Source: Ruania alba (GTDB lineage: Bacteria; Actinomycetota; Actinomycetes; Actinomycetales; Beutenbergiaceae). From it: a stretch of DNA of 64,000 bases. The position numbers and the translations under genes were made by a program. The notes beneath the pieces were generated by a model that had not been told where the DNA came from, ran no database searches, and saw only the letters and a list, made by a program, of their open reading frames with translations. The stretch lies in the NCBI RefSeq assembly GCF_900105765.1, contig NZ_FNTX01000001.1, positions 2,142,387-2,206,386 of the forward strand. Direction: 5' to 3'. Below are positions 1-64,000 of this stretch, one piece after another. Position 1 is the first letter of the stretch; the number at the start of each line of letters is the position of its first letter.

Positions 1-279
1 CTGGCCCAGCACGAACGCCTCGTGTGCAAGGTGTCCGGCCCCATGGTGCACGCCGAGCGCAGCACTCTCGCGGACGGTGCACTCGACCGCAGTGCCCAAC
101 TCGTGCGAGACATCTTCGGACCTTGCCGAACACTCGTCGGTTCGAATTATCCGTTGTGCCTGCTGACTGGCGACTACGACGCCGCCTGGCGACGCGGTCT
201 CTCGCTGGTTGCAGAGGTTTCCGGCGACGCGCGGCAGGTGCACGCGACCGCACGAACTCTCTACATCCCCAGCACCTGA
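1..279 (+). CDS. Amidohydrolase family 2 protein, C-terminal part
   Basis: This is the 3' end of a gene that enters from the left edge; the frame is open from base 1 to the TGA at 277-279. The visible 92 residues contain a CKVSG strand and a GSNYPLCLL strand near the end. These match the last two barrel strands of the COG3618 amidohydrolases (L-fuconolactonase and 2-pyrone-4,6-dicarboxylate hydrolase type), where the equivalent segments read CKLSG and GSDWPVC. In those enzymes the Asp of the GSD motif is a catalytic or metal residue; here it is Asn. Family members open sugar lactones to sugar acids, which would fit the enolase-superfamily and Gfo/Idh genes nearby. The exact substrate cannot be told from the fragment. 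Confidence 0.7.
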   Translation: MAQHERLVCKVSGPMVHAERSTLADGALDRSAQLVRDIFGPCRTLVGSNYPLCLLTGDYDAAWRRGLSLVAEVSGDARQVHATARTLYIPST

Positions 280-284
280 CCGGG

Positions 285-2318
285 CTATGAGTGGAGTGCC
301 CGTTCGGACAAGAGAGTCTCCTCGTCGAGACGCAGCCATTCTCCGGTCGCGGTCGCGATCTGGACCGCAGTGTCCGCCACGTCGGTCGAGGCGCACACTC
401 CTCGGACGGCGCATGGCGCGCCCGGGGGCGAGGGATAGAGCACCGTGACCACGCGAAGGGGTCCTGCAGCGGCAACGTCGTAGATGGCCGTCGGAATCGG
501 CGCGTACTCGCCCTGCTGATGAGTCCCTACGGAGACCCAACCCTGCCACTCCGGCTCACGCTGACCGGCGACGACCCGCACCGTCATACCGTCGACGGCG
601 GATGATGCCACAGCTAGGCGTGCCGTGCCTCGGCTGGTGCCCGCCACGACCAGCCCCTCGGCCTGCACCCGGCCGCGCAAGTGCCACAGGATCTCGTAGG
701 TGTGCAGCGCGTCGTCCTCGGGCAGGAGCCGGTCTACGACGAGAAACATGGGCCCCAGCGTTTCGAACCCGGCCTTGATGAGGAACACCCGGCGAGTGTG
801 CCGAACAGTGGGTGACCCATTGGTGCCGTAGCCCTCGTCGTACGTGGCCTCGACCGCGTCCACGCGAGCACTCGAGGCCCACTGAGCTCGCGACGTCACC
901 TGCAGATCCACGGCATCCCGGTCGAAGTGCTGCGCCCGATTCTGATCCTGGCCGTCCACGCGGATCGTGTTGTGTGCCCGTGTGGAACGGACATACGTCC
1001 GCATCGGTGAGGCGTCGTAGGCGTAGTTGCCCGCTTCGACGAGCATCGGCTGGCCGTACGCATGCACGAGCAGATTGAGCTTGTCCTCGTGTTGGTGTGC
1101 GAGTCCGAACGGTCCGCCATCGAACAGTCCCCAGACCGCTTCTTGCCCCCAACCGGTGCGCATGACGTAGTAGCCGGCATGGGGGAAGGCAACCGATGTC
1201 CAGGCTGGTGGCCGCCCGTCCCTGCCTTCGGTGTGTGCCCATCGCAGATCCGCGCGATGCGGGTACCTCGCCACCGCCCGATGCAGCAGTGGAGCCACCG
1301 GACGTTGACGTCCGTCATTGAGATCGGGTAGGGAGCCATCCGGTTGCATCAGGCCGAGATTGACAGAGTGCATCGACTCCAACCACGGATCGAAGACCTC
1401 TGGCCAGGACACCCCATAAGCATCGGCGACATCGCGTACCTGCTCGTAGTTGCGCACGACGACTTGGTGGTAGTTCGTGGAGAGTTCACCGTGGACGCCG
1501 TCCGGGTGCACTTGGCATTCAAGCTCAGCAGCGAGCCGTTCCAGAGCGTATTCACGCCACTGCTGCGCGTGAGAGAGCATCGGGTACAGAATGCCGATCT
1601 GAGCGAGACCGTTCATCTCCATGATGAGCCAATTCCTCGCCCGGTGACTGCGCCAGAGTCGTCGGCCGTGTTCCCAGACGGACTTGCACCAGTCGACGAG
1701 CACATCGTCGGTCAGCACCGGCGAAGCCAGGAACGCGTGGATCGCCGTAGGCCAGTGTGCCCCCATCCGGATGCCTGCCTCGATGGTCCGCCAGGTAGTG
1801 GTCTCGTTTCCCGGTCGATCGATCGGAACGAGCACTCGCCGTACCCATCCGAGGAACATGCGCACGAAGGAGTCCGCGAAGCGTTCGTCTCCCGTCTCTC
1901 GATAGCGCAGCGCGAGGATGGACCATTCGGGGTGGCGATTGAGTTGCATCGTCCATTCGCGATACCCCTCCGGCGTCGGATCCAGGGTCCAGTCGATCTC
2001 GCCTGGAAAGGGATGCGGCCGAGAACAGGAGATCAACTCACCTCTCACGATCCGTTCGGCGGCGCCGGCGATCGACTCATCCGGTGCGAGTGCCGTCGGG
2101 GGAAGCGGTTGCCGCGGCAAGGCCAGGTACTTCTCGGGCTGGAGTTCACCTCGCACTGCAACGGCGAAGATCCGCCGTGCGGTCGCGAAGTCCTGCCTGT
2201 CGGCCGCGGAGGCCACGTCTCGCATGCTCGGCCGGGCCACATCGAGGCAGCCACCGAAGAAGTCGGCGTCGCTCAGGCGCGGGCCCGCCCCGGGATCCCT
2301 CATTTCGTCGCGACTCAC
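285..2318 (-). CDS. Heparinase II/III family polysaccharide lyase
   Basis: The product (about 677 residues) is a predicted uronate-containing polysaccharide or oligosaccharide lyase that would act by beta-elimination. An alpha-helical toroid domain fills the first half and carries NWLIMEMNGL and the Tyr283-His284 pair in STNYHQ. The beta-sandwich half carries the family motif AHQHED at residues 407-412, followed by EAGNYAYD. There is no signal peptide, so it probably acts on imported oligosaccharides in the cytoplasm. I chose the GTG start at 2318 because GGGAGG lies five bases upstream; a longer frame to 2369 would run into the operator region. It is divergent from the enolase-superfamily gene and has its own promoter and operator copy. 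The polysaccharide lyase family number cannot be assigned by eye. Confidence 0.88.
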   Translation of the reverse strand: MSRDEMRDPGAGPRLSDADFFGGCLDVARPSMRDVASAADRQDFATARRIFAVAVRGELQPEKYLALPRQPLPPTALAPDESIAGAAERIVRGELISCSRPHPFPGEIDWTLDPTPEGYREWTMQLNRHPEWSILALRYRETGDERFADSFVRMFLGWVRRVLVPIDRPGNETTTWRTIEAGIRMGAHWPTAIHAFLASPVLTDDVLVDWCKSVWEHGRRLWRSHRARNWLIMEMNGLAQIGILYPMLSHAQQWREYALERLAAELECQVHPDGVHGELSTNYHQVVVRNYEQVRDVADAYGVSWPEVFDPWLESMHSVNLGLMQPDGSLPDLNDGRQRPVAPLLHRAVARYPHRADLRWAHTEGRDGRPPAWTSVAFPHAGYYVMRTGWGQEAVWGLFDGGPFGLAHQHEDKLNLLVHAYGQPMLVEAGNYAYDASPMRTYVRSTRAHNTIRVDGQDQNRAQHFDRDAVDLQVTSRAQWASSARVDAVEATYDEGYGTNGSPTVRHTRRVFLIKAGFETLGPMFLVVDRLLPEDDALHTYEILWHLRGRVQAEGLVVAGTSRGTARLAVASSAVDGMTVRVVAGQREPEWQGWVSVGTHQQGEYAPIPTAIYDVAAAGPLRVVTVLYPSPPGAPCAVRGVCASTDVADTAVQIATATGEWLRLDEETLLSERALHS

Positions 2319-2375
2319 GACCGCCTCCCATCCCCACCATCCGCAGCGGACAGCAGCCTCACTCAACATTCCTCC

Positions 2376-2390
2376 GGTTGTCTGGTCACC
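2376..2390. promoter_or_regulatory. Degenerate copy of the glycan-regulon operator
   Basis: GGTTGTCTGGTCACC matches the shared palindrome GGTTGTCTGATAACC at 13 of 15 positions. It lies between the heparinase start and its likely -10 box, where a repressor would block the start of transcription. Confidence 0.6.
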
Positions 2391-2392
2391 AG

Positions 2393-2422
2393 CATATCGA
2401 CAGCGATAACCCTAGATGCCAG
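2393..2422 (-). promoter_or_regulatory. Likely promoter of the heparinase gene
   Basis: Read on the minus strand, CTGGCA (2422-2417) and GATATG (2398-2393) are separated by 18 bases, and the operator at 2376-2390 follows at once. The arrangement copies that at the beta-helix and GH42 genes. The hexamers themselves are weak matches to consensus. Confidence 0.4.
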
Positions 2423-2429
2423 TTCGCCG

Positions 2430-2444
2430 GGTTGTCTGATAACC
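2430..2444. promoter_or_regulatory. Palindromic operator of the glycan regulon
   Basis: GGTTGTCTGATAACC, flanked by CC on the left and GG on the right at matching distances, forms a 21-bp near-perfect inverted repeat. It is identical in its 15-bp core to the copy at 11600. It lies 92 bases before the enolase-superfamily start codon and 54 bases from the neighbouring degenerate copy, so both divergent genes are probably under the same regulator. I see no convincing promoter hexamers for the rightward gene. Confidence 0.7.
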
Positions 2445-2535
2445 TGGCGAGCGTGTACCGGTGATGTGTTCGCTTGCGGAAGGCCCTATCGGCCGGTGTG
2501 CGGACACCTCCTCCCTCTGACGAGAGACGCTACGA

Positions 2536-3630
2536 ATGATGCGCATCACAGATGTCACCGTCGACCTGGTCGACCTGGACGCCGAACCGTTGTTCCAGTG
2601 GCGGCAGGGCCTTCCCGGATCGGAGCCGCGGCTCGTCGGCGGGGTTCTGCGCGTCTGGACCTCTGACGGTGTGATCGGTGAGGCACACACCAGACGTGGC
2701 GTCATCGTCAAGGACGTCGTCGAGCGCCGCCTACGCGAGGAACTGATCGGCGCGAATGCACTCAGCCGGGAGTACCTTTGGCACCGGATGTGGGAGCTCG
2801 ACCGTGTCGAGGAGATCCCGATCTACGCCTTCGGACTGCTCGACCTTGCGCTCTGGGATCTCGCCGGCAAGGCCGCGAACCTCCCTGTGCACCGGCTGCT
2901 CGGCACGTTCCGGGAGAGCATTCCTGCCTACGCCAGTACGATCACCTACGACTCGGTCGAGGAGTATCTCGACGTCGCCGACCAGTGCCTGGACCGGGGC
3001 TTTCGTGCCATCAAGTTGCACGCCTGGGGCGACGCCCGTAGGGACGCCGACCTGTGCCGGCGGCTGCGCGAGCACGTCGGCGACGACGTGGAGCTGATGT
3101 ACGACGGCTCCGCGGGCTTCAGTTTCCCCGACGCGGTGTACCTGGGCAAGGCGCTTGGCGACGCCGGGTACCTCTGGTACGAGGAGCCGATGCGTGAGTT
3201 CAACGTGACGGCACATCGCTGGCTGTCGGACGCCGTCGGGGTACCGCTGCTGGTCGGTGAGACCAGCGACGGCGCGCACATGAACATGGCGGATTTCGTC
3301 GCCACCGGGTGCGCCACGTACGTCCGCACGAGCGCCACCTTCAAGGGAGGCATCACCGGGGCAATGCGGATCGCCCACCTGGCTGAGTCATTTCTCCTCA
3401 AAGCCGAGGTGCACGGGATGGGAATCGCGCACCAGCACCTGTGCATGGCGATCCCGAATACGACCTACTATGAGGCCCTAGTGTGGGGCAACCCGATCCA
3501 GACCGGTGGCGAGATCCGCGCTGACGGCACGGTCGCCGCGCCGCAGACGCCCGGCATCGGGTGGAGCGACTCCTCCACCGGGGACGACCGGCCACGACAG
3601 AATGCCGCCGTCGCGTCGGCGCGCGCGTGA
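2536..3630 (+). CDS. Enolase-superfamily sugar-acid dehydratase or cycloisomerase
   Basis: The 364-residue product belongs to the mandelate racemase/muconate lactonizing enzyme branch, which abstracts the alpha proton of a carboxylate bound to magnesium. A capping domain covers roughly residues 1-125 and the barrel follows. The metal ligands appear to be Asp190 (in YDGS), Glu216 or Glu217 (in YEEP) and Glu242 (in VGET). The second-strand base motif is Lys160-x-His162 rather than the more common KxK. His293 in EVHGMG is the likely opposite-face base. Members act on sugar acids such as galactonate, rhamnonate, fuconate or anhydrogalactonate. Next to a lactonase-type gene and a dehydrogenase it fits a non-phosphorylative sugar-acid route, but the substrate is an inference. 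The start could be either of two adjacent ATG codons. Confidence 0.85.
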   Translation: MMRITDVTVDLVDLDAEPLFQWRQGLPGSEPRLVGGVLRVWTSDGVIGEAHTRRGVIVKDVVERRLREELIGANALSREYLWHRMWELDRVEEIPIYAFGLLDLALWDLAGKAANLPVHRLLGTFRESIPAYASTITYDSVEEYLDVADQCLDRGFRAIKLHAWGDARRDADLCRRLREHVGDDVELMYDGSAGFSFPDAVYLGKALGDAGYLWYEEPMREFNVTAHRWLSDAVGVPLLVGETSDGAHMNMADFVATGCATYVRTSATFKGGITGAMRIAHLAESFLLKAEVHGMGIAHQHLCMAIPNTTYYEALVWGNPIQTGGEIRADGTVAAPQTPGIGWSDSSTGDDRPRQNAAVASARA

Positions 3631-3684
3631 CGCCAGGACGTTCATCCCAACACTCGTCGGCGAACAGCAGTCACGCCGTCCGGG

Positions 3685-4905
3685 TCAGTCCGCCCTCTCG
3701 TCCAGCATGGCGTGCATGATGAGCGCCGTCAGGTTCCATCCGATGAAGCCTGGATTGCTCTCCGCCCGCCCGGTCTCGGCGTCGTAGTACTCGTGCCAGT
3801 GGCCGTTCCTGCGTAGGTCTTCATGCAGCAACGCCGCAGAACCGTCAGCCACTCGCCGGGCAAGTCTGCGGTAGCCGTAGGAGAGCAGCCCTTCGAAGAC
3901 GACGTAGTTGGCCACGATCCACACCGGGCCCTGCCAGTTCGACGGATTGCCACTCACGCGAGTGTTGTAGATCGGATCACGTGAAGTCACAGTCCGGATG
4001 CCGTAGTCACAGATCAACCCTCCGTCTTCAGCCGCAGCCTCAACCGCCCGTTCGGCCAAGTCAGCAGTGGCCACGCCGGCCCACAGGGGCATCAGTGAGG
4101 TCCAGGTACGGAATTTCAGCGGCACGGTCCACGTCACCGGCAATGTTGCTGTCGGTGGTGTCTGGCCGAGTGCGTCGTGGTGGTAGTAGAACTCGTCCAC
4201 CGGGTCCCAGAGCACAGCGTTGATCCGCTCCGCGAGAGCATCGGCTCGCGCAGCATAGGAAGTCGCCCGGTCCGGCTGATCGAGCATGCGCCAGATCTGT
4301 TCCATCGCCCGGAACTCACGTACGAAGTAGGAATTCAGGTCTGCCCCGAGCACAGAGTTCGGTGGGCGGCCGTACAGCGCCGGATGATTGTCGGGTCCAT
4401 CTCCCTTGTGGGTCCTCCACGCATACAGCCCCCAGTCAGTGAACTGCGTGGCGGACCAATGTTCCAGGTAGCGATCCAGCTTCGGAGCTGTTGCGGCCAG
4501 CCACTCGCCTGTCCCCAGCGCCTCGTCGAGCAGAGCCATCTGCGCGAGTATCGGCTTGGCGGGGTTGTACAAGGCATCCGGTCCCCGGGTCCCCGGCCCG
4601 GAGCGGGGTGAGAGGTGGGGAGGATGGCGGACCGCTGTCGAATCAGTGAGCAACCGGTACGGCACGTGCCCGTCTTCGCCTTGTGCGTCAAGAAAGTTCT
4701 CCACGCACGCTCGGACCGGAACGTCTGGAACACCGAGCCGGGTCAGCGCCAGGAGGGTGAAGTAGGAGTCCCAGTCCCAGAGCTGGTTGGCATAGCTCGC
4801 CGACGACTCGACGAACGGATGCCGCAGGTCACCAGTTGCGGGCCGAATGATGCGATCGAGGGATGCGAGCGCATCGTCGGTCAATGCGGAGGCAGGTGCA
4901 CTCAC
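3685..4905 (-). CDS. GH63/MGH1-like (alpha/alpha)6 glycoside hydrolase
   Basis: The 406-residue protein has the six-hairpin toroid pattern shared by trehalases, GH63 glucosidases and mannosylglycerate hydrolase-like enzymes. WDWDSYF near the N-terminus and NPSNWQGPVW near residue 310 are the typical substrate-pocket segments, and a Trp-rich WHEYYD block follows near the C-terminus. No signal peptide is present, so it should hydrolyse an alpha-linked di- or oligosaccharide in the cytoplasm. Its ATG overlaps the stop of the upstream oxidoreductase gene (ATGA), so it is the last gene of the operon that starts at the secreted beta-helix protein. Linkage specificity is not readable from the sequence. 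Confidence 0.75.
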   Translation of the reverse strand: MSAPASALTDDALASLDRIIRPATGDLRHPFVESSASYANQLWDWDSYFTLLALTRLGVPDVPVRACVENFLDAQGEDGHVPYRLLTDSTAVRHPPHLSPRSGPGTRGPDALYNPAKPILAQMALLDEALGTGEWLAATAPKLDRYLEHWSATQFTDWGLYAWRTHKGDGPDNHPALYGRPPNSVLGADLNSYFVREFRAMEQIWRMLDQPDRATSYAARADALAERINAVLWDPVDEFYYHHDALGQTPPTATLPVTWTVPLKFRTWTSLMPLWAGVATADLAERAVEAAAEDGGLICDYGIRTVTSRDPIYNTRVSGNPSNWQGPVWIVANYVVFEGLLSYGYRRLARRVADGSAALLHEDLRRNGHWHEYYDAETGRAESNPGFIGWNLTALIMHAMLDERAD

Positions 4906-5999
4906 GCGGGCACTGCCTCGGCCAGCTCCTCGGTGAGCGGCACGAGCGCGGGCCGCTCGCAGGTGCTGTCCACAGTGAGTGTCCGCTTCTCGTCGCCTGC
5001 CCGGAGCAGGGTTTCCATCACGTCGAGCACATGGAGACCTAGGGCACCTCCGGCACGCGGTTCGTTCCCTGGCGGGGTGGCCATCATGTCGACCACTCCG
5101 TATCCGCGGGCGCAGTCCTGGAAGCCGGCCGACTCAGGCAGAACCGACCACTCCTTCTCACCCAGCAGGCGCAGCTGCACCGGTTCGGCGACCTTGTTCG
5201 GCGGCCCCAGCGTGAGCGAACCCTCCAAGCCGTGCACCTCGATCGGGACAGCGTGCGAAGCAGCCGTGTCGAAGCTCATCACGATGGTGGAAACGGCACC
5301 CGATGCGTGGACCAGCCCGCCGGTGACGTGGGTATCGACCTGCACCGGGAAGGACTCGCCGGCCCGGTCGCCCGAGCTGATGGTGCGGTGCTGCCGTGGA
5401 CGGGTTCCGGTACCGAACACCTCGGCGACCGGTCCGAGCATGTGCACGAGGGCGGCGATGTAGTAGGGGCCCATATCGAACAGTGGGCCGCCACCGGGGA
5501 CGAAGTAGAACTCCGGATTCGGATGCCACCGATCTGGCCCAGGGCCGGCCATGGTCGCCGTCGCTGCGACCGGCGTTCCGATCAGTCCGTCGTCCACCGC
5601 CTTCCGCGCTGTCTGCGTGCCAGTACCGAGCACCGTGTCCGGAGCACATCCGAGCCGGACCCCAGCCGACGATGCGGCGGCCACCAGGTCGCGGCCCTCG
5701 CTCGTTGTCGCTGCGAGCGGCTTCTCGTTGAAGACCGCCTTGCCGGCGTTGATCACCGCATGGGCAATCGCGGCATGGGCGTTCGGCGTCGTGAGGTTCA
5801 CGACCGCATCGACGTTGTCGGCGCCGAGCAAATCCTCGACCGAGGACACCCGGTATCCGCGCTGCTCAGCGATGCTTCGTGCACGACTGTCGTCACGATC
5901 GGCCACCCTGGCCACATGTGCCGCATCCAGGCGGTCGAACGTGTCGAAGTACTTGCGGGAGATGACCCCGCACCCGATGATCCCGATTCCCAGAGACAT
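4902..5999 (-). CDS. Gfo/Idh/MocA family oxidoreductase
   Basis: A Rossmann fold opens the 365-residue protein with GIIGCGVISRKYF (GxGxxx NAD(P) site), followed by a NLTTPNAHA strand and the NEKPLAA motif near residue 95 that carries the conserved Lys-Pro. The rest is the alpha/beta substrate domain. Such enzymes oxidise or reduce a hydroxyl of sugars, sugar lactones or inositols. I took the ATG at 5999, preceded by AAAGGA, rather than an upstream in-frame codon that has no ribosome site. It sits 11 bases after the isomerase gene and overlaps the glycosidase gene by four bases. In this operon it is likely to act on the released monosaccharide. Confidence 0.88.
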   Translation of the reverse strand: MSLGIGIIGCGVISRKYFDTFDRLDAAHVARVADRDDSRARSIAEQRGYRVSSVEDLLGADNVDAVVNLTTPNAHAAIAHAVINAGKAVFNEKPLAATTSEGRDLVAAASSAGVRLGCAPDTVLGTGTQTARKAVDDGLIGTPVAATATMAGPGPDRWHPNPEFYFVPGGGPLFDMGPYYIAALVHMLGPVAEVFGTGTRPRQHRTISSGDRAGESFPVQVDTHVTGGLVHASGAVSTIVMSFDTAASHAVPIEVHGLEGSLTLGPPNKVAEPVQLRLLGEKEWSVLPESAGFQDCARGYGVVDMMATPPGNEPRAGGALGLHVLDVMETLLRAGDEKRTLTVDSTCERPALVPLTEELAEAVPA

Positions 6000-6010
6000 G
6001 GAGGGTCCTT

Positions 6011-6751
6011 TCAGCTCGCCAGACGAGCAAGGTAGTCGTGGCTGCGGGCGACGGCGTCGAAGATGTCGGTCTCGCACTTGTCGAACTCGACCACCCGCCA
6101 CGCATAGGGTGCGGCAGCCACGTACTCGGCAACCGCGAGACTCCCCTCGCCCAAGGCGACGTTCGCCGGACCACGCACACCGGGCCCGTCCTTGAGATGG
6201 AGCACCTTCACCCGGTCGCCGTACCGGCCAAGCAGTTCCAAAACATCAGCGCCACCGGCGGCGGCCCAGTACGTGTCGACCTCGAGGAACATTTCGTCAT
6301 CAACCTGGTCCAGGAGCCGGTCGAGCGCATACTGCCCATCGATCCGGGTGAGCTCGTGATCGTGGTTGTGGTAGCCGAGACGGAGCCCTGCGGCCTGCGC
6401 GTACGGCAGGAGCCGGTTCACCTCGTCCGCGATCCGCTCGATCCCATCCCGGGTGCTGCGGTCCTCCTTCGGTCGTCCGCCGGGAACCACGGCCAGGTCC
6501 GTGCCGAGCGAGGCGATCGCCTCGAACACGGGGCCGGGTTCCGGATTGCCGACGGCGTCCCCTGCGTGGGCAGCGCAGACCTTCAGTCCAAGGTCCTCAA
6601 TCAACGCACGAAGCCCGGCTGGGTCGTCCGTCGGGCGGTGCACCTCGATCGCGCCATAGCCCATGTCCGCGAGCTGTCGGAGCGTACTGGCCCGGTCTTC
6701 GGCCATCGCCTCGCGGACGGTGTACAACTGGATCGCGGGTAGGTGGGTCAT
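6011..6751 (-). CDS. Sugar phosphate isomerase/epimerase (xylose isomerase-like TIM barrel)
   Basis: The 246-residue product has the AP endonuclease 2 family pattern: an N-terminal QLYTVRE strand, YGAIEVH, HAGD, GYHNHDHE near residue 130 and EVDTYWAAAGG near residue 160, which supply the metal-binding His, Glu and Asp. Family members isomerise or epimerise sugars or keto-sugars in the cytoplasm. GAGGAG precedes the ATG at 6751. The start overlaps the stop of the large beta-helix gene (ATGA), so translation of the secreted enzyme and this cytoplasmic enzyme is coupled. Confidence 0.85.
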   Translation of the reverse strand: MTHLPAIQLYTVREAMAEDRASTLRQLADMGYGAIEVHRPTDDPAGLRALIEDLGLKVCAAHAGDAVGNPEPGPVFEAIASLGTDLAVVPGGRPKEDRSTRDGIERIADEVNRLLPYAQAAGLRLGYHNHDHELTRIDGQYALDRLLDQVDDEMFLEVDTYWAAAGGADVLELLGRYGDRVKVLHLKDGPGVRGPANVALGEGSLAVAEYVAAAPYAWRVVEFDKCETDIFDAVARSHDYLARLAS

Positions 6752-9700
6752 CGAGAATGTTCTCCTCTGCTGCGGAATCGTGCTGCGGTGACGATGAGGG
6801 TCTGGCGCTCGGTCCTGCTGATCAGTCCGTCGTCGTGCCATTGGGTGGAGAGTGTCGTGACGGTGTCGACGAAGTCCCCGTGATCATCGAAAGGTTCTTC
6901 GTATTCGAGGACGTCCAGAAAGGTGCAGCCGTCGTCGCGCGCGGCGTTGACCACCCCGGTGTCCGTGCCGTCGAGCACGATGGCCTCGTCAGCCGTGTGC
7001 GTACCGCATGGCAGGTCGACGGTGTACACCGTGTGCTCGGAGCGGCTGGCGGAGATGACGACGACCCGTGCTCGCCGGTCATCGAGCGCCGCGGGCTCGA
7101 CGTGGACAAAAGCGCCGGCGTGCCGGCTCTCAGCAGTGACTGCCGGGAACTCCTGCCCGGGGTCGAGCGGGACGACGTACTCGGTGGTCAGGGGATCGAA
7201 CCCCGTCACGGTCACGCCGTCGACCTGCACGGTGGATGCGAGGGCGTCGTCTGACTCCGGCTCGGCCATCACCAGGCTGTCGATCCAGTACTGGCCGGGG
7301 GCCGCGCGCCACTCCACCATCGCGATCTCGTCAACCGCATGGCGGAACGGCACGTCGGTGACTAGGGATTCGCCGTCGAGGGCCAGATCAAAGGTCTGGC
7401 CCCCGGTATCGGTGGCTAGCTTGACCACATGCCACTGATTTGCCGAGTACGTTCCCAGGTGCCGCAACTGAGTTCCATCACCATTGATGAGCCGGATCGT
7501 GCCGTCTCCGACGAACCATAGGTGCATGGCCTGCTCAGCGGAGTCTTCCGACGTGAGCCTGACGATGAAGGGGGCATCGGTCTGTCCCGCACGAAAACGC
7601 ATCAGGTAGTCCGTACGCCCGTCTCGTGCCGGAAGGGGTGCACGCACCACATAGTTGGTCGACGTCGCAGTCAGGGCAAGGCTGTTCCTGCCGTCATACC
7701 CGCCGTCTTCGACGACCGCCGTCCCGCGGGTGGGCGTCGCCTCCGTGACGGAGTCCGGCGTCTGACCGATCGGGTCGTCGATGAAGGTCAACTCGTGCAG
7801 CTGGGGCGGGACCCGCGCGTCGATGAACGCCTGAATCGCGGACTGCAGGTCGGAGATCGCGGCCAGCACGCGCCCCTCGGTCGCCCCGGAAGAGTCAGCC
7901 ACACTCTCAGCAGCCGTGATCTCTGCCAGCAGGTCGGCCCGAGCCTGCGCCGGATAGTCACCCGCGGCTCTGCCTTTCGTGCTGGTCTCATACCGCGCCA
8001 TCGCCACGGCAATCTCGTCCCGCAGTTCAGTTCGGGTCTGCGGGGTTGCAGGGGTAGGTTCCCCCGCCTCGATATACACGTCGCTGAAGACCGCTTCGCT
8101 GAGGACCGTTGAATCCGCGGAGGCGCTCCAGATGCCCACCTGCACGCTCCCGGAGAGGTCCAGCTCACGCTCGCCCATGCTGACCCAGGTATCGCCGTCG
8201 AGGTAGCTGCTGGTGACGGTGCCAGCCTGGTAGGTCAGGCGCATGGTGGCTGGGAAGGTCGTCGCCGGGTTGCCGGAGATGTTGGAGGTGGACCCGCCAT
8301 CAGTCGAACGGATCCCGACCGGCATCGCGCCGGCAGGTCGGATGCGCGGCGACGCGGTCGCAGCGTCGGCGGCGACGTCGTTGCGGATCATCACACCGCC
8401 CATGGAAAACAGGTGCGCTTGCCGAACCGAACGCACAGTCGCAGTGACGGAGAACCCGTCCGGATAGTCCGCCAGGTCGAGCTCGCGATGGACGAAGAGC
8501 ACACCGTCCTCGGTCCCCCACGCATCGCGGGCATTGCTGTTCAGGATCCATTCACCATCGTGGTGAGCCACATAGGTCTCCGGGGAGGCCCAGGTGCCCA
8601 CGTCGGTGCGGTTCCAGCCAGCCGGCAAGGCGGTATCCTCCACAACCGCAACTAGCTCCTGCGTCTGGCGCACCACCCCGTTCCAGGTAGCCGACACCAC
8701 AATCGGTGCCGCGCCTGGACCCACAGCAGTCACCGTGCCGTCCGCGGCGACGGTCGCGACGTCCGGCTCCCGGCTGGTGAACTCGTAGGTCACCTCGTTC
8801 GGGTCCATCGCTGTCCCGTCCGACCAGGTGGCTGTGGTGTCGAGCGTCGTGGTCGTCCCGATATCCAGGCCGAGTCCGCTCATCGATGCCGAGACAGACT
8901 CGATGACCCGGTCGTGAACACGCACCGTGGTTTCGCCGGACACGGAGCTTGCACCTGCCGAGTACGTGGCAGTGACGGTCGCCGTACCCGTTCCGACGGC
9001 GTCGATCCGCCCCTGGCTGTCGACAGTGATCACGTCGTCGTCGCTGACGTTGAAGGTGACCTCGCCTGCGTCCAGCAGGTGCACAGTGCCGGACGCATTC
9101 GTGGCGACCGGCCGAAGATCCGCCTGCTGACCGATCGCCAGATCGGCCGCCGAGGTGCGGAGCTCGATGCTGCTCACCTCATCGCCCACGTACACCGGGA
9201 TCGTGCGTTGTTCCGTCTCGCTTCCGCTGGTGGCCGTCACAGTGACGGCGGTCGTCCCCTGCGCTTGTCCACTCACCTGCCCCTGTGAATCGACCGTGGC
9301 GATGGCCGCGTCGGCACTGCTGTAGGTGACGTTCGCGCCGTGCAGGAGAAGTCCGACGGCGTCCCGGGCCGCCACTGTCAGCGGGACGCTGCCGCCGATG
9401 GGCACGTCGGCGCGAGTGGGATTGCCGGCTGAGCTCACCTCAATACGATCGAGCGGTCCCGCCTCGAAGGAGGCATGGTCCGTTGTCCCGATGCGTGTGT
9501 AGTCCGCTTGCTGGAATCCCAGCTCGAAGGCGGGTGACTGCGGCGCTAGAACGAAGTCCTCGCCTGCACGGTCCCGGAACAGGGGATCAGCCGCCACGGA
9601 GGACTGGTCGTACCGGGAGTCAAGGAAGAACCGCCAGTCGTCCAGGTCGGATACGCCAGGGATTCCCCGTACTGCGTAATCGCCATCGGGATCGTAGAAC

Positions 9701-11568
9701 AGGTTGAAATCCGATGCGAGCAGGTTCTCCTCCTCGAAGTTCTGGAACTCGTAGAAGGCCGCCCCGGGCGTCTCCACCACGATGATGTTGCGGTAGTACT
9801 CATGGTCGACGGCGTCATTGTTGCCGTGCTGAGACAGACGCATCCCGAAGCCCGACCCATACGTGCCGTCCTGGACGAGCACATTGTCGGTGACCACATT
9901 GCCAGGACCCTTGGCATGGATCGGACCGTACTCCGGACCGTTCGCCAGCGTGTCGGCACCGAACACAAGGTTCTGACGGACGATGGTGTCCTGCACATTG
10001 TTGTCAAGATAGACACCGAAAGCCTGACCCTTGGAGGAGCGGGCGGCCACCATGTCGTGGATGCGGTTCGCTTCCACCAGGTTGCCAGTACCCGCCGTGG
10101 TCAGTGTGATGCTGCCGGCGTCGTCACTGTCCTGCAGCACGCGCGAGATATCGTTGTAGCGGATCAGGTTGTCACGGCTCGTGAGCTGGTCACTCACGTG
10201 CGGTCCGCGGTTCCCCTTCATCCCGATGCCGTAGCGGGGCATATCGTGAATGACATTGTGCTCGATCGCGTTCTCGCCGCTCTGGTGCAGGAAGATCCCA
10301 CCGCCGTGCCCAACGAGCACTCCGCCGTGATGGATGTAGTTATCGGCCACCGTGTTGCGCTTGTTGTCGTAGACCTGATTACCGGACTCGTCGAACGTTC
10401 CACTGATCGTGCCCATCAGGAGGACACCGTGATAGCCGAAGCCGCTGACCTCATTGCCGGAGACGGCGTTGTCGGTGGCCGAGAGGTGCATTGTCACAGC
10501 GCTGAATCCGGCGTTCTCCAGCACGTTGTCCGCAATGGTCACGTTCCGAGCGTTCTCCAGGTAGATGAGGGCAGGAGTGTTCGCAGGCGCCGGGCGGTTC
10601 CACTCGATGTCATGCGTCTCGCTGAACCGCTCGGCGAACCTTGACGTGCTCACTTCCAGCCCGGTCAGACTGACGTTCTGTACGGGCTGGTCCGGTCCGG
10701 AACCGGAGAGTTCGAACACCCGGTCCGTCGTCGGTGCGGTGATCGTTAGCTCCTCCACCGCAGACTCCGGCCAGTAGTAGAGGTAGCCCGCCAACTCGTC
10801 GAGGAAGAACTCCCCCGGGCTGTCGAGAGCTTCACGGAAGCCCTGGAGGTAGTACCGGCCGCCGCCACTGCGCAGCGTCTCGGACTCTAGGGTGACGAGG
10901 TTCTGGCTCGGATCGATCGATGCGATGGGTGCCGTATCTGCGAAGAAGGGGGTGCTCCACACGACCGCTTGCGCCCCTGGAACGACCTGCCAGTCCGGTA
11001 GGTCACCTGCGTCGGTCATGAAGGAGGTTCGCTCGCCGCCACCGTGACCATGGAGATAGCCGACGTCTGGGTACCGGGCCTTCGTCTGACGTGCGCCGTC
11101 GACAAAAAGCTGGTCGAAGCGCCACTGCCCACTCGCGACCTCCGGGAGGGAGGTCCGCACGATCTCCGGGTGGTCGGTACCTTCCCAGCTACCTGCAATC
11201 TCACGGGCACCGTGGATCCGCGCTACCTCCCCTGGCGCACTGGTCCAGAGCACCTGATGGCCGTCCCGCCCTGAGTCACGCTCGTCGAGCTCGAGCGGCT
11301 CGTCGCGGTAGTAGTCACCACCATGCACGATCACGCTGACGTCACCGTCCATCCCGTCCGAGATCGACCCCCGCACCAGGTCACGAGCCTGGTCGAGAGT
11401 CGCGACCGGATCGGTCGCCGTCCCGGAGGCCGCATCATCGCCGTCAGTGGCGACATGCACTTCCTCCACACCGCTCGCTTGAAGATCTGCACCCGCCATC
11501 GAAGCGGTCGCTGCAGAGAAGGTCAGGGCAAGGATCGTTGCACTTGCGAGGGTTGTGCGGCTCTTCAT
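6748..11568 (-). CDS. Secreted multidomain right-handed beta-helix carbohydrate-active protein
   Basis: This 1606-residue protein starts with a Sec signal peptide (about residues 1-27, ending in MAGA). Residues 35-690 form a right-handed parallel beta-helix with many NTVADNYIHH-type turns. An early block with YYRDEPLEL, GEVARIHGAREI and a Trp/Arg-rich KARYPDVG stretch resembles GH141-like enzymes. Three Big_2-type Ig-like repeats follow at about 708-795, 796-885 and 886-970, then a jelly-roll-like module (975-1170), a FIVAR-like three-helix segment (1175-1255), a second jelly-roll-like module (1259-1430) and a cadherin-like beta domain (1448-1520). There is no sortase or transmembrane anchor. 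It probably attacks the polymer outside the cell. A strong ribosome site (GAGGAG) and an operator-controlled promoter precede it. GH141-like hydrolase versus lyase is undecided. Confidence 0.8.
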   Translation of the reverse strand: MKSRTTLASATILALTFSAATASMAGADLQASGVEEVHVATDGDDAASGTATDPVATLDQARDLVRGSISDGMDGDVSVIVHGGDYYRDEPLELDERDSGRDGHQVLWTSAPGEVARIHGAREIAGSWEGTDHPEIVRTSLPEVASGQWRFDQLFVDGARQTKARYPDVGYLHGHGGGERTSFMTDAGDLPDWQVVPGAQAVVWSTPFFADTAPIASIDPSQNLVTLESETLRSGGGRYYLQGFREALDSPGEFFLDELAGYLYYWPESAVEELTITAPTTDRVFELSGSGPDQPVQNVSLTGLEVSTSRFAERFSETHDIEWNRPAPANTPALIYLENARNVTIADNVLENAGFSAVTMHLSATDNAVSGNEVSGFGYHGVLLMGTISGTFDESGNQVYDNKRNTVADNYIHHGGVLVGHGGGIFLHQSGENAIEHNVIHDMPRYGIGMKGNRGPHVSDQLTSRDNLIRYNDISRVLQDSDDAGSITLTTAGTGNLVEANRIHDMVAARSSKGQAFGVYLDNNVQDTIVRQNLVFGADTLANGPEYGPIHAKGPGNVVTDNVLVQDGTYGSGFGMRLSQHGNNDAVDHEYYRNIIVVETPGAAFYEFQNFEEENLLASDFNLFYDPDGDYAVRGIPGVSDLDDWRFFLDSRYDQSSVAADPLFRDRAGEDFVLAPQSPAFELGFQQADYTRIGTTDHASFEAGPLDRIEVSSAGNPTRADVPIGGSVPLTVAARDAVGLLLHGANVTYSSADAAIATVDSQGQVSGQAQGTTAVTVTATSGSETEQRTIPVYVGDEVSSIELRTSAADLAIGQQADLRPVATNASGTVHLLDAGEVTFNVSDDDVITVDSQGRIDAVGTGTATVTATYSAGASSVSGETTVRVHDRVIESVSASMSGLGLDIGTTTTLDTTATWSDGTAMDPNEVTYEFTSREPDVATVAADGTVTAVGPGAAPIVVSATWNGVVRQTQELVAVVEDTALPAGWNRTDVGTWASPETYVAHHDGEWILNSNARDAWGTEDGVLFVHRELDLADYPDGFSVTATVRSVRQAHLFSMGGVMIRNDVAADAATASPRIRPAGAMPVGIRSTDGGSTSNISGNPATTFPATMRLTYQAGTVTSSYLDGDTWVSMGERELDLSGSVQVGIWSASADSTVLSEAVFSDVYIEAGEPTPATPQTRTELRDEIAVAMARYETSTKGRAAGDYPAQARADLLAEITAAESVADSSGATEGRVLAAISDLQSAIQAFIDARVPPQLHELTFIDDPIGQTPDSVTEATPTRGTAVVEDGGYDGRNSLALTATSTNYVVRAPLPARDGRTDYLMRFRAGQTDAPFIVRLTSEDSAEQAMHLWFVGDGTIRLINGDGTQLRHLGTYSANQWHVVKLATDTGGQTFDLALDGESLVTDVPFRHAVDEIAMVEWRAAPGQYWIDSLVMAEPESDDALASTVQVDGVTVTGFDPLTTEYVVPLDPGQEFPAVTAESRHAGAFVHVEPAALDDRRARVVVISASRSEHTVYTVDLPCGTHTADEAIVLDGTDTGVVNAARDDGCTFLDVLEYEEPFDDHGDFVDTVTTLSTQWHDDGLISRTERQTLIVTAARFRSRGEHSR

Positions 11569-11599
11569 CGAACCATCTCCTCATATCTCAGGGTCGCCC

Positions 11600-11614
11600 G
11601 GTTGTCTGATAACC
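11600..11614. promoter_or_regulatory. Palindromic operator before the beta-helix operon
   Basis: GGTTGTCTGATAACC flanked by CCC and GGG gives a 21-bp inverted repeat (11597-11617). It covers the position where transcription from the adjacent promoter should start, which suggests a repressor. Confidence 0.75.
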
Positions 11615-11619
11615 GGGCT

Positions 11620-11649
11620 AGTATGTCTTCTGTCGCCGTCCCAGGTCAA
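11620..11649 (-). promoter_or_regulatory. Promoter of the beta-helix operon
   Basis: On the minus strand TTGACC (11649-11644) and CATACT (11625-11620) are 18 bases apart. The predicted start falls inside the operator just downstream. The same hexamers with the same spacing recur before the GH42 gene. Confidence 0.65.
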
Positions 11650-11815
11650 GCAGACAGCCCTGGGGTCCATTTGCGAGCGCGGGGACGAGCAACGCCTGCG
11701 ACGACCCGCCACGCCGCCCTCGATGGCATCGGCTACTCAGCGCGGATCAGCAGACCGATCTCCGCCATCCCTGCACACCAGGTCCGTGTGACGCTGACAG
11801 TTGCGACCAGATCGG

Positions 11816-13855
11816 TCACGCACGACCGAAATCGAGTACTGCCACCCCAAAGGGCACAAGTTCGAGAACCCCGTTGACATGCGCGGCGTTCCAGACATCC
11901 TCGGCATCGCCTGAGACATGGACAGTCTGCACATCACTAGAGCCGTTGATGAGGAAGACCAGACGCCGCCTGTCGGATCGACGCTCCGCCACGTCCACCA
12001 GAGGTGGGGCTTCGACTCCTCTGATGGGTGGCAGTGCCACATCCTCGAACAGCCGCTCGAAGAAGGACGCATAGAAGTCAGGATCAGGGAAGGTCGCGAT
12101 GGCCATCACCCGGCCGCCTCCTACGTGATTTTCCATCACGCAGGGCGTGCCCGCGAACCACGCGCCCTCGAAATCTCCGGCGGCGGTCGCACGCTCGAGT
12201 TGCGGGAGATCGGCATAGTGCCGACCACGGTACGTCCTTCCCGCCCAGCGGAACAGTACGACCTCACCGTGGGGAATGGTCACGTACTCGTCCCTGGTGC
12301 TACCGAGCAGTAGTTCCATCGTCGTCTGGATACGGCCATGATGAATACCCGCCTCCAGGTCGCGTACCCCAGTAAGGGGTAAGCACACAATGGTCCCCCC
12401 GTCCTGCACGAATCGGGTCAGCCGCTGAGCAAGATCCTCATCCATCAGCATCATCATGGGAAGGACGAGAACCTGATAGCGCTGCCACGCTCCATGCGGT
12501 GGCACGAGGTCCACATTTCGTCGTAGGTTGCGAATGGAGCTGAACAACGCACGGACCGTGTCCAGGTACATACTCGCAGGTCCGCGTTCTCCGATCTCAT
12601 ACTCAGCGAGCCACCGCGCCTGTGGGTCGTACATCACAGCTACATGGCTGATGACGCGCGTGTCCGTCAGAGAAGACGCGGTGATTCCGAGCCGTTGGCC
12701 CACCCTGCTGACCTCGTCATAGATCCGGCCAGGTCGGTCGGCGGCCGTCAGCACACTGCCTTGGTACTGCTCGAATCCCCGACCAAAGAAATTCCACCGG
12801 AAGAAGTACAGCCCATTGGCGCCGTGCGAAAGCGCATGCACGGCGAGACGTTCAACCTCACCGGGCTGTGGAGAGTTTCCAGACCTACCCGGAATTGCAT
12901 GCGGCCCGTTGCGCAGCTCGAATATCTCGAAGCCGTCGTCCTTGTAACTTCGGCAGGCGGCGAGTGCGACCTCTAATCGGCGCCACTCGTCGCCGTACGG
13001 GGGGTAGTAGTTGGTACCCGCAACGTCTAGGTCTTTATAGAGTTCGTAGTAGTCGGTCGCGTTGTTGAAATCGCGCGAGTGATTTGGTGGTTGGGCGTTC
13101 GTAGTGATCACGGCATCTGGATGACCTGCTCGCACAGCCTGCGCATGCTCGGCCACAGTACCGACAGTGCTGGCCGATCGGAACCTGCGCCAGGCGAGCC
13201 AATGTCCAGGGTTTCGGCGCTCCTTGAGAGTCCGGCTTGGCGTAGGGATCTGTTCGAAGGCTGAGAACTCGAGTCCCCAGAAGACTGTTCCCCATGCCTC
13301 GTTGAGTTGACCGACGGAGGCGTACTGAACGGTCAACCAGGCTGTCCAGGTCTCGCGACAGACCTCACAGTGGCAGTCGACGTCGGCGCCATACTCATTG
13401 TCGAGGTGCCATGCCGCCACCGCCGGATGACTACCGAACTGACGTGCGAGCCACGTGGCGAGGGCACAGCCCGCCCGACGAAGTCGCGGATGGTTGACAC
13501 AGAAGGTGTACCTCGCGCCATAGGCGAGCCTGGTCCCGTCCGAATCAACCGCCATGATCTCTGGCTCCTCCGATACGAGCCACGCTGGAGCCGTCCGCAT
13601 CGGTGGCGAGAGCACGACGCCAATACCGGCTTCAGCGGCGAGATCGAGAAACTGTTCTAGCCAGTGGAAGTCGTAGTCTCCCGAACGGGGCTCCAATCTG
13701 CTCCAGGAGAATTCCGCGATTCGCACAGCGTTCATTCCTGCGCGCGCCATCAGGCCGAGATCTTGAGCCCATTCCTCTTGTGCGCGCTGTTCTGGATAAT
13801 AGGCAGCACCGTACGTCACTCTTTCGGCCGTGGTGGACGGTTCCACAGTAATCAC
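11816..13855 (-). CDS. GH42 family beta-galactosidase
   Basis: The product (about 679 residues) has all three GH42 parts. The catalytic barrel starts at YGAAYYPEQ and holds the acid/base Glu154 in HLDNEYG and the nucleophile Glu313 in IFELRNG. A CHCEVC cluster follows the acid/base, as in zinc-binding GH42 enzymes. A trimerisation domain with VLVLPMMMLMDE and a small C-terminal beta domain complete it. Family members remove terminal beta-galactose, sometimes alpha-L-arabinopyranose. No signal peptide is present. I preferred the GTG at 13855, which follows GGAGAAGGG; in-frame ATG 13894 and TTG 13903 lack a clear ribosome site. It stands alone on the minus strand under the operator at 14019. 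Confidence 0.88.
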   Translation of the reverse strand: MITVEPSTTAERVTYGAAYYPEQRAQEEWAQDLGLMARAGMNAVRIAEFSWSRLEPRSGDYDFHWLEQFLDLAAEAGIGVVLSPPMRTAPAWLVSEEPEIMAVDSDGTRLAYGARYTFCVNHPRLRRAGCALATWLARQFGSHPAVAAWHLDNEYGADVDCHCEVCRETWTAWLTVQYASVGQLNEAWGTVFWGLEFSAFEQIPTPSRTLKERRNPGHWLAWRRFRSASTVGTVAEHAQAVRAGHPDAVITTNAQPPNHSRDFNNATDYYELYKDLDVAGTNYYPPYGDEWRRLEVALAACRSYKDDGFEIFELRNGPHAIPGRSGNSPQPGEVERLAVHALSHGANGLYFFRWNFFGRGFEQYQGSVLTAADRPGRIYDEVSRVGQRLGITASSLTDTRVISHVAVMYDPQARWLAEYEIGERGPASMYLDTVRALFSSIRNLRRNVDLVPPHGAWQRYQVLVLPMMMLMDEDLAQRLTRFVQDGGTIVCLPLTGVRDLEAGIHHGRIQTTMELLLGSTRDEYVTIPHGEVVLFRWAGRTYRGRHYADLPQLERATAAGDFEGAWFAGTPCVMENHVGGGRVMAIATFPDPDFYASFFERLFEDVALPPIRGVEAPPLVDVAERRSDRRRLVFLINGSSDVQTVHVSGDAEDVWNAAHVNGVLELVPFGVAVLDFGRA

Positions 13856-14018
13856 TATCCCTTCTCCGGTCTTCACAATTACAGATCGAGACATCAAGGA
13901 CAAAGGCTCTGGCGTTCAGGAATCCGGCCCGACAACACTCATTTCCAGAAGGGTCGTCATCAGCCGTAGCGATCGACTCACGGAATCCGAACCGCGAACT
14001 CCTATCACCATGTCACCA

Positions 14019-14033
14019 GTTTGTCTGATAACC
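14019..14033. promoter_or_regulatory. Palindromic operator before the GH42 gene
   Basis: GTTTGTCTGATAACC differs at one position from the consensus core and is flanked by CCA and TGG, so the outer arms pair. It lies at the predicted transcription start of the leftward GH42 promoter and also directly before the rightward dehydrogenase gene. Confidence 0.72.
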
Positions 14034-14038
14034 TGGCT

Positions 14039-14068
14039 AGTATGAAGTCGACGGGTACCTCAGGTCAA
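14039..14068 (-). promoter_or_regulatory. Promoter of the GH42 gene
   Basis: TTGACC (14068-14063), 18 bases, CATACT (14044-14039) on the minus strand, exactly as at 11620-11649. The -10 box contains the complement of the ATG at 14042 of the divergent dehydrogenase gene. Confidence 0.62.
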
Positions 14069-15082
14069 GGTGAGGTCGCAGGCCACCGGCAGCCCCGCAC
14101 TGCCGTCGTGATGAACGAACACGCCTGGAGCAATGGCTTCGGAGCGGTGCAACAGCAACGTTTGCGGGCTGTGGCCGACCTCGGCGGCTATGGTTGCGTG
14201 AGTTCCCCGGACCAACTTCCCAAGGACTGGTTGCAGGTCGTCGAGGTCCTCATCACCGGGTGGGGCGCTCCGCAGTTGACCCATCACGTCCTGGACGCGA
14301 CCCCGCGCCTTCGCCTGGTCGCCCACGCGGCCGGGTCCGTCAAGGCCATCGCCACACCGGAATGCCTGGACCGCGGGATCATCGTGACCTCGGCCGCGGC
14401 GGCGAACGCGATCCCTGTCGCCGAGTTCACGTTCGCCGCTGTCATCATGGCCGCCAAGCGCGTCTTCTCGACCATCGAGACGTTCCGCGCCCAACGCACC
14501 ACGAAGACTCGTCCGACTGCATTGGCCTCGGCCTACGGACGCACGGTGGGGATCATCGGGTTCTCGCGCATCGGACGACGGGTGGTCGCCCTGCTTCGGA
14601 ACCTGGGCGTGAACGTCCTGGTGGCCGATCCGTATGCGGACCGCCACGACGTGCATGACGCCGGGGCGGCTCTGGTCGAGCTCGACGACCTTCTTCGGCG
14701 AGCAGACATCGTCAGCGTCCATGCTCCGGCCACGCCGGCAACGCGCCACATGCTCGACGCCGAACGCCTCGCCCTCATTCCGGATGCCGGCACCGTGATC
14801 AACACCGCCCGTGGCAGCCTGATCGAACCGGCCGCCCTGGAACGCGAGTGCGTCAGCGGCCGCCTCTCGGCCATCCTCGACGTCACCGAGCCCGAGCCGC
14901 TCCCACCCGGGTCGCCGCTGTGGGACCTGCCGAACGTGACACTCACCCCCCATCTGGCCGGAGCCCAGACGACGGAGGTGCGGCGACTCGCGGACGCAGC
15001 ACTGGACGAGCTGGCAGCGTTCGCACGAGGCGAGGCGCCCGTGCATCCGGTCCCCCTCGACGAGCTGGACCGCCTGGCCTGA
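14042..15082 (+). CDS. D-isomer-specific 2-hydroxyacid dehydrogenase
   Basis: The 346-residue protein has the usual split substrate and NAD-binding domains. The cofactor loop reads GIIGFSRIGRR at about residues 170-180, with Ser in place of the middle Gly of GxGxxG. Active-site segments are NTARGSLI (Arg), DVTEPEPL (Glu) and TPHLAG (His). It would interconvert a D-2-hydroxy acid and a 2-keto acid, a sensible late step after a sugar-acid dehydratase. The ATG at 14042 lies inside the leftward promoter with no ribosome site, so the message may be leaderless, or the true start may be the ATG at 14111. The gene converges with the frameshifted sulfatase gene. Confidence 0.83.
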   Translation: MKSTGTSGQGEVAGHRQPRTAVVMNEHAWSNGFGAVQQQRLRAVADLGGYGCVSSPDQLPKDWLQVVEVLITGWGAPQLTHHVLDATPRLRLVAHAAGSVKAIATPECLDRGIIVTSAAAANAIPVAEFTFAAVIMAAKRVFSTIETFRAQRTTKTRPTALASAYGRTVGIIGFSRIGRRVVALLRNLGVNVLVADPYADRHDVHDAGAALVELDDLLRRADIVSVHAPATPATRHMLDAERLALIPDAGTVINTARGSLIEPAALERECVSGRLSAILDVTEPEPLPPGSPLWDLPNVTLTPHLAGAQTTEVRRLADAALDELAAFARGEAPVHPVPLDELDRLA

Positions 15083-15106
15083 TCAGCTGACGGCTGATCA
15101 GCTGAC
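15080..15106. repeat. Direct repeat between convergent genes
   Basis: TGATCAGCTGAC occurs twice, three bases apart, across the stop codon of the dehydrogenase gene and close to that of the sulfatase gene. Each unit contains the self-complementary TCAGCTGA, so the two copies can pair as a short hairpin. It may act as a weak two-way terminator; there is no T run. Confidence 0.4.
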
Positions 15107-16917
15107 CGCGGCGGTCGATGCTGCGGACAGGGCGTCGAGCACGGCTCGGACGCTTTCGAGGTTGACCAACTCGGGGTTGGCGACTGCGAGATCCAGCAGG
15201 GTGATGTCAGGCCCGACGGTGAGCAGCTCGTCACGGAGCGCTCCTGGGGCATGGCGCTGAATGACGGGTGCCGCCACCGGGTCGGCCGTCAGCTGGTGTA
15301 CGGAGCTGTTCAGCCATCGGTAGTCCAGGACGCCGGGGGCGAGGCGGGCCAAGGCGTGCGCCACGCGTCGTTCGTGGCTCATCTCGGTCGCCTCCTGGAC
15401 GGCACGGTCCCTGCCGCGGTGCGCTCGGAGCCAGTGCGGGGAACCGTCCAGATCCTCACCAGGCCGGGGAAGTCCCAGCCGGTCGAACTGCTCGTCCGGG
15501 GCGTCACTGCGGACCAGGAGGTCGTGCAGGAGGCCGATCATGCGGTGTTCGATCTCGGGGTCGGTGATGGGCGTCTGTTGCCGGGGGTCGGCGGTCAGGT
15601 CGAAGAGCAGGGTGCCGAAGCTGCAGGCGGGGTGGGCCTCGGCGGGAACACGCAGCGTCCGGAGCCCTTTCGTGAAGGTGAACGGTTCCGCGAGCTCGAG
15701 ACCGGCGAGGTCGTCGACGCTGAACCGGCCTCTCATCCTCGTCGGCATGATCGTGTAGTCGTGGAGAGTCGCCTCACCGGCCGGGTCGTCGGGGGCTCGC
15801 ATGTACACGTAGCGCCCGTCCGTGACGTTGACATGGGCTCCGAAGGACCCGAAGAGCCCGGCTTCACGGACCGGTTGATCCTCGGACACGGTGCGAGCGA
15901 GGGGGACACCCTGCATGTCCGGCGTCGACTCAAGGCCGAACCAGTCGAGCAGGGTGGGCGCGATGTCGATCGTCTGGACGAGGCTGGAGCGGCGCTCACC
16001 GTGGGCACCGGATCGCGGGTCCCACACGAAGAGCGGGGTGTGCACGAGCGAGTCATACCAGGGCATCACCAGCTTCGCCCACCAGCCGTTCTCACCGAGT
16101 AGATACCCGTGGTCGGTGCAGACGATCAGGAGAGTGTCGTCCCACATCTGGTTCTCGTCCATCACGTCGAGGACCCGCCCGAGCGACTCGTCGCACATCG
16201 ACAGCAGCGCCGCATATTCGTAGCGGGCGTGAGCGACCTGGTCGCCGGGTTCGGCGACCGGGGCGTAGGACGGCCAGTCGAACTCCGGGCCGTCGTACTC
16301 GTGCGGGTAGAGGTCCTTGTAGGGCTTGTGCGAGAAGAACGGCTCGTGCGGGTCGAATGTCTCCAGCTGCAGGAACCAGCCGTCCTCGTTCTTGTTGGTG
16401 TCGATGAACTCCAGGCCTGCGTCGAAGGTGCGGGTCTGGGGTGGTCGGCCTCCGTCACGAGGTACTCGCGGTTGATCCGGTCCTGGCGACGTTTGGGCGG
16501 CTTGTCCCCGGTGGGGATGCCATCCACACCACCGACATGCCCCTTCCAGGGGTCGCCCTCCTGCCCACGGAAGAACTCCCAGCTGTTGTACCGGGTGTGA
16601 AAGGTGGCCCCGCCGTCTTCGAAGTAGTGCTGGTGATCGGTGACCAGGTGGGTGTAGATGCCGTGCTCCTTGAGGAGTTCGGGCATGGAGTCGTCGAAGG
16701 GTTCGAGCGGGCCCCAGGAGCGGTGCAGGAAGTTGTGCCGTCCGGTGTGCAGCTCCCGCCGGGCCGGCATACACGGGAGACTGCCGGCGTAGCAGCGGTC
16801 GAATGTCACTGTACGTTCGGCGAGGCGCTGAAAGTTCGGTGTGTGCGTCCAGTCAGTCCCGTACGGTTCCAGGAAATGCCGGTTGAGGCTGTCGAACATG
16901 ACGACGATGGCTCTCAT
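15098..16917 (-). pseudogene. Sulfatase with an apparent one-base frameshift
   Basis: The first part starts at ATG 16917, eleven bases after the binding-protein gene, and reads MRAIVVMFDS, with the formylglycine motif Cys49-Met-Pro-Ala-Arg. This frame leaves the sulfatase pattern at a run of four G (16438-16441 on the plus strand). The next frame then carries on with RTFDAGLEF, DPHEPFF, TDHGYLLGENG and a full C-terminus to 15098. One extra base in that run would restore about 606 residues. The protein is a type I sulfatase without a signal peptide. Either a sequencing error or a real inactivating mutation is possible; codon use and motifs on both sides look intact, so decay must be recent if real. 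Confidence 0.75.
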
Positions 16918-16927
16918 GGCGGTGTGG

Positions 16928-18469
16928 TCACCCTTCATAGTCTTCGAGCGGGTCCCAGTCCGGGAATGTGAAGGCCTCCATGCTGTCAATAGCTCCTGCT
17001 GCGATCTTCTCGTCGATGAGTTGCGTGACTGCCTCGTCGTATTCAGCAGCTGTCGCGGCAAAGTCGGATTCGGTGACGATCGCGTTCACGTACAGCTCTG
17101 CCGGCGCGGGCCGAGGGGCATCGGCGACCAGGGTGTCGTAGAAGGTGTCGGCCTCCGGCGAGCGACGAGACGGGGATGGCCGCTGGCGCACGAGGTCTTG
17201 GGCGATCTCTCGTATGGCAAGAGTGTCCTGGTCGACATCGATCCCGTCATAGACACCCGGCATGATGGAGATCCGCTGTTCCTCCAGAAATCCAGCGCGT
17301 TGGTACTCGACAGACCCGTAGAAGTCCATGAGGCGCCAGGCCGCCTCCGGGTCACGCACCTCGGCACTCATCATCCACCACGGGAGCACAGTGTCGGCGG
17401 GTGCCCGCGAGCCAGATCGCCCGGCGTCCGGCACAGGCGGCCGGGCGATCCCCAGATTGAGGTCAGGGTTGGCCTGCCGCAGTTGGGCCGCATGAAAGAT
17501 CGGAAAGATGTACATGCCGAGTCGGCCCGAGGCCATCTGCTGGATGGCATCGGACGGCGCCCACGTCTCCCACCCCGGCGTGAACGACCCTTGGCGATTC
17601 ATGGCCTGGAGCAACTCCACTGTTTCCACTAGCGACGGTTCGGACATCGCCGGTTCGCCGGTCAGCAAGCTGATGGGGGTTTCCGCATCATCGCGGTAGT
17701 GCTGGGGACCGGCCAAGTTCTGCAGGATCTGGAACGACGCAATGTTCGCGCCCACGAGCGCGGTACCGTAAACGGCATTGTTGCCGTCGGTGCTGATCTT
17801 CGCAGCAATCTCGCGAAACTCCGACCACGTCTCAGGCGGCCCGGAGAATCCGAAACGTTCGAGGATGTCGACGTTGTAATACAACATACGCGAGCCATTG
17901 GCAAAGGTGTCCGCTCGCGGGACGCCGTACGCTTCCCCGTCCACGTACAGTGCGCTCGCGCCGTCGTACACCCAATGGGGGAACCTGCTCGCGAACTCGT
18001 CCGTGATGAACTCGGTGACCGGACGAACCCATCCGCGTTCGAGTGCGCTGCGCAGGTGGACTCCCTGACCCGCAGAGTGGCGGAACACGTCGGGGATGTC
18101 CTCACCTCCCGTGAACGCGAGTTGCATGGCGTTGGCAAACTGCTCCGGCGGAAGGACCTGCAGTTCAACACCGATGTCCGGGTTCCGCCGACCGAACGCT
18201 TCCAACTGTGCGCGTTCGAAAGCCTCCGTCTCAGGTCCGGACTGAACGGTCCAGACTCGAACCGTTCCGGTACCAGCGCTACCGCCGCTACTGTCGTTCG
18301 TCGAACTCATGCCCGAACATGCTGCGGTCAGCCCGGCTAGGCCGAGCGCCCCGGCGGCACCAAGTACCGTTCGCCGGCTCATCGACGTCGTGAAACTCGT
18401 TTCGCCGCCCGCGGGCATCTGATCGTCGGGTCGTAGAAACTCAGTACTCCAGTCGTTGGATTGCATCAT
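16928..18469 (-). CDS. Sugar ABC transporter substrate-binding lipoprotein (family 1)
   Basis: This 513-residue product would capture a sugar or oligosaccharide outside the membrane for an ABC importer. The N-terminus has a twin-arginine stretch MSRRTVLG followed by a hydrophobic core and the lipobox LTAAC, with Cys51 as the lipid anchor. The body has the family 1 pattern (TVRVWTVQSG, GEDIPDVFRH, YYNVDILERFG, GNNAVYGTAL, LPWWMMS). AGAGGG precedes the two ATG codons at 18469 and 18466; ATG 18382 is a shorter alternative. It lies between two sulfatase genes in one operon, so the ligand is probably a sulfated sugar. No permease genes accompany it, so it must use a transporter encoded elsewhere, possibly the one at 26.5-28.3 kb. 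Confidence 0.86.
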   Translation of the reverse strand: MMQSNDWSTEFLRPDDQMPAGGETSFTTSMSRRTVLGAAGALGLAGLTAACSGMSSTNDSSGGSAGTGTVRVWTVQSGPETEAFERAQLEAFGRRNPDIGVELQVLPPEQFANAMQLAFTGGEDIPDVFRHSAGQGVHLRSALERGWVRPVTEFITDEFASRFPHWVYDGASALYVDGEAYGVPRADTFANGSRMLYYNVDILERFGFSGPPETWSEFREIAAKISTDGNNAVYGTALVGANIASFQILQNLAGPQHYRDDAETPISLLTGEPAMSEPSLVETVELLQAMNRQGSFTPGWETWAPSDAIQQMASGRLGMYIFPIFHAAQLRQANPDLNLGIARPPVPDAGRSGSRAPADTVLPWWMMSAEVRDPEAAWRLMDFYGSVEYQRAGFLEEQRISIMPGVYDGIDVDQDTLAIREIAQDLVRQRPSPSRRSPEADTFYDTLVADAPRPAPAELYVNAIVTESDFAATAAEYDEAVTQLIDEKIAAGAIDSMEAFTFPDWDPLEDYEG

Positions 18470-18525
18470 TGCTTCCCTCTCTTCGGTGCCCACCCACAGC
18501 GGGCATGGTGCGCCCAACCTCTCTG

Positions 18526-20031
18526 TCAGGCCACGCTGATCCGCGGCATCGGCATCGGCTCCCGCCCCATCTCGGCCCAGACGAAGCGCAGCAGCAGGTC
18601 GGACTTGATGGCCGCATGGTCTGGGTCGTCCCACCGGTTGTGGAACTCGCCAGGATCGCGCTCAAGGTCGAACAGCTCGCCGTACTCGCGGCCGTGGTAG
18701 ACGGTGATCTTGTACCGGTCTTCGATGTAGGTGCGCAGGTTGACCGTGGTCGGCTCATGATGGAACTCGCACAACACGTGCTCACGTGCCGACTCCACTT
18801 CCCCCGACCAGACGGCCTTCTGGCTCACGCCGGTCATCTCGGCCGGCACGTCCTCACCGATCATGTCCAGCACAGTCGGCGCGTAGTCGACCAGGGACTG
18901 CAGTGCCGAGGTCTGGTGACCACATGCGATCCCCGGGCCGCGCGCCAGCAACGGGACCCGCAGCAGGTCCTCGTAGTGGAACGGCCGCTTCGCCTGGAGC
19001 CCGTGCTGGCCAAACAGGTGCCCGTGGTCGGTGCTGAACACCACGATCGTGTTCTCCGCCAGTCCGAGCCGGTCGAGCTCGTCCAAGATCTTGCCCACGT
19101 AGGCATCGAGCATGCTCACCATGCCGTAGTAGGTCGCGACCAGACGCCGTCGCTCAGCCTCGTCCCGCAGGTGGGACTCGAACCCGTGGATCCTGTGCCC
19201 GGTCTCCTCCCACTCACTAAAGTCCGGCTCCTGCGTGCGCACCAGCCCGAAGTGCGGGGCATTGCGCTCGTGCTCCCCCTCGATCCCATCCGGGATGGTG
19301 ATCTTGTCCGGGTCGTACATCCGGTCCCACGGCTCGGGCACCAAGTACGGCGGGTGCGGATCGAAGAAGCTCGACCACAGGAAGAACGGCTCACCGGCCC
19401 GCTGATAGTTCTGCAGCAGCGCGTTCGTACGCTCGGCGATCCAGGTGTTGTAGTGCAGCTCCTCGGGGATCGGCCACGTGTGCTGGACCTCGTGGGGCAT
19501 GGTCCCTGTAGGCGCTCGGAAGTACTGCTTCCAGTCGTCCCCGCACTTCTCGGTCAGCCAGACTCCGTAGTGCTGACCCACGTGCGACTCGGCCGTATGG
19601 TTCCGGGCGAGTTCGATGTGGTCGAAGCCGTAGTACGGGCCGTGGAAGTCACGCCAGTAGTCGAGGTCCTGCAGCAGCGGGTACGCCTCCTGGGACGGGT
19701 ACTCCTCCGTGCTCCGCAACGGCTGGAAGTGCGCCTTGCCGACCAACGCCGTCCGATAGCCCCGCTCGCTGAGGTGAGCGCCGATTGTGGGCTCGGACTC
19801 AGGCAGGCTCGTGCCCAACGTCCACGCGCCGTGCTCGCTCGGGTACTTGCCCGTGATCAGCGACGCTCGTGTGGGTGTGCACGTCGGGTTCGGGCAGTAC
19901 GTCCGCGAGAACGCTGCCCCCTCCTGAACCAACCGATCCAGATTCGGCGTGTGGATCTCGGAGTTGAACGCCCCGATCGTGTCCCAGTGTTGCTGATCGC
20001 TGGTAATCAGGAGCACGTTCGGACGGCTCAC
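18526..20031 (-). CDS. Type I sulfatase, cytoplasmic
   Basis: The 501-residue enzyme would hydrolyse a sulfate ester from a sugar. Asp12 in ITSDQQ is a calcium ligand, and Cys51 in the sequence CTPTRASL is the residue oxidised to formylglycine. The later metal segment reads FSTDHGHLFGQHG, and VGKAHF supplies the Lys. SFFDPHPPY adds a further active-site His. It lacks a signal peptide. I took the GTG at 20031, preceded by GAGGAG at seven bases; the ATG further upstream has no site. It heads the operon sulfatase, binding protein, sulfatase, with an operator copy 55 bases upstream of the start codon. A sulfatase-maturing enzyme is not seen in the window. Confidence 0.9.
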   Translation of the reverse strand: MSRPNVLLITSDQQHWDTIGAFNSEIHTPNLDRLVQEGAAFSRTYCPNPTCTPTRASLITGKYPSEHGAWTLGTSLPESEPTIGAHLSERGYRTALVGKAHFQPLRSTEEYPSQEAYPLLQDLDYWRDFHGPYYGFDHIELARNHTAESHVGQHYGVWLTEKCGDDWKQYFRAPTGTMPHEVQHTWPIPEELHYNTWIAERTNALLQNYQRAGEPFFLWSSFFDPHPPYLVPEPWDRMYDPDKITIPDGIEGEHERNAPHFGLVRTQEPDFSEWEETGHRIHGFESHLRDEAERRRLVATYYGMVSMLDAYVGKILDELDRLGLAENTIVVFSTDHGHLFGQHGLQAKRPFHYEDLLRVPLLARGPGIACGHQTSALQSLVDYAPTVLDMIGEDVPAEMTGVSQKAVWSGEVESAREHVLCEFHHEPTTVNLRTYIEDRYKITVYHGREYGELFDLERDPGEFHNRWDDPDHAAIKSDLLLRFVWAEMGREPMPMPRISVA

Positions 20032-20085
20032 AGTTCGACTCCTCGTTGTCGACCACATAACATCCAGCAAGTGTACGTGTTACCC

Positions 20086-20100
20086 AGTTACCAGACAAAT
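20086..20100. promoter_or_regulatory. Operator copy before the sulfatase operon
   Basis: AGTTACCAGACAAAT on the plus strand (ATTTGTCTGGTAACT on the other) matches the shared palindrome at 11 of 15 positions, including the central TTGTCTG half. It lies between the divergent sulfatase and pyridoxamine-oxidase-like genes. A possible -10 (CATATT) overlaps its right end on the minus strand. Confidence 0.6.
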
Positions 20101-20131
20101 ATGCGCCGGCGCTGTGTCCCACAATGTCCCT

Positions 20132-20677
20132 ATGGCCACCCAGTACCCCGAGATCACCGACCGCCTGCGTCGTTTCATCGAGGCTCAGCATCTGTACTTC
20201 GTCGGCACCGCAGCCCGCGACGGGCGGGTGAACGTCTCCCCCAAGGGCCTGGACTCGTTGCGGATCGTCTCCCCGACCCGGGTGGTGTGGCTGAACGGCA
20301 CGGGCAGTGGCAACGAGACCGCGGCTCACCTGCTGGACACCCCGCGGATGACGGTGATGTTCTGTTCCTTCGAGCGAGCGCCGATGATCCTGAGGCTGTA
20401 CGGCACCGCCCGCGCCGTGCACGAACCGGACGCCGAATGGGACGAGCTCTACGGCCTCTTCCCGCCGATGCGCGGAGCCCGGAACATCTTCGTGCTCGAC
20501 ATCGACCTGGTGCAGACCTCCTGCGGGTACGGGGTGCCCTTCTACGAGTTCGAGAGTGAACGGCCATTGATGGACTCCTGGGCCGCGAAGAAGGGCGAGG
20601 ACGGCCTGGTCGAGTACCAGCAGACCAAGAACCGGGCCAGCATCGACGGCTTCCCTACGGGGCTACCTCCGGCCTGA
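20132..20677 (+). CDS. Pyridoxamine 5'-phosphate oxidase-like flavin or heme-binding protein
   Basis: The 181-residue product has the split-barrel fold pattern of the PNPOx-like superfamily: ITDRLRRFIEAQHLYFVGTA, then DGRVNVSPKGLDSLRI, VVWLNGTGSGNETAAHL and FERAPMILRLYGTARA. Members bind FMN, F420 or heme and include many general reductases. No catalytic function can be assigned. The ATG at 20132 has no ribosome binding site, so the message may be leaderless; an upstream in-frame GTG (20114) is an alternative. It is divergent from the sulfatase operon and 36 bases before the next sulfatase gene; whether it belongs to the glycan pathway is unclear. Confidence 0.78.
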   Translation: MATQYPEITDRLRRFIEAQHLYFVGTAARDGRVNVSPKGLDSLRIVSPTRVVWLNGTGSGNETAAHLLDTPRMTVMFCSFERAPMILRLYGTARAVHEPDAEWDELYGLFPPMRGARNIFVLDIDLVQTSCGYGVPFYEFESERPLMDSWAAKKGEDGLVEYQQTKNRASIDGFPTGLPPA

Positions 20678-20713
20678 CCGGAGCACCGGACGCCGTCGGG
20701 CACCATAGGGTTC

Positions 20714-22123
20714 ATGGTCACCGATGCCCGTTCACCCGAATCCCCTGCCCCACCGAACATCGTGCTCGTGCTCGTCGACGATCTGGGCTGGGCGGATCTG
20801 GACTGCTACGGCAGCAGTTTCTACGAGACTCCGGTCCTGGACCGTCTCGCCACCCAGGGCGTGCGGTTCACCGACGCCTACGCGGCCGCACCGGTGTGCT
20901 CGCCCACCCGGGCGAGCCTGCTCTCGGGCAAGTACCCCGCACGCGTGGGTGTCACCCAGTACATCGGAGGCCACGCCGTCGGGAAACTCCAGGACGTGCC
21001 CTACTTCGCCTGCCTACCCACCAGCGAATACTCCCTGCCCCGCGCCCTACGCGACGGCGGCTACCAGACCTGGAACGTGGGCAAATGGCACCTCGGCTCC
21101 ACTCCGCACACCCTCCCCGAGGCGCACGGCTTCGACATCAATATCGGCGGCACCGGCAAGGGACAACCACCCCAGGGCTACTTCTCCCCCTACGGGCTGC
21201 ACACCTTGCCCGACGGACCAGACGGGGAATACCTCACCGACCGACTCACCGACGAAGCCATCGGCCTGATCGAAGGCGCCGGAGACCGCCCCTACTTCCT
21301 GCACCTGGCCCACTACGCCGTCCACACTCCGATCCAGGCACCGGCCGAGCTGGTGGCCAAGTACCAGGCCAAGGCCGCCCGGCTCGGCCTGGACAGGTGC
21401 GAAACCTTCGCCGACGGCGAGCAGCACCCCGCCTGGCACAAGCAGCCCGAACGCGTGCGCCGCCGGCTCCTGCAGTCCGACCCCACCTACGCCGCGATGG
21501 TGGAGAACCTCGACACCAACATCGGCCGCCTCCTGGCCGCGGTCGAGGGCACCAACACGATCGTCATCTTCACCTCCGACAACGGCGGCCTCGCCACCGC
21601 AGAAGGCTCACCCACCTGCAACGCACCCCTGGCCGAAGGCAAGGGATGGACCTACGACGGCGGCCTACGCGTGCCGCTCCTGGTGCACTGGCCCGAGGTG
21701 GTCACCCCGGGCGTCACCACCGAGCCGACCACCACCCCCGACCTCTACCCCACCCTCCTCGAAGCAGCCGGCCTCCCCGCCCACCCGGAACAACACACCG
21801 ACGGCGTATCCATCCTGCCCCTGCTGCGCGGCGAACCCTTCGAACGCGGACCCATCCACTGGCACTACCCGCACTACGCCAACCAAGGCGGAACACCCTC
21901 GGCCGCCGTCCGCGAAGGCCCCTGGAAACTCGTGGAGTTCTTCGAAGACGACCGGGTCGAGCTCTACAACCTGGACTCCGACATCAGTGAGCGGCACGAC
22001 CTCGCCCACCTGCCCGAACACGCGGCACTACGCGACCGCCTCCGCACCCAGGTACACCACATGCGCGAGGACATGGGCGCCCTGGTGCCGGCACCAAACC
22101 CTCGTGCGCGGGTCGATGCGTAG
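20714..22123 (+). CDS. Type I sulfatase (arylsulfatase A-like)
   Basis: This 469-residue sulfatase has the pattern of the arylsulfatase A/N-acetylgalactosamine-sulfatase branch. Asp22-Asp23 in VDDLGWAD bind calcium, Cys62 in CSPTRASLLSGKYP is the formylglycine site, WNVGKWHLG supplies Lys and His, and FTSDNGG is the late metal motif. The C-terminus (GPWKLVEFFEDD and the LYNLDSD block) is typical. It has no signal peptide. Codon use in the second half is strongly C-ended. It follows the PNPOx-like gene by 36 bases. It would desulfate imported sugars alongside the enzymes encoded at 18.5 and 28.4 kb. Confidence 0.9.
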   Translation: MVTDARSPESPAPPNIVLVLVDDLGWADLDCYGSSFYETPVLDRLATQGVRFTDAYAAAPVCSPTRASLLSGKYPARVGVTQYIGGHAVGKLQDVPYFACLPTSEYSLPRALRDGGYQTWNVGKWHLGSTPHTLPEAHGFDINIGGTGKGQPPQGYFSPYGLHTLPDGPDGEYLTDRLTDEAIGLIEGAGDRPYFLHLAHYAVHTPIQAPAELVAKYQAKAARLGLDRCETFADGEQHPAWHKQPERVRRRLLQSDPTYAAMVENLDTNIGRLLAAVEGTNTIVIFTSDNGGLATAEGSPTCNAPLAEGKGWTYDGGLRVPLLVHWPEVVTPGVTTEPTTTPDLYPTLLEAAGLPAHPEQHTDGVSILPLLRGEPFERGPIHWHYPHYANQGGTPSAAVREGPWKLVEFFEDDRVELYNLDSDISERHDLAHLPEHAALRDRLRTQVHHMREDMGALVPAPNPRARVDA

Positions 22124-22366
22124 CGCGATGACGAACGTCCGGACAAAACGTTCGCACGATCACAGCGGCTGCGCGTAGCCTCGTACCGCCGCCGGGAAAC
22201 ACCCCGTGCGGAACGAAGAGAGGATTCGATGGGACGCCGAACGTCGGGAGCCGAGGTGGCCGCCATGGCCTGCTCCAGGCTGGCCCGTCCCCGCGCCCAC
22301 CGCTGAGATCGATCCGGCGGTGACGGCGCGGCGCTGAGCCATGCCCACCGACTGGAGAAGACCCTC

Positions 22367-22864
22367 ATGAATCCCCTGACCGAGAAGAAGATTCGTCGCG
22401 CCTTCGTCAACGCCACCCGCGGCGAGGCCAATCGCGCCGTACTCCCCGACCTCGACGCCGTCCGCTGGGACCGCCTGGAATACCTGGGCTGGCGCGACCC
22501 GAAGGCGCCACTCAATGCCTACGTCGTCCTCGAGCTGGACGAGGCTCCGACCGCCCTGCTGCTGCGCGCGCCCGAACCGGGCGGCCGCCGTCGGAAGGCG
22601 ATGTGCGCCTGGTGCGAGGACATCGTGGCCGTGGACGACGTGAGCCTCTACGTGGCCCCTCGCGCGGGCGCAGCCGGGCGCCGCGGCGACACCATCGGGA
22701 CCCTCGTGTGCACCGATTTTGCCTGCTCGAAGAACGTCCGACGGCGTCCCACCCGTACCGAGGCGAGTACCGACGCCGATCGGGAACGGTTCGTCGCGAA
22801 CCGGGTGGCGGGCCTGCGGGAGCGGTCGGTGCGGTTCGCGGCCGAGGTGTGCCGCACGCGGTGA
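22367..22864 (+). CDS. FBP domain (treble-clef) protein, EF-G-binding type
   Basis: The 165-residue protein has the layout of the actinobacterial FBP/treble-clef family: an N-terminal helical EKKIRRAFVNATRGE region, a DRLEYLGWRDPKAP segment, then a zinc knuckle made by CAWC at about residue 80 and CxxxxC (CTDFAC) at about 120. Relatives bind elongation factor G on the ribosome, some giving fusidic acid protection. GGAGAAG precedes the ATG. The gene stands alone and ends 17 bases from the convergent regulator gene; it has no obvious link to sugar use. The 240 bases before it hold a 7-bp inverted repeat (CGAACGT/ACGTTCG, 22132-22154) after the sulfatase gene and otherwise nothing I recognise. 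Confidence 0.75.
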   Translation: MNPLTEKKIRRAFVNATRGEANRAVLPDLDAVRWDRLEYLGWRDPKAPLNAYVVLELDEAPTALLLRAPEPGGRRRKAMCAWCEDIVAVDDVSLYVAPRAGAAGRRGDTIGTLVCTDFACSKNVRRRPTRTEASTDADRERFVANRVAGLRERSVRFAAEVCRTR

Positions 22865-22881
22865 CGCATCGCCGCAAACTG

Positions 22882-24762
22882 TCACGGCGCCGACTCCCGT
22901 ACCGCCAGCGTGTACGGCGCGGTGACCTGGACAGGGGCGCGCGTTCGGGTCGCGCGCTGACGTTCGTCGATCAGTTCGAGCGCGCGTCGCGCGATGTGGG
23001 CCATGTCGGGGGCGATCGAAGTGATGCTCGGGGTGGAGTAGGCAGCGTCCTCGGAGTCGTCGAATCCCACGATCGCCACATCGCTGGGAACGTGCACACC
23101 GTGGGTGAGCAGGGCGCGAGCAGCGCCGAGAGCGAGCTCGTCGTTGAAGCCGACGATCGCGTCGAACGGCACGCCACGATCCAGGAAGTCGAGCATGGCC
23201 CGCTCCCCCGCGTCCCGATGCCACGGCCCCGCCGGGACGAGGAGGCGATTGTCCAGCTGCAGACCGTATGAGGCCGCCGCCGCTCGGCAGCCTCGCACTC
23301 TCGCCGCCGAGACCGGGCTGCTGCCAAGCCCGAGGAGCACCACCTGCCGGCGACCAGCGGCGAGCAGGTGCTCCATCGCCGTCCGTGCGGCGTCAGCATT
23401 ACTGATGGTGATGTGGTCCACGGACGCTCCGCTGACGTTCTCCCCGAGCAGCACGAACGCACCGCTCGCGGAGAGCTCGGGCAGGTCGCCTTCGCTCATC
23501 CCCTGCGCCACCATGATCACGCCGTCAGCCAGCCCGCGGGCTGCCGCCACGATCTCCAGCTCGCGCTCTCGCCGCCCACGCGTCATCTGCACGAGGATGT
23601 TCACGTCACGCTCTGCGCCGGCATCGATGAGCTGTTCGGCGAGCTCGGCGAAGTAGTTCACGCGAAACTCCGGCACGGCCAGCACCACCTGCCCGCGACG
23701 GCCGGTCCGCAGCTGCCGTGCTGCGGTGTTGACCTGGTAGCCGAGCCGGTCGATCGCGGCCTCCACCCGTCCCCGCGTCTGAGACTCCACCTTCTTCGCG
23801 CCGGTCAGGACGTTCGAGACCGTCTTGATCGACACCCCTGCGTCCGCTGCCACCTCGCGCATCGTCACGCGAGGTGTCACCTGGGCCGATTCAGAAGATG
23901 TTGGACGCCGAGAGGTGCTTCCCAGCACAGTCGGTGCCGTGGAGAGCTCCAACCGGGGGCCACCGCACTGACCGTGTAGCGCCGCCAGCACCCGCACCAT
24001 CGCCTGCCACTGGCCCACGCTGTGGCAGCGGTACACACCCAGCGCGGCCACCCCGGGAGTCACGAGCAGTTCGCAGTCATCGTGCCCGCGCAGGAACGCG
24101 TGCAACAACTCCGGGTCCCTCGCACCATGGGCAGCTGACTCAAGCAGCTCAGGCAACGCAGCCACCGGATCCGCACGCCCGCTCTCCACGTCCGCAGGTC
24201 CGAGCCCCTGGTCGCCAGGACCTCGCCGCGCCGGCACGCTCCGTCGCTCGTTCCGACTCCGGAATGCCGCCACGCCGAACGGCCCGGCCGCGTGGATCCC
24301 CACCAGTTCAACCTTCGCGGCGTGGATCGGCGGTGCCGATCCCAGCCGCACGGCACCGCCGTCCACGGGTGTGAACCCGTGCGCGCGCCACGCTCGTGAC
24401 ACGGTCGCCGGACTGACGTCCAGGTGCGCAGCGAGGGAACGTGAGCTCCAGCGCTTGCCGTGCGGCGCGGGCACGAGCGCCGGCTGCACGGCGGCCCACG
24501 GATCGATCACTGCAGGGCGCCCGGAGCGGTCCCGATCATCCAGCCCGGCCAGGCCGGACTCCTCGTATCGCCGACGCCACGTCACCACACTCTGTCGCGA
24601 GACGGCCAGGCGCTGCGCGATCTCGGTGTGCGAACAACCCTCCGCGGCAAGCAGGACAGCGCGGGCACGCAGCGCCTGTGCGGTCCGCCCGCTCTCGGCC
24701 AGCTCCCGCACCCGGTCATGCTCCCCTGGTCTGATGACCAGGGTCGACGCTCGGGTCACCAC
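22882..24762 (-). CDS. LacI-type repressor fused to an IS630-transposase-like DNA-binding region
   Basis: The 626-residue product has two parts. Residues 1-165 look like the N-terminus of IS630-family transposases, with two helix-turn-helix units (CSHTEIAQRLAVSRQSV at 43-59 and SSRSLAAHLDVSPATVSRAW near 106-125) and the linking RSGRP block. The DDE catalytic domain is absent, and 165-299 is unassigned. From residue 301 a complete LacI protein follows: HTH (REVAADAGVSIKTVSNVL), hinge NTAARQLRTGR and a periplasmic-binding-protein-like sensor ending at TLAVRESAP. AGGAGG directly before the tandem GTG codons at 24762/24759 shows that translation starts at the transposase-like end. It is divergent from the sugar ABC operon and probably controls it. 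Confidence 0.8.
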   Translation of the reverse strand: MVTRASTLVIRPGEHDRVRELAESGRTAQALRARAVLLAAEGCSHTEIAQRLAVSRQSVVTWRRRYEESGLAGLDDRDRSGRPAVIDPWAAVQPALVPAPHGKRWSSRSLAAHLDVSPATVSRAWRAHGFTPVDGGAVRLGSAPPIHAAKVELVGIHAAGPFGVAAFRSRNERRSVPARRGPGDQGLGPADVESGRADPVAALPELLESAAHGARDPELLHAFLRGHDDCELLVTPGVAALGVYRCHSVGQWQAMVRVLAALHGQCGGPRLELSTAPTVLGSTSRRPTSSESAQVTPRVTMREVAADAGVSIKTVSNVLTGAKKVESQTRGRVEAAIDRLGYQVNTAARQLRTGRRGQVVLAVPEFRVNYFAELAEQLIDAGAERDVNILVQMTRGRRERELEIVAAARGLADGVIMVAQGMSEGDLPELSASGAFVLLGENVSGASVDHITISNADAARTAMEHLLAAGRRQVVLLGLGSSPVSAARVRGCRAAAASYGLQLDNRLLVPAGPWHRDAGERAMLDFLDRGVPFDAIVGFNDELALGAARALLTHGVHVPSDVAIVGFDDSEDAAYSTPSITSIAPDMAHIARRALELIDERQRATRTRAPVQVTAPYTLAVRESAP

Positions 24763-24870
24763 AGCCCTCCTGTCGTCCAGCCATTACTGACACAGTTCAT
24801 CCTGGATCAGGCTAGCAAGCGGCACAATCGAAGCCGCTCCATCACGCCACACAGGACGCGTCGATGATCC

Positions 24871-24882
24871 ACAATCGATAGT
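24871..24882. promoter_or_regulatory. Candidate LacI-type operator
   Basis: ACAATCGATAGT is a 12-bp near-palindrome with the central CG typical of LacI-family sites, between the divergent regulator and sugar-importer genes. A direct repeat GTTCCACT (24881-24888 and 24892-24899) follows at once. No other copy was found, so the assignment rests on position and shape. The remaining part of the 240-bp gap shows no clear promoter. Confidence 0.35.
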
Positions 24883-25002
24883 TCCACTGCAGTTCCACTC
24901 GATACGGCAGACCCTCACAGCACCCAGTCAGCACCGTTGACCACTCATCTCGGCATGACTACCGTCCACCGGTACAACGATGTACCCATCGAAGGAGATT
25001 CC

Positions 25003-26490
25003 ATGATCACCCCGAGCCGACGCACCGTCCTCGGTGCTTCCGCCGCTGCTGCGCTGGCTGCGGCCCTGGCCGGTTGCAGCCGCTCCTCCACCTCTGACAC
25101 CAGTGAATCCGGCACTGCCGGCGGATCCGAGTCCGGCGGTACCAGCGGGCCGCTGCAATGGTGGGACCACTTCCAGCCGCTCGAGGGCGCCATGCAGGGA
25201 GTATTCGACACCTGGGCCGATGCTGGTGGCGGCGAGGTGGAACGCACGGTCTACAACCCGAACGAAATGGGGCAGGCGCTCCAGCTCGCGCTCGGCAGCG
25301 ACCAGATGCCCGCCGTGTTCAGCAACTTGACCGGGATCCCACCGAACGCGCTCGTGGACCAGGAGCTGATCACACCGGTCACACTGGACGCCGATGCCCA
25401 AGCCGCGACCGACGGACGACTGTTCGAGGGCGTCCACACCTTCGGCGGCGAGGTATACGCGGTGCCGATCTTCACCCACCAGCAGCACTCGAGCCTGAGC
25501 TGGTTCGACGCTGATGCCTATGAGGCGGCCGGTGGTGACCCGCAGGCGACAGGTGTGTCCTGGGACGACTTCCGTGCGGTGTGCCGGGCGATCACCGACT
25601 CCGGCCAACCCGCCTGGGTCGGCACTCTCGCCTTCACCGGTCGGCTCGAGGAGCAGCTCGTCGACCTCGCGCAGGGCGCGGGTGCGAACCTGGCGTTCAA
25701 CACCGCAGGGGTGGGTGCCGCGGAAGTCACCGACGCTGCGACCGGTGAGTACCTCTACCACGGCGATGGGTTCCTCGACGCACTCGAGTTTCTCAAGTCG
25801 CTGATCACCGACGGTGTGATGCTGCCGGCCTCCACATCGTTGGACGCACTCGAGGCCCGCGCCCGCTGGGCGGCCGGGGAGGCCGCGATCTTCTTCGACG
25901 GCCCCTGGAACGCCGGCGTGCTTGCTGGTCAGTTCCCGGAATTCCTCCCCCACGTGGCGGTGACCAATCTGCCCACGCCCGACGGCGCCGGCGTCACTGC
26001 CCGCGGACCCTCAGCAGGTCAGTTCTGGCAGTCCGCTGCCTCGGGGCGCCCCGAGGACGTCAGTGCACTATTCTCCCTACTCGCTCAGCCGGACTTCGCG
26101 CAGGCCCTGGCGTTGAACATGGACCAGCCGCCCGCAGACCTGTCCGTCGTCGCCGAGGCCGACGTGGACCCGGTCTACACCCGCGCGATCGAGATCTTCT
26201 CCCAGCAGTGCCACCTCGCCCCTAGCCCGGCCGTGCGCAATCCAGGCGTCGGCGCGGTGATCGCCCAGATGGAGGAGGTGCGCCCCACCCTCGGCGAGAT
26301 CGTTCAGGGCTACCTCGGTGGCGATATCGACAACGCGCGCGACGCGCTGAGCACCTTCAGCGACTCCCTCACGGCCGAGCGCGACCGTGCGCTGGACGTC
26401 GTGACCGGCGAGGGTGTCGAGGTCTCCCTCGACGACTGGGTGTTCGCCGACTACCAGCTCGGCACCGACTTCACCCCGGAGCAGTACTGA
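25003..26490 (+). CDS. Sugar ABC transporter substrate-binding lipoprotein
   Basis: The 495-residue protein begins with a twin-arginine stretch PSRRTVLG, a hydrophobic core and the lipobox LAGC, with Cys25 as the lipid anchor. A Ser/Thr/Gly-rich tether follows. The mature part has the family 1 sugar-binding pattern (LQWWDHFQ, MPAVFSNLTG, WDDFRAVCRAI, AIFFDGPWNAGVL, SAGQFWQSAA). GAAGGAG precedes the ATG. It is the first gene of an importer operon whose last gene is a sulfatase, so a sulfated mono- or disaccharide is a reasonable ligand; that is inference. Confidence 0.9.
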   Translation: MITPSRRTVLGASAAAALAAALAGCSRSSTSDTSESGTAGGSESGGTSGPLQWWDHFQPLEGAMQGVFDTWADAGGGEVERTVYNPNEMGQALQLALGSDQMPAVFSNLTGIPPNALVDQELITPVTLDADAQAATDGRLFEGVHTFGGEVYAVPIFTHQQHSSLSWFDADAYEAAGGDPQATGVSWDDFRAVCRAITDSGQPAWVGTLAFTGRLEEQLVDLAQGAGANLAFNTAGVGAAEVTDAATGEYLYHGDGFLDALEFLKSLITDGVMLPASTSLDALEARARWAAGEAAIFFDGPWNAGVLAGQFPEFLPHVAVTNLPTPDGAGVTARGPSAGQFWQSAASGRPEDVSALFSLLAQPDFAQALALNMDQPPADLSVVAEADVDPVYTRAIEIFSQQCHLAPSPAVRNPGVGAVIAQMEEVRPTLGEIVQGYLGGDIDNARDALSTFSDSLTAERDRALDVVTGEGVEVSLDDWVFADYQLGTDFTPEQY

Positions 26491-26491
26491 C

Positions 26492-27454
26492 GTGGCCACA
26501 CTGCTCACCGAAGAACGAACGCCGAGGCGAGCCACGCCGTCGGCCCCTCGCCCGGCCGGTCCACGCCGCCGGGTGAGCTGGTGGGTCTACGTCTTCGTGC
26601 TGCCCACCGTGGTGCTGTTCGGCATGTACACCGTCTGGCCGAGCATCTCCAGCATCTTCTACTCGATGTTGGAGTGGCGTGGCCTCGGGGTGGACCGCAC
26701 ATTCACCGGGCTGGCGAACTACGAGCGCGCGCTGGCCGACCCGTTGTTCTGGCGCTCGGTCGGCGTGACGATGCTCATCATCGCCGTCACCGTGCCCGTG
26801 CGCGTGGCGCTGGCCCTCGTGCTGGCGATCATGCTGAACAACCCGAAGCTGCCGTTGGCCACTCTTCTGCGAACCGCGTTCTTCATCCCCGTCGTGGCGA
26901 CCACAGCGATCGTCGGGATCGTGATGGGCTTCGTGCTCGATCCCTCCTCCGGTCCGGTGAACGCCTTGCTGGAACTGGTCGGGCTCACCCCGATCGACTT
27001 CCTCGGCAGCTCGGACACGGCGCTGCAATCGGTGATGGCGGTCCACATCTGGAAGTGGCTGGGGATCACGCTGATCTACTGGCTCGCCGCATTGCAGACG
27101 GTCCCGCTGGAGTTGTACGAGGCCGCCGAGATCGACGGTGCCGGAACGTGGGGCCGGTTCCGGCACATCACCCTGCCGCTGCTGATGCCGTTCGTGGTGA
27201 TCATCACGCTGCTCACCGTGGTGGAGACGATGCAGATCTTCGACCTGGTGCTCACGATGACCGGCGGCGGCCCCTTCTTCTCCACCCTGGTCACCGAGGT
27301 CTACATCTACGAGCAGGCGTTCGCCGCAGCGAACCCGAATCTCGGCTACGCCGCCACGCTCGGTGTGATGTTCGGGATCCTTACCGTGATCGTGGTGGGA
27401 ACGATGCTGCTGCTGGCACGGCTGGCTCGCGCACGTCAGGAGGCCCGCCGATGA
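26492..27454 (+). CDS. Sugar ABC transporter permease (MalF type)
   Basis: The 320-residue membrane protein has six predicted helices beginning at VYVFVLPTVVLFGMY. The EAA loop reads EAAEIDGAGTWGRFRHITLPLL at about residue 210 and docks on the ATPase. The GTG start lies one base after the binding-protein stop, with GGAG ten bases before. It pairs with the next permease. No ATPase gene is present in the operon, so a shared MsiK-like ATPase from elsewhere, common in actinobacteria, is likely. Confidence 0.9.
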   Translation: MATLLTEERTPRRATPSAPRPAGPRRRVSWWVYVFVLPTVVLFGMYTVWPSISSIFYSMLEWRGLGVDRTFTGLANYERALADPLFWRSVGVTMLIIAVTVPVRVALALVLAIMLNNPKLPLATLLRTAFFIPVVATTAIVGIVMGFVLDPSSGPVNALLELVGLTPIDFLGSSDTALQSVMAVHIWKWLGITLIYWLAALQTVPLELYEAAEIDGAGTWGRFRHITLPLLMPFVVIITLLTVVETMQIFDLVLTMTGGGPFFSTLVTEVYIYEQAFAAANPNLGYAATLGVMFGILTVIVVGTMLLLARLARARQEARR

Positions 27455-28347
27455 AACGCACCACATCCTCGACGGCGGAGGTCGCCTCCGCCACGGATGG
27501 TGCACCCGGACGTCGTGGCCTGTCGCGCCACACCACGCGGTGGATCCAGACGGTGATCCTGGCCGTGGTCGCGCTGGCCTGGGTGTACCCGCTGCTGTGG
27601 ATCGTCTCGGCCTCGGTGAAAGACGCGATGGGCATCTTCTCCTCGGGCCTGTCGTTGTGGCCTGAGACGTGGCACTGGGACAACTACTCCCGCGCCTGGG
27701 ACGAGGCCGGGTTCGCCCGTTACATGCTGAACTCGATCATCGTGACCGTCGGCACGGTGGCGATCGTGGTGGTGCGTTGCGCCGCAGCCGGCTACGTGAT
27801 CGCCCGGTACCGGTTCGTCGGACGGCGGCTGCTCGTCGGCGTGCTCGCAGCCACCATGTTCATCCCCACCGGGCTGTTCATCGTGCCCGTGGTCGAGCTC
27901 AGCGATCTGCTCGGGCTGCTCAACTCCCACCTCGGGCTGATCCTCGCCCTCGCCGGTGGTGGGCATGTGGCTGCGGTGCTGCTCTATGCCGGGTTCTACG
28001 CCCAGGTGCCCAAGGAGCTGGAGGAGGCAGCCCTGATGGATGGTGCCGGTTTCCTGCGGACCTTCTTCCGGATCATGCTGCCGCTGTCCGGTCCGATCAC
28101 GGCCACCGTGGTGGTGCTGACATTCCTGGCCACCTGGAACAACTTCTTCCTGCCGCTGGTGTTCACCTTCTCGGTGCCGCAGAACCGCACGCTTGCCGTG
28201 GGGATGCTCGCCTTCGAGGGCACCAACTCCACCGACTGGTCCGGCCTCGCGGCCGCCGCCTCACTCTCGCTGCTGCCGATCTTGCTGCTGTTCATCGTGC
28301 TGCAGCGGCACTTCGTGGAAGGGATCGCCGGTGCCGTGAAGAACTAG
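27451..28347 (+). CDS. Sugar ABC transporter permease (MalG type)
   Basis: This 298-residue partner permease overlaps the previous gene by four bases (ATGA) and has AGGAGG upstream. It shows six helices from about residue 32 (VILAVVALAWVYPLLW) and an EAA loop EEAALMDGAGFLRTFF near residue 195. MalG-type features include FIPTGLFIVP and a C-terminal FVEGIAGAVKN. With the MalF-type protein it forms the membrane channel for the sugar captured by the lipoprotein encoded at 25.0 kb, and perhaps for the lone binding protein encoded at 16.9 kb. Confidence 0.9.
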   Translation: MKRTTSSTAEVASATDGAPGRRGLSRHTTRWIQTVILAVVALAWVYPLLWIVSASVKDAMGIFSSGLSLWPETWHWDNYSRAWDEAGFARYMLNSIIVTVGTVAIVVVRCAAAGYVIARYRFVGRRLLVGVLAATMFIPTGLFIVPVVELSDLLGLLNSHLGLILALAGGGHVAAVLLYAGFYAQVPKELEEAALMDGAGFLRTFFRIMLPLSGPITATVVVLTFLATWNNFFLPLVFTFSVPQNRTLAVGMLAFEGTNSTDWSGLAAAASLSLLPILLLFIVLQRHFVEGIAGAVKN

Positions 28348-28396
28348 CAGTCCAGCCGCCCCATCTACCGATGCGACCTCTCGACCACGGAGAACA

Positions 28397-29842
28397 ATGA
28401 CTCGCCCGAACATCTTGCTCATCAGTACCGACCAGCAACGCTGGGACGCTCTCGGCGCCGCCGGCAACTCCCACATCAGGACCCCGCACCTGGACCGGCT
28501 CGCCGCCCAGGGCGCCAGGTTCACCAACTGCTACGTGCAGTCGTCGGTGTGCGCGCCGTCCCGGGCGAGCCTGATGACGAGCCGCTACCTGCACAACCAC
28601 GGACTGTGGGCGAACGGGGTGGATATCAACCCCGATGAGCAGCTCTTCACCCGGTCGCTCACCGATGCCGGGTACGACTGCGGACTGGTGGGCAAGTTCC
28701 ACCTCGGAGCCGCCCAGTACGGACGCATCGAGCCGCGGATCGACGACGGGTTCCGCGTGTTCCGGTGGTCCCACGACCCGTACGTGCGCAGCGAGGCGAA
28801 CCACTATCACAGCTGGCTCGAGGAGAAATTCCCTGGCGTGCTGGAGGAGACGATAGCCACCGGTGGCGCCTCGGCGATCGATCATCTGCCGACCGAGCAG
28901 CATTACACCCACTGGATCGGTGAGGAGACGATCGAGTACCTCACCACCGGGCGGGAGAAGAACAAGCCGTTCTGCTTCGTGGTGAACTTCTTCGACCCGC
29001 ACCACGGGTTCGGGTCGCCGCCGGAGTACCGCGCGCAGTACGACGCCGCTTCGATCCCCCGGCCCGTCACGTCTGACCTGTCGACGAAGCCGGCGGTCTA
29101 CACGGACGCGTCGAAGAGTTCCTATGCGGGATCCTCCCGCGGGTTCGTCGACCATACCGAGGACGAGATCCAGGACATCATCGCCCACTACTACGCGATG
29201 GTGACGCTGGTGGACGACGAGGTGGGGCGCATCCTGGACACGCTCGAGGCGGAGGGATTGGCCGAGGACACGATCGTGATCTTCACCAGCGATCACGGCG
29301 AGATGCTCGGTGATCATCAGATGCTGCTCAAGGGCCCGATGATGTTCGACTGCTCGCTCAAGGTGCCGCTGCTGGTGCGCTGGCCCGAGCACATCCCGGC
29401 CGGTACCGTCCGAGATGAGCTCGTGGAATGGATCGACCTGGCTCCGACGCTGCTCGCTGCCGCCGGGGTGGAGGCAATGCCGCGGCAACAGGGCCGGGAC
29501 CTGGCACCCCTGTGGCGCAACGATGAGCCCGACGAGGATGCCTGGGAGGACCGGGACTGGGTGCTTTCGGAGTATCGGGACAGTTGCTGGCCCTACGACC
29601 CACCGGTGCACACCACCATGCTGCGCCGCGGTGACTGGAAGATCGTGGTGCATCATGGGCCGCCCTCGACCGCACGGGAACGCGACGGCGAACTGTACGA
29701 CCTCGCGAATGACCCGCACGAGCAGATCAACCTCTGGCGTACCCCGGAGGCCGCTGAGAAGCGCCTGGAGCTCGAGCGGATGTTGCTGGACGTGCTGGTA
29801 GCCACCGAGGACCGATCGCAGCCGCGGCTCTCGGAGTTCTGA
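28397..29842 (+). CDS. Type I sulfatase of the sugar-importer operon
   Basis: The 481-residue enzyme has Asp12 in STDQQRW, formylglycine Cys52 in CAPSRASL, VGKFHLG, VVNFFDPHHGF and FTSDHGEMLGDH. The DHGEMLGDH motif and length fit the branch that includes iduronate-2-sulfatase and choline-sulfatase-like enzymes. There is no signal peptide, so it should act on the sugar after import. GGAGAA precedes the ATG and the gene follows the second permease by 49 bases, so it is probably cotranscribed with the importer. A perfect-looking 25-bp stem starts 33 bases after its stop codon. Confidence 0.9.
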   Translation: MTRPNILLISTDQQRWDALGAAGNSHIRTPHLDRLAAQGARFTNCYVQSSVCAPSRASLMTSRYLHNHGLWANGVDINPDEQLFTRSLTDAGYDCGLVGKFHLGAAQYGRIEPRIDDGFRVFRWSHDPYVRSEANHYHSWLEEKFPGVLEETIATGGASAIDHLPTEQHYTHWIGEETIEYLTTGREKNKPFCFVVNFFDPHHGFGSPPEYRAQYDAASIPRPVTSDLSTKPAVYTDASKSSYAGSSRGFVDHTEDEIQDIIAHYYAMVTLVDDEVGRILDTLEAEGLAEDTIVIFTSDHGEMLGDHQMLLKGPMMFDCSLKVPLLVRWPEHIPAGTVRDELVEWIDLAPTLLAAAGVEAMPRQQGRDLAPLWRNDEPDEDAWEDRDWVLSEYRDSCWPYDPPVHTTMLRRGDWKIVVHHGPPSTARERDGELYDLANDPHEQINLWRTPEAAEKRLELERMLLDVLVATEDRSQPRLSEF

Positions 29843-29874
29843 CCAGCGCCCCACCCCACACACCCACCCCACCT

Positions 29875-29940
29875 CTTGCCGAGCGCAACCCTGTGCGGCA
29901 TCAGCGCGCTCTGACGCCGCACAGAGTTGCGTTCGGCAGG
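29875..29940. repeat. Long imperfect inverted repeat after the sulfatase gene
   Basis: Arms 29875-29899 and 29916-29940 pair at 22 of 25 positions; the inner TCAG and CTGA extend the stem. GTTGCGTTCGGCA and its partner make up the outer part. No T run follows on either strand, so it is not a classic intrinsic terminator. It could be a dispersed palindromic (REP- or MITE-like) element or a transcription barrier. No second copy was found in this window. Confidence 0.6.
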
Positions 29941-29973
29941 GGATCTGAGGGCCCGGGGATCTGAGGAGACGAC

Positions 29974-30004
29974 GAAGGCCCCCGCTCGATGAGCGGGGGC
30001 CTTC
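29974..30004 (-). terminator. Hairpin after the tRNA-Glu gene
   Basis: GAAGGCCCCCGCTC and GAGCGGGGGCCTTC form a perfect 14-bp stem with a three-base loop, six bases past the tRNA-Glu 3' end on the minus strand. There is no clear T run, as is common for actinobacterial terminators. It could also stop rightward transcription from the sulfatase operon. Confidence 0.7.
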
Positions 30005-30009
30005 GGATG

Positions 30010-30082
30010 TAGCCCCGACCGGATTCGAACCGGCGCTACCGCCTTGAGAGGGCGGCGTCCTAGGCCACTAGACGACGGGGCC
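30010..30082 (-). tRNA. tRNA-Glu (anticodon CTC)
   Basis: A 73-base cloverleaf on the minus strand: acceptor GGCCCCG/CGGGGCT, D-arm GTCTAGTGGCCTAGGAC, anticodon stem CCGCC/GGCGG with loop CTCTCAA, and T-loop GGTTCGAATCC. The discriminator base is A and CCA is not encoded. It lies downstream of tRNA-Gln with a terminator between them. Confidence 0.95.
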
Positions 30083-30086
30083 GAGC

Positions 30087-30135
30087 AAACAAAAAGAATC
30101 GTACCGGACTCCGGGGAGTGACCCGGGACGATTCT
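30087..30135 (-). terminator. Rho-independent terminator of the tRNA-Gln gene
   Basis: On the minus strand AGAATCGTCCCGG pairs with CCGGTACGATTCT and is followed by TTTTTGTTT. It starts four bases past the tRNA-Gln 3' end. This is one of the few terminators in the window with a T run. Confidence 0.8.
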
Positions 30136-30138
30136 CCG

Positions 30139-30210
30139 CTGGGGTACCAGGACTCGAACCTAGACTAACTGTACCAGAAACAGTCGTGCTGCCGATTACA
30201 CCATACCCCA
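30139..30210 (-). tRNA. tRNA-Gln (anticodon CTG)
   Basis: A 72-base cloverleaf on the minus strand: acceptor TGGGGTA/TACCCCA, anticodon stem ACTGT/ACAGT with loop TTCTGGT, T-arm CTAGGTTCGAGTCCTGG, discriminator G, no encoded CCA. Confidence 0.95.
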
Positions 30211-30384
30211 TGGTGTCAAGGCCTTCACTCGCCGAGGCTCCTCACAGGTGCTCTGAGGACTCGTCACGCGAACGCCGTGCCGACGTGAAACTGTACCGGA
30301 ACTCCGTGCTCGCACCCAAACTCACACACGTGGGCGATGTCACAAGCACTCGCGGTGGGCCGCCGTCGGGCAGCATGTCGAGGT

Positions 30385-31536
30385 TCACGACTGCGGTGTG
30401 CACCAGTCCTGGCAGTCCGCCACGACCAGCGGCCACTCCCCCGGGACGAACGCGGGCGACTCGGCGCTCCTCGTGGGGTAGAGCGCTTCGACCGGGTACT
30501 GCCCGTGCAGCGCACCGAACGGACGCCCCCGGGCCAGGTCGGTCGACAACCGGGCGCGGGCCGCCACCCATAGCCGGCCGAGGCGCTCATCGTGGTGCCG
30601 CTCATAGATGCGGCGCCCGCCGGGTGCTCGGGTGATCTCCCCGAGCAGCGGACCATCAGTGCCGGAGTACAGGTCGACCCGGCAGAACGGCAGGCCCACG
30701 GCACGAGAGAGATGGCGCGCGACCTGCACCATCTCCGCGAAGTCCGGGGGTAGCGGAACATCCGGAGCGACCCGCTGCCCCGGCATGACCTCACCCAGGT
30801 CCGTACCGTCCGCTGCGACGTACCGGTACTCCACAGTCGTGCCTTCGGCGCCGGGCCACACCCTCCGCAACAGCGCGTGCCCGACCTCTCCGTAGAAGCT
30901 GAAGAACTTCACATCGACGGGAACCGTCGGCCCGCCCGGCCCCGCCTGGATGAAGCGCTCGGCGAAGAACGGTGGACGCACACCGTGACGAGCACCCAGT
31001 ATGGGGCCGATCTCATCGGCCGGGTACGTCCGATCGGTTCCGATTTCTGTGAAGCCCCCATCGCCGGCACGGTCGAGGAGCAGCACACCCTGCCCGCCGG
31101 CACCACCGTCTCCCTTCACCACGATCCTGCCGCTGAGATCGGCGAGATCGATCTCAGCGGCAGTGCTCCACACCCCCAGCACCTCCGCGTGAGCGATCCC
31201 GTGCGATTGCGCCAGCATGTAGTTGCGCAGCTTGAACGGCATCTGCCGAAGCGGGGTCAACCGGTGCGGGTCGGCGGCCGGGGCGTACGTGGCCTCGGCG
31301 CGGAGCAGCTCGAGGAGGCTCCAGAACGACGGCGGCCGCTCGGCGACCCGCTCGCGCTCCAGCTCGCGCAACTTCCGACGAAGATCGCCGATCGTGCCGT
31401 CGCGCTCGTCCACACGCGCACGTAGCTCGTCCAGGCGTTCCCGCTGGACGGCGAGCGCCTCATCCCGCCACGCGATCGGCGGCACCGCACGGCGAAGACG
31501 ACGGCGGAGCGGTTGCGGAACGATGTCGATGCCCAT
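30385..31536 (-). CDS. TupA-like ATP-grasp protein
   Basis: The 383-residue product starts with a basic PLRRRLRRAVPPIAWRDE segment and a coiled coil (about residues 25-65). An ATP-grasp fold follows: ADLSGRIVVKGDGGAGGQGV is the glycine-rich nucleotide strand, VPVDVKFFSFYGEVGH and FCRVDLYSGTDGPLLGEITRAPGG hold the metal-binding Asp/Glu/Arg residues. The pattern matches TupA-like proteins, known from teichuronopeptide synthesis, which ligate an amino or other acid to a surface polymer. The actual substrates are unknown. A clear paralog with an added acylphosphatase domain is encoded at 56.5-57.9 kb. It stands alone, 174 bases from tRNA-Gln, and that gap holds nothing else I recognise. Confidence 0.75.
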   Translation of the reverse strand: MGIDIVPQPLRRRLRRAVPPIAWRDEALAVQRERLDELRARVDERDGTIGDLRRKLRELERERVAERPPSFWSLLELLRAEATYAPAADPHRLTPLRQMPFKLRNYMLAQSHGIAHAEVLGVWSTAAEIDLADLSGRIVVKGDGGAGGQGVLLLDRAGDGGFTEIGTDRTYPADEIGPILGARHGVRPPFFAERFIQAGPGGPTVPVDVKFFSFYGEVGHALLRRVWPGAEGTTVEYRYVAADGTDLGEVMPGQRVAPDVPLPPDFAEMVQVARHLSRAVGLPFCRVDLYSGTDGPLLGEITRAPGGRRIYERHHDERLGRLWVAARARLSTDLARGRPFGALHGQYPVEALYPTRSAESPAFVPGEWPLVVADCQDWCTPQS

Positions 31537-31636
31537 GGTCCCGATGGTGGCAGCGCTCAGCGCGCGCCGTGCCTCGCGAGCCTCGAGATCGCGATGTTGT
31601 CATGGGTTTGAAAGATGTTCCATTCCTCCCCACAAA

Positions 31637-31653
31637 ATACCCCCTTAGGGTAT
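31637..31653. promoter_or_regulatory. CsoR-type operator before the cation exporter gene
   Basis: ATACCCCCTTAGGGTAT is a 17-bp palindrome of the GC-flanked A/T-ended kind bound by CsoR/RcnR-family copper or nickel sensors. It lies 31 bases before the start codon. A second copy is at 35126. Confidence 0.65.
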
Positions 31654-31684
31654 ATTCGACGCACGACCCCGAGGAGGCGAACTC

Positions 31685-32647
31685 ATGGCGAGACGACACC
31701 AAGACAAGCCCGAATCACCCGGGCACGACCACGGCGGACACGGGCACGACCACGCCGTGACGGCGACCAACGAGAACAAGCGACGCCTGCAACTCGTTCT
31801 CGGGATCACGTTCACCGTGATGCTGGCCCAGGCCGTCGGTGCGTGGATCTCCGGCTCCCTCTCCCTGCTCGCCGATGCCGGTCACATGCTCACCGACTCG
31901 GCGGGTGTCGCCATCGCGCTGCTCGCTGCCACCCTGGCCCAGCGCCCCTCCACCGACACCCGCACCTTCGGATGGCAGCGCGCCGAGGTGCTCGCTGCCC
32001 TGGTCAACGCCACGATCCTGTGCACCGTCGGCGTGCTGGTGATCCGCGAGGCATTCCTGCGGTGGGGCGACACACCGGAGATCCAGAGCGGGGTGATGCT
32101 GTGGGTGGCCGTCGGTGGTGCGCTCGCGAACACCGCCTCCCTGCTGATCCTGGTCAAGGCCCGCGGGGAGAGCTTGAACTTGCGCGGCGCCTACCTCGAG
32201 GTGTTCGGCGACCTGGTCGGCTCCCTGGCCGTGATCGCCGCCGCCATCGTGATCATGACGACCGGCTACGTACGTGCGGACGCGATCGCCTCGTTCGCCA
32301 TCGGAGCCCTGATCCTGCCTCGGGCGATCTCCCTGCTCAAGGACGTGGCGGACGTACTCCTGGAGTCCACCCCACGGGGAATGGACCTGGGGCAGGTACG
32401 CAAGCACATCCTCGAACTGCCCGCCGTCAGCGACGTGCACGACCTGCACGCCTGGACGATCACGTCCGGCGTCCCGGTAATGTCGGCCCACATCGTCCTG
32501 GACGTCGACGAGCTCGACCCCGAGCTCGAGTGCGCCACGCTCGACGCGCTCGGCGAGTGCCTCGAAGGACACTTCGACGTCTCGCACTGCACGTTCCAGC
32601 TCGAGCCGGCAGGGCACACCCGCCACGAGCACTCCATCCATGCCTGA
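31685..32647 (+). CDS. Cation diffusion facilitator (CzcD type)
   Basis: The 320-residue membrane antiporter would expel divalent metal ions in exchange for protons. A His-rich N-terminus (HDHGGHGHDH, residues 13-23) precedes six helices. Helix II has HMLTDS and helix V GDLVGS, giving the HxxxD and D sites; the cytoplasmic domain carries HDLHAWTITSG, and the tail is HTRHEHSIHA. GAGGAGG precedes the ATG. The CsoR-like operator upstream suggests control by copper or nickel rather than zinc. The stop overlaps the next gene by eight bases. Confidence 0.9.
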   Translation: MARRHQDKPESPGHDHGGHGHDHAVTATNENKRRLQLVLGITFTVMLAQAVGAWISGSLSLLADAGHMLTDSAGVAIALLAATLAQRPSTDTRTFGWQRAEVLAALVNATILCTVGVLVIREAFLRWGDTPEIQSGVMLWVAVGGALANTASLLILVKARGESLNLRGAYLEVFGDLVGSLAVIAAAIVIMTTGYVRADAIASFAIGALILPRAISLLKDVADVLLESTPRGMDLGQVRKHILELPAVSDVHDLHAWTITSGVPVMSAHIVLDVDELDPELECATLDALGECLEGHFDVSHCTFQLEPAGHTRHEHSIHA

Positions 32648-33908
32648 GCGCGCCACCGACCTGGTGGAGCTGCGCCGCACGTTCCACGCCCGGCCGGAGC
32701 TGGGTTTCCTGGAGATCGAGACCGCCGCCCGGGTCATCGCGGAGCTCGACGGGCACGTGGACGACCTGCAGTGGGGCGAGCCAGTCTGCGACCTCGCCGG
32801 CCTGGCGGGCCTACCGAGTCCGGACGACCTGACTACCGCCCGGGAGCGCGCCCGCGGCTCCGGCGTGCCGGATCCGTTGATCGAGGACCTGGGGTACGGG
32901 GCGACGGCGGTACTCGCCCGGGTACGCGGCACCCGGCCCGGTCCCGTGGTCGCCATCCGGTTCGACATGGACGCCCTGCCCGTGACCGAGTCCGACGACG
33001 ACGCGCACGTCCCCACCGCACTCGGGTTCGCCTCCGCCAACCCGGGCCTGATGCATGCCTGCGGGCACGACTGTCACGTCGCGGTGGGGATCACCCTGGG
33101 GCGCCGCCTGGCCGCGAACCGGGACTTCCCGGGTGAGGTGGTGCTCCTGTTCCAGCCGGCCGAGGAAGGTGTGCGCGGAGCCCGGGCGATGGTGGCCGCT
33201 GGGGCGACGGACGGTGTGGACGTGATGCTCGGGATGCACGTCGGGATCGATCTGCCCGCCGGGACCGTCGCCGCCGCCGCCGAGGGCGTGCTGGCCACCG
33301 AGAAGTGGCGCTGCCATTTCACCGGACGCCCCTCGCACGCCGCCCTGGCTCCGCACGAGGGGCGCAATGCGCTACTCGGTGCCGCGACTGCGACGCTCGG
33401 CCTGCATGCTCTCCCGCCCGTCTCCGGGGCCGTCACGCGGGTGAACGTGGGCCGGCTCGTCGCCGGGACGAGCGCCAACGTCATCGCTGCGGAGGCGGTG
33501 CTCGACACTGAGATCCGGGCCAGCGACGACGGCGTGCTGGCGGACCTGTCCCGCCGCGGGCATGCGGTGATCGACGGAGCGGCCACCGCGCACGGCCTCA
33601 CGGCCGAGGTGGAGGTCACCGGTGCATCGGCGGTCGCCCGGTGCGATGCCGAGGTCGTCGAGGCGGTACTCAGTGCGGCCGCCGACGTCCCCGCTATCGA
33701 GGAGGCCCGGCGGACGGCACCGATGACGGCGAGCGACGACGTCACCCTCTTCATGGCCGAGGTACAGCGCACCGGCGGCCAGGCCACCTTCGTCTTGGTC
33801 GGGGGCGGCAGCCCGGCCCCGCACCACACGAGCCGGTTCGACATCGACGAGTCCGCCCTGCCGGTGGCGCTCGACCTCCTCGAAGGTGCGGTGCGGGCCG
33901 GTCTGTGA
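32640..33908 (+). CDS. M20 family metallo-amidohydrolase
   Basis: The 422-residue cytosolic enzyme fits the IAL-hydrolase/hippurate hydrolase group of M20 peptidases, which split N-acyl amino acids. VAIRFDMDALPV and HACGHDCHVAVG provide the metal ligands, FQPAEEGVRGA the catalytic Glu pair, and GMHVG another His. The lid domain has TGRPSHAALAP, and the C-terminal ligand is in GSPAPHHTSRFDIDE. It overlaps the exporter gene by eight bases, so the two are translated together, though no functional link is obvious. An odd stretch around residues 58-75 (GLAGLPSPDDLTTARER) is longer than in close family members. Confidence 0.85.
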   Translation: MPERATDLVELRRTFHARPELGFLEIETAARVIAELDGHVDDLQWGEPVCDLAGLAGLPSPDDLTTARERARGSGVPDPLIEDLGYGATAVLARVRGTRPGPVVAIRFDMDALPVTESDDDAHVPTALGFASANPGLMHACGHDCHVAVGITLGRRLAANRDFPGEVVLLFQPAEEGVRGARAMVAAGATDGVDVMLGMHVGIDLPAGTVAAAAEGVLATEKWRCHFTGRPSHAALAPHEGRNALLGAATATLGLHALPPVSGAVTRVNVGRLVAGTSANVIAAEAVLDTEIRASDDGVLADLSRRGHAVIDGAATAHGLTAEVEVTGASAVARCDAEVVEAVLSAAADVPAIEEARRTAPMTASDDVTLFMAEVQRTGGQATFVLVGGGSPAPHHTSRFDIDESALPVALDLLEGAVRAGL

Positions 33909-33917
33909 GGCGCCGCC

Positions 33918-35102
33918 TCACGCACCGATGATGGCCTCCGCCTCGGCGACCGTGCCGCGGTGGCGCACCAGGTCGCGCAGCTTGTTGGCCACCCGCGCGC
34001 CCCGCACGCCCACCACGCTGAGGATACGGTCGGCCTCGTCGGTGAGCGCGACGGTCCACCGGCCCTCCCCCGGCACTCCGGCCAGCACGACCTCCCGGCT
34101 GAACCCGTGCGGGTCGCCGAGGATGGTGAGCTTGGCGTCCCGGAGGTAGCCGGAGTACGAGGGTAGCCACGGGTTCTCGGGCACCTCCTCGCCCAGCCCG
34201 AGGTCGGCCAGCAGCACCCGGGCGGCGTGCCTGCCGTGGTGGAAGGCCGCACCCCAGTGTTCCCGGGCCCTGCCCTCGATCGCCGCGACGTCGCCCGCGG
34301 CGTACACGCCGGCCGCCGCCGTCCGTCCGTCCCGATCAACGGTCAGCACCCCGTTGGTGCCGGGGACTCCCCCGGCGAGCCACTCCAGGTTCGGCCGGGA
34401 GCCGATCGCGATGACCGCCTCATCGGCGTCGACCGTCTGACCGTCGTCGAGGACGAGGTGGACCCCGGCCTCCGCCTCCTCGACCGTGGTCACCGATCGT
34501 CCGAGGAGCAGCTCGGTGCCATTCGCCTCGTGCGAGGCCACCAGCCAGTCGGCGACCAGGCTCCCCCACCGGTCGGCCATCGGACGCTCGGACCTGCTGA
34601 TCACTGTCACCCGGTTGCCCAGGTCGGTGAGGACGCCGGCGGTCTCACCCCCGATCAGACCGGCACCGACGACGGCGACGTGCCGGCCGCCGTCGGCCAC
34701 CCGCCGGCGCAGCCGGAGCCCGTCCTCGGGCGAGTGCAGCACGTGCACGCGCGGGCTCCGAGGTAACGACGGAGGCAGGATCGGCCGCACACCGGTGGTC
34801 GCCAGCACGGCGTCGAAGCCGTGCGCGAGGCCCTGGTCGTCGTGGACCACGCGTGCGCCGTGATCGAGCCGCACGGCTCGTCCGTGCCGCACGGTCACCT
34901 CCTCGAGCGCAGCCGCCTCGGGCAGCGTGAGGCTCTCCAGCTCGGCGGCTCCGAGCAGCACGCCCTTGTTCACCGCGGTGCGGTTGTAGGGAGCGCTCGG
35001 CTCACCGTTGAGCACGGTGGTACTCACCCGGGAACCGAGCTCGGCAGCCGCAGCGACCCCGGCAGGGCCGCATCCGACGATCAGGACTTCCGGTGTGCTC
35101 AT
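33918..35102 (-). CDS. FAD-dependent NAD(P)H oxidoreductase
   Basis: This 394-residue flavoprotein has two Rossmann sites, VGCGPAGVAAAAELG at the N-terminus and VVGAGLIGGETAGVL near residue 145, and the GVYAAGDVA FAD site near residue 270. It resembles the reductase domain of nitrite reductase (NirB) and rubredoxin or ferredoxin reductases; PYNRTAVNK near residue 40 is the redox-site region and lacks a redox-active Cys pair. GAGGAGG precedes the ATG. It is divergent from the copper chaperone gene across a CsoR-like operator, so it is probably copper-induced. Its electron acceptor is unknown. Confidence 0.85.
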   Translation of the reverse strand: MSTPEVLIVGCGPAGVAAAAELGSRVSTTVLNGEPSAPYNRTAVNKGVLLGAAELESLTLPEAAALEEVTVRHGRAVRLDHGARVVHDDQGLAHGFDAVLATTGVRPILPPSLPRSPRVHVLHSPEDGLRLRRRVADGGRHVAVVGAGLIGGETAGVLTDLGNRVTVISRSERPMADRWGSLVADWLVASHEANGTELLLGRSVTTVEEAEAGVHLVLDDGQTVDADEAVIAIGSRPNLEWLAGGVPGTNGVLTVDRDGRTAAAGVYAAGDVAAIEGRAREHWGAAFHHGRHAARVLLADLGLGEEVPENPWLPSYSGYLRDAKLTILGDPHGFSREVVLAGVPGEGRWTVALTDEADRILSVVGVRGARVANKLRDLVRHRGTVAEAEAIIGA

Positions 35103-35125
35103 CGACGATCCTCCTCTTGTCGAGC

Positions 35126-35142
35126 ATACCCCTAGGGGGTAT
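35126..35142. promoter_or_regulatory. CsoR-type operator between the reductase and CopZ genes
   Basis: ATACCCCTAGGGGGTAT is a near-perfect 17-bp palindrome centred on CCTAGG, 24 bases before the reductase start codon and 60 before that of CopZ. It matches the copy at 31637 in the ATACCC and GGGTAT arms. No CsoR gene is in the window. Confidence 0.75.
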
Positions 35143-35201
35143 TATGATGGAACTGTTCCAGGGTTACCTGTGGCATGAACCGAGAGCGAAGGAGATGGAC
35201 C

Positions 35202-35411
35202 ATGACCACTGCCACCTACGAGGTCAAGGGCATGACGTGCACGCACTGCGTCGGCTCGGTCACCGCTGAGGTCGAGACCGTCGAGGGCATCCGCGTCCTC
35301 AACGTGGATGTCGACGCTGGGCGTCTCGAGGTTGAGTCCTCCGCCGAGGTGGACGATGCCGCCGTGCTCGCCGCCGTCGAGGAGGCCGGCTACGAGGCAT
35401 CCCGCCTCTGA
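35202..35411 (+). CDS. copZ: CopZ-like copper chaperone
   Basis: The 69-residue protein is a single heavy-metal-associated domain with a beta-alpha-beta-beta-alpha-beta fold. GMTCTHCVGSV holds the two metal-binding Cys (residues 13 and 16). Such chaperones carry Cu(I) to an exporting ATPase. AAGGAGA precedes the ATG, which I preferred to an in-frame ATG nine codons upstream. The expected copper P-type ATPase does not follow; the next gene faces the other way. Confidence 0.93.
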   Translation: MTTATYEVKGMTCTHCVGSVTAEVETVEGIRVLNVDVDAGRLEVESSAEVDDAAVLAAVEEAGYEASRL

Positions 35412-35443
35412 TCGCCACACGTCCGCCGTCCATCGCTCGGCCC

Positions 35444-36904
35444 TCACCCGGTCGAACGGTGGACGGCGACGATCTTGGGGACGGTCAGCTCCTCGACCGC
35501 CCAGTCCGGACCCTCGCGCCCGATCCCCGAACGCTTCATCCCGCCGAACGGCATCCCGTCGGCACGGAAGTCACAGCTGTCGTTGATGAGCACCGCTCCC
35601 ACCCGCAACCCGTCCGCGATCCGGAGCGCCTGGTCCAGGTCATGGGTGAGCACCCCCGCCTGCATCCCGTTCTCGGTGGCGTTCGCCCCGGTGATCGCCT
35701 CGTCGATGGTGGCGAAGGCATCGACGAGCACGACAGGGCCGAACATCTCCTCGGTCCGCACCTGCGCAGCCGCCGGCACCGCGGTGAGCACCGTGGGTTC
35801 GACAAACGTCCCGCTGCGCCCTCCCCCGGTGTGCAGCACGGCACCAGTCGCCACCGCCTGCCCGATCGCCGATTCCACCCGCCGGGCCGCAACCTCGGAG
35901 ACCATCGGGCCGATGTCCGTGTCCGGGTCCTCCTTACGGCCGACCCGCAGCGCTCTGGCGAGCTCGACGATCCTGGTCCGCAGCTCGTCGGCGATCGCCT
36001 CCGCGACGAACACCCGCTGCACGGACAGGCAGTTCTGCCCGGCCACGCCGAACGCGGCATCGACGATCAGTCGTGCCGCCTGCGGCACGCTCGCGTCGGC
36101 GCACACGATGACGGCGTTGTTCCCGCCCAGCTCCATGAGCAGCTTGCGCGCACGCCCGCCGGCGGCGATCCGATCACCCGTGACCGACCCACCGGTGAAG
36201 GACACGACGGCGACCCTCGGGTCCGCGACGAGCGCCGGGCCCGCCTCCGCCCCCGGAAGCACCGCCAGCAGGCCGGGCGGTACCCCCGCATCGAGGAGCA
36301 CCTGGGCCAGGGCAAGTCCGGTCAGCGGCGTCTGCTCGGCGGGCTTGAGCACCACCGGGTTCCCGGCTATCAGTGCCGGACCCACCTTGTGTGCGGCGAG
36401 GTTCAGCGGGTCGTTGAAGGGGGTGATCGCAGCGACCAGCCCGATCGGCTCCCGCGTGGTCCAGCCGAGCCACTCCGCGCCCCGTGGGCTGTCCTGGAAC
36501 GGCACTGTCGTGCCGGTCAGCCGGGCTGCCGCACGGGCGGACAGGCGCAGCGTCTCGGCAGTGCGGGTGACTTCGCGGCGCGCCTCCGTGAGCGTCTTGA
36601 CGCCTTCGGCGCTGATCAGCCGGGCAAAGCTCTCCGCCCGTGCCTCCACCCGTGCGGCGGCCAGGTCGAGGCACTCCCGACGGCGCCACACCGGCCAGGG
36701 GGTCTGCTGCCAGGCATCGAGCAGGTCGGTGACGGCCGCATGGGTCTCTGCCGCGCTGACCTCAGCGACCACCCCCACCTGGGCACCGTCCTGCGGGTCC
36801 CGGATCGTCCGACGCCGCGACCCGTCCTGCCAGGTGCCAGACCAGTAGCCGCCGCCGGGGACGAGTGCGTCGACCCGCGACCCGTGCGGGGCCAGGGTGG
36901 TCAC
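35444..36904 (-). CDS. Aldehyde dehydrogenase
   Basis: The 486-residue enzyme would oxidise an aldehyde to the acid with NAD(P). ITPFNDPLNLAAHKVGPAL and VVLKPAEQTPLTG form the cofactor cleft, MELGGNNAV holds the general base region (Glu), and Cys292 in AGQNCLSVQR is the nucleophile. MFGPVV and PFGGMKRSG close the pattern. The GTG at 36904 overlaps the ATPase gene stop (GTGA) and has CCGGAG upstream; a much longer frame to 37474 is a read-through of another frame. As the last gene of the nine-gene operon it probably handles the aldehyde made by the flavin oxidase. Confidence 0.9.
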   Translation of the reverse strand: MTTLAPHGSRVDALVPGGGYWSGTWQDGSRRRTIRDPQDGAQVGVVAEVSAAETHAAVTDLLDAWQQTPWPVWRRRECLDLAAARVEARAESFARLISAEGVKTLTEARREVTRTAETLRLSARAAARLTGTTVPFQDSPRGAEWLGWTTREPIGLVAAITPFNDPLNLAAHKVGPALIAGNPVVLKPAEQTPLTGLALAQVLLDAGVPPGLLAVLPGAEAGPALVADPRVAVVSFTGGSVTGDRIAAGGRARKLLMELGGNNAVIVCADASVPQAARLIVDAAFGVAGQNCLSVQRVFVAEAIADELRTRIVELARALRVGRKEDPDTDIGPMVSEVAARRVESAIGQAVATGAVLHTGGGRSGTFVEPTVLTAVPAAAQVRTEEMFGPVVLVDAFATIDEAITGANATENGMQAGVLTHDLDQALRIADGLRVGAVLINDSCDFRADGMPFGGMKRSGIGREGPDWAVEELTVPKIVAVHRSTG

Positions 36905-37983
36905 GACAGCTCCGGAGCGGTGAGCGTTGCGCCGACCTCGAGCGGCTCCTCGTCGCAGAGCAGTGTCCGGGCCTCGCTCCACCGGTGGCACCGCACCTGG
37001 TGACCAGGCGCGATCTCCACCAGGTCGGGCTGTTCGTCCTCGCACTGTTGGGTGGCCAGCGGGCAGCGGCCCGCGAACCGACAGCCGGTCGGTGGGTTCA
37101 CCGGCGAGGGTGGGTCTCCCACCGCGACGGCCCCGGACTCGTCCCGGACACCGTCGCCCATTCCCGCCTCGAGAAGGGCGATCGTGTAGGGATGCATGGC
37201 TCCGTCGAAGAGATCGTCCCGGTCGGCGACCTCGACGATCTGACCGAGGTACATCACGGCGACCCGGTCCGAGATGAACTGCACCACACGCAGGTCGTGG
37301 GAGATCATCACGATCGTCAGGTCGCGCTCGCGGCGCAACGTACCGATGAGGTTGAGCACGCGGGCCTGGACCGAGGCATCGAGTGCGGAGGTGGGCTCGT
37401 CGCAGACGAGGACTTTGGGGTCGAGCAGGAGTGCTCGTGCGATGCCGACGCGCTGCAGCTGACCACCGGAGCACTCGCCCGGGTAGCGGTCCAGGTAGGT
37501 CTCGTCCAGGCCCACCTCGTCGAGGCCCGCGAGCACCCGACCACGTCGGGACTCACGATCACCGATGCCGTGCTGCGTCAGGACGCCGATCAGGCTCTCC
37601 CCGATCGTCATCCGGGGATCCATGGCCGCGTGCGGGTCCTGGAACACCAGTTGCACGACGCGGCTCAGTGCCGCCCGTTCGCCGTTGCTCAGGGATGTGA
37701 CGTCCTTCCCGTCAACCTCGACGGTGCCGGAGCTGAGCCGGAGCAGTCGGAGGATGACCCGGGCGAGGGTGCTCTTCCCCGAGCCGGACTCCCCCACCAG
37801 ACCGAGCACGCCACCGGCACGCACGTTCAGCGTGACCCCGTCCACTGAATGCACCTGCTCGCGCGGTCCGAACAGCCGCTGCCGGGGCAGTGGGAAATAC
37901 TTGACCGCATCGGTGAGCACCACCATGTCGCGCTGGGCCGACACCGTCGACTCGGTCCGTTCAGGCTTCGTCATCGCACTCAC
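36901..37983 (-). CDS. Oligopeptide-type ABC transporter ATPase (DppF type)
   Basis: The 360-residue ATPase powers the DppB/DppC-like permeases encoded upstream. Walker A is GESGSGKST, the signature CSGGQLQRV, Walker B VLVCDEPTS, and the switch His is in ISHDLRVV. The C-terminal oligopeptide transporter extension has the Cys-containing GCRFAGRCPLATQQCED. The start overlaps the DppD-like gene by four bases and the stop overlaps the aldehyde dehydrogenase gene. Confidence 0.92.
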   Translation of the reverse strand: MSAMTKPERTESTVSAQRDMVVLTDAVKYFPLPRQRLFGPREQVHSVDGVTLNVRAGGVLGLVGESGSGKSTLARVILRLLRLSSGTVEVDGKDVTSLSNGERAALSRVVQLVFQDPHAAMDPRMTIGESLIGVLTQHGIGDRESRRGRVLAGLDEVGLDETYLDRYPGECSGGQLQRVGIARALLLDPKVLVCDEPTSALDASVQARVLNLIGTLRRERDLTIVMISHDLRVVQFISDRVAVMYLGQIVEVADRDDLFDGAMHPYTIALLEAGMGDGVRDESGAVAVGDPPSPVNPPTGCRFAGRCPLATQQCEDEQPDLVEIAPGHQVRCHRWSEARTLLCDEEPLEVGATLTAPELS

Positions 37984-38999
37984 GCCGCTGCTCCCTTGCC
38001 GGAGTCGTCGGATCGCTCAGGGCCCTTGCGGTCGATGGTCACCCAGCAGCGGGATGCACTGCCGTCCCCACAGGGCTCGAGTGCGGGTTCCTCTCCCCGG
38101 CACTTCGCCTGGATCCCGTGTTCACGCGCCACCTCGCACCGCGGCTGAAACCGGCACCCAGCGGTGATCTCCTGGGCCGAACGCACGTCACCGGGGATGA
38201 CGTAGAGCGAGCCGTCGTCGTTGCAGCACAACGTCGAGCAGGTGGTGAGCGCCTTCGTGTACGGATGCTGGGGAGCGTTCAGGATCTGGTCGGCGGTTCC
38301 CGTCTCCACGATCCGGCCGGCGTACATGACAGCGATCCGGTCGGCGATCGAGGCGACCACCCGCAGGTCGTGCGAGATGAACACCATCGCCATCCCGTAC
38401 TGCGCGCGCTTGGCAGCCAGGAGCTGCAGGATCTGCACCTCGACGGTGACGTCCAGGGCTGTCGTCGGTTCGTCCGCGATGAGCAGTTCGGGCCGACCGG
38501 CCAGGGCTATCGCGATCATCACCCGTTGCGCGATCCCACCGGAGAGCTGGTGTGCGTAGGACCCGGCGCGCCGCTCCGGCTCGGCGATCCCCACGTCGGC
38601 GAGCAGCTCGACCGCATGTTCGTGCGCGGCCTTCCTGCTCATCCCCAGATGACGGCGGAGCGGCTCGCCCACCTGTTGGGCGACGGTCGCCGTGGGGTCG
38701 AGCATCCGTTTCGGTTGCTGGAACAGCATGCCGATGTGGTCACCACGGATCTTGTTCAGCCGGGCGTCGGGGGCGGTGAGCAGGTCCGTCCCATCGAACC
38801 GGAGAGTGCTCGCCGACATTCGCGCTGCCGGTGGCAGTAGCCGGGTCACCGACATCGCAGTCATCGACTTCCCGGACCCGGACTCGCCCACCAGCGCGAC
38901 GACCTCTCCCGGAGCGACCTCGAGCGAGAGGTTGTCGATCACTGGTCGCGCGCCGTTGAAGGCGACCGTGAGGTCCTCGATCTCGAGCAATGCCGTCAT
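37980..38999 (-). CDS. Oligopeptide-type ABC transporter ATPase (DppD type)
   Basis: The 339-residue partner ATPase has Walker A GESGSGKSM, signature LSGGIAQRV, Walker B LLIADEPTT and the switch segment FISHDLRVV. The C-terminal extension carries an unusual CSTLCCNDDGSLYVIPGD stretch before the usual GCRFQPRCE cluster. It follows the regulator gene by 27 bases. Confidence 0.92.
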   Translation of the reverse strand: MTALLEIEDLTVAFNGARPVIDNLSLEVAPGEVVALVGESGSGKSMTAMSVTRLLPPAARMSASTLRFDGTDLLTAPDARLNKIRGDHIGMLFQQPKRMLDPTATVAQQVGEPLRRHLGMSRKAAHEHAVELLADVGIAEPERRAGSYAHQLSGGIAQRVMIAIALAGRPELLIADEPTTALDVTVEVQILQLLAAKRAQYGMAMVFISHDLRVVASIADRIAVMYAGRIVETGTADQILNAPQHPYTKALTTCSTLCCNDDGSLYVIPGDVRSAQEITAGCRFQPRCEVAREHGIQAKCRGEEPALEPCGDGSASRCWVTIDRKGPERSDDSGKGAAA

Positions 39000-39026
39000 G
39001 ATGCCTCCCGTGTATCGGGCGATTCC

Positions 39027-39758
39027 TTATCGTGTGCTGGGTTCGGTGCCGACGTACGGCTCCAGGTCTGCCTCCGGACCTTCCTGATCGGCACCGAGTT
39101 CGTGCCGGATGGTCCGCAGGCCGACCCCGATGTGCCGGTCGAGCTCGGCGAGCAGGGCTTGCCGGTCGCCATTGGTGAGCATGTCGAAGATGCGCCGGTG
39201 CTCCTCGAGATAGTCCGAGCGCCCGTCCATGCTCGAGACGAGGATGTTGATCCCGAGCCGGGCCTCCCCGATCAGAGCGCCGTACATCCGGCTCAGCCGA
39301 GGGCTGCCGGCTGCGTGCACGATCTCCTCATGGAACTGCAGGTCAGCAGAGGCCACACCGGACCAGTCACCGTTGTCGATCGCGACTGCCATCTGCCCGA
39401 GCACCTGCTCCAGGCTGGCGATCGTGGCGGCCGGCAGCCCTCGACGGCTCAGCTCCAGCATCGCGGCTCGCTCGATGGCGGCACGGGCCAGCAGCAGGTC
39501 CTTGACGTCGTCGTAGGTGAGCACGGGAACGAAGACCCCGCGGTGCGGGTGGGAGACGAGCAGTCCCTCCTGGACGAGGCGTTGCATCCCTTCGCGGACC
39601 GGGCCGCGCGAGGTGGAGAACTGTTTCGCGATCTCCACCTCGTTCAGCTGGGACCCAGGCGGGTAGGTCCCGTCGGTGATGCGTTGCCGCAGCTGGGAGG
39701 TGATGACCGATGACAGCGTCCTCTTACGCACGTGTCCGTTCGGCTGTGCCTGTTTCAT
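39027..39758 (-). CDS. GntR-family regulator, FCD (FadR) subgroup
   Basis: The 243-residue repressor has a winged-helix N-terminus (ITDGTYPPGSQLNEVEIAKQ, then STSRGPVREGMQRLVQEGLL). The all-helical FCD domain has metal- or ligand-binding segments DLQFHEEIVHAAG and EEHRRIFDML. FCD proteins often sense carboxylates or amino-acid-related compounds. AGAGGGG precedes the ATG at 39758. It is embedded in the middle of the transport operon, between the permease and ATPase genes. The ATTGTTGACAAT palindromes at 45266, 54865 and 54888 suit this subgroup and are its likely targets. Confidence 0.88.
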   Translation of the reverse strand: MKQAQPNGHVRKRTLSSVITSQLRQRITDGTYPPGSQLNEVEIAKQFSTSRGPVREGMQRLVQEGLLVSHPHRGVFVPVLTYDDVKDLLLARAAIERAAMLELSRRGLPAATIASLEQVLGQMAVAIDNGDWSGVASADLQFHEEIVHAAGSPRLSRMYGALIGEARLGINILVSSMDGRSDYLEEHRRIFDMLTNGDRQALLAELDRHIGVGLRTIRHELGADQEGPEADLEPYVGTEPSTR

Positions 39759-39801
39759 TGCGACCCCTCTCGGTGATGACCATCTCTCGACCATCGTGCC
39801 C

Positions 39802-40704
39802 TCACTCTTGCCGTGCGCGACGTACATTGATGCCCTGGCCAATCAGCGTCACAGCGAGCGCCGCCAGGAAGATCGCCAGGCCCGGGTAGATCACCAGACC
39901 GGCCTCCTGCGTCATGTAGGGCTGCCCGTCGGCGAGCATCGAGCCCCAGTCGCTGTCCGGCGGCTGCACCCCCAGACCGAGGTAGGAGAGCCCGCCGACG
40001 GTGATGAGCTTGTGTCCGAACCGCAGCGCCGCGTGCGCCAGCAGTGGGCTGAGCGCGTTCGGCAGCAGGTGTCGCATGATGATGTACCGGCGCGACATCC
40101 CCAGGCTCTCGGCCGCCTCGACGAAGTCGCGGGCGTTGATCTCCAGCGCAAGGCTGCGCGCCAGTCGCGCGAATGGTGTCCATCCGCCGATGACCAGGGC
40201 GAGGATCAGCGTGCCGTAGCTCGGGCCGATCACGGCCACGAGGAACATCGCCACGATCATCTCCGGGAACGCCAGCAGGATGTCCGACAGGCGCATCACG
40301 AACTCGTCGAAGGGGCCGCGCACCCGTGCCGCGATCAGTCCGATGAGGGTCCCGACCACGGAGGAGATGACGAGGGTCACTGCGGCGATGGACACCGAGA
40401 AGCGGCCGCCCCACATCAGGCGGGAGAGCACGTCGCGGCCCAGCTGGTCGGTACCCAGCAGGTGCTCGGAGGTGGGGCCGGAGAGCCGTTCCCCCAACTC
40501 CTGGGTGGCCGGGTCGTACGGTGCGATCAGCGGTGTGAGCAGCAGGATCACGACGATCGTCAGCAGAGCGCCGACACCGACGCGCAGGACGAACGGCCAG
40601 GTGCGCAGCTGCTCCCAGCCGCGCACGGCAGCACCGCCGCGCAACGGGATGGCGTCATCGGTCCCGTCGAGCGCTTTGGAAGCCGGGTTGTCAAGAAGAG
40701 ACAT
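39802..40704 (-). CDS. Oligopeptide-type ABC permease (DppC type)
   Basis: The 300-residue membrane protein has the DppC/OppC layout: a cytosolic N-terminus, one helix (LTIVVILLLTPLIAPYDP), a periplasmic HLLGTDQLGRDVLSRL stretch, then five helices. The EAA loop is EAAESLGMSRRYIIMRHLLPN near residue 205. It overlaps the DppB-like gene by 14 bases and lies 43 bases before the regulator gene. Confidence 0.92.
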   Translation of the reverse strand: MSLLDNPASKALDGTDDAIPLRGGAAVRGWEQLRTWPFVLRVGVGALLTIVVILLLTPLIAPYDPATQELGERLSGPTSEHLLGTDQLGRDVLSRLMWGGRFSVSIAAVTLVISSVVGTLIGLIAARVRGPFDEFVMRLSDILLAFPEMIVAMFLVAVIGPSYGTLILALVIGGWTPFARLARSLALEINARDFVEAAESLGMSRRYIIMRHLLPNALSPLLAHAALRFGHKLITVGGLSYLGLGVQPPDSDWGSMLADGQPYMTQEAGLVIYPGLAIFLAALAVTLIGQGINVRRARQE

Positions 40705-41635
40705 TGGCGGACCTCACCGTCGGGTTGATCAGCGCGTAGAGCACATCGGTCAGGGTGGTGATGAGGACCGTCAGTCCGACGATCATCACGATGGCGGCCT
40801 GCATGACCGGGGTGTCCCCGTTGGTGACGGACTCGAACAGCAGCCGGCCCATCCCGGGGATCGCGAAGATCACCTCGATCACCACCGAGCCGCCGAGCAG
40901 GCCGGCCAGCCAGATGGAGAACAGGGTGACCACCGGAAGCAACGAGTTGCGCAGGCCGTGGTGCAGCATCGTCTGGGCGAAGCTCAGCCCGCGGCTGCGT
41001 GCGGCGAGGAAGTGCGGGGACTCCAACACGTCCACCATCGAGGCACGTGCCACCTGGGTGAAGTAGCTCATCGGCCGGAGCGAGAGCACCAGGCAGGGCA
41101 GGATCATTGATGATGGTCCTGCCCACCCGGCCGAGGGCAGCACCCCCATCCCGAGGGCGAAGATCAGCACGAGCACCGGTCCCATCCAGTACTCCGGGAT
41201 CGCCACGAACGCCTGGCTGATCGAGGTGACCACGGTGTCGGCGGTCCGGCCCCGGCGGGCGGCGGCGAGCGCCCCGAGTGGAAGCGCCACGGCGAGCGCG
41301 AACAGCAGGGCAACGACCGCGAGGGTAGCTGTCACCCCGAGTGCGCCGCCGATCATGTCCAGTGCCGGCGCCCGGCTGGTGTAGGAGATGCCCAGGTCGC
41401 CGGTGAAGGCACGGCCGAGCCATTCGACGTACTGCTCGAGCATCGGCCGGTCCAGCCCGTACTCCACTCGCAGTCGCTCCACCTGCGCCGGGTCGAGGTC
41501 GAGCTGTCCGGTGCGGGCGCGCAAGATCTTGCGTACCGGGTCTCCCGGGGTGATGAACGGTACGAGGAAGACCAGGAAGGAGACCAGCAGCAGGGTGACC
41601 ACCAGCACCGTGAGTCGTCTCAGCAGGAAGAACAT
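40691..41635 (-). CDS. Oligopeptide-type ABC permease (DppB type)
   Basis: The 314-residue permease begins with a membrane helix (LTVLVVTLLLVSFLVFLV) and has the PGDP motif at the loop after it, as in DppB/OppB. The C-terminal helices include GGSVVIEVIFAIPGMGRLL. GGAGGT lies nine bases before the ATG at 41635; the longer upstream frame has no ribosome site. It follows the flavin oxidase gene by 17 bases. Confidence 0.92.
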   Translation of the reverse strand: MFFLLRRLTVLVVTLLLVSFLVFLVPFITPGDPVRKILRARTGQLDLDPAQVERLRVEYGLDRPMLEQYVEWLGRAFTGDLGISYTSRAPALDMIGGALGVTATLAVVALLFALAVALPLGALAAARRGRTADTVVTSISQAFVAIPEYWMGPVLVLIFALGMGVLPSAGWAGPSSMILPCLVLSLRPMSYFTQVARASMVDVLESPHFLAARSRGLSFAQTMLHHGLRNSLLPVVTLFSIWLAGLLGGSVVIEVIFAIPGMGRLLFESVTNGDTPVMQAAIVMIVGLTVLITTLTDVLYALINPTVRSANVSS

Positions 41636-41652
41636 CGCCGCGCCACCTCCGA

Positions 41653-42927
41653 TCAGTTGATCTTGTCCAGGAGCCGGAAGAACGCACCGGCCGGGGGAAG
41701 GAACCAGGGCGGCCCGACATGCCCGGGTACTGCAGGGAAGGGCAGTCCGCGCCACGGGTTCGCGTCCTCGTCACCCGCGATCATCCGGGCAATGACCGAA
41801 CCCATGTGGGTGGCCATCTGCACGCCGTGACCGCTGTATCCCACGGAGTGGATGACGCCGTCCCGTTCACCGGCGTGCACCATCTGGTCCATGGTCATGT
41901 CGACCAGGCCGCCCCAGCAGTAGTCGATCCGCTTGCCCTTCAGCTGCGGGAAGATCCGGAGCATGCCCTGGTGCAGGATGCGTCCACTCTTCGCGTCCGA
42001 CTCGCGCACCGACACGGCGAACCGGGCCCGGCCACCGAAGAGGAGCCGGTTGTCCGGTGTGATCCGGAAGTAGTAGCAGACCCGGTTCGTGTCAGAGGCG
42101 ACCCGACGGGTCGGCATGATCTCGTCCACCAGCTCCTGCGAGAGCGGTTCGGTAGCGATGATGTAGCTCCCGATCGGGACGATCCTGCGGCGCAGCCAGG
42201 GCAGAGCACCACCGGTGTAGCCGCTGGTGGCGACCACCACGCGATCGGCGCGGATCACACCGCGGGAGGTGTGCACATCATGGCGAGCCCCGCCGGCCTT
42301 GCGCAGTTCGGTCACCTCACAGTCCTCGTGGATGCTCACCCCCGCCCGCACGCCGGCCCGGGCGAGCCCGGCGCACAGCTCCCCCACGTGCACGGCCGCC
42401 CCCAACGGGTCGACCAGGCCGCCCGGGAAGGCATCGCTGCCGATCTCGGTGTGGATCCGCTCCGGCGGTACCAACCGGACCTCGTGCCCGATGTCGGCCA
42501 GCATGTCGGCGGCACGCTGGTAGCCGTCGTAATGGGACGCCTTGCTCGCCACGGTGAGCTTGCCGACCCGGTCGAAGTGGCAATCGATCCCCTCCTCGGC
42601 GACCAGCTTCTCCACCGTGTCGATCGCGTCGTTGTAGGCGTGGAACATCGCGCCCGCACGTGCCTGCCCATACCGCTTGACCGCCGTCGGGTATCCGATC
42701 GCCAGGCCGGTGGTGGCCATGCCGCCGTTGCGGCCCGACGCACCCCACCCGACCGTGTGCTCCTCGACGAGCGCCACCTGGGCGCCGTCCCGGGCCAGGT
42801 GCAGCGCCGTGGAGAGTCCGGTCAGGCCGGCACCGATCACGACGACGTCCGCTCGCCTGGGCAAGGGGGTGCGCCGGAAGTCTCCGGCCGGCGTCGCCGT
42901 GTCGAGCCAGTAGGAACGCAGTTTCAT
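41653..42927 (-). CDS. FAD-dependent amine or amino-acid oxidase (DAO family)
   Basis: The 424-residue flavoenzyme has the FAD site VVVIGAGLTGLSTALHLA near residue 30 and WGASGRNGG near residue 60, typical of the PuuB/glycine-oxidase branch of the DAO family. SVGYSGHGVQMATHMG near the C-terminus closes the flavin pocket. Relatives oxidise gamma-glutamylputrescine or other secondary amines, giving an aldehyde or keto acid. The ATG overlaps the HAD gene stop (ATGA). Its place beside an importer and an aldehyde dehydrogenase suggests the imported compound is an amine. Confidence 0.87.
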   Translation of the reverse strand: MKLRSYWLDTATPAGDFRRTPLPRRADVVVIGAGLTGLSTALHLARDGAQVALVEEHTVGWGASGRNGGMATTGLAIGYPTAVKRYGQARAGAMFHAYNDAIDTVEKLVAEEGIDCHFDRVGKLTVASKASHYDGYQRAADMLADIGHEVRLVPPERIHTEIGSDAFPGGLVDPLGAAVHVGELCAGLARAGVRAGVSIHEDCEVTELRKAGGARHDVHTSRGVIRADRVVVATSGYTGGALPWLRRRIVPIGSYIIATEPLSQELVDEIMPTRRVASDTNRVCYYFRITPDNRLLFGGRARFAVSVRESDAKSGRILHQGMLRIFPQLKGKRIDYCWGGLVDMTMDQMVHAGERDGVIHSVGYSGHGVQMATHMGSVIARMIAGDEDANPWRGLPFPAVPGHVGPPWFLPPAGAFFRLLDKIN

Positions 42928-43616
42928 CGAGCGGCTCCGACGGTCAGGCCGAGCAGCTCGGGGACACCGGTCAGATCCGGCGTCTCGGCGTACTCGTAGA
43001 ACGGGGTGGACGGGTCGTACCCGCGGTTGACGTACACCTTGTGCGTGATCCGCTGCTCGTGACAGGGGATCACGTCGTACCACATGTGCGAGCTCACGTG
43101 CAGGATCTCGTCCCGCCCGCAGTCGAGCTGGTCGAGCATGTAGTCGAAGGCCTGATAGCGGGGCTTGTAGGCCTTCGCCTGCTCGGCGGTGAACACACGG
43201 TGGAAGTCCACGCCGAGCTGCTCGACGTTCCCGGCGAGCAGGTCGTCGTCGGCGTTGGACAGGATCACCAGCGGATACTCCGATGCGAGGGCCGCGAGAG
43301 CCTCGGGAACGTCGGGGTGCGGCCCCCAGGACGCGAGGGCCGCGGTGATCACCTCGACATCGGTGTGCCGGTACGGGATCCGCCACCTGTTGCACACCCG
43401 CTGCCACGAATGCCGCAGCACCTCCCGGTACGGCTGGTAGGCGCCGAGCACCTCGTCGATCCGGTAGGCGCGGAAGTCCTTCAGGAACACCCGCAGGTCC
43501 TCCGGCGCCACGCGATCGGTGACCAGTGGGGTGACCGCGTCGTTCATCTGGTAGTTGGTGAGCGTGCCGTAGCAGTCGAAGGTGATGTAGCGGGGGCGGA
43601 AGCCGGTCAGGTCCAT
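42924..43616 (-). CDS. HAD hydrolase of the haloacid dehalogenase type II family
   Basis: The 230-residue protein has the nucleophile Asp14 in TFDCYGT, LSNADDD (motif II), AYKPRYQAF with Lys (motif III) and VSSHMWYD in place of the SSNxWD motif seen in true L-2-haloacid dehalogenases. It keeps the family scaffold but changes the water-positioning Asn to His and shifts the last Asp by one. The substrate is therefore probably not a haloacid. A paralog with the same neighbour (a binding protein) is encoded at 52511-53176. It is translationally coupled to the flavin oxidase gene. Confidence 0.85.
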   Translation of the reverse strand: MDLTGFRPRYITFDCYGTLTNYQMNDAVTPLVTDRVAPEDLRVFLKDFRAYRIDEVLGAYQPYREVLRHSWQRVCNRWRIPYRHTDVEVITAALASWGPHPDVPEALAALASEYPLVILSNADDDLLAGNVEQLGVDFHRVFTAEQAKAYKPRYQAFDYMLDQLDCGRDEILHVSSHMWYDVIPCHEQRITHKVYVNRGYDPSTPFYEYAETPDLTGVPELLGLTVGAAR

Positions 43617-43647
43617 GGGTCTCTCTTTCGTCTCGTCGTCGGTGGTG

Positions 43648-45192
43648 TCAGTTCAGGCTGACGTCGGGGGTGATGGCGTACCGCACCAGCGGGTCGTCCC
43701 GGAATCCGGTGACGTCGTCACTGACGGCGGCCAGGGTCTGCTCGTGCACCATGAACACGGTCACCGCTTCCTCCTGCAGGAACTGGGCCACGTCGGCGTA
43801 GGCGGCCTGCCGCTCGGTCTCGTCCTCGTGCGACCCCGCCTCGGCGAGCATCGCGTCGAACTCCTCGTTGCAGTAATGGGAGATGTTGTACCCGCCGTCG
43901 CAGGTGTAGTCGGCGGTGAGGAAGCCACTCGGGTCGGCGATATCGACCAGGTGGTTGCGGGAGAGCAGCGTCATGTCGTAGTCGCCGGAGAGCAGGTCGG
44001 GCTCGATGGCGGCGTAGTCGGGAATGTTCACCTCCACCTCGATCCCGATCTCACCCAGGTTGGCTTGCACGACGGCGGCCAGGTCGCCGAACTCGGGGCG
44101 TTCGGTGTAACCGAGGAGAGTGAGGCTGAGGTCGCCCTCCTGGTAACCGGCCTCGGCGAGGAGGTCACGCGCCGCGTCCAGGTCCTGCTGCGCGGGCTCG
44201 ATCTCAGGTGCCCAGGCCTCGTTCGGGGCGAACGGCCCGATCGCGGGCTGCGCCGTCTCGTTGTAGACCGTGGCAGCGATCGCCGGGAGGTCGAGGGCGA
44301 GCTGCACCGCCTGACGCACGCGGACGTCGCTGAAGGGCTCGCGTGAGCTGTTCAGGTACAGGCCGGTGGTCCGCGGGGTGAACTCGCGCGTGACAGTGAG
44401 GCCCTCCGTCGCTTCGAGATCGGTCAGCGAGGTGGATGGGACGGCCATCGCGATGTCCGCCTCGCCGCCTCGCACCTGGGTGGCGCGCGTCGCTCCCTCG
44501 GGGACGAACAGCGCCTCGACCGAGTCCAGAGCGGCGGGAGTGCCCCAGTAGTCCTCGTTGCGTTCCAGCGTCAGGGACTGGCTCGGTTGGTAGTCGGTGA
44601 TGGCGAACGGGCCGGTGCACGTCCCGATCGGGTCGATACCGCTGTCCGCGTACGCCTCCGGGGCGAGAATGCCGGTGTTCACGCTGGCCATCCGGAAGGG
44701 CAGGAGTCTGCTCTCTTCCGGTGTCGTGACCTGGAGGGTCTGCTCGTCGACCGCTTCGATACCAGCGATGTGGGAAGGGCCAAAGGCTCGTGCCGGGGCC
44801 TCGACCTCGAGCTGGTGCTGCAAGGCGTCCGCGACTGCCTGAGCGGTCAGGGCGGTGCCGTTCTGGAAGATCACGCCCTCCTGCAGGGTGAACTCCCAGA
44901 CCGTGGGTTCGACCTTCTCCCATGCCGTGGCGAGTTGGGGCTCGAGCTCTCCGGTCTGGTCGTTGTACCGCAGCAGGGTCTCCATGCACCCGAGCTGGGT
45001 GAGGATGTTCGCGTCGTCGGTCTCGATGGCGAAGCCGCGCGTGGGCGTGAACTGCATGCTGATGACGAGCGACTGGTCGTCGGAGGAAGAGGGTCCGTCC
45101 TCGCCCGAATTGCCTCCGTCGAATCCACAGGCCGACAGGCCCAGGGCGAGTGTCGCGACCGTAGCCGCGACTCGTGCACCAGATCGCATCAT
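43648..45192 (-). CDS. Peptide/nickel-type ABC transporter substrate-binding lipoprotein (family 5)
   Basis: This 514-residue protein is the first gene of the operon. Its signal peptide ends in the lipobox LSAC with Cys22, followed by a Gly/Ser/Asp tether. The family 5 pattern includes ETLLRYND, LATAWEKVEPTVWEF, GVIFQNGTALTA and TGPFAITDYQPSQSLTLERNEDYWG. GAGG precedes the tandem ATG at 45192/45189. A close paralog is encoded at 53173-54729; both share the segment GFAIxxDDAxILTxxGC. A consensus promoter with an overlapping palindrome lies upstream. Confidence 0.9.
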   Translation of the reverse strand: MMRSGARVAATVATLALGLSACGFDGGNSGEDGPSSSDDQSLVISMQFTPTRGFAIETDDANILTQLGCMETLLRYNDQTGELEPQLATAWEKVEPTVWEFTLQEGVIFQNGTALTAQAVADALQHQLEVEAPARAFGPSHIAGIEAVDEQTLQVTTPEESRLLPFRMASVNTGILAPEAYADSGIDPIGTCTGPFAITDYQPSQSLTLERNEDYWGTPAALDSVEALFVPEGATRATQVRGGEADIAMAVPSTSLTDLEATEGLTVTREFTPRTTGLYLNSSREPFSDVRVRQAVQLALDLPAIAATVYNETAQPAIGPFAPNEAWAPEIEPAQQDLDAARDLLAEAGYQEGDLSLTLLGYTERPEFGDLAAVVQANLGEIGIEVEVNIPDYAAIEPDLLSGDYDMTLLSRNHLVDIADPSGFLTADYTCDGGYNISHYCNEEFDAMLAEAGSHEDETERQAAYADVAQFLQEEAVTVFMVHEQTLAAVSDDVTGFRDDPLVRYAITPDVSLN

Positions 45193-45244
45193 GACCACCT
45201 CTGCGTCGTGGGGAGCGACCGCCTTTGGCCGCCGGGTTTCTGGA

Positions 45245-45277
45245 ACGCTAGAGAAGCCTCACCTCATTGTCAACAGT
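45245..45277 (-). promoter_or_regulatory. Promoter and operator of the nine-gene transport and oxidation operon
   Basis: On the minus strand TTGACA (45273-45268), 17 bases, TAGCGT (45250-45245). The palindrome-like ATTGTCAACAGT (45266-45277) overlaps the -35 box, a repressor arrangement that suits the GntR/FCD protein encoded inside the operon. Confidence 0.65.
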
Positions 45278-45424
45278 CTCGTGGAAAGTTGCCCTCGGTC
45301 GACACCCCGTAGGTGTGACTGAGGGCACAGCGCGAGGCGCACTGTGGTGCGGATATGGCCTAATCACAGGGACCCAGCGGCACTGATCGATGCGCCACGC
45401 GGCCCTCCAAACGATCCAAGAATT

Positions 45425-45436
45425 ATTGTTAACAAT
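45425..45436. promoter_or_regulatory. Palindrome ATTGTTAACAAT before the His-rich exporter gene
   Basis: A perfect 12-bp palindrome of the same family as the sites at 45266, 54865 and 54888. It sits just upstream of a -35 box (45438) rather than over it. With 45193-45504 being more than 300 bases without a gene, this site and the two promoters are all that I recognise in that stretch. Confidence 0.5.
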
Positions 45437-45437
45437 C

Positions 45438-45466
45438 TTGACCGACGGTGCTGACGTGAGTAGTGT
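45438..45466 (+). promoter_or_regulatory. Promoter of the His-rich cation exporter gene
   Basis: TTGACC (45438-45443), 17 bases, TAGTGT (45461-45466), 39 bases before the start codon. Confidence 0.55.
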
Positions 45467-45504
45467 CCCGACCGTCACAACAGCCCAGTAGTGAGGACGC
45501 CACG

Positions 45505-46743
45505 ATGGCCCAGCACTCCCCGACCGACTCGTCGACAACCACCGAGCAACCGCACGGCGACCACGAGCACGGCCACGGCAAGCACAGCCACAGCGGGCAC
45601 GACCACAGCAACCATGGGCACGACCATGGCGATCACGATCACGGCGACCACGAGCACGGCGGGCACGGGCACAGCCATGGCGACCACGACCACGATCACG
45701 ACCACGGGCACGGCCTGTGGGGCAAGATCAAGCACATGGTCGTGCCGCACTCGCACGACTCGAACGAGGCGATCCAGTCAGCCGAGGAGTCCAGCAAGGA
45801 GGGCATCCGAGCCGCCTGGATCGGACTGGCCGGCATGGCGGCCACCGCCATCCTGCAGATCGTGATCGTGGCCATCTCCGGCTCGATCGCCCTGCTGGCC
45901 GACACTCTGCACAACGTGGGGCACGCCGTCACCACGATCCCCTTGGTGATCGCGTTCCGGATCGGCCAGCGCGCCGCCTCGAAGATGTACAGCTACGGCT
46001 ACCGGCGCGCCGAGGACATTGTCGGGCTGTTCATCTCCCTCATCATCGCGGTCTCTGCCGCGGTCATCATCTGGGAGTCGGTCGACGCGCTCGTCGAACC
46101 GCGCGAGCTGACGAACCTGTGGTGGGTCTTCGCCGCCGGCCTCGTCGGCGCTGCCGGCAACGAGATCGTCGCGATTTACCGGATCCGTACCGGCCGCCGG
46201 ATCGGCAGCGCAGCCCTGATCGCCGAGGGCCAGCACGCTCGTGCGGACGGCCTCACCTCCATCGCCGTGGTCATCGGCGTGATCGGGGTGTGGATGGGCT
46301 TCCCGCAGGCGGACGCCCTCATCGGCTTCGTCATCGCCGCGGCCATCCTGTGGATCCTCGTCCAGTCCGTGCGCACCACGATGCGGCGCCTGATGGACGG
46401 AGTCGAGCCCGGCACCATCGAGAAGATCACCGCTGTACTCGAGGCGGTTCCCGGCGTCGTCTCCGTGGACCGAGTGCGGGCACGCTGGTCCGGTCACCGG
46501 CTAGAGGCCGACGCCAACCTCGCCGTCGACTCCACCCTCAGCACGCTCGAGTCCCACGCGATCGCTGAGACTGCTGAGCACGACGTGATCCACAAGGTGG
46601 CTCACATCGAGAACGTCGTCGTTCACATCAACCCCGTCGTGGACGGCCAGCAGCCGGCACAGCTGCACGAACTCACCGCCCATCACGCCAACGCAGAGGC
46701 CCGCGCCGCCTACCGCGCGGCCAAGGGTCTGCCGGAACTGTAG
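45505..46743 (+). CDS. Cation diffusion facilitator with a long His-rich N-terminus
   Basis: The 412-residue exporter has an extended cytosolic N-terminus with about 27 His and many Asp and Gly between residues 15 and 75. Six helices follow, beginning near residue 105. Helix II shows DTLHNVGHA, an N/H-containing variant of the metal site, and helix V HARADGLTS. A C-terminal ferredoxin-like domain carries HKVAHIENVVVHINP. The His-rich stretch probably buffers zinc, cobalt or nickel. GAGGA precedes the ATG at 45505. It differs strongly from the exporter encoded at 31.7 kb and lacks the CsoR-type operator. Confidence 0.9.
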   Translation: MAQHSPTDSSTTTEQPHGDHEHGHGKHSHSGHDHSNHGHDHGDHDHGDHEHGGHGHSHGDHDHDHDHGHGLWGKIKHMVVPHSHDSNEAIQSAEESSKEGIRAAWIGLAGMAATAILQIVIVAISGSIALLADTLHNVGHAVTTIPLVIAFRIGQRAASKMYSYGYRRAEDIVGLFISLIIAVSAAVIIWESVDALVEPRELTNLWWVFAAGLVGAAGNEIVAIYRIRTGRRIGSAALIAEGQHARADGLTSIAVVIGVIGVWMGFPQADALIGFVIAAAILWILVQSVRTTMRRLMDGVEPGTIEKITAVLEAVPGVVSVDRVRARWSGHRLEADANLAVDSTLSTLESHAIAETAEHDVIHKVAHIENVVVHINPVVDGQQPAQLHELTAHHANAEARAAYRAAKGLPEL

Positions 46744-46759
46744 AGGAAGGGAGGAGACC

Positions 46760-47299
46760 ATGCCCGGTTTCACGATCCGCCCGCTCGCCCCGGCCGACGT
46801 GCCGGCAGCGCAGGCCGTGATGATGCGCTCCGTCGTCGAGGACTTCGGCGCCGAGCACGACGCCGTGATCCACGCCGACATCGATGATCTGCTCGGTACC
46901 TACGACCGTGCCGACGGCCCGTTCATGCTGGTGGTGGTGGACGAGGTCACCGATCAGATCGTCGCGACCGGCGGCATGCGGGACGGGCGACTCCGACCTG
47001 GCGTGACGCCGGAGGACCTCGTCGAGCGCTACGACGACGGCAGCACCGGTCAAGTGGTGCGCGTCTATACGCTGCGCGAGCACCGCCGTCGGGGCATCGC
47101 CAAGGCACTGGTGCGGAACGTCCTCGACAAGGCCGCGCGGGACGGGCACTACGAACGCATCGCGTTCCACACCCTGCTCAGCTCCCCCGGAGCCGTGGCG
47201 TTCTGGACCGCGATGGGCGCCGAGCTGGTGCATGACGACACCTACGGCCCTTCCGAAGCCATGTACTACGAGTTCCCGGCACTCGCTCGCATTCCTTGA
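46760..47299 (+). CDS. GNAT family N-acetyltransferase
   Basis: The 179-residue protein has the GNAT fold: FTIRPLAPADVPAAQAV at the start, then VVRVYTLREHRRRGIAKALVRNVL near residues 97-120, which holds the acetyl-CoA binding motif (RRRGIA), and SSPGAVAFWTAMGAEL. AGGGAGGAG precedes the ATG 16 bases after the exporter gene. The acceptor substrate is unknown; transferases of this size commonly act on amines or amino acids. Confidence 0.87.
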   Translation: MPGFTIRPLAPADVPAAQAVMMRSVVEDFGAEHDAVIHADIDDLLGTYDRADGPFMLVVVDEVTDQIVATGGMRDGRLRPGVTPEDLVERYDDGSTGQVVRVYTLREHRRRGIAKALVRNVLDKAARDGHYERIAFHTLLSSPGAVAFWTAMGAELVHDDTYGPSEAMYYEFPALARIP

Positions 47300-47336
47300 T
47301 CCTGCACCACCCACACCACATCGAAGGAGATTCACT

Positions 47337-47756
47337 GTGACCAAGCGCCGCGACCTGTTTATCTACGTCGCCGACCCGGACCGTCCGGAGGACGCCCGGG
47401 AGTACCTGAGCAACTGGCTGCGTGAGCTGGACGGTCATCCGGGCTATCTGGGCGGCTTTGTGCTGCGGGAGACCTCCGGCGAGCTGCTCCCGAACACCTA
47501 CGTGCTCGCACTGGAGTTCGAGTCCACGGAGGCCGCACGAGCCCTGTGGCCGAAAATCCAGGACACGGTGAACCCGCTCTACCCGGATGACAAGTCGGAC
47601 AAGCGCCCCGACCAGGCACCCGCGTTCTTCGACGACACGAAGGAGAAGATCGCCGGCGGCGAGGCGAACCCGCTGACTTTCAACCGCGGCTCAGGGCGGC
47701 TGGCCCGGATGCTGCACGTGCACGCCGAAGAGGTCGACGCGTTCGCGACCGCATGA
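47337..47756 (+). CDS. Small protein with a possible dimeric alpha/beta-barrel fold
   Basis: The 139-residue product starts at GTG 47337, preceded by GAAGGAG. RRDLFIYVADPDRPEDARE, LRELDGHPGYLGGFVLRE and TYVLALEFESTEAARALWP suggest a beta-alpha-beta pattern like antibiotic-biosynthesis-monooxygenase (ABM) domains. No catalytic residues can be named. It is placed between the acetyltransferase and an aldehyde dehydrogenase gene and may be part of the same catabolic set. Confidence 0.6.
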   Translation: MTKRRDLFIYVADPDRPEDAREYLSNWLRELDGHPGYLGGFVLRETSGELLPNTYVLALEFESTEAARALWPKIQDTVNPLYPDDKSDKRPDQAPAFFDDTKEKIAGGEANPLTFNRGSGRLARMLHVHAEEVDAFATA

Positions 47757-47826
47757 GCCCCAGGTGCCCCGGCCCACGCGGCCGGGGCACCGCTGTTAGC
47801 AGGCCCCCCGGAACGGAGCAGGTGAG

Positions 47827-49332
47827 ATGACTCAGACGATCGACCAGGTACAGGGCACCACTGATCCGGCAGCGGCACGGCGCGACCATGCCCTGACCCT
47901 CGCTGCCGAGCTCCGCTCCGGCTATCTGGCCGGCAGCTGGCGAGAGGCGGCCAGCACTTTCGACGTCACCGACCCCGCCACTGGTGCGGTCGTCGCGTCG
48001 GTGGCCGACTGTGACGTGGCAGACGGCCTCGCGGCACTCTCCGCCGCCGACGCCGCTGCCGAGGAGTGGCGAGCGAGCACCCCGGCCGAGCGTGCCGCCC
48101 TGCTGCACCGCGTCGACACCGCGATGCGCGCCGACCAGGAGAACCTCGCTCACCTGATCACCCTGGAGACCGGCAAGACGCTCACCGAGGCACGCGGAGA
48201 GGTGATCTACGCAGCCGACTACGTGCGCTGGTACGCCGAGGAGGCCGTGCGCGTGCACGGCCGCTCCAGCACCGCCCCCACAGGGGACTTCCAGATCGTC
48301 ACCGTCGCCGAGCCGGTCGGACCCTGCCTGCTGATCACCCCGTGGAATGTCCCGTTGGCGATGGTGACCCGCAAGCTGGCCCCGGCGATCGCGGCCGGGT
48401 GCACCGCCGTGGTGAAGCCTGCCGAGCTGACTCCGCTGGTGACCCTCGCCTTCGCGCGGATCGTGGAGGACGCCGGGGCCCCGCAGGGGGTGGTCTCGGT
48501 GATCACCACCACCCGCGCCGACGAGGTGTGCGCCGCGCTGCTCGCCGATGAACGGCTCCGCAAGGTGTCCTTCACCGGGTCGACGGCGGTGGGTCGCCTG
48601 CTCCTGGAACGCTCCGGTCAGCGGGTGCTCCGTACCTCGATGGAGCTCGGCGGGAACGCTCCATTCGTGGTCTTCGACGATGCCGACCTCGACCTTGCGG
48701 TCGAGCAGGCGATGATCGCGAAGATGCGGATGGGTGGGCAGTCCTGCGTGGGCGCGAACCGGTTCCTCGTACAGGAGGGCATCGCCGACGCCTTCGCGGC
48801 CCGGCTCGGTGAGCGAATGGCGGCCACCCGCGTGGGCTCCGGGTTCGACGAGGACGTCGACCTCGGCCCGCTGATCGACGAGCGGGCGGTGGCAAAGGCA
48901 CAGCGGCTCACCGACGACGCCCTGGAGCGCGGCGCCCGCGAGGTGGCCCGCGCCGAGGCCCCGGAGGGCTCCTGCTACCTGGCCCCGGTGGTGCTGGACC
49001 AGGTGCCCGCCGACGCGGCGATCATCTCCGAGGAGGTGTTCGCACCCGTCGCGGCGATCAGCACATTCAGCACCGAGGCCGAGGCGCTGGCCCGGGCGAA
49101 CGACACCGAGCACGGGTTGGCCGGCTTCGTCATCACTGCGAGCCTGGACCGCGCCCGCCGGATGGCCGGCCGGATGCGCAGTGGCATGGTCGGGATCAAC
49201 CGCGGCCTGGTCTCCTCGGTGGCGGCACCGTTCGGCGGGACCAAGCAGTCCGGTCTCGGCCGGGAGGGCGGGCCGGAAGGCATCGCGGAGTACCTCGACA
49301 TGAAGTACGTGGCGGTACCCGCGTTCGGGTAG
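47827..49332 (+). CDS. Succinate-semialdehyde-type aldehyde dehydrogenase
   Basis: The 501-residue enzyme resembles GabD-like dehydrogenases. ITPWNVPLAMVTRKLAPA, VVKPAELTPL and FTGSTAVGR line the cofactor site, MELGGNAPFVVF carries the base, and Cys307 in GGQSCVGANR is the nucleophile. The C-terminal APFGGTKQSGLGREGG is typical. It likely oxidises a semialdehyde. AGCAGGTGAG precedes the ATG. It converges with the 2-hydroxyacid dehydrogenase gene of the neighbouring minus-strand operon. Confidence 0.9.
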   Translation: MTQTIDQVQGTTDPAAARRDHALTLAAELRSGYLAGSWREAASTFDVTDPATGAVVASVADCDVADGLAALSAADAAAEEWRASTPAERAALLHRVDTAMRADQENLAHLITLETGKTLTEARGEVIYAADYVRWYAEEAVRVHGRSSTAPTGDFQIVTVAEPVGPCLLITPWNVPLAMVTRKLAPAIAAGCTAVVKPAELTPLVTLAFARIVEDAGAPQGVVSVITTTRADEVCAALLADERLRKVSFTGSTAVGRLLLERSGQRVLRTSMELGGNAPFVVFDDADLDLAVEQAMIAKMRMGGQSCVGANRFLVQEGIADAFAARLGERMAATRVGSGFDEDVDLGPLIDERAVAKAQRLTDDALERGAREVARAEAPEGSCYLAPVVLDQVPADAAIISEEVFAPVAAISTFSTEAEALARANDTEHGLAGFVITASLDRARRMAGRMRSGMVGINRGLVSSVAAPFGGTKQSGLGREGGPEGIAEYLDMKYVAVPAFG

Positions 49333-49349
49333 CTGGCGGACCGGGCTCC

Positions 49350-50297
49350 TCAGTAGCCGAGAGCCCGGTCCACCAAACCCTCCGGCCGCTCCCCCGCCTG
49401 GATCCGGCGGATGTTGGCGATGACCGCATCGGCGGCCGTCTCCGCCTGCGTGGCACCGGCCACGTGCGGGGTGAGCACCACCCGCGGGTGATGCCACAGC
49501 GGGTCATCGGCGGGAAGCGGCTCCGGGTCTGTCACGTCCAGCACCGCACCGGCCAGGTGCCCGCTGTCGAGCGCTTCCAGCAGCGCCGCCTGGTCCAAGT
49601 GACCACCACGACCCACGTGCACCAGCCCGGCGCCACGGGGCAGCGCAGCGAACAGGTCCGCGTCCAAGATCTTCGCGGTCGACTCCACCAGCGGGAGCAG
49701 GCAGATCAGGATGTCGGTCTCGGCGAGGAAGCCGGGCAGGGCTGCCTCCCCATGCAGGCAGCGCACGCCGTCGACCTGCTTGGCCGACCGGCTCCAGCCG
49801 GCCAGCTCGAACCCGAACGGCGCGAGTGAGGCGAGCACCGCCTGCCCGAGCATGCCGAGACCGAGCACGCCCACCCGGCGTCCGCGGGCGGGCCGCACCG
49901 GGTGGTTGTTCCACTGTCCGGCACGCTGCTGCTCCAGGTACCGAGGCAGTTCCCGGTGCAGCATCAGCACCGCCATCGTGGCGTACTCCTGCATGGTGGC
50001 CACCAGCCCGGGCTCGATCATGCGCACCACCGCGACGTGCGGCGGCACCGCGTCCAGGTCGAGCTGGTCCACCCCCGCACCGATGCTGAACAGCACCTCC
50101 AGACCGGTGTAGCGATCCAGGTCCGGTGGCGCGTCCCAGGTCAGCAGGTAGCGCACCTGAGTAGGGTCCACCGCATCGGGGGCGGTGATGCACGGCACGT
50201 CCGGAAGGTCTCGGGCGAAGCGGTCGCTGAAGATCTGGGCACGTGCGGTGATGCTTCGTGCATTCGTGGGGTCGGCCGTGCGCAGGACGAACGTCAT
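49350..50297 (-). CDS. D-2-hydroxyacid dehydrogenase (GhrA-like)
   Basis: The 315-residue protein has NAD site VGVLGLGMLGQAVL near residue 142, HVGRGGHLD (Arg), DVTDPEPLPADDPLW (Glu) and TPHVAGAT (His). This fits the glyoxylate/hydroxypyruvate reductase branch. The ATG at 50297 is seven bases after the stop of the sarcosine-oxidase-like gene. A keto acid or glyoxylate produced by that oxidase would be a fitting substrate. Confidence 0.88.
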   Translation of the reverse strand: MTFVLRTADPTNARSITARAQIFSDRFARDLPDVPCITAPDAVDPTQVRYLLTWDAPPDLDRYTGLEVLFSIGAGVDQLDLDAVPPHVAVVRMIEPGLVATMQEYATMAVLMLHRELPRYLEQQRAGQWNNHPVRPARGRRVGVLGLGMLGQAVLASLAPFGFELAGWSRSAKQVDGVRCLHGEAALPGFLAETDILICLLPLVESTAKILDADLFAALPRGAGLVHVGRGGHLDQAALLEALDSGHLAGAVLDVTDPEPLPADDPLWHHPRVVLTPHVAGATQAETAADAVIANIRRIQAGERPEGLVDRALGY

Positions 50298-50304
50298 CGC
50301 ACCA

Positions 50305-51447
50305 TCATCGCGCCCCGACGAACCTGTCCGGAGCGAATCGCGCGATGTCCCTGGAGGTGCCGCCGTCCAATGCCAGGTCGGCGAGGATGTCCCCGATCGT
50401 GGGGGCGAACTTGAAGCCCGAACCGGAGAACCCACACGCCGTGATCACGCTCGGCTGATCAGGCGCCGTGCCGATGATCCACCGCTTGTCCGGGGTGTAC
50501 CCCTCCTGGTGCGCGCTGAGCGTGACGGGCTCGGGGTGCAGCCCCGGGAAGAAGGTCGTGACGATCTCCCGCAGCTGGGCGACCATCGTGGTGGTGATCT
50601 CGCGGTCCAGGTTGTCCGGGTCCGCCACCGGCGGGTGTTCGCGGCCGAGGTAGGCACCGATCTTGACGGTGGCCTGGTCCAGGGTCGGGAACCCGTAGGC
50701 ACGCACGTCCCCGACCCGCTCGAACACCGGGAACACCTCGCGCTGGTAGGCCGACACGTCGCGTGGGAGGTACCAGGACTGCACCACACGGCGCGGCTGG
50801 ACCACCTCGGCGGCCTCCGGCAGCACTCGGCGCGCCCACGCCCCTGGGGCGACGATCGCGTGGTCGAACTCGTGAGTTCCGGCGTGCGTCCGTACCTGCA
50901 CTCCCCCGCCGTGCCGCTCACTGACCTCCAGCACGGGGGTGTACTCGTGCACGATGGCGCCGCGCGCGCGGGCCGCACCGATCGCCGTCATCACGGACAG
51001 CTCGGGGCGTACGTAGCCGGTGACGGTATCCCGCACGGCCTCCTCGCCGTCGCGGAACCCATGCTGCGGGTACTGGTGGCGCAGTTCTTTGGTGCCCAGG
51101 TCCTCGCGGTCGAGGCCGTGGGCGGTCAAGCTCTCCCGCGCCTGCTCGAGCGCCGGGGTGCCGGGCCTACCGATCACCAGCCCACCGGTGAGCGTGAGCA
51201 GGTCTCGTCCGGAGGTCGATTCCAGGCCTCGCCAGAGCTCGAGCGCGTCCAGGGCGAGCGGAGTGTTCTGCACCTCGCTCTGGCTCAGCGCGGAGAAGCG
51301 CCGGGTCTGTCCGCCCGCAGCGCCGCGTGGGTGGGCGATTCCGTACTGCTCGAACCCCTCCACGTGGGCGCCCCTCGCAGCGAGGCGCCACAGTGCCATA
51401 CTGCCCATCGTGCCGAGGCCGATGACGGCGATCCTCGCGTTCATCAC
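50305..51447 (-). CDS. Sarcosine oxidase/N-methyltryptophan oxidase-like flavoenzyme
   Basis: The 380-residue enzyme follows the monomeric sarcosine oxidase plan: FAD site IAVIGLGTMGSMALWRLA, then FEQYGIAHPRGAAGGQTRRF, and a C-terminal GFSGSGFKFAPTIGD. In characterised members a Cys in the CxYTxTxD segment links covalently to FAD. Here the matching region reads AHQEGYTPDKRW, with His instead of Cys. The flavin may be non-covalent. It should oxidise an N-methyl or other secondary amine. The start overlaps the dehydrogenase gene (ATGA). Confidence 0.87.
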   Translation of the reverse strand: MMNARIAVIGLGTMGSMALWRLAARGAHVEGFEQYGIAHPRGAAGGQTRRFSALSQSEVQNTPLALDALELWRGLESTSGRDLLTLTGGLVIGRPGTPALEQARESLTAHGLDREDLGTKELRHQYPQHGFRDGEEAVRDTVTGYVRPELSVMTAIGAARARGAIVHEYTPVLEVSERHGGGVQVRTHAGTHEFDHAIVAPGAWARRVLPEAAEVVQPRRVVQSWYLPRDVSAYQREVFPVFERVGDVRAYGFPTLDQATVKIGAYLGREHPPVADPDNLDREITTTMVAQLREIVTTFFPGLHPEPVTLSAHQEGYTPDKRWIIGTAPDQPSVITACGFSGSGFKFAPTIGDILADLALDGGTSRDIARFAPDRFVGAR

Positions 51448-52514
51448 GCCACCGCCGATTCGACGTGGGGTGCTGTGGAGCGCAGATGGTCGACGAGTGC
51501 GTCCGCCACGGTCTCAGTGTCGGCCAGGCCGCCCACGTCGGGTGTGCGGGTGGCCGGGTCGGCCAGGGTGGTGGTGATGGCAGCCATGATCCGGTTCGTC
51601 TCCTTCTCCTTGCCGAGGTGCTTGAGCATCATCGCGGCCGACCACACCATCCCCACCGGGTTGGCGAGGCCCTGGCCAGCGATGTCCGGTGCGGATCCGT
51701 GCACCGGTTCGAACATGGACGGGTGGGTCCGGGTGGGGTCGATGTTCGCCGACGGTGCGATGCCGATGCTGCCGCACACCCCACCTACGAGGTCGCTGAG
51801 GATGTCACCGAAGAGGTTGCTACCGAGGACCACGTCGTAGTCAGCCGGGCGCATCACCAGGTGCGCGGCGAGTGCGTCGATCAGTTCGAAGTGCACCTCG
51901 ATCGGATACTCCTGAGCCACCTCACGGACCACCTCGTCCCAGAACGGCATGGAGTGGATGATCCCGTTGGACTTGGTGGCGACCGTGAGCGTCCCGCCGC
52001 GCTCGGCGGCGTGCCGGGCGGCGACGTGGGCGATCCGCTCGATCCCGGCGCGGGTGAAGATCGCGGTCTGCAGGGCCGTCTCGGCGGCGCCGCTGCCGTG
52101 CCGTCCACCCAGGGTGGAGTACTCCCCCTCGGTGTTCTCCCGGACCACCACGATGTCGACACCCTCGGCGAGATCTGCCCGCACCGGGGTGGGAACGCCG
52201 TCGAAGGTACGCATCGGGCGCAGGTTCACGTACTGATCGAAGGCCCGCCGGATCGGGATCAGCAGGCCCCACAGGGAGATGTGGTCGGGCACCCCCGGCC
52301 ATCCGACGGCCCCGAGCAGCACGGCCTCGTGCTCGGCGAGCAGGTCCATGCCGTCCGCAGGCATCATCGACCCCTCCCGGGCGTATCGCTCGCAGGACCA
52401 GTCCAGCTCGGTCCACTGCAGGTCCGTGACACCCGCGGCATCCAGCACACGACGGGCGACCGCCATCACCTCCGGGCCGATCCCGTCCCCGGCGATCTGC
52501 GCGATGCGGGTCAT
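51444..52514 (-). CDS. Isopropylmalate/tartrate dehydrogenase family enzyme
   Basis: The 356-residue beta-decarboxylating dehydrogenase has AGDGIGPEVMAVARRVLDAAG at the start, NLRPMRTFDG, VVRENTEGEYSTLGGR (substrate loop), Lys in ATKSNGI, metal Asp residues in YDVVLGSNLFGDILSDL, and the NAD loop EPVHGSAPDIAGQGLANPVG. The TEGEYS loop fits tartrate or D-malate dehydrogenases better than leucine synthesis enzymes. It overlaps the HAD gene by four bases. Confidence 0.88.
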   Translation of the reverse strand: MTRIAQIAGDGIGPEVMAVARRVLDAAGVTDLQWTELDWSCERYAREGSMMPADGMDLLAEHEAVLLGAVGWPGVPDHISLWGLLIPIRRAFDQYVNLRPMRTFDGVPTPVRADLAEGVDIVVVRENTEGEYSTLGGRHGSGAAETALQTAIFTRAGIERIAHVAARHAAERGGTLTVATKSNGIIHSMPFWDEVVREVAQEYPIEVHFELIDALAAHLVMRPADYDVVLGSNLFGDILSDLVGGVCGSIGIAPSANIDPTRTHPSMFEPVHGSAPDIAGQGLANPVGMVWSAAMMLKHLGKEKETNRIMAAITTTLADPATRTPDVGGLADTETVADALVDHLRSTAPHVESAVA

Positions 52515-53176
52515 CCCTCCAGCACCTCCGCGAGCTCGGTCAGGCTCGATACCTCGTACCGGTGGTAGTACGGGGCGCTCGGCTCGTAGCCGCGGTTCAG
52601 GTAGACGGTCTGGGTGATGCCCAGGTCGGTGGCCGGCTGCAGGTCGTAGCGCGGGCTGGCCGAGACGTGCACCACCTCCGACGGAGCACAGTCCAGCTCC
52701 GTGAGCATGTGCTCGAACGCCTGGAGCCGTGGTTTGTACGCGCGGGCCTGCTCCGCGGTGATGACCGCGTGGAAGGGAGCGCCGAGCTGGCCCACGTTGC
52801 CGCTGATCTGTTCATCAGCGGCGTTCGTGAGGATGACCAGCCGGTACTGCTCGGCGAGTGTGACCAGCCCGTCCGGCACGTCCGGATGCGGTCCCCAGGT
52901 CGGCACCTGTTCGTAGATCTGGTCGGCGTCGGTGTCGGTGGCCTCGACCCCGACCCGACGCGCCGCCCGGACAAGGGCACGGGTGATGATCTCCCGGTAC
53001 GGCCGCCAGTCCCCCATCACCTCGTCCCCGCGGTACACGCTGAACCACTCGAGAAACTCTTCCATCTGCTCTCCGGGCACGCGGCCGGCGAAGATCTCGC
53101 GCGTTGCGGCGGACATCCCGAACGCCGTCAGGGTCCCGTAGCAGTCAAAGGTGAGGTAGCGAGGTCGGGTGCTCAT
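52511..53176 (-). CDS. HAD hydrolase of the haloacid dehalogenase type II family (paralog)
   Basis: The 221-residue protein is a paralog of the one encoded at 42924: Asp11 in TFDCYGT, LTNAADE, AYKPRLQAFEHML and VSASPRYDLQ. The SSNxWD dehalogenase motif is again replaced, this time by SASPRYD. It follows the binding-protein gene with a four-base overlap, the same gene pair as in the first operon. Confidence 0.85.
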   Translation of the reverse strand: MSTRPRYLTFDCYGTLTAFGMSAATREIFAGRVPGEQMEEFLEWFSVYRGDEVMGDWRPYREIITRALVRAARRVGVEATDTDADQIYEQVPTWGPHPDVPDGLVTLAEQYRLVILTNAADEQISGNVGQLGAPFHAVITAEQARAYKPRLQAFEHMLTELDCAPSEVVHVSASPRYDLQPATDLGITQTVYLNRGYEPSAPYYHRYEVSSLTELAEVLEG

Positions 53177-54729
53177 GGTGCCTCCATCGTCAGGTCCGTC
53201 GTGATCACGCGCTGGCCGAGGGGATCGTCGACATACCCGGCGATGTCAGCCGAGACGCCGTAGGTGTTGTACTCGTGCACGAGGAACGCAGTCACGGCGC
53301 GTTCTTGCAACATCGAGGCCATCTCCGCATAGAGCCCGTAGCGGGTGTCATCGTCAGACGTGGCCAGCGCTTCTTGAAGCACGGCCTCGACGTCCGGGTC
53401 ACAGTGGTTGGAGAGGTTGTACCCTCCGTCGCAACCGTAGTCCGAGCTGAGGAAGCCGCCCGGGTCGGGCACATCGGTCAGCGTGCTGCGGGAGAGCAGG
53501 GTGGCGTCGTAATTGCCGTCGAGCAGGTCCTGCTCGACGGACGCGTAGGCTCCGGACCGGATCGTCACGGTGATCCCGATCTCGGCCAGCTGGGCCTGGA
53601 TTACTTGGGAGAGATCGGCGAAGGCGACCTGGTCGGTGTAGGCGATCAGCTCGAAGTCGATCGAGGCCGGGTCGATGCCGGCGCCGGAGAGCATGGCCAC
53701 GGCCGCATCCGGGTCGGACTCGACCGGTGCGGCGGCCTCCGGTGCCCACGGCGCGGACGAAGCGAACGGACCCACCGCGGGGGCAGCGAACCCCTCGTAC
53801 ACGGCATCGACGATCTCGTCGAGGTCGAGGGCCGTCCTGATGGCATCGCGCACCACCTCCTCGTCGAACGGTTCCTGGTCCAGGTTGAACAGCATGCCGG
53901 TGGTGCGGGGCAGCTCGAACGGCTCCGCGACGATGCTCTCGTCGCCCTCGAGCTGGGTCATTGCCACTGCCGGCAGGTTCGCGGAGATATCGGTCTCCCC
54001 GGTGCGCAGCTGCGTGACGCGTGCCTCACCGTCGCTGATGTGCTGGACCTCCACCCCATCCAGCCCTGGTGTCCCACCCCAGTAGTCGTCGTAGGCCTCC
54101 AACGAGATGGACACACCCGAGGCGATGTCGGTGATCTCGAACGGCCCGGTGCACGTGCCGACCGGGTCCACCTGCTCACCCCCGTACGCGGACGGTGCCA
54201 GTATCCCGGTGGTCGGGCTTGTCACTCGAAGCGGGAGAAGCGGGTCCGGCTCCGGGGTCGAGATCCGCACTGTCGCCTCGTCCGCCGCCTCGATGCCGGC
54301 GATCGTCTCGTGGTTGAACGACCTGGGCGGTGTGTCACTGTCGATCACATCCTGGAGCGCAGTCACCACAGCTTCAGCCGTCACGGCGCTGCCGTCCTGG
54401 AAGCTGGCCTCGCGCACCGTGAACTCCCAGGTGGTCGGTTCGCTCTGGACCCACTCGGTTGCGATCTCCGGCACCACCTCACCGTCCGGGGTGTACCGCA
54501 AGAGGGTCTCCAGACAGCCGATCCTGGTCAGGATGAACGCATCGTCACTGCCGATCGCGAAACCGGAGCTCGGCGAGAACGCCTCCACGTAGCCGATCGT
54601 CGCTCTCTCGGCGTCGCCTTCACCGCCGGTCTCGCCGTCGGTGTCGGTCGAACCTCCGGAGAAACCGCACCCGGTGAGCCCGAGGGCACCCACCAGCGCA
54701 CCGCCGATCCACCATCGATGTTGCACCAT
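53173..54729 (-). CDS. Peptide/nickel-type substrate-binding lipoprotein (family 5, paralog)
   Basis: The 518-residue protein has a signal peptide ending in LTGC with Cys21 and an acidic Gly-rich tether. It aligns throughout with the binding protein encoded at 43648, for example GFAIGSDDAFILTRIGC, LLRYT and TGPFEITDIASG. GGAGG precedes the ATG at 54729; longer frames lack such a site. No permease or ATPase genes follow, so it probably feeds the transporter encoded at 37-41.6 kb with a second ligand. Confidence 0.9.
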   Translation of the reverse strand: MVQHRWWIGGALVGALGLTGCGFSGGSTDTDGETGGEGDAERATIGYVEAFSPSSGFAIGSDDAFILTRIGCLETLLRYTPDGEVVPEIATEWVQSEPTTWEFTVREASFQDGSAVTAEAVVTALQDVIDSDTPPRSFNHETIAGIEAADEATVRISTPEPDPLLPLRVTSPTTGILAPSAYGGEQVDPVGTCTGPFEITDIASGVSISLEAYDDYWGGTPGLDGVEVQHISDGEARVTQLRTGETDISANLPAVAMTQLEGDESIVAEPFELPRTTGMLFNLDQEPFDEEVVRDAIRTALDLDEIVDAVYEGFAAPAVGPFASSAPWAPEAAAPVESDPDAAVAMLSGAGIDPASIDFELIAYTDQVAFADLSQVIQAQLAEIGITVTIRSGAYASVEQDLLDGNYDATLLSRSTLTDVPDPGGFLSSDYGCDGGYNLSNHCDPDVEAVLQEALATSDDDTRYGLYAEMASMLQERAVTAFLVHEYNTYGVSADIAGYVDDPLGQRVITTDLTMEAP

Positions 54730-54846
54730 GCCCAGCCTCCGCCCGTCATGTCGGCACGCGCCGCGCACGCACCCGGATGTGCCCATCGTCGATTGTCGAC
54801 GATATTCCAACGCGACTCTGCGTCACGCAGTTTCACTGCAATTGCA

Positions 54847-54876
54847 ACGGTAGCGAGAGAGAAGATTGTTGACAAG
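54847..54876 (-). promoter_or_regulatory. Promoter and operator of the second binding-protein operon
   Basis: On the minus strand TTGTCA (54875-54870), 17 bases, TACCGT (54852-54847). The palindrome ATTGTTGACAAG (54865-54876) covers the -35 box, as at 45245-45277. Confidence 0.6.
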
Positions 54877-54887
54877 AGTTCGCCGAA

Positions 54888-54899
54888 ATTGTTGACAAT
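54888..54899. promoter_or_regulatory. Second ATTGTTGACAAT operator
   Basis: A near-perfect palindrome, 12 bases from the previous one, on the side of the divergent NTF2-like gene. On the plus strand its TTGACA (54892-54897) could be a -35 box with TACGAT (54917-54922) after 19 bases. Confidence 0.6.
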
Positions 54900-54965
54900 T
54901 GCCCTCACGGGATGGCTACGATCGTCGGCACACCGCCAAGGTTCGACACTCGGGAGGGCACGAGG

Positions 54966-55367
54966 ATGGTCAGCACATCCGATCCGATAGAGCGACCTCA
55001 GGTTGAGGACTCCTTCTTCGCGCGCTATCAACGCGCCTGGAGCGAGTGCGATATCGAGGGCATCGTGTCCATGATGACTCCGGACGGTGTGTACGAGGCA
55101 TCGTTCGGCCCGGAGCCATGGGGTGTTCGACATGTCGGGCGGGAGACGATCCGCGCCGCACTGGAAGAGATGTGGCGTGACCCGAGCCGGCGATCGAGGC
55201 ACATCTATGGGGATCGGTTCCTGCTCGGCGACCGCGGTTTCTCCGAATGGACTTCCGAACGCACCGAACCCGACGGCACGACGGCCGTGGTGCACGGCGC
55301 GGACTTCTACCGGTTCACTGACGGGCTCGTCGCGGAGAAGATTGCCTACCGCAAGGTCGTCGGATGA
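54966..55367 (+). CDS. NTF2/SnoaL-like protein
   Basis: The 133-residue protein has the cone-like NTF2 fold pattern: FFARYQRAWSECDIEGIVSMMTPDGVYEASFG, then RETIRAALEEMW, FLLGDRGFSEWTSERTEPDG and HGADFYRFTDGLVAEKIAYRK. Members range from isomerases to binding proteins, so no reaction is assigned. GGGAGGG lies before the ATG. Its stop overlaps the flavin oxidase gene (ATGA), and it is divergent from the second binding-protein operon across the shared operators. Confidence 0.82.
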   Translation: MVSTSDPIERPQVEDSFFARYQRAWSECDIEGIVSMMTPDGVYEASFGPEPWGVRHVGRETIRAALEEMWRDPSRRSRHIYGDRFLLGDRGFSEWTSERTEPDGTTAVVHGADFYRFTDGLVAEKIAYRKVVG

Positions 55368-56473
55368 GCGCCCGGGTGGCCGTCGTCGGGGGCGGTATCC
55401 TCGGTGCGGCCACAGCCGCTGAACTCGCGCGGCGCGGTGCCACGGTGACGCTGCTGACCGAGCGCGGACTGTGCAGCGAGGCCTCGGGCCGGACCCTCTC
55501 CTGGCTGAACTCCTTCGGTCGCATCGCACCCGACTATCACCGGTTGCGCCTGCTCGGCATCGACAGGTACCGGCGACGGGCAGCGGATCCGGCGACCCGG
55601 GAGGCCATCACTTTCGCGGGCGGTCTCGCCTGGCGTCCACCGGACCAGCACGACGGCCTGATCGCGGCCTACGAGCACATGCTCGATGCCGAGTACCCGG
55701 CCGAATGGTTCGACCACGCGGACGTCGCTGCACGTGTTCCGGGCGTCGATCCGACGTCGGTCCCGGACACCGGCGCGGTCTACAACCCGACCGAGGGGTG
55801 GGTCCACGTGCCGGACCTGGTCGAGACGCTCGCTGGCGAAATGGAGCGAGCCGGGGGCGAGATCCGGACCGAGGTCGGTCCGGCGGCGATCGCTCACGAC
55901 GGGGACCACGTCACCGGGGTGCGCCTGGCGGACGGATCCACCATCGAGGTGGATGCGGCGGTGCTGGCCACGGGTGCGCGCGTGCCGTCGATGCTCGCCG
56001 AGGCCGGTGTCAGGATCCCGGACGCCACCAGTGTCGCCGCCCTGGTTCGCACCGAGCCGGTCGAGACCGAGCTTGCTGCCGTGCTGAACACGGCACGGGT
56101 GGCGCTGCGCCCGGCGCCGGACGGTTCGCTGGTGATGGACTCGGCCGCGGGGAACGCCGCCGCCGTCGCCCACCCTGACGGGAGCTTCACCGTCCCCGAC
56201 GATGCCGTCACCACACTCCTCGCCGACGCTACGCGCGTCCTCGCGGGGAACCCGGAGTTGCGCGTGCGCTCCCACGGCGTCGGCCTCAAGCCCATCCCGG
56301 GCGATGAGCGCCCCGTCGTCGGTGAGCTCGACGACGTGCGCGGGTACCACGTCGCCTTCACGCACAGCGGTGCGACGCTGGGACTCATCCTCGGCGAACT
56401 ACTCGCCGAGGAGATCCTGGCCGGCACTCGACGCGACGAGCTGGAGCCGTTCCGACCGCACCGGTTCGCCTGA
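55364..56473 (+). CDS. FAD-dependent oxidoreductase (DAO family)
   Basis: The 369-residue flavoenzyme has VAVVGGGILGAATAAELARRGATV as its FAD site and ends with a DAO-type block (GLKPIPGDERPVVGELDDVRG, then FTHSGATLGLILGELLAEEIL). LCSEASGRTLSWLN follows the first Rossmann motif. This is the third DAO-type oxidase in the region. It probably oxidises an amine or amino acid related to the imported compound. Confidence 0.87.
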   Translation: MSARVAVVGGGILGAATAAELARRGATVTLLTERGLCSEASGRTLSWLNSFGRIAPDYHRLRLLGIDRYRRRAADPATREAITFAGGLAWRPPDQHDGLIAAYEHMLDAEYPAEWFDHADVAARVPGVDPTSVPDTGAVYNPTEGWVHVPDLVETLAGEMERAGGEIRTEVGPAAIAHDGDHVTGVRLADGSTIEVDAAVLATGARVPSMLAEAGVRIPDATSVAALVRTEPVETELAAVLNTARVALRPAPDGSLVMDSAAGNAAAVAHPDGSFTVPDDAVTTLLADATRVLAGNPELRVRSHGVGLKPIPGDERPVVGELDDVRGYHVAFTHSGATLGLILGELLAEEILAGTRRDELEPFRPHRFA

Positions 56474-56521
56474 CCCGCCGCTACGCTGACCTCGGACCGG
56501 CGGTACCGCCGGAGGAGTGTG

Positions 56522-57898
56522 GTGGGGAACAACGGGAGGGTGTGCGTGCGTCAGCTCATTCGACAACTTCCGCCGTTGCGGTGGCGTGACGAACGGATCC
56601 GTGAGCTCCGGGCGACGAACCGGACGCAGAAGGCGAGGCTGGAAGCGTTGTCGGCGGAACTCGCCGAGTGGCGCGCCCGCGCGGAGGAAGAGCCTCGTCG
56701 CGACGGCGTGGGTGCACCGCGGACCGGACCGAAAGGGCTCCCGGAGGCCGCGGGCGGCCCGTCCTTCCAGTACATGCTCGAGTCGGAGCGCCGCATCGCC
56801 GTGGTGCGGCGCAAGGACGGGCCGGCGCCGCTACGGATCTCCCTGGCCGGGAAGCTGTACTCGCAGTCGATCGCCCGTGCCGCCGGGGTCCGGGTTCCCG
56901 CGATCTATGGCATCTGGAACTCCATCGAGGAGATCGATCTGGCCGCGCTGCCGGAGGAGTTCGTGCTCAAGTCCGACCGCGGGTCGAACTCCAAGGGCGT
57001 CTTCCCGATTGTACGCGCCGGGGACCGGTACCAGATCGCCGGCATCGCTGAGCCCGTGACGGCCGAGCAGGTGCTCGACAGGCTCCGGGAGGCCAAGGAG
57101 GCCCGCCGCGCACCAGCGCCCTATTTCGCGGAACAGTACTTGCACGGACGCGAGGACGGCGAGGTCCCGCCCGACATCAAGGTCTACGCCTTCTACGGCG
57201 AGATCGGGCACGTGCACCTGCGCGCCGTGGGCCGCCACGCGGACAACTCCTCGGTCGTGTCCAAGTTCGTCGACGCCGACGGGACTGACCTGGGAGCCAT
57301 CGACCCCTCCCGGACGATCGACCCGACTTTGGCACTTCCCGAGGCTTTCGAGGAGGTCGTGCAGGCCGCCCGCACGCTCTCCAAGGCGGCCAAGGTGCCA
57401 TTCATCCGGGTGGACCTCTACGAGACGGCGGACGGGATCTGCTTCGGCGAGTACACCACCCGGCCAGGTGGCACACAGTGGTACGGCGTCGAGCACGACC
57501 GCGTGCTCGGCAAGCGCTGGGAACGGGCGCAGTCCCGCCTGGACGCCGATCGCACCGCCGGGATGCCGCTCGAGCCGGACACGCTCGAGCCGGAGGACCT
57601 GCCCTCGAGCCGTCGCCCGTCGACCGATCGCATTGCCCGGCGCGTGCACGTCGCCGGGCACGTCCAGGGTGTCGGGTACCGGATGCACTGCTCCCGGACC
57701 GCCGAACGGCTGGGCGTGGCCGGGTGGGTGCGCAACCTTCCCGACGGCGCAGTACAGGCGTGGGTGGAAGGCGCACCGGACGCCGTCGGGAGCCTGCTCG
57801 ACTGGCTGGCCACCGGGCCACGAAACGCCGAGGTGACCGGCACCCAGATCACCGAGGAGGACCCGCAGGGTCTCTCCTCGTTCGAGATCCGTCGCTGA
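56522..57898 (+). CDS. TupA-like ATP-grasp protein fused to an acylphosphatase domain
   Basis: The product (about 458 residues) has a basic N-terminus with LPPLRWRDERIREL, a coiled coil (about 20-50) and an ATP-grasp domain (about 75-365). EEFVLKSDRGSNSKGVFP is the nucleotide strand; PPDIKVYAFYGEIGH and FIRVDLYETADGICFGEYTTRPGG hold the metal residues. After a Pro/Ser linker, residues 375-458 form an acylphosphatase: RRVHVAGHVQGVGYRMHCSRTA contains the phosphate-binding GHVQGVGYR loop, and GWVRNLPDGAVQAWVEG holds the catalytic Asn. It is a clear paralog of the protein encoded at 30385, which lacks this domain. GGAGGA lies five bases before GTG 56522. Acceptor and product are unknown. Confidence 0.82.
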   Translation: MGNNGRVCVRQLIRQLPPLRWRDERIRELRATNRTQKARLEALSAELAEWRARAEEEPRRDGVGAPRTGPKGLPEAAGGPSFQYMLESERRIAVVRRKDGPAPLRISLAGKLYSQSIARAAGVRVPAIYGIWNSIEEIDLAALPEEFVLKSDRGSNSKGVFPIVRAGDRYQIAGIAEPVTAEQVLDRLREAKEARRAPAPYFAEQYLHGREDGEVPPDIKVYAFYGEIGHVHLRAVGRHADNSSVVSKFVDADGTDLGAIDPSRTIDPTLALPEAFEEVVQAARTLSKAAKVPFIRVDLYETADGICFGEYTTRPGGTQWYGVEHDRVLGKRWERAQSRLDADRTAGMPLEPDTLEPEDLPSSRRPSTDRIARRVHVAGHVQGVGYRMHCSRTAERLGVAGWVRNLPDGAVQAWVEGAPDAVGSLLDWLATGPRNAEVTGTQITEEDPQGLSSFEIRR

Positions 57899-57920
57899 GA
57901 CGGCCGTTGGTCGATCGGCG

Positions 57921-59012
57921 TCAGGATCCGGTCGATCTCCGGGTGACCAGCTCCGGCGGCACCAGCGTGACCTCACGTGACCTGGGCTCAGCACCGTTCA
58001 CCCGGTGCAGCAGCCGGTCGACCGCGGCGCGACCGACCTCTCCAGCAGGCAGCCGCACCGTCGACAACGGCGGCTCCAAGAACTCCGCGAACGGGTAGTC
58101 CCCGAACCCGACCACCAGCGTGTCCTCCGGGCATCGCAGACCCCGTTCGCGGAGGGCGCGGTAGAGCCCCAAGGCGAAGTAGTCGTTGCCCACGACACAC
58201 CCGTCCGGCCGGTGGCCACGCGCGAGCAGGTCGACGGTCACGCGATAGGCGTCCCCGGCCTGCCACGGGAGAGCAGCGCGATCACTGCGCCGAGTCGGCA
58301 CCATGAGCACCTGGCGTTCGTCGAGCGGGAGCGAGGCGTCCTCGAGAGCATCCCGGAACCCCTGGATGCGTTGATCGATCGTGGTGATGGGCAGGTCTTC
58401 CTCGAGCATCACGATCGACCGCGCCCCTTGCGCGATCACATGGGAGGTCGCCGCATACGCACCCGCATGGTTGTCGGTGGCCACGGTATCGACGTCGAGA
58501 TCGTCCAGGCGCCGATTGACCACGACGAGCGGGATCCCTGCACGCTCGACCGCCTGCCAGGGGTTCGTCTCCCCCTGCACCGGGACCACGATGACGCCGT
58601 CCAGCCCGGACCGGATCACATTCTCGGCGGCAGCCTGTTCCCGGGCGGTCGACTCCTCGCTGAGGAACAGGACGATGTGATAGCCCTCGTCGGCCGCGCG
58701 TTGCTCGATCGCGCTGATGAGCTCGGCGTAGAACGGGTTCGAGACGTTCGTGATGACCAGACCGATGGTGCGCGGGCCACCGAGGACGAGCGAGCGAGCA
58801 TGCACGTTGGGCACATAGCCGAGCTGCTCGGCGGCACGTCGGATCGTCTCGCGCGATTCTGCGCTCACGCCGGACTCGCCGCGGAGCGCCCGCGAGACCG
58901 TGTTGACCGATACTCCGACGGCGTCGGCCACGTCTCGTAGGGTGCGCCGCCTGCGCGGCGCACCCGTTCTGATCTCGTCATCGTCCACTGAGCACGTCCG
59001 ATTCAGTATCAC
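57921..59012 (-). CDS. LacI-family transcriptional repressor
   Basis: The 363-residue protein has HTH LRDVADAVGVSVNTVSRALRG at about residue 24, hinge VPNVHARSLVLGG and a sugar-binding-type sensor (IGLVITNVSNPFYAEL, GCVVGNDYFALGLYRALRE, VVGFGDYPFAEFLEPPLSTVRLP). The GTG start at 59012 has no strong ribosome site. It is the third gene of a minus-strand unit after two unrecognised genes. Palindromes with a central CG at 60394 and 60482 are its likely operators. Confidence 0.9.
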   Translation of the reverse strand: MILNRTCSVDDDEIRTGAPRRRRTLRDVADAVGVSVNTVSRALRGESGVSAESRETIRRAAEQLGYVPNVHARSLVLGGPRTIGLVITNVSNPFYAELISAIEQRAADEGYHIVLFLSEESTAREQAAAENVIRSGLDGVIVVPVQGETNPWQAVERAGIPLVVVNRRLDDLDVDTVATDNHAGAYAATSHVIAQGARSIVMLEEDLPITTIDQRIQGFRDALEDASLPLDERQVLMVPTRRSDRAALPWQAGDAYRVTVDLLARGHRPDGCVVGNDYFALGLYRALRERGLRCPEDTLVVGFGDYPFAEFLEPPLSTVRLPAGEVGRAAVDRLLHRVNGAEPRSREVTLVPPELVTRRSTGS

Positions 59013-59043
59013 GGCTCACGCGAGGCGAGCCTCGGCGGCTACG

Positions 59044-59364
59044 TCAACTCTTCAGGGCCAGGTAGATCCGCACCTTCACCGAGCCCCCGGTCATTGTGCC
59101 GCGAATGCGCAGCCAATGGCCGTATTCGCGGACCGGCCAGGTGGTCAGCTCGCCGGACGCCTGCCGCGGATCGTCGAGATCGACCCAGGTGAGCCCGTCC
59201 GGAGACACCTGGGTGGTGAGGTCCACCTGGGGCTCCCCCTCGGTGGACAGGATCTGGAAGAACCAGCGTGCCTCTCGCGTCCATCCCGTCTCGAAGGGCT
59301 CGGTGGCGAAGTCGCCGGAGAAGGTCGTGTTCCGCTCGAGAATCGCGGTCTGGGATTGCAACAT
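59044..59364 (-). CDS. Uncharacterised 106-residue protein
   Basis: I do not recognise a family with confidence. The protein is rich in beta-strand-type segments (EARWFFQILSTEG, VDLTTQVSPDGLTWVDLDD, WLRIRGTMTGGSVKVRIYLALK), like a small jelly-roll or phage-type beta sandwich. It has no signal peptide. It starts six bases after the upstream gene with GGTGAT as ribosome site, so the two are cotranslated. The LacI gene follows 31 bases later. Confidence 0.7.
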   Translation of the reverse strand: MLQSQTAILERNTTFSGDFATEPFETGWTREARWFFQILSTEGEPQVDLTTQVSPDGLTWVDLDDPRQASGELTTWPVREYGHWLRIRGTMTGGSVKVRIYLALKS

Positions 59365-59370
59365 CAGAGA

Positions 59371-60339
59371 TCACCAATCGGCTGAGATGACGACAGAGTC
59401 GAGGAACAGGAAGTTGCGGACACCGGAGAGGGTCCGGACCGAGAAGTAGAAGTTCAGCAAGTTATCCAGGGACTCGTACGGCTCGTCGTAGACAGGGACG
59501 GGAACGTCGCTCATGTCGATGAGCCGGTCGTTCAGCTGGAACTCGACGTTGCAACGCTTCTCGGTGTCGACGAGCCACCGCACGTAGTGCCAGTTGACCT
59601 TGGTCGGAACCTCGTTGAAACACATCTCCATCGGATCACCGATATAGCGCCAGTCGCTCGGATCGGGGGCGGTGAAGTCGGCGGCGTAGGGCAGCGCGAA
59701 CTTCCCCTCGAGGTGCTCCTTCGGCGTGGGCTCCGGGACGACCGGGTAGGACAGACGACGCACGAGGTTGCCGTCGGCATCGGTGTTCTGGAACCGAGCG
59801 ACCGTGTGATACCTCGTCCCCCCATCGCCGCAGAGGTCGGTCGCCACCGTGAAGGCGCCGAACTGCGCCTCGGACGGATGCAGGTTGCCGTCCCAGGCGA
59901 CCTCGCCGTACCGGTCACGCTCCTCATCGCCGCCCAGCTGAGCCTCCGCCTTGTAGGTCAGGTAGGCCTCGATCTGCACCAAGCCGCGACCGGCCATGGT
60001 GAGGCGCCGAATCGCGGTCGCCGTGTGCCCCGGGTACGGACGTGTGGCGAGCTTGAGCGAGTAGGTGCCCGTCATCGCACCGTGGGTACCGGTGTCGAAG
60101 AACGTCGCGTTCGACAACTGTGGCGTGCGGAAGTCGCGCATATGCGCGTCGACCGTGTCCAGGTCGCCCCGGCCATTGAAGTTGCCGATCAGTTCGGTCC
60201 ATCCGTTGGTGCCCTCATTGAAGTCATCGAGGGCGAGGATGCGGGGCAGCGGGTTGTACTTCGACAGACGGACATCGCTGGCGCGGATCGCATCGCGCAT
60301 CGCCGCGCGCAGCGAGTCGGTATCGACCGAGGTCACCAT
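59371..60339 (-). CDS. Uncharacterised 322-residue protein, DUF-type
   Basis: The product has no signal peptide or membrane helix. It contains YNPLPRILALDDFNEGTNGW near residue 30, DFRTPQLSNATFFDTGTHG and GTYSLKLATRP, all consistent with a beta-sandwich that may bind carbohydrate, and acidic, Trp-rich segments further on. It probably works together with the 106-residue protein encoded next to it. AAGGAG precedes the ATG. It is the first gene of the LacI-containing unit, divergent from an oligopeptide-type transporter. I cannot assign a function. Confidence 0.75.
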   Translation of the reverse strand: MVTSVDTDSLRAAMRDAIRASDVRLSKYNPLPRILALDDFNEGTNGWTELIGNFNGRGDLDTVDAHMRDFRTPQLSNATFFDTGTHGAMTGTYSLKLATRPYPGHTATAIRRLTMAGRGLVQIEAYLTYKAEAQLGGDEERDRYGEVAWDGNLHPSEAQFGAFTVATDLCGDGGTRYHTVARFQNTDADGNLVRRLSYPVVPEPTPKEHLEGKFALPYAADFTAPDPSDWRYIGDPMEMCFNEVPTKVNWHYVRWLVDTEKRCNVEFQLNDRLIDMSDVPVPVYDEPYESLDNLLNFYFSVRTLSGVRNFLFLDSVVISADW

Positions 60340-60393
60340 TCACTCCTTGCTTGCCGTACAGGCGTAGGGTCGCCGGCGTCCGCCGGTATCGGC

Positions 60394-60409
60394 ACATTAG
60401 CGTTAATGT
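60394..60409. promoter_or_regulatory. LacI-type operator near the unknown-protein unit
   Basis: ACATTAGCGTTAATGT is a 16-bp palindrome with only two purine/pyrimidine deviations and a central CG, 55 bases before the minus-strand start codon. It matches the site at 60482 in the right half (TAATGT). Confidence 0.65.
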
Positions 60410-60452
60410 TCCATGCGCACAACCTTCGCCATGAACTGCTCTCAACTCACTG

Positions 60453-60481
60453 TTGACCGCATCCCTTCGCCCTGCAAGACT
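60453..60481 (+). promoter_or_regulatory. Promoter of the oligopeptide-type transporter operon
   Basis: TTGACC (60453-60458), 17 bases, AAGACT (60476-60481). The LacI-type operator begins at the next base, so bound repressor would cover the start point. Confidence 0.55.
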
Positions 60482-60497
60482 GCATGAACGCTAATGT
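60482..60497. promoter_or_regulatory. LacI-type operator of the transporter operon
   Basis: GCATGAACGCTAATGT matches the other copy's complement (ACATTAACGCTAATGT) at 13 of 16 positions and has the central CG. The two sites are 88 bases apart centre to centre, close to eight DNA turns, so looping is possible. Confidence 0.6.
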
Positions 60498-60537
60498 TGG
60501 TGAGCAACACACACGAAGGGTGCTCGAGGAAGAACAC

Positions 60538-60576
60538 ATGACGCTCATGCCGATCTGCCCGCTCGAGGACGAGTGA
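60538..60576 (+). CDS. Possible 12-codon leader peptide
   Basis: ATG at 60538 follows GAGGA at ten bases and reads MTLMPICPLEDE. Its TGA overlaps the permease ATG (TGATG at 60574-60578). Translation of this short frame could bring ribosomes to the permease start. It has no run of regulatory codons, so attenuation is not suggested. It may also be only an accident of the leader sequence. Confidence 0.35.
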   Translation: MTLMPICPLEDE

Positions 60577-61502
60577 TGGGCGCCTACCTGGCCCGACGAC
60601 TCATGTTCTCGGTCTTCATCCTGTGGGGCGCCGTCTCGATCATCTTCGTAGTGCTTCGACTCGTCCCCTCGGACCCGGCACGCCTGATCCTGGGATCCGA
60701 CGCCACCGAGGCGGAAGTCGACGCTCTCCGTGACGAGATGGGCCTGAACGACCCGCTCATCACCCAGTACGGGACGTACCTGGGCGATCTGCTCCGCCTC
60801 GATTTCGGAGACTCCTACCGGCAGCAGCGCGATTCCTTCGGCTTGGTGATGGAGCGACTCCCCGCCACCTTGGAACTCGCCCTGGTGGCGATGGTCATTG
60901 CGCTTGTGATCGGCATCCTGCTGGGCGTGCTCGCTGCCCTGCGAGTCAATCGGCTCAGCGACCGGATCATCTCGGTCGGCTCCTTGTTGGCTCAGTCGCT
61001 GCCCTCGTTCTGGATCGGCATCGTGTTCATCCTGATCTTCGCCCGTGGGCTGGGAGTCCTCCCGAGCGGTGGCACCGGTTCACCCGCACACATGGTCCTG
61101 CCCGCCATCACCCTGGCGATGCCGATGCTCGCGATCCTGATCCGGATGACCAGGAGCGGACTGCTCGAGGTGATCCACGAGGGATACATCCAGACGGCAC
61201 GAGCCAAGGGGTTGAGCGAGCGGGTCGTGATCTTCCCGCACGCGATCCGCAATGCTCTGATTCCCATCGTCACGATCGTCGGGTTGCAGTTCGGCGGGCT
61301 GCTCGCCGGATCGGTGATCGTGGAGATGGTGTTCAGCTGGCCTGGCATCGGCCGCCTGCTCATCGAGTCGATCGGCCAGCGTGACTACAACGTGGTGCAG
61401 GCGTCCGTCCTGGTCATCGCAGCCGGGTTCGTGGTGGCGAACCTGGTGGTCGATGTGCTCTACGGCTACCTCGATCCACGAGTGAGGTTGGTGTCCCGAT
61501 GA
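60576..61502 (+). CDS. Oligopeptide-type ABC permease (DppB type)
   Basis: The 308-residue permease starts with helix MFSVFILWGAVSIIFVVLRL followed by VPSDPARLILG, the DppB-type loop, and has LTVR-free standard helices to the end (NLVVDVLYGYLDPRVRL). The EAA-like loop GYIQTARAKGLSERVVIFPHAIRNAL contacts the ATPase. GAGGA lies six bases before ATG 60576. In contrast to most such operons the binding-protein gene is not first; it may lie beyond the right edge. Confidence 0.9.
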   Translation: MGAYLARRLMFSVFILWGAVSIIFVVLRLVPSDPARLILGSDATEAEVDALRDEMGLNDPLITQYGTYLGDLLRLDFGDSYRQQRDSFGLVMERLPATLELALVAMVIALVIGILLGVLAALRVNRLSDRIISVGSLLAQSLPSFWIGIVFILIFARGLGVLPSGGTGSPAHMVLPAITLAMPMLAILIRMTRSGLLEVIHEGYIQTARAKGLSERVVIFPHAIRNALIPIVTIVGLQFGGLLAGSVIVEMVFSWPGIGRLLIESIGQRDYNVVQASVLVIAAGFVVANLVVDVLYGYLDPRVRLVSR

Positions 61503-62404
61503 CCGTGCGAACCACTGAAGCCCAGGTTGCCCCTGCAGCATCCGGTGCCGCCACGCGCCGTGGCCGATCGAACACGGTGGGCCGCAAACGCATCATCGGA
61601 TGCCTGATCGTGATCGCCTGCTATGTCCTCATCGCGCTGATCGGGCCGCTGCTGATGCAGTACGACCCCGTGCGCACGTTCACCGAGGATCGGCTCCTCC
61701 CTCCAGGAAGCACCACCTCCCAGGGGACTGTCGCACTGTTCGGTACCGACCAGGTGGGCCAGGACATCCTGGCTCAGATGATGCTCGGCGCACGCGTCTC
61801 GATCACTGTGGGCGCCGGCACCCTGGCGCTGGCCGGCTTCATCGGCGTCACCATCGGGCTCCTGGCCGGGTATCGCGGCGGCTGGCTCGATTCGGTGCTG
61901 ATGCGGTTAGCCGATATCCAGCTCTCCTTCCCGTCGATCCTGCTCGCCATCCTGATCGCAGCGGTTGTCGGCCCCAGCGTCGTGAACGTCATCGTCGTCC
62001 TCGCGATCACGAACTGGGTGACCTTCGCACGCGTCACCCGGGGGCAAGTGCTGACCGTGAAGAATCGTGAGTACGTCGACGCGGCGCGCACCCTCGGTGC
62101 CCGGCATCTGCACCTCGTTCTGCGCACCATCTTCCCGGCGTGCCTCGCGCCGATCCTGGTCGTGGCCACCGTCGAGCTCGGGCAGGTCATCCTCGCGGAG
62201 GCGTCACTGTCCTTCCTCGGACTCGGCGTACCGACCGGTGTGCCGAGCTGGGGCACCACGATCGCGAACGGCCGCTCGTACCTCGGCGACGCCTGGTGGA
62301 TCTCCACACTCCCCGGTGTCGCCCTCGCGACTCTGGTCCTCACCTGCGGGGTGCTGGGTGATGCGATGCGGGACCGCTACGACCCGAAGATGAGGAGCCT
62401 GTGA
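61499..62404 (+). CDS. Oligopeptide-type ABC permease (DppC type)
   Basis: This 301-residue partner overlaps the DppB-like gene by four bases (ATGA). It has a basic cytosolic N-terminus, the helix LIVIACYVLIALIGPLLMQYDP, VALFGTDQVGQDILAQMMLG and an EAA loop EYVDAARTLGARHLHLVLRTI. SFLGLGVPTGVPSWG is the typical DppC periplasmic segment. Confidence 0.92.
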   Translation: MTVRTTEAQVAPAASGAATRRGRSNTVGRKRIIGCLIVIACYVLIALIGPLLMQYDPVRTFTEDRLLPPGSTTSQGTVALFGTDQVGQDILAQMMLGARVSITVGAGTLALAGFIGVTIGLLAGYRGGWLDSVLMRLADIQLSFPSILLAILIAAVVGPSVVNVIVVLAITNWVTFARVTRGQVLTVKNREYVDAARTLGARHLHLVLRTIFPACLAPILVVATVELGQVILAEASLSFLGLGVPTGVPSWGTTIANGRSYLGDAWWISTLPGVALATLVLTCGVLGDAMRDRYDPKMRSL

Positions 62405-63414
62405 TGGGCAACGCCGAGTCGGCATCACCGCTGTTGGCCGTGGACGGTCTCACCGTCGAGTTCTCCACGCGGGCCGGGTCCGTCCGCCCGCTCGACGCGA
62501 TCACCTTCGATATCGCTCGGGGTGAGACCGTGGCCCTGCTGGGCGAGTCGGGCAGCGGCAAGTCGGTCACGGCCCAAGCGATCATGGGTCTGCTCCCGCG
62601 GCCCGCTGGTCGGATCACGAGCGGTCGGATCACCTTCGATGGCGACGAGCTCACCGCGATGTCACCGGAGAAGGTCCGCGCCCTGTGCGGTACCCGCATC
62701 GCGATGATCTTCCAGGATCCGCTGAGCTCGTTGAATCCGGTCTTCCGCATCGGCGCCCAGGTCGCCGAACCGCTCCGGCGGCGCCTCGGAATGCGCCAAC
62801 AGGATGCGATGCGGCGTGCCCTGGAGCTGCTCAGGCGCGTCGGCATCCCCGACGCCGAGCGCCGGATGCACCACTATCCGCACCAGTTCTCGGGTGGTCA
62901 GCGCCAACGCATCATGATCGCGATGGCACTCGCCCTCGATCCGGACCTCCTCATCGCCGACGAACCCACCACCGCCCTCGATGTGACCGTGCAGGCACAG
63001 ATCATGCAGCTCTTGAGCGACCTGCAGGCCGAGCACGGGATGGCGATCTTGTTGATCACGCACGATCTCGGTGTGGTCGCTGATGCGGCCTCGCGCGCCG
63101 TGGTGCTCTACGCCGGACGGGTCGCCGAGGAGGGGCGGATCCGTGACGTCTATGACAACTCCGCACACCCGTACACCGAGGGACTGCTCGCCTCGATCCC
63201 GCAGGCCGACCAGGGCGGAGGGAAGCTCCGCTCCATCACGGGAGCGCCACCGAACCCGCTCGCGTTCCCGCAGGGGTGCCGATTCCATCCGCGGTGCCCC
63301 TACGCGCAGGAACGCTGCCGTGACGAGCGGCCCGAACTGCGCCATCCCACGGGTTGGGCGTCGGATCAGGCCGCCTCATGCCACTTCACCGAGGAGGTGC
63401 TCCAGCATGGCTGA
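62404..63414 (+). CDS. Oligopeptide-type ABC transporter ATPase (DppD type)
   Basis: The 336-residue ATPase has Walker A GESGSGKSV, Q-loop IFQDPLSSLNPVF, signature FSGGQRQRI, Walker B LLIADEPTT and ITHDLGVVAD. The C-terminal GCRFHPRCPYAQERCRDE motif of the oligopeptide family is present. The ATG shares one base with the previous stop codon (TGATG) and has GAGGAG six bases upstream. Confidence 0.93.
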   Translation: MGNAESASPLLAVDGLTVEFSTRAGSVRPLDAITFDIARGETVALLGESGSGKSVTAQAIMGLLPRPAGRITSGRITFDGDELTAMSPEKVRALCGTRIAMIFQDPLSSLNPVFRIGAQVAEPLRRRLGMRQQDAMRRALELLRRVGIPDAERRMHHYPHQFSGGQRQRIMIAMALALDPDLLIADEPTTALDVTVQAQIMQLLSDLQAEHGMAILLITHDLGVVADAASRAVVLYAGRVAEEGRIRDVYDNSAHPYTEGLLASIPQADQGGGKLRSITGAPPNPLAFPQGCRFHPRCPYAQERCRDERPELRHPTGWASDQAASCHFTEEVLQHG

Positions 63415-64000
63415 ACCCCTGCTGCGCGTCCGCGACCTGGTCACCACCTACCCGATCCGGTCGGCACTGCTACGACGCAAGGTCGGTGAGGTGCGCGCCG
63501 TCGACGGGGTGACCTTCGATGTGGAGCGCGGACAGACGGTGGGCCTCGTGGGCGAGTCCGGCTCCGGCAAGTCCACGCTCGCACGCACCATCGTCGGCCT
63601 CGAACGCGCCGAATCGGGATCGATCGAGTTCCAGGGCCGGGATCTCGTCCGGCTGTCCGCAGCACAGATGCGGCCGCTGCGGCGCGACATCCAGATGGTC
63701 TTCCAGGACCCGTACACGGCGCTCAATCCTCGCCTCACCGTGCGGCAGATCCTGTCCGAGGCCTGGCGGATCCATCCCGACCTCCTCGCCGAGGACGAGT
63801 GGGACGCCGAGGTGGTGCGGCTCCTCGATGTCGTGGGCCTCGACGCACAGTACGCCGACCGCTACCCGCACCAGTTCTCCGGTGGCCAGCGCCAGCGCAT
63901 CGGCATCGCCCGGGCGCTCGCCGTCAAGCCCCAGCTCATCGTCTGCGACGAGGCGGTCTCCGCACTCGACGTCTCCGTCCAGGCCCAGGTGCTCAACCTC
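63407..64000 (+). CDS. Oligopeptide-type ABC transporter ATPase (DppF type), 5' part
   Basis: The first 198 codons are present; the gene runs off the right edge. Walker A is GESGSGKST near residue 50, the Q-loop VFQDPYTALNPR, the signature FSGGQRQRI and Walker B LIVCDEAVSALD. In the Walker B region EAVS replaces the more common EPTS, which is frequent in DppF proteins. The start overlaps the DppD-like gene by eight bases, with GAGGAGG upstream. Confidence 0.92.
   Translation, partial: MAEPLLRVRDLVTTYPIRSALLRRKVGEVRAVDGVTFDVERGQTVGLVGESGSGKSTLARTIVGLERAESGSIEFQGRDLVRLSAAQMRPLRRDIQMVFQDPYTALNPRLTVRQILSEAWRIHPDLLAEDEWDAEVVRLLDVVGLDAQYADRYPHQFSGGQRQRIGIARALAVKPQLIVCDEAVSALDVSVQAQVLNL

Follow-up and report, generated by a model that had tools for sequence, protein, structure and literature searches.

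In the window, the whole 64,000-nucleotide stretch of the Ruania alba genome analyzed here, one open frame (56522..57898, +) codes for both a TupA-like ATP-grasp domain and, downstream of it, a complete acylphosphatase domain. The frame has two candidate starts, GTG at 56519 or GTG at 56522, and a stop at 57898. Since a GGAGGA sequence ends at 56516, five bases ahead of 56522, the second GTG, which was also the start given in the original prediction, is preferred and yields a protein of 458 aa; a perfect 16-base palindrome (56497-56512) lies just upstream of this ribosome-binding site. In a Pfam search, ATPgrasp_TupA (PF14305) was matched at residues 124-332 with 76.0 bits (E = 4.3e-21; curated cut-off, 25 bits) and Acylphosphatase (PF00708) at residues 375-457 with 77.4 bits (E = 1.1e-21; curated cut-off, 22.5 bits), the latter over model positions 2-85 of 85; these residues are numbered on a 459-aa version of the protein, whereas all other residue numbers count from 56522. 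The predicted joining of an ATP-grasp ligase to an acylphosphatase is hence confirmed as one intact frame with both domains above cut-off. Furthermore, G+C at the third codon position stays at 0.80-0.94 across the junction in nine 150-base blocks of the frame, as expected of one coding frame. The gene can be divided into a segment encoding N-terminal helices (residues 4-15 and 19-56) and a variable stretch (56522..56737, +), with AlphaFold2 block pLDDT of 82-96 over residues 11-50 and below 50 over residues 61-72; an ATP-grasp region (residues 81-345; 56762..57556, +), delimited by PF14305, invariant positions and the AlphaFold2 model; a linker or junction (approximately residues 346-372; 57557..57637, +), within which DNA similarity to free acylphosphatase genes (acyP) starts at 57626; and the acylphosphatase domain (57620..57895, +), identified through Pfam, alignment and a separate model.

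Both halves of the protein retain the residues that are invariant in their families, according to alignments of 18 TupA-like and 16 acylphosphatase proteins, and both active sites look intact. In the ATP-grasp half, K111, K150, E204, D218, K220, R296, D298 and E310 are among the positions invariant in all 18 sequences, and pLDDT in the full-length AlphaFold2 model reaches at least 90 in 20 of the 27 ten-residue blocks spanning residues 81-350. A Foldseek search against the PDB supports the ATP-grasp fold: the best matches include Ddl, RimK, PsnB and LysX, as well as the inositol kinase PPIP5K2 (E ~1e-6), though at modest TM-scores (0.27-0.35 by query, up to 0.51 by target). In the acylphosphatase half, Arg387 and Asn405, which we take to be the catalytic Arg and Asn of acylphosphatase, are invariant in all 16 aligned proteins; an inactive loop, named beforehand as a result that would speak against the original prediction, is hence not what the conserved loop Arg387 suggests. 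This half matches PDB 2w4d with E = 4e-18, and residues 353-458, modeled separately, have a mean pLDDT of 92.5. The full-length model has low confidence from about residue 351 on, where the underlying alignment had zero depth; the linker between the domains is probably flexible, and their relative placement was not interpreted, given the lack of alignment depth over the acylphosphatase. The fused acylphosphatase does not look like a decaying sequence either: compared with the acyP of the congener G006 it has a dN of 0.27 and a dS of 0.93 (NG86, rough estimates with dS partly saturated), and this dN falls inside the 0.12-0.50 range of 15 free-gene pairs, which argues that the acylphosphatase is being maintained.

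The architecture itself was encountered once. No second protein spanning both domains was listed among the genomes sampled from the genus (8), family (24), order (396), class (394) and phylum (396). Because these five samples overlap, each including the window's own genome, and scoring was limited to four candidates for each genome at the order, class and phylum levels (E limits of 1e-25, 1e-40 and 1e-20, respectively), the rarity of the architecture holds for these samples only. A conserved TupA-like plus acylphosphatase architecture, which the original prediction proposed to look for, is not borne out in the genus-to-phylum samples. The alignments of sequences from G364 (to residue 386) and G197 (to residue 392) pass a stop and extend slightly into the acylphosphatase half of the query, and the 18-19 kb searched around each of the two yielded no acylphosphatase ORF (ORFs of at least 60 aa, E up to 1e-6). 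Acylphosphatase matches in G022 and G013 begin at query residues 334 and 338, and the G013 match contains a stop. A scan of genome contigs with short exact peptide patterns, which reaches only close relatives, matched 85 stretches, none of which was confirmed, and matches in plasmid (116) and phage (5) records included no place covering 80% of the query. An acylphosphatase-like stretch is present in NC_073886.1 (positions 21-329; 36% over query residues 360-457, E = 1e-7), a record labeled as an ssRNA phage, where it is odd enough that the record is possibly a chimeric assembly. In the literature on acylphosphatase, TupA, ATP-grasp, gene fusion and islands, the architecture was not found in titles or abstract openings.

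The fused domain is the sole PF00708 match in the whole genome, and six of the seven congeners (G002-G007) carry acylphosphatase as a separate gene. In the remaining one, G001, a search with the fusion protein gave only a TupA gene and a weak match in a 931-aa frame, and a free acylphosphatase was not found. The free gene has a recurrent neighborhood. In the window, tRNA-Glu (30009-30082) and tRNA-Gln (30138-30210), together with their upstream region (30009..30355, -), correspond to the sequence that adjoins acyP in four congeners, where the distance from the acyP start to the 5' end of tRNA-Gln is 165 (G004), 164 (G006), 217 (G002) or 352 bp (G007). The distance grows to 2979 bp in G005 and 2806 bp in G003, and to 27,416 bp (27.4 kb) in the window. 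The 2.8-3.0 kb of other sequence lying between tRNA-Gln and acyP in G005 (L056 5692-8671) and G003 (L058 8831-11637) suggests that this spot may accept insertions repeatedly. Five of the six congener acyP upstream regions, all save that of G002, show by eye a CATSATGG....ATGG start motif, which is absent at both junctions of the window and matched once in the whole window, with a mismatch, at 18604 (0.56 matches expected by chance). The TupA gene of G001 (L010 1375-2484) sits beside the same tRNA-Glu/Gln pair, directly next to a gene for a class I (Glu/Gln) tRNA synthetase.

When the window was compared by blastn with six congener regions, a 27.3-kb stretch (30356..57625) was found to be absent between tRNA-Gln and acyP of G004, G006 and G002. 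In G004, similarity to the window jumps from 30355 to 57626, with window 29974-30355 matching L053 8225-8605 (91%) and 57626-64000 matching L053 8627-14998 (94.7%). In G006, 29974-30344 corresponds to 8226-8597 (94%) and 57626-57899 to 8627-8900 (70%). For G002 and G006 the match is limited to the tRNA side and acyP itself, the right flank being different, so that G004 is the only congener matching the window on both sides. The first half of the window's acyP shares 67% nucleotide identity with that of G004 (L053 8621-8896) and the second half 93%, a split that raised the suspicion of recombination inside the fused acyP. The G004 gene is 86% identical to that of G006 in its first half and 69% in its second, which makes G004 the likelier recombinant; its acyP may combine a 5' half like that of G006 with a 3' half and an adjoining block like those of the window. 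G004 is, for this reason, a weaker witness for a clean insertion, and the probability that we assign to gene capture, the explanation developed below, was lowered accordingly from 0.72 to 0.68. The block in question begins with the convergent neighbor of the fusion gene, a LacI-type regulator named by eye (57921..59012, -), which adjoins acyP also in G004. The LacI block (window 57921-64000) lies beside acyP only in G004; in G003, G005 and G007 it is found elsewhere on the chromosome (77-82% identity), and G001, G002 and G006 give only short matches to it. Its location elsewhere in G003, G005 and G007 indicates that both sides of acyP have been rearranged in the window. The case for a clean 27.3-kb insertion hence comes mainly from G004, but the contrast between the relatives, in which acylphosphatase has its own gene, and this genome, in which it ends a TupA gene, stands whatever the order of events.

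The 27.3-kb stretch looks catabolic rather than glycan-related in its gene content. Among its 20 scanned ORFs are two CDF transporters, an M20 peptidase, a pyridine-nucleotide-disulphide-type oxidoreductase and two aldehyde dehydrogenases; a GntR regulator with an oligopeptide-type ABC transporter and two SBP_bac_5 binding proteins; and three DAO-family oxidases, an isocitrate-dehydrogenase-type enzyme and a 2-hydroxyacid dehydrogenase. The best congener DNA matches of these genes are scattered. In G003, CDF and M20 genes lie about 27 kb from the LacI block, a spacing much like that of the window, but by blastn and tblastn the intervening genes are different ones, bar ABC-transporter paralogs, and a simple translocation of a congener block was hence rejected. 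A mobile element as carrier was likewise not seen: no integrase or transposase occurs among the 20 ORFs, and no 8-mer, direct or inverted, is shared between 30300-30400 and 57540-57680 (~0.45 expected by chance per orientation). At the right end of the stretch, a gene for a SnoaL-like protein (54912..55367, +) overlaps by four bases the gene for an FAD-dependent DAO-family oxidoreductase (55364..56473, +), which ends 48 bases ahead of the fusion start. Given this overlap and spacing, the three genes may form one operon.

Several lines of evidence bear on the origin of the TupA half. The partner of the fused TupA in a 30-row tree (29 rows different) is a protein of G364, from another family of the same order (support 99/96), and the second TupA-like gene of the window (30385..31536, -; 44.5 bits to PF14305), located at the tRNA end of the 27.3-kb stretch, pairs with the G001 gene found at the same tRNA pair (100/100). 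An earlier 23-row tree agrees (95/92 and 100/100, respectively), both trees having long branches and comprising fetched sequences only. The placement of the two window TupAs on different branches rules out the inverted duplication of a single TupA gene. The suggestion of an outside origin for the fused TupA comes from the tree, as raw identity does not separate the candidates (39% over 340 columns for G364, 44% over 245 columns for a same-genome paralog). The G364 protein has a short tail like that of the fusion and ends in a stop, after which no acylphosphatase follows, nor was one found in the 19 kb around the gene (ORFs of at least 60 aa, E up to 1e-6). Several genus paralogs, on the other hand, have a further tail ending in C..WC. 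The 30385 gene had been put forward as the fusion without its extra domain and as a natural comparison for it. It is indeed TupA-like, but it is only about 35% identical to the fused TupA, groups elsewhere in the tree and carries the C..WC tail, which the fused protein does not have. With a G364 relative that has no acylphosphatase and an acyP that is free in six of the seven congeners, the 30385 gene makes a poor control, and more suitable comparisons are offered by the G364 protein and by the free acylphosphatases of G004 and G006.

We know of no role assigned to TupA-like proteins in the bacterial group to which the fusion belongs. The broader statement that the function of such proteins is not settled can be relaxed somewhat, since Cj1438 of Campylobacter jejuni is reported to have a TupA-like ATP-grasp domain that joins amines to the C6 carboxylate of glucuronic acid in the capsule (PMC11800379), the one case known to us of amide ligation on a sugar acid by such a domain. 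The fusion resembles the C-terminal domain of Cj1438 in its PF14305 match and in keeping the family-invariant positions, but differs from it in partner, which is an N-terminal glycosyltransferase in Cj1438 (PMC11800379) and a C-terminal acylphosphatase here. Unlike Cj1438 with its capsule role, the fusion gene lies among catabolic-type genes and outside the glycan-type cluster of its own genome (L059 and L060; G000 contig 2, 2240-2280 kb), which encodes four TupA-like genes, a UDP-glucose-dehydrogenase family protein, glycosyltransferase-type proteins, an ABC-2 membrane protein, an acyltransferase-SGNH protein and a CDP-glycerol glycerophosphotransferase domain. The acylphosphatase half resembles the free-standing enzyme (PF00708, PDB 2w4d) in being a whole domain with the loop Arg and Asn and a confidently predicted fold, but it lacks the usual start of its own and forms the tail of a larger protein. 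HypF provides a precedent for an acylphosphatase domain inside a larger enzyme (PMC6022934; PDB 4g9i). In HypF, however, this domain is N-terminal and accompanied by zinc-finger-like, YrdC-like and Kae1-like partners, none of which is matched by Pfam in the fusion protein at E up to 1.

The reading that we favor, with a probability of roughly 0.68, is that a TupA ligase gene captured a housekeeping acylphosphatase in this lineage specifically. A rearrangement, most simply the insertion of 30356-57625, would have placed a TupA gene of outside origin before acyP, and loss of the TupA stop and of the acyP start would have fused the two frames into a nearly complete TupA joined to a nearly complete acylphosphatase. 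In this capture model, the ATP-grasp part probably uses an acyl phosphate to form an amide or peptide bond, and the C-terminal part would supply the ordinary acylphosphatase activity of the cell, most likely carrying on the job of the free gene. The two domains are probably both active and uncoupled, and most likely work independently of one another across the linker. Since the fused copy is the only one in the genome, acylphosphatase is a separate gene in six of seven congeners and the architecture occurs once, a purposeful proofreading fusion is unsupported, and the join looks less like an enzyme built for proofreading than like an isolated by-product of genome rearrangement.

One point against capture is that the fusion, having been kept intact, could have been selected for coupling. 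In the coupled scheme, the acylphosphatase domain would hydrolyze the wrong or stranded acyl phosphates of the ATP-grasp domain, yielding a proofreading enzyme or an ATP-driven hydrolase. Intermediates of ATP-grasp enzymes are normally held in the active site, which weighs against such an arrangement, as do its single occurrence in the genome samples, the status of the domain as the genome's only acylphosphatase, normally a separate gene, and the absence of an acylphosphatase ORF within 19 kb of the gene for the nearest TupA relative in the tree (G364). These observations make coupling rather improbable, even though the family-invariant residues are kept in both domains, the frame is intact with its acylphosphatase under constraint, and ATP-grasp ligases mostly pass through acyl phosphates (PMC6022934). 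What endures of the original interpretation is therefore a real fusion with two active sites that look intact, proofreading or discharge having no support beyond the matching chemistry. A more specific version, a self-editing amidoligase in which an acylphosphatase recruited by accident from a displaced housekeeping gene discharges wrong-acid acyl phosphates from the TupA-like domain, is best regarded as a long shot; if the domains did cooperate, they would represent an unusual editing mechanism in ATP-grasp chemistry.

The locus might instead produce two proteins, with the acylphosphatase made also, or mainly, from an internal start and the fusion being incidental. In-frame ATG 57563 and GTG 57644 do precede the domain, and weakly led starts are common in high-G+C bacteria, but no Shine-Dalgarno sequence is seen by eye before either codon, the congener acyP start motif is absent there, and 54700-58100 contains no sigma-70-type site, which is weak evidence at such G+C. 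An internal start is unlikely on these grounds, and separate expression of the two domains, the other outcome named as counting against the original prediction, has no Shine-Dalgarno-led acylphosphatase start visible by eye in its favor. That an assembly or sequencing error joined two genes is scarcely credible for an assembly of 2 contigs with completeness 100 and contamination 0.54, in which codon-position composition is continuous across the junction and the frame has no stop.

Under the capture model, the fusion gene is a natural case in which the origin of a multidomain enzyme can be read, since free-standing relatives of each half can be compared with it. The gene likewise counsels caution in drawing 'Rosetta stone' inferences of a functional link from a fusion that has been found once.
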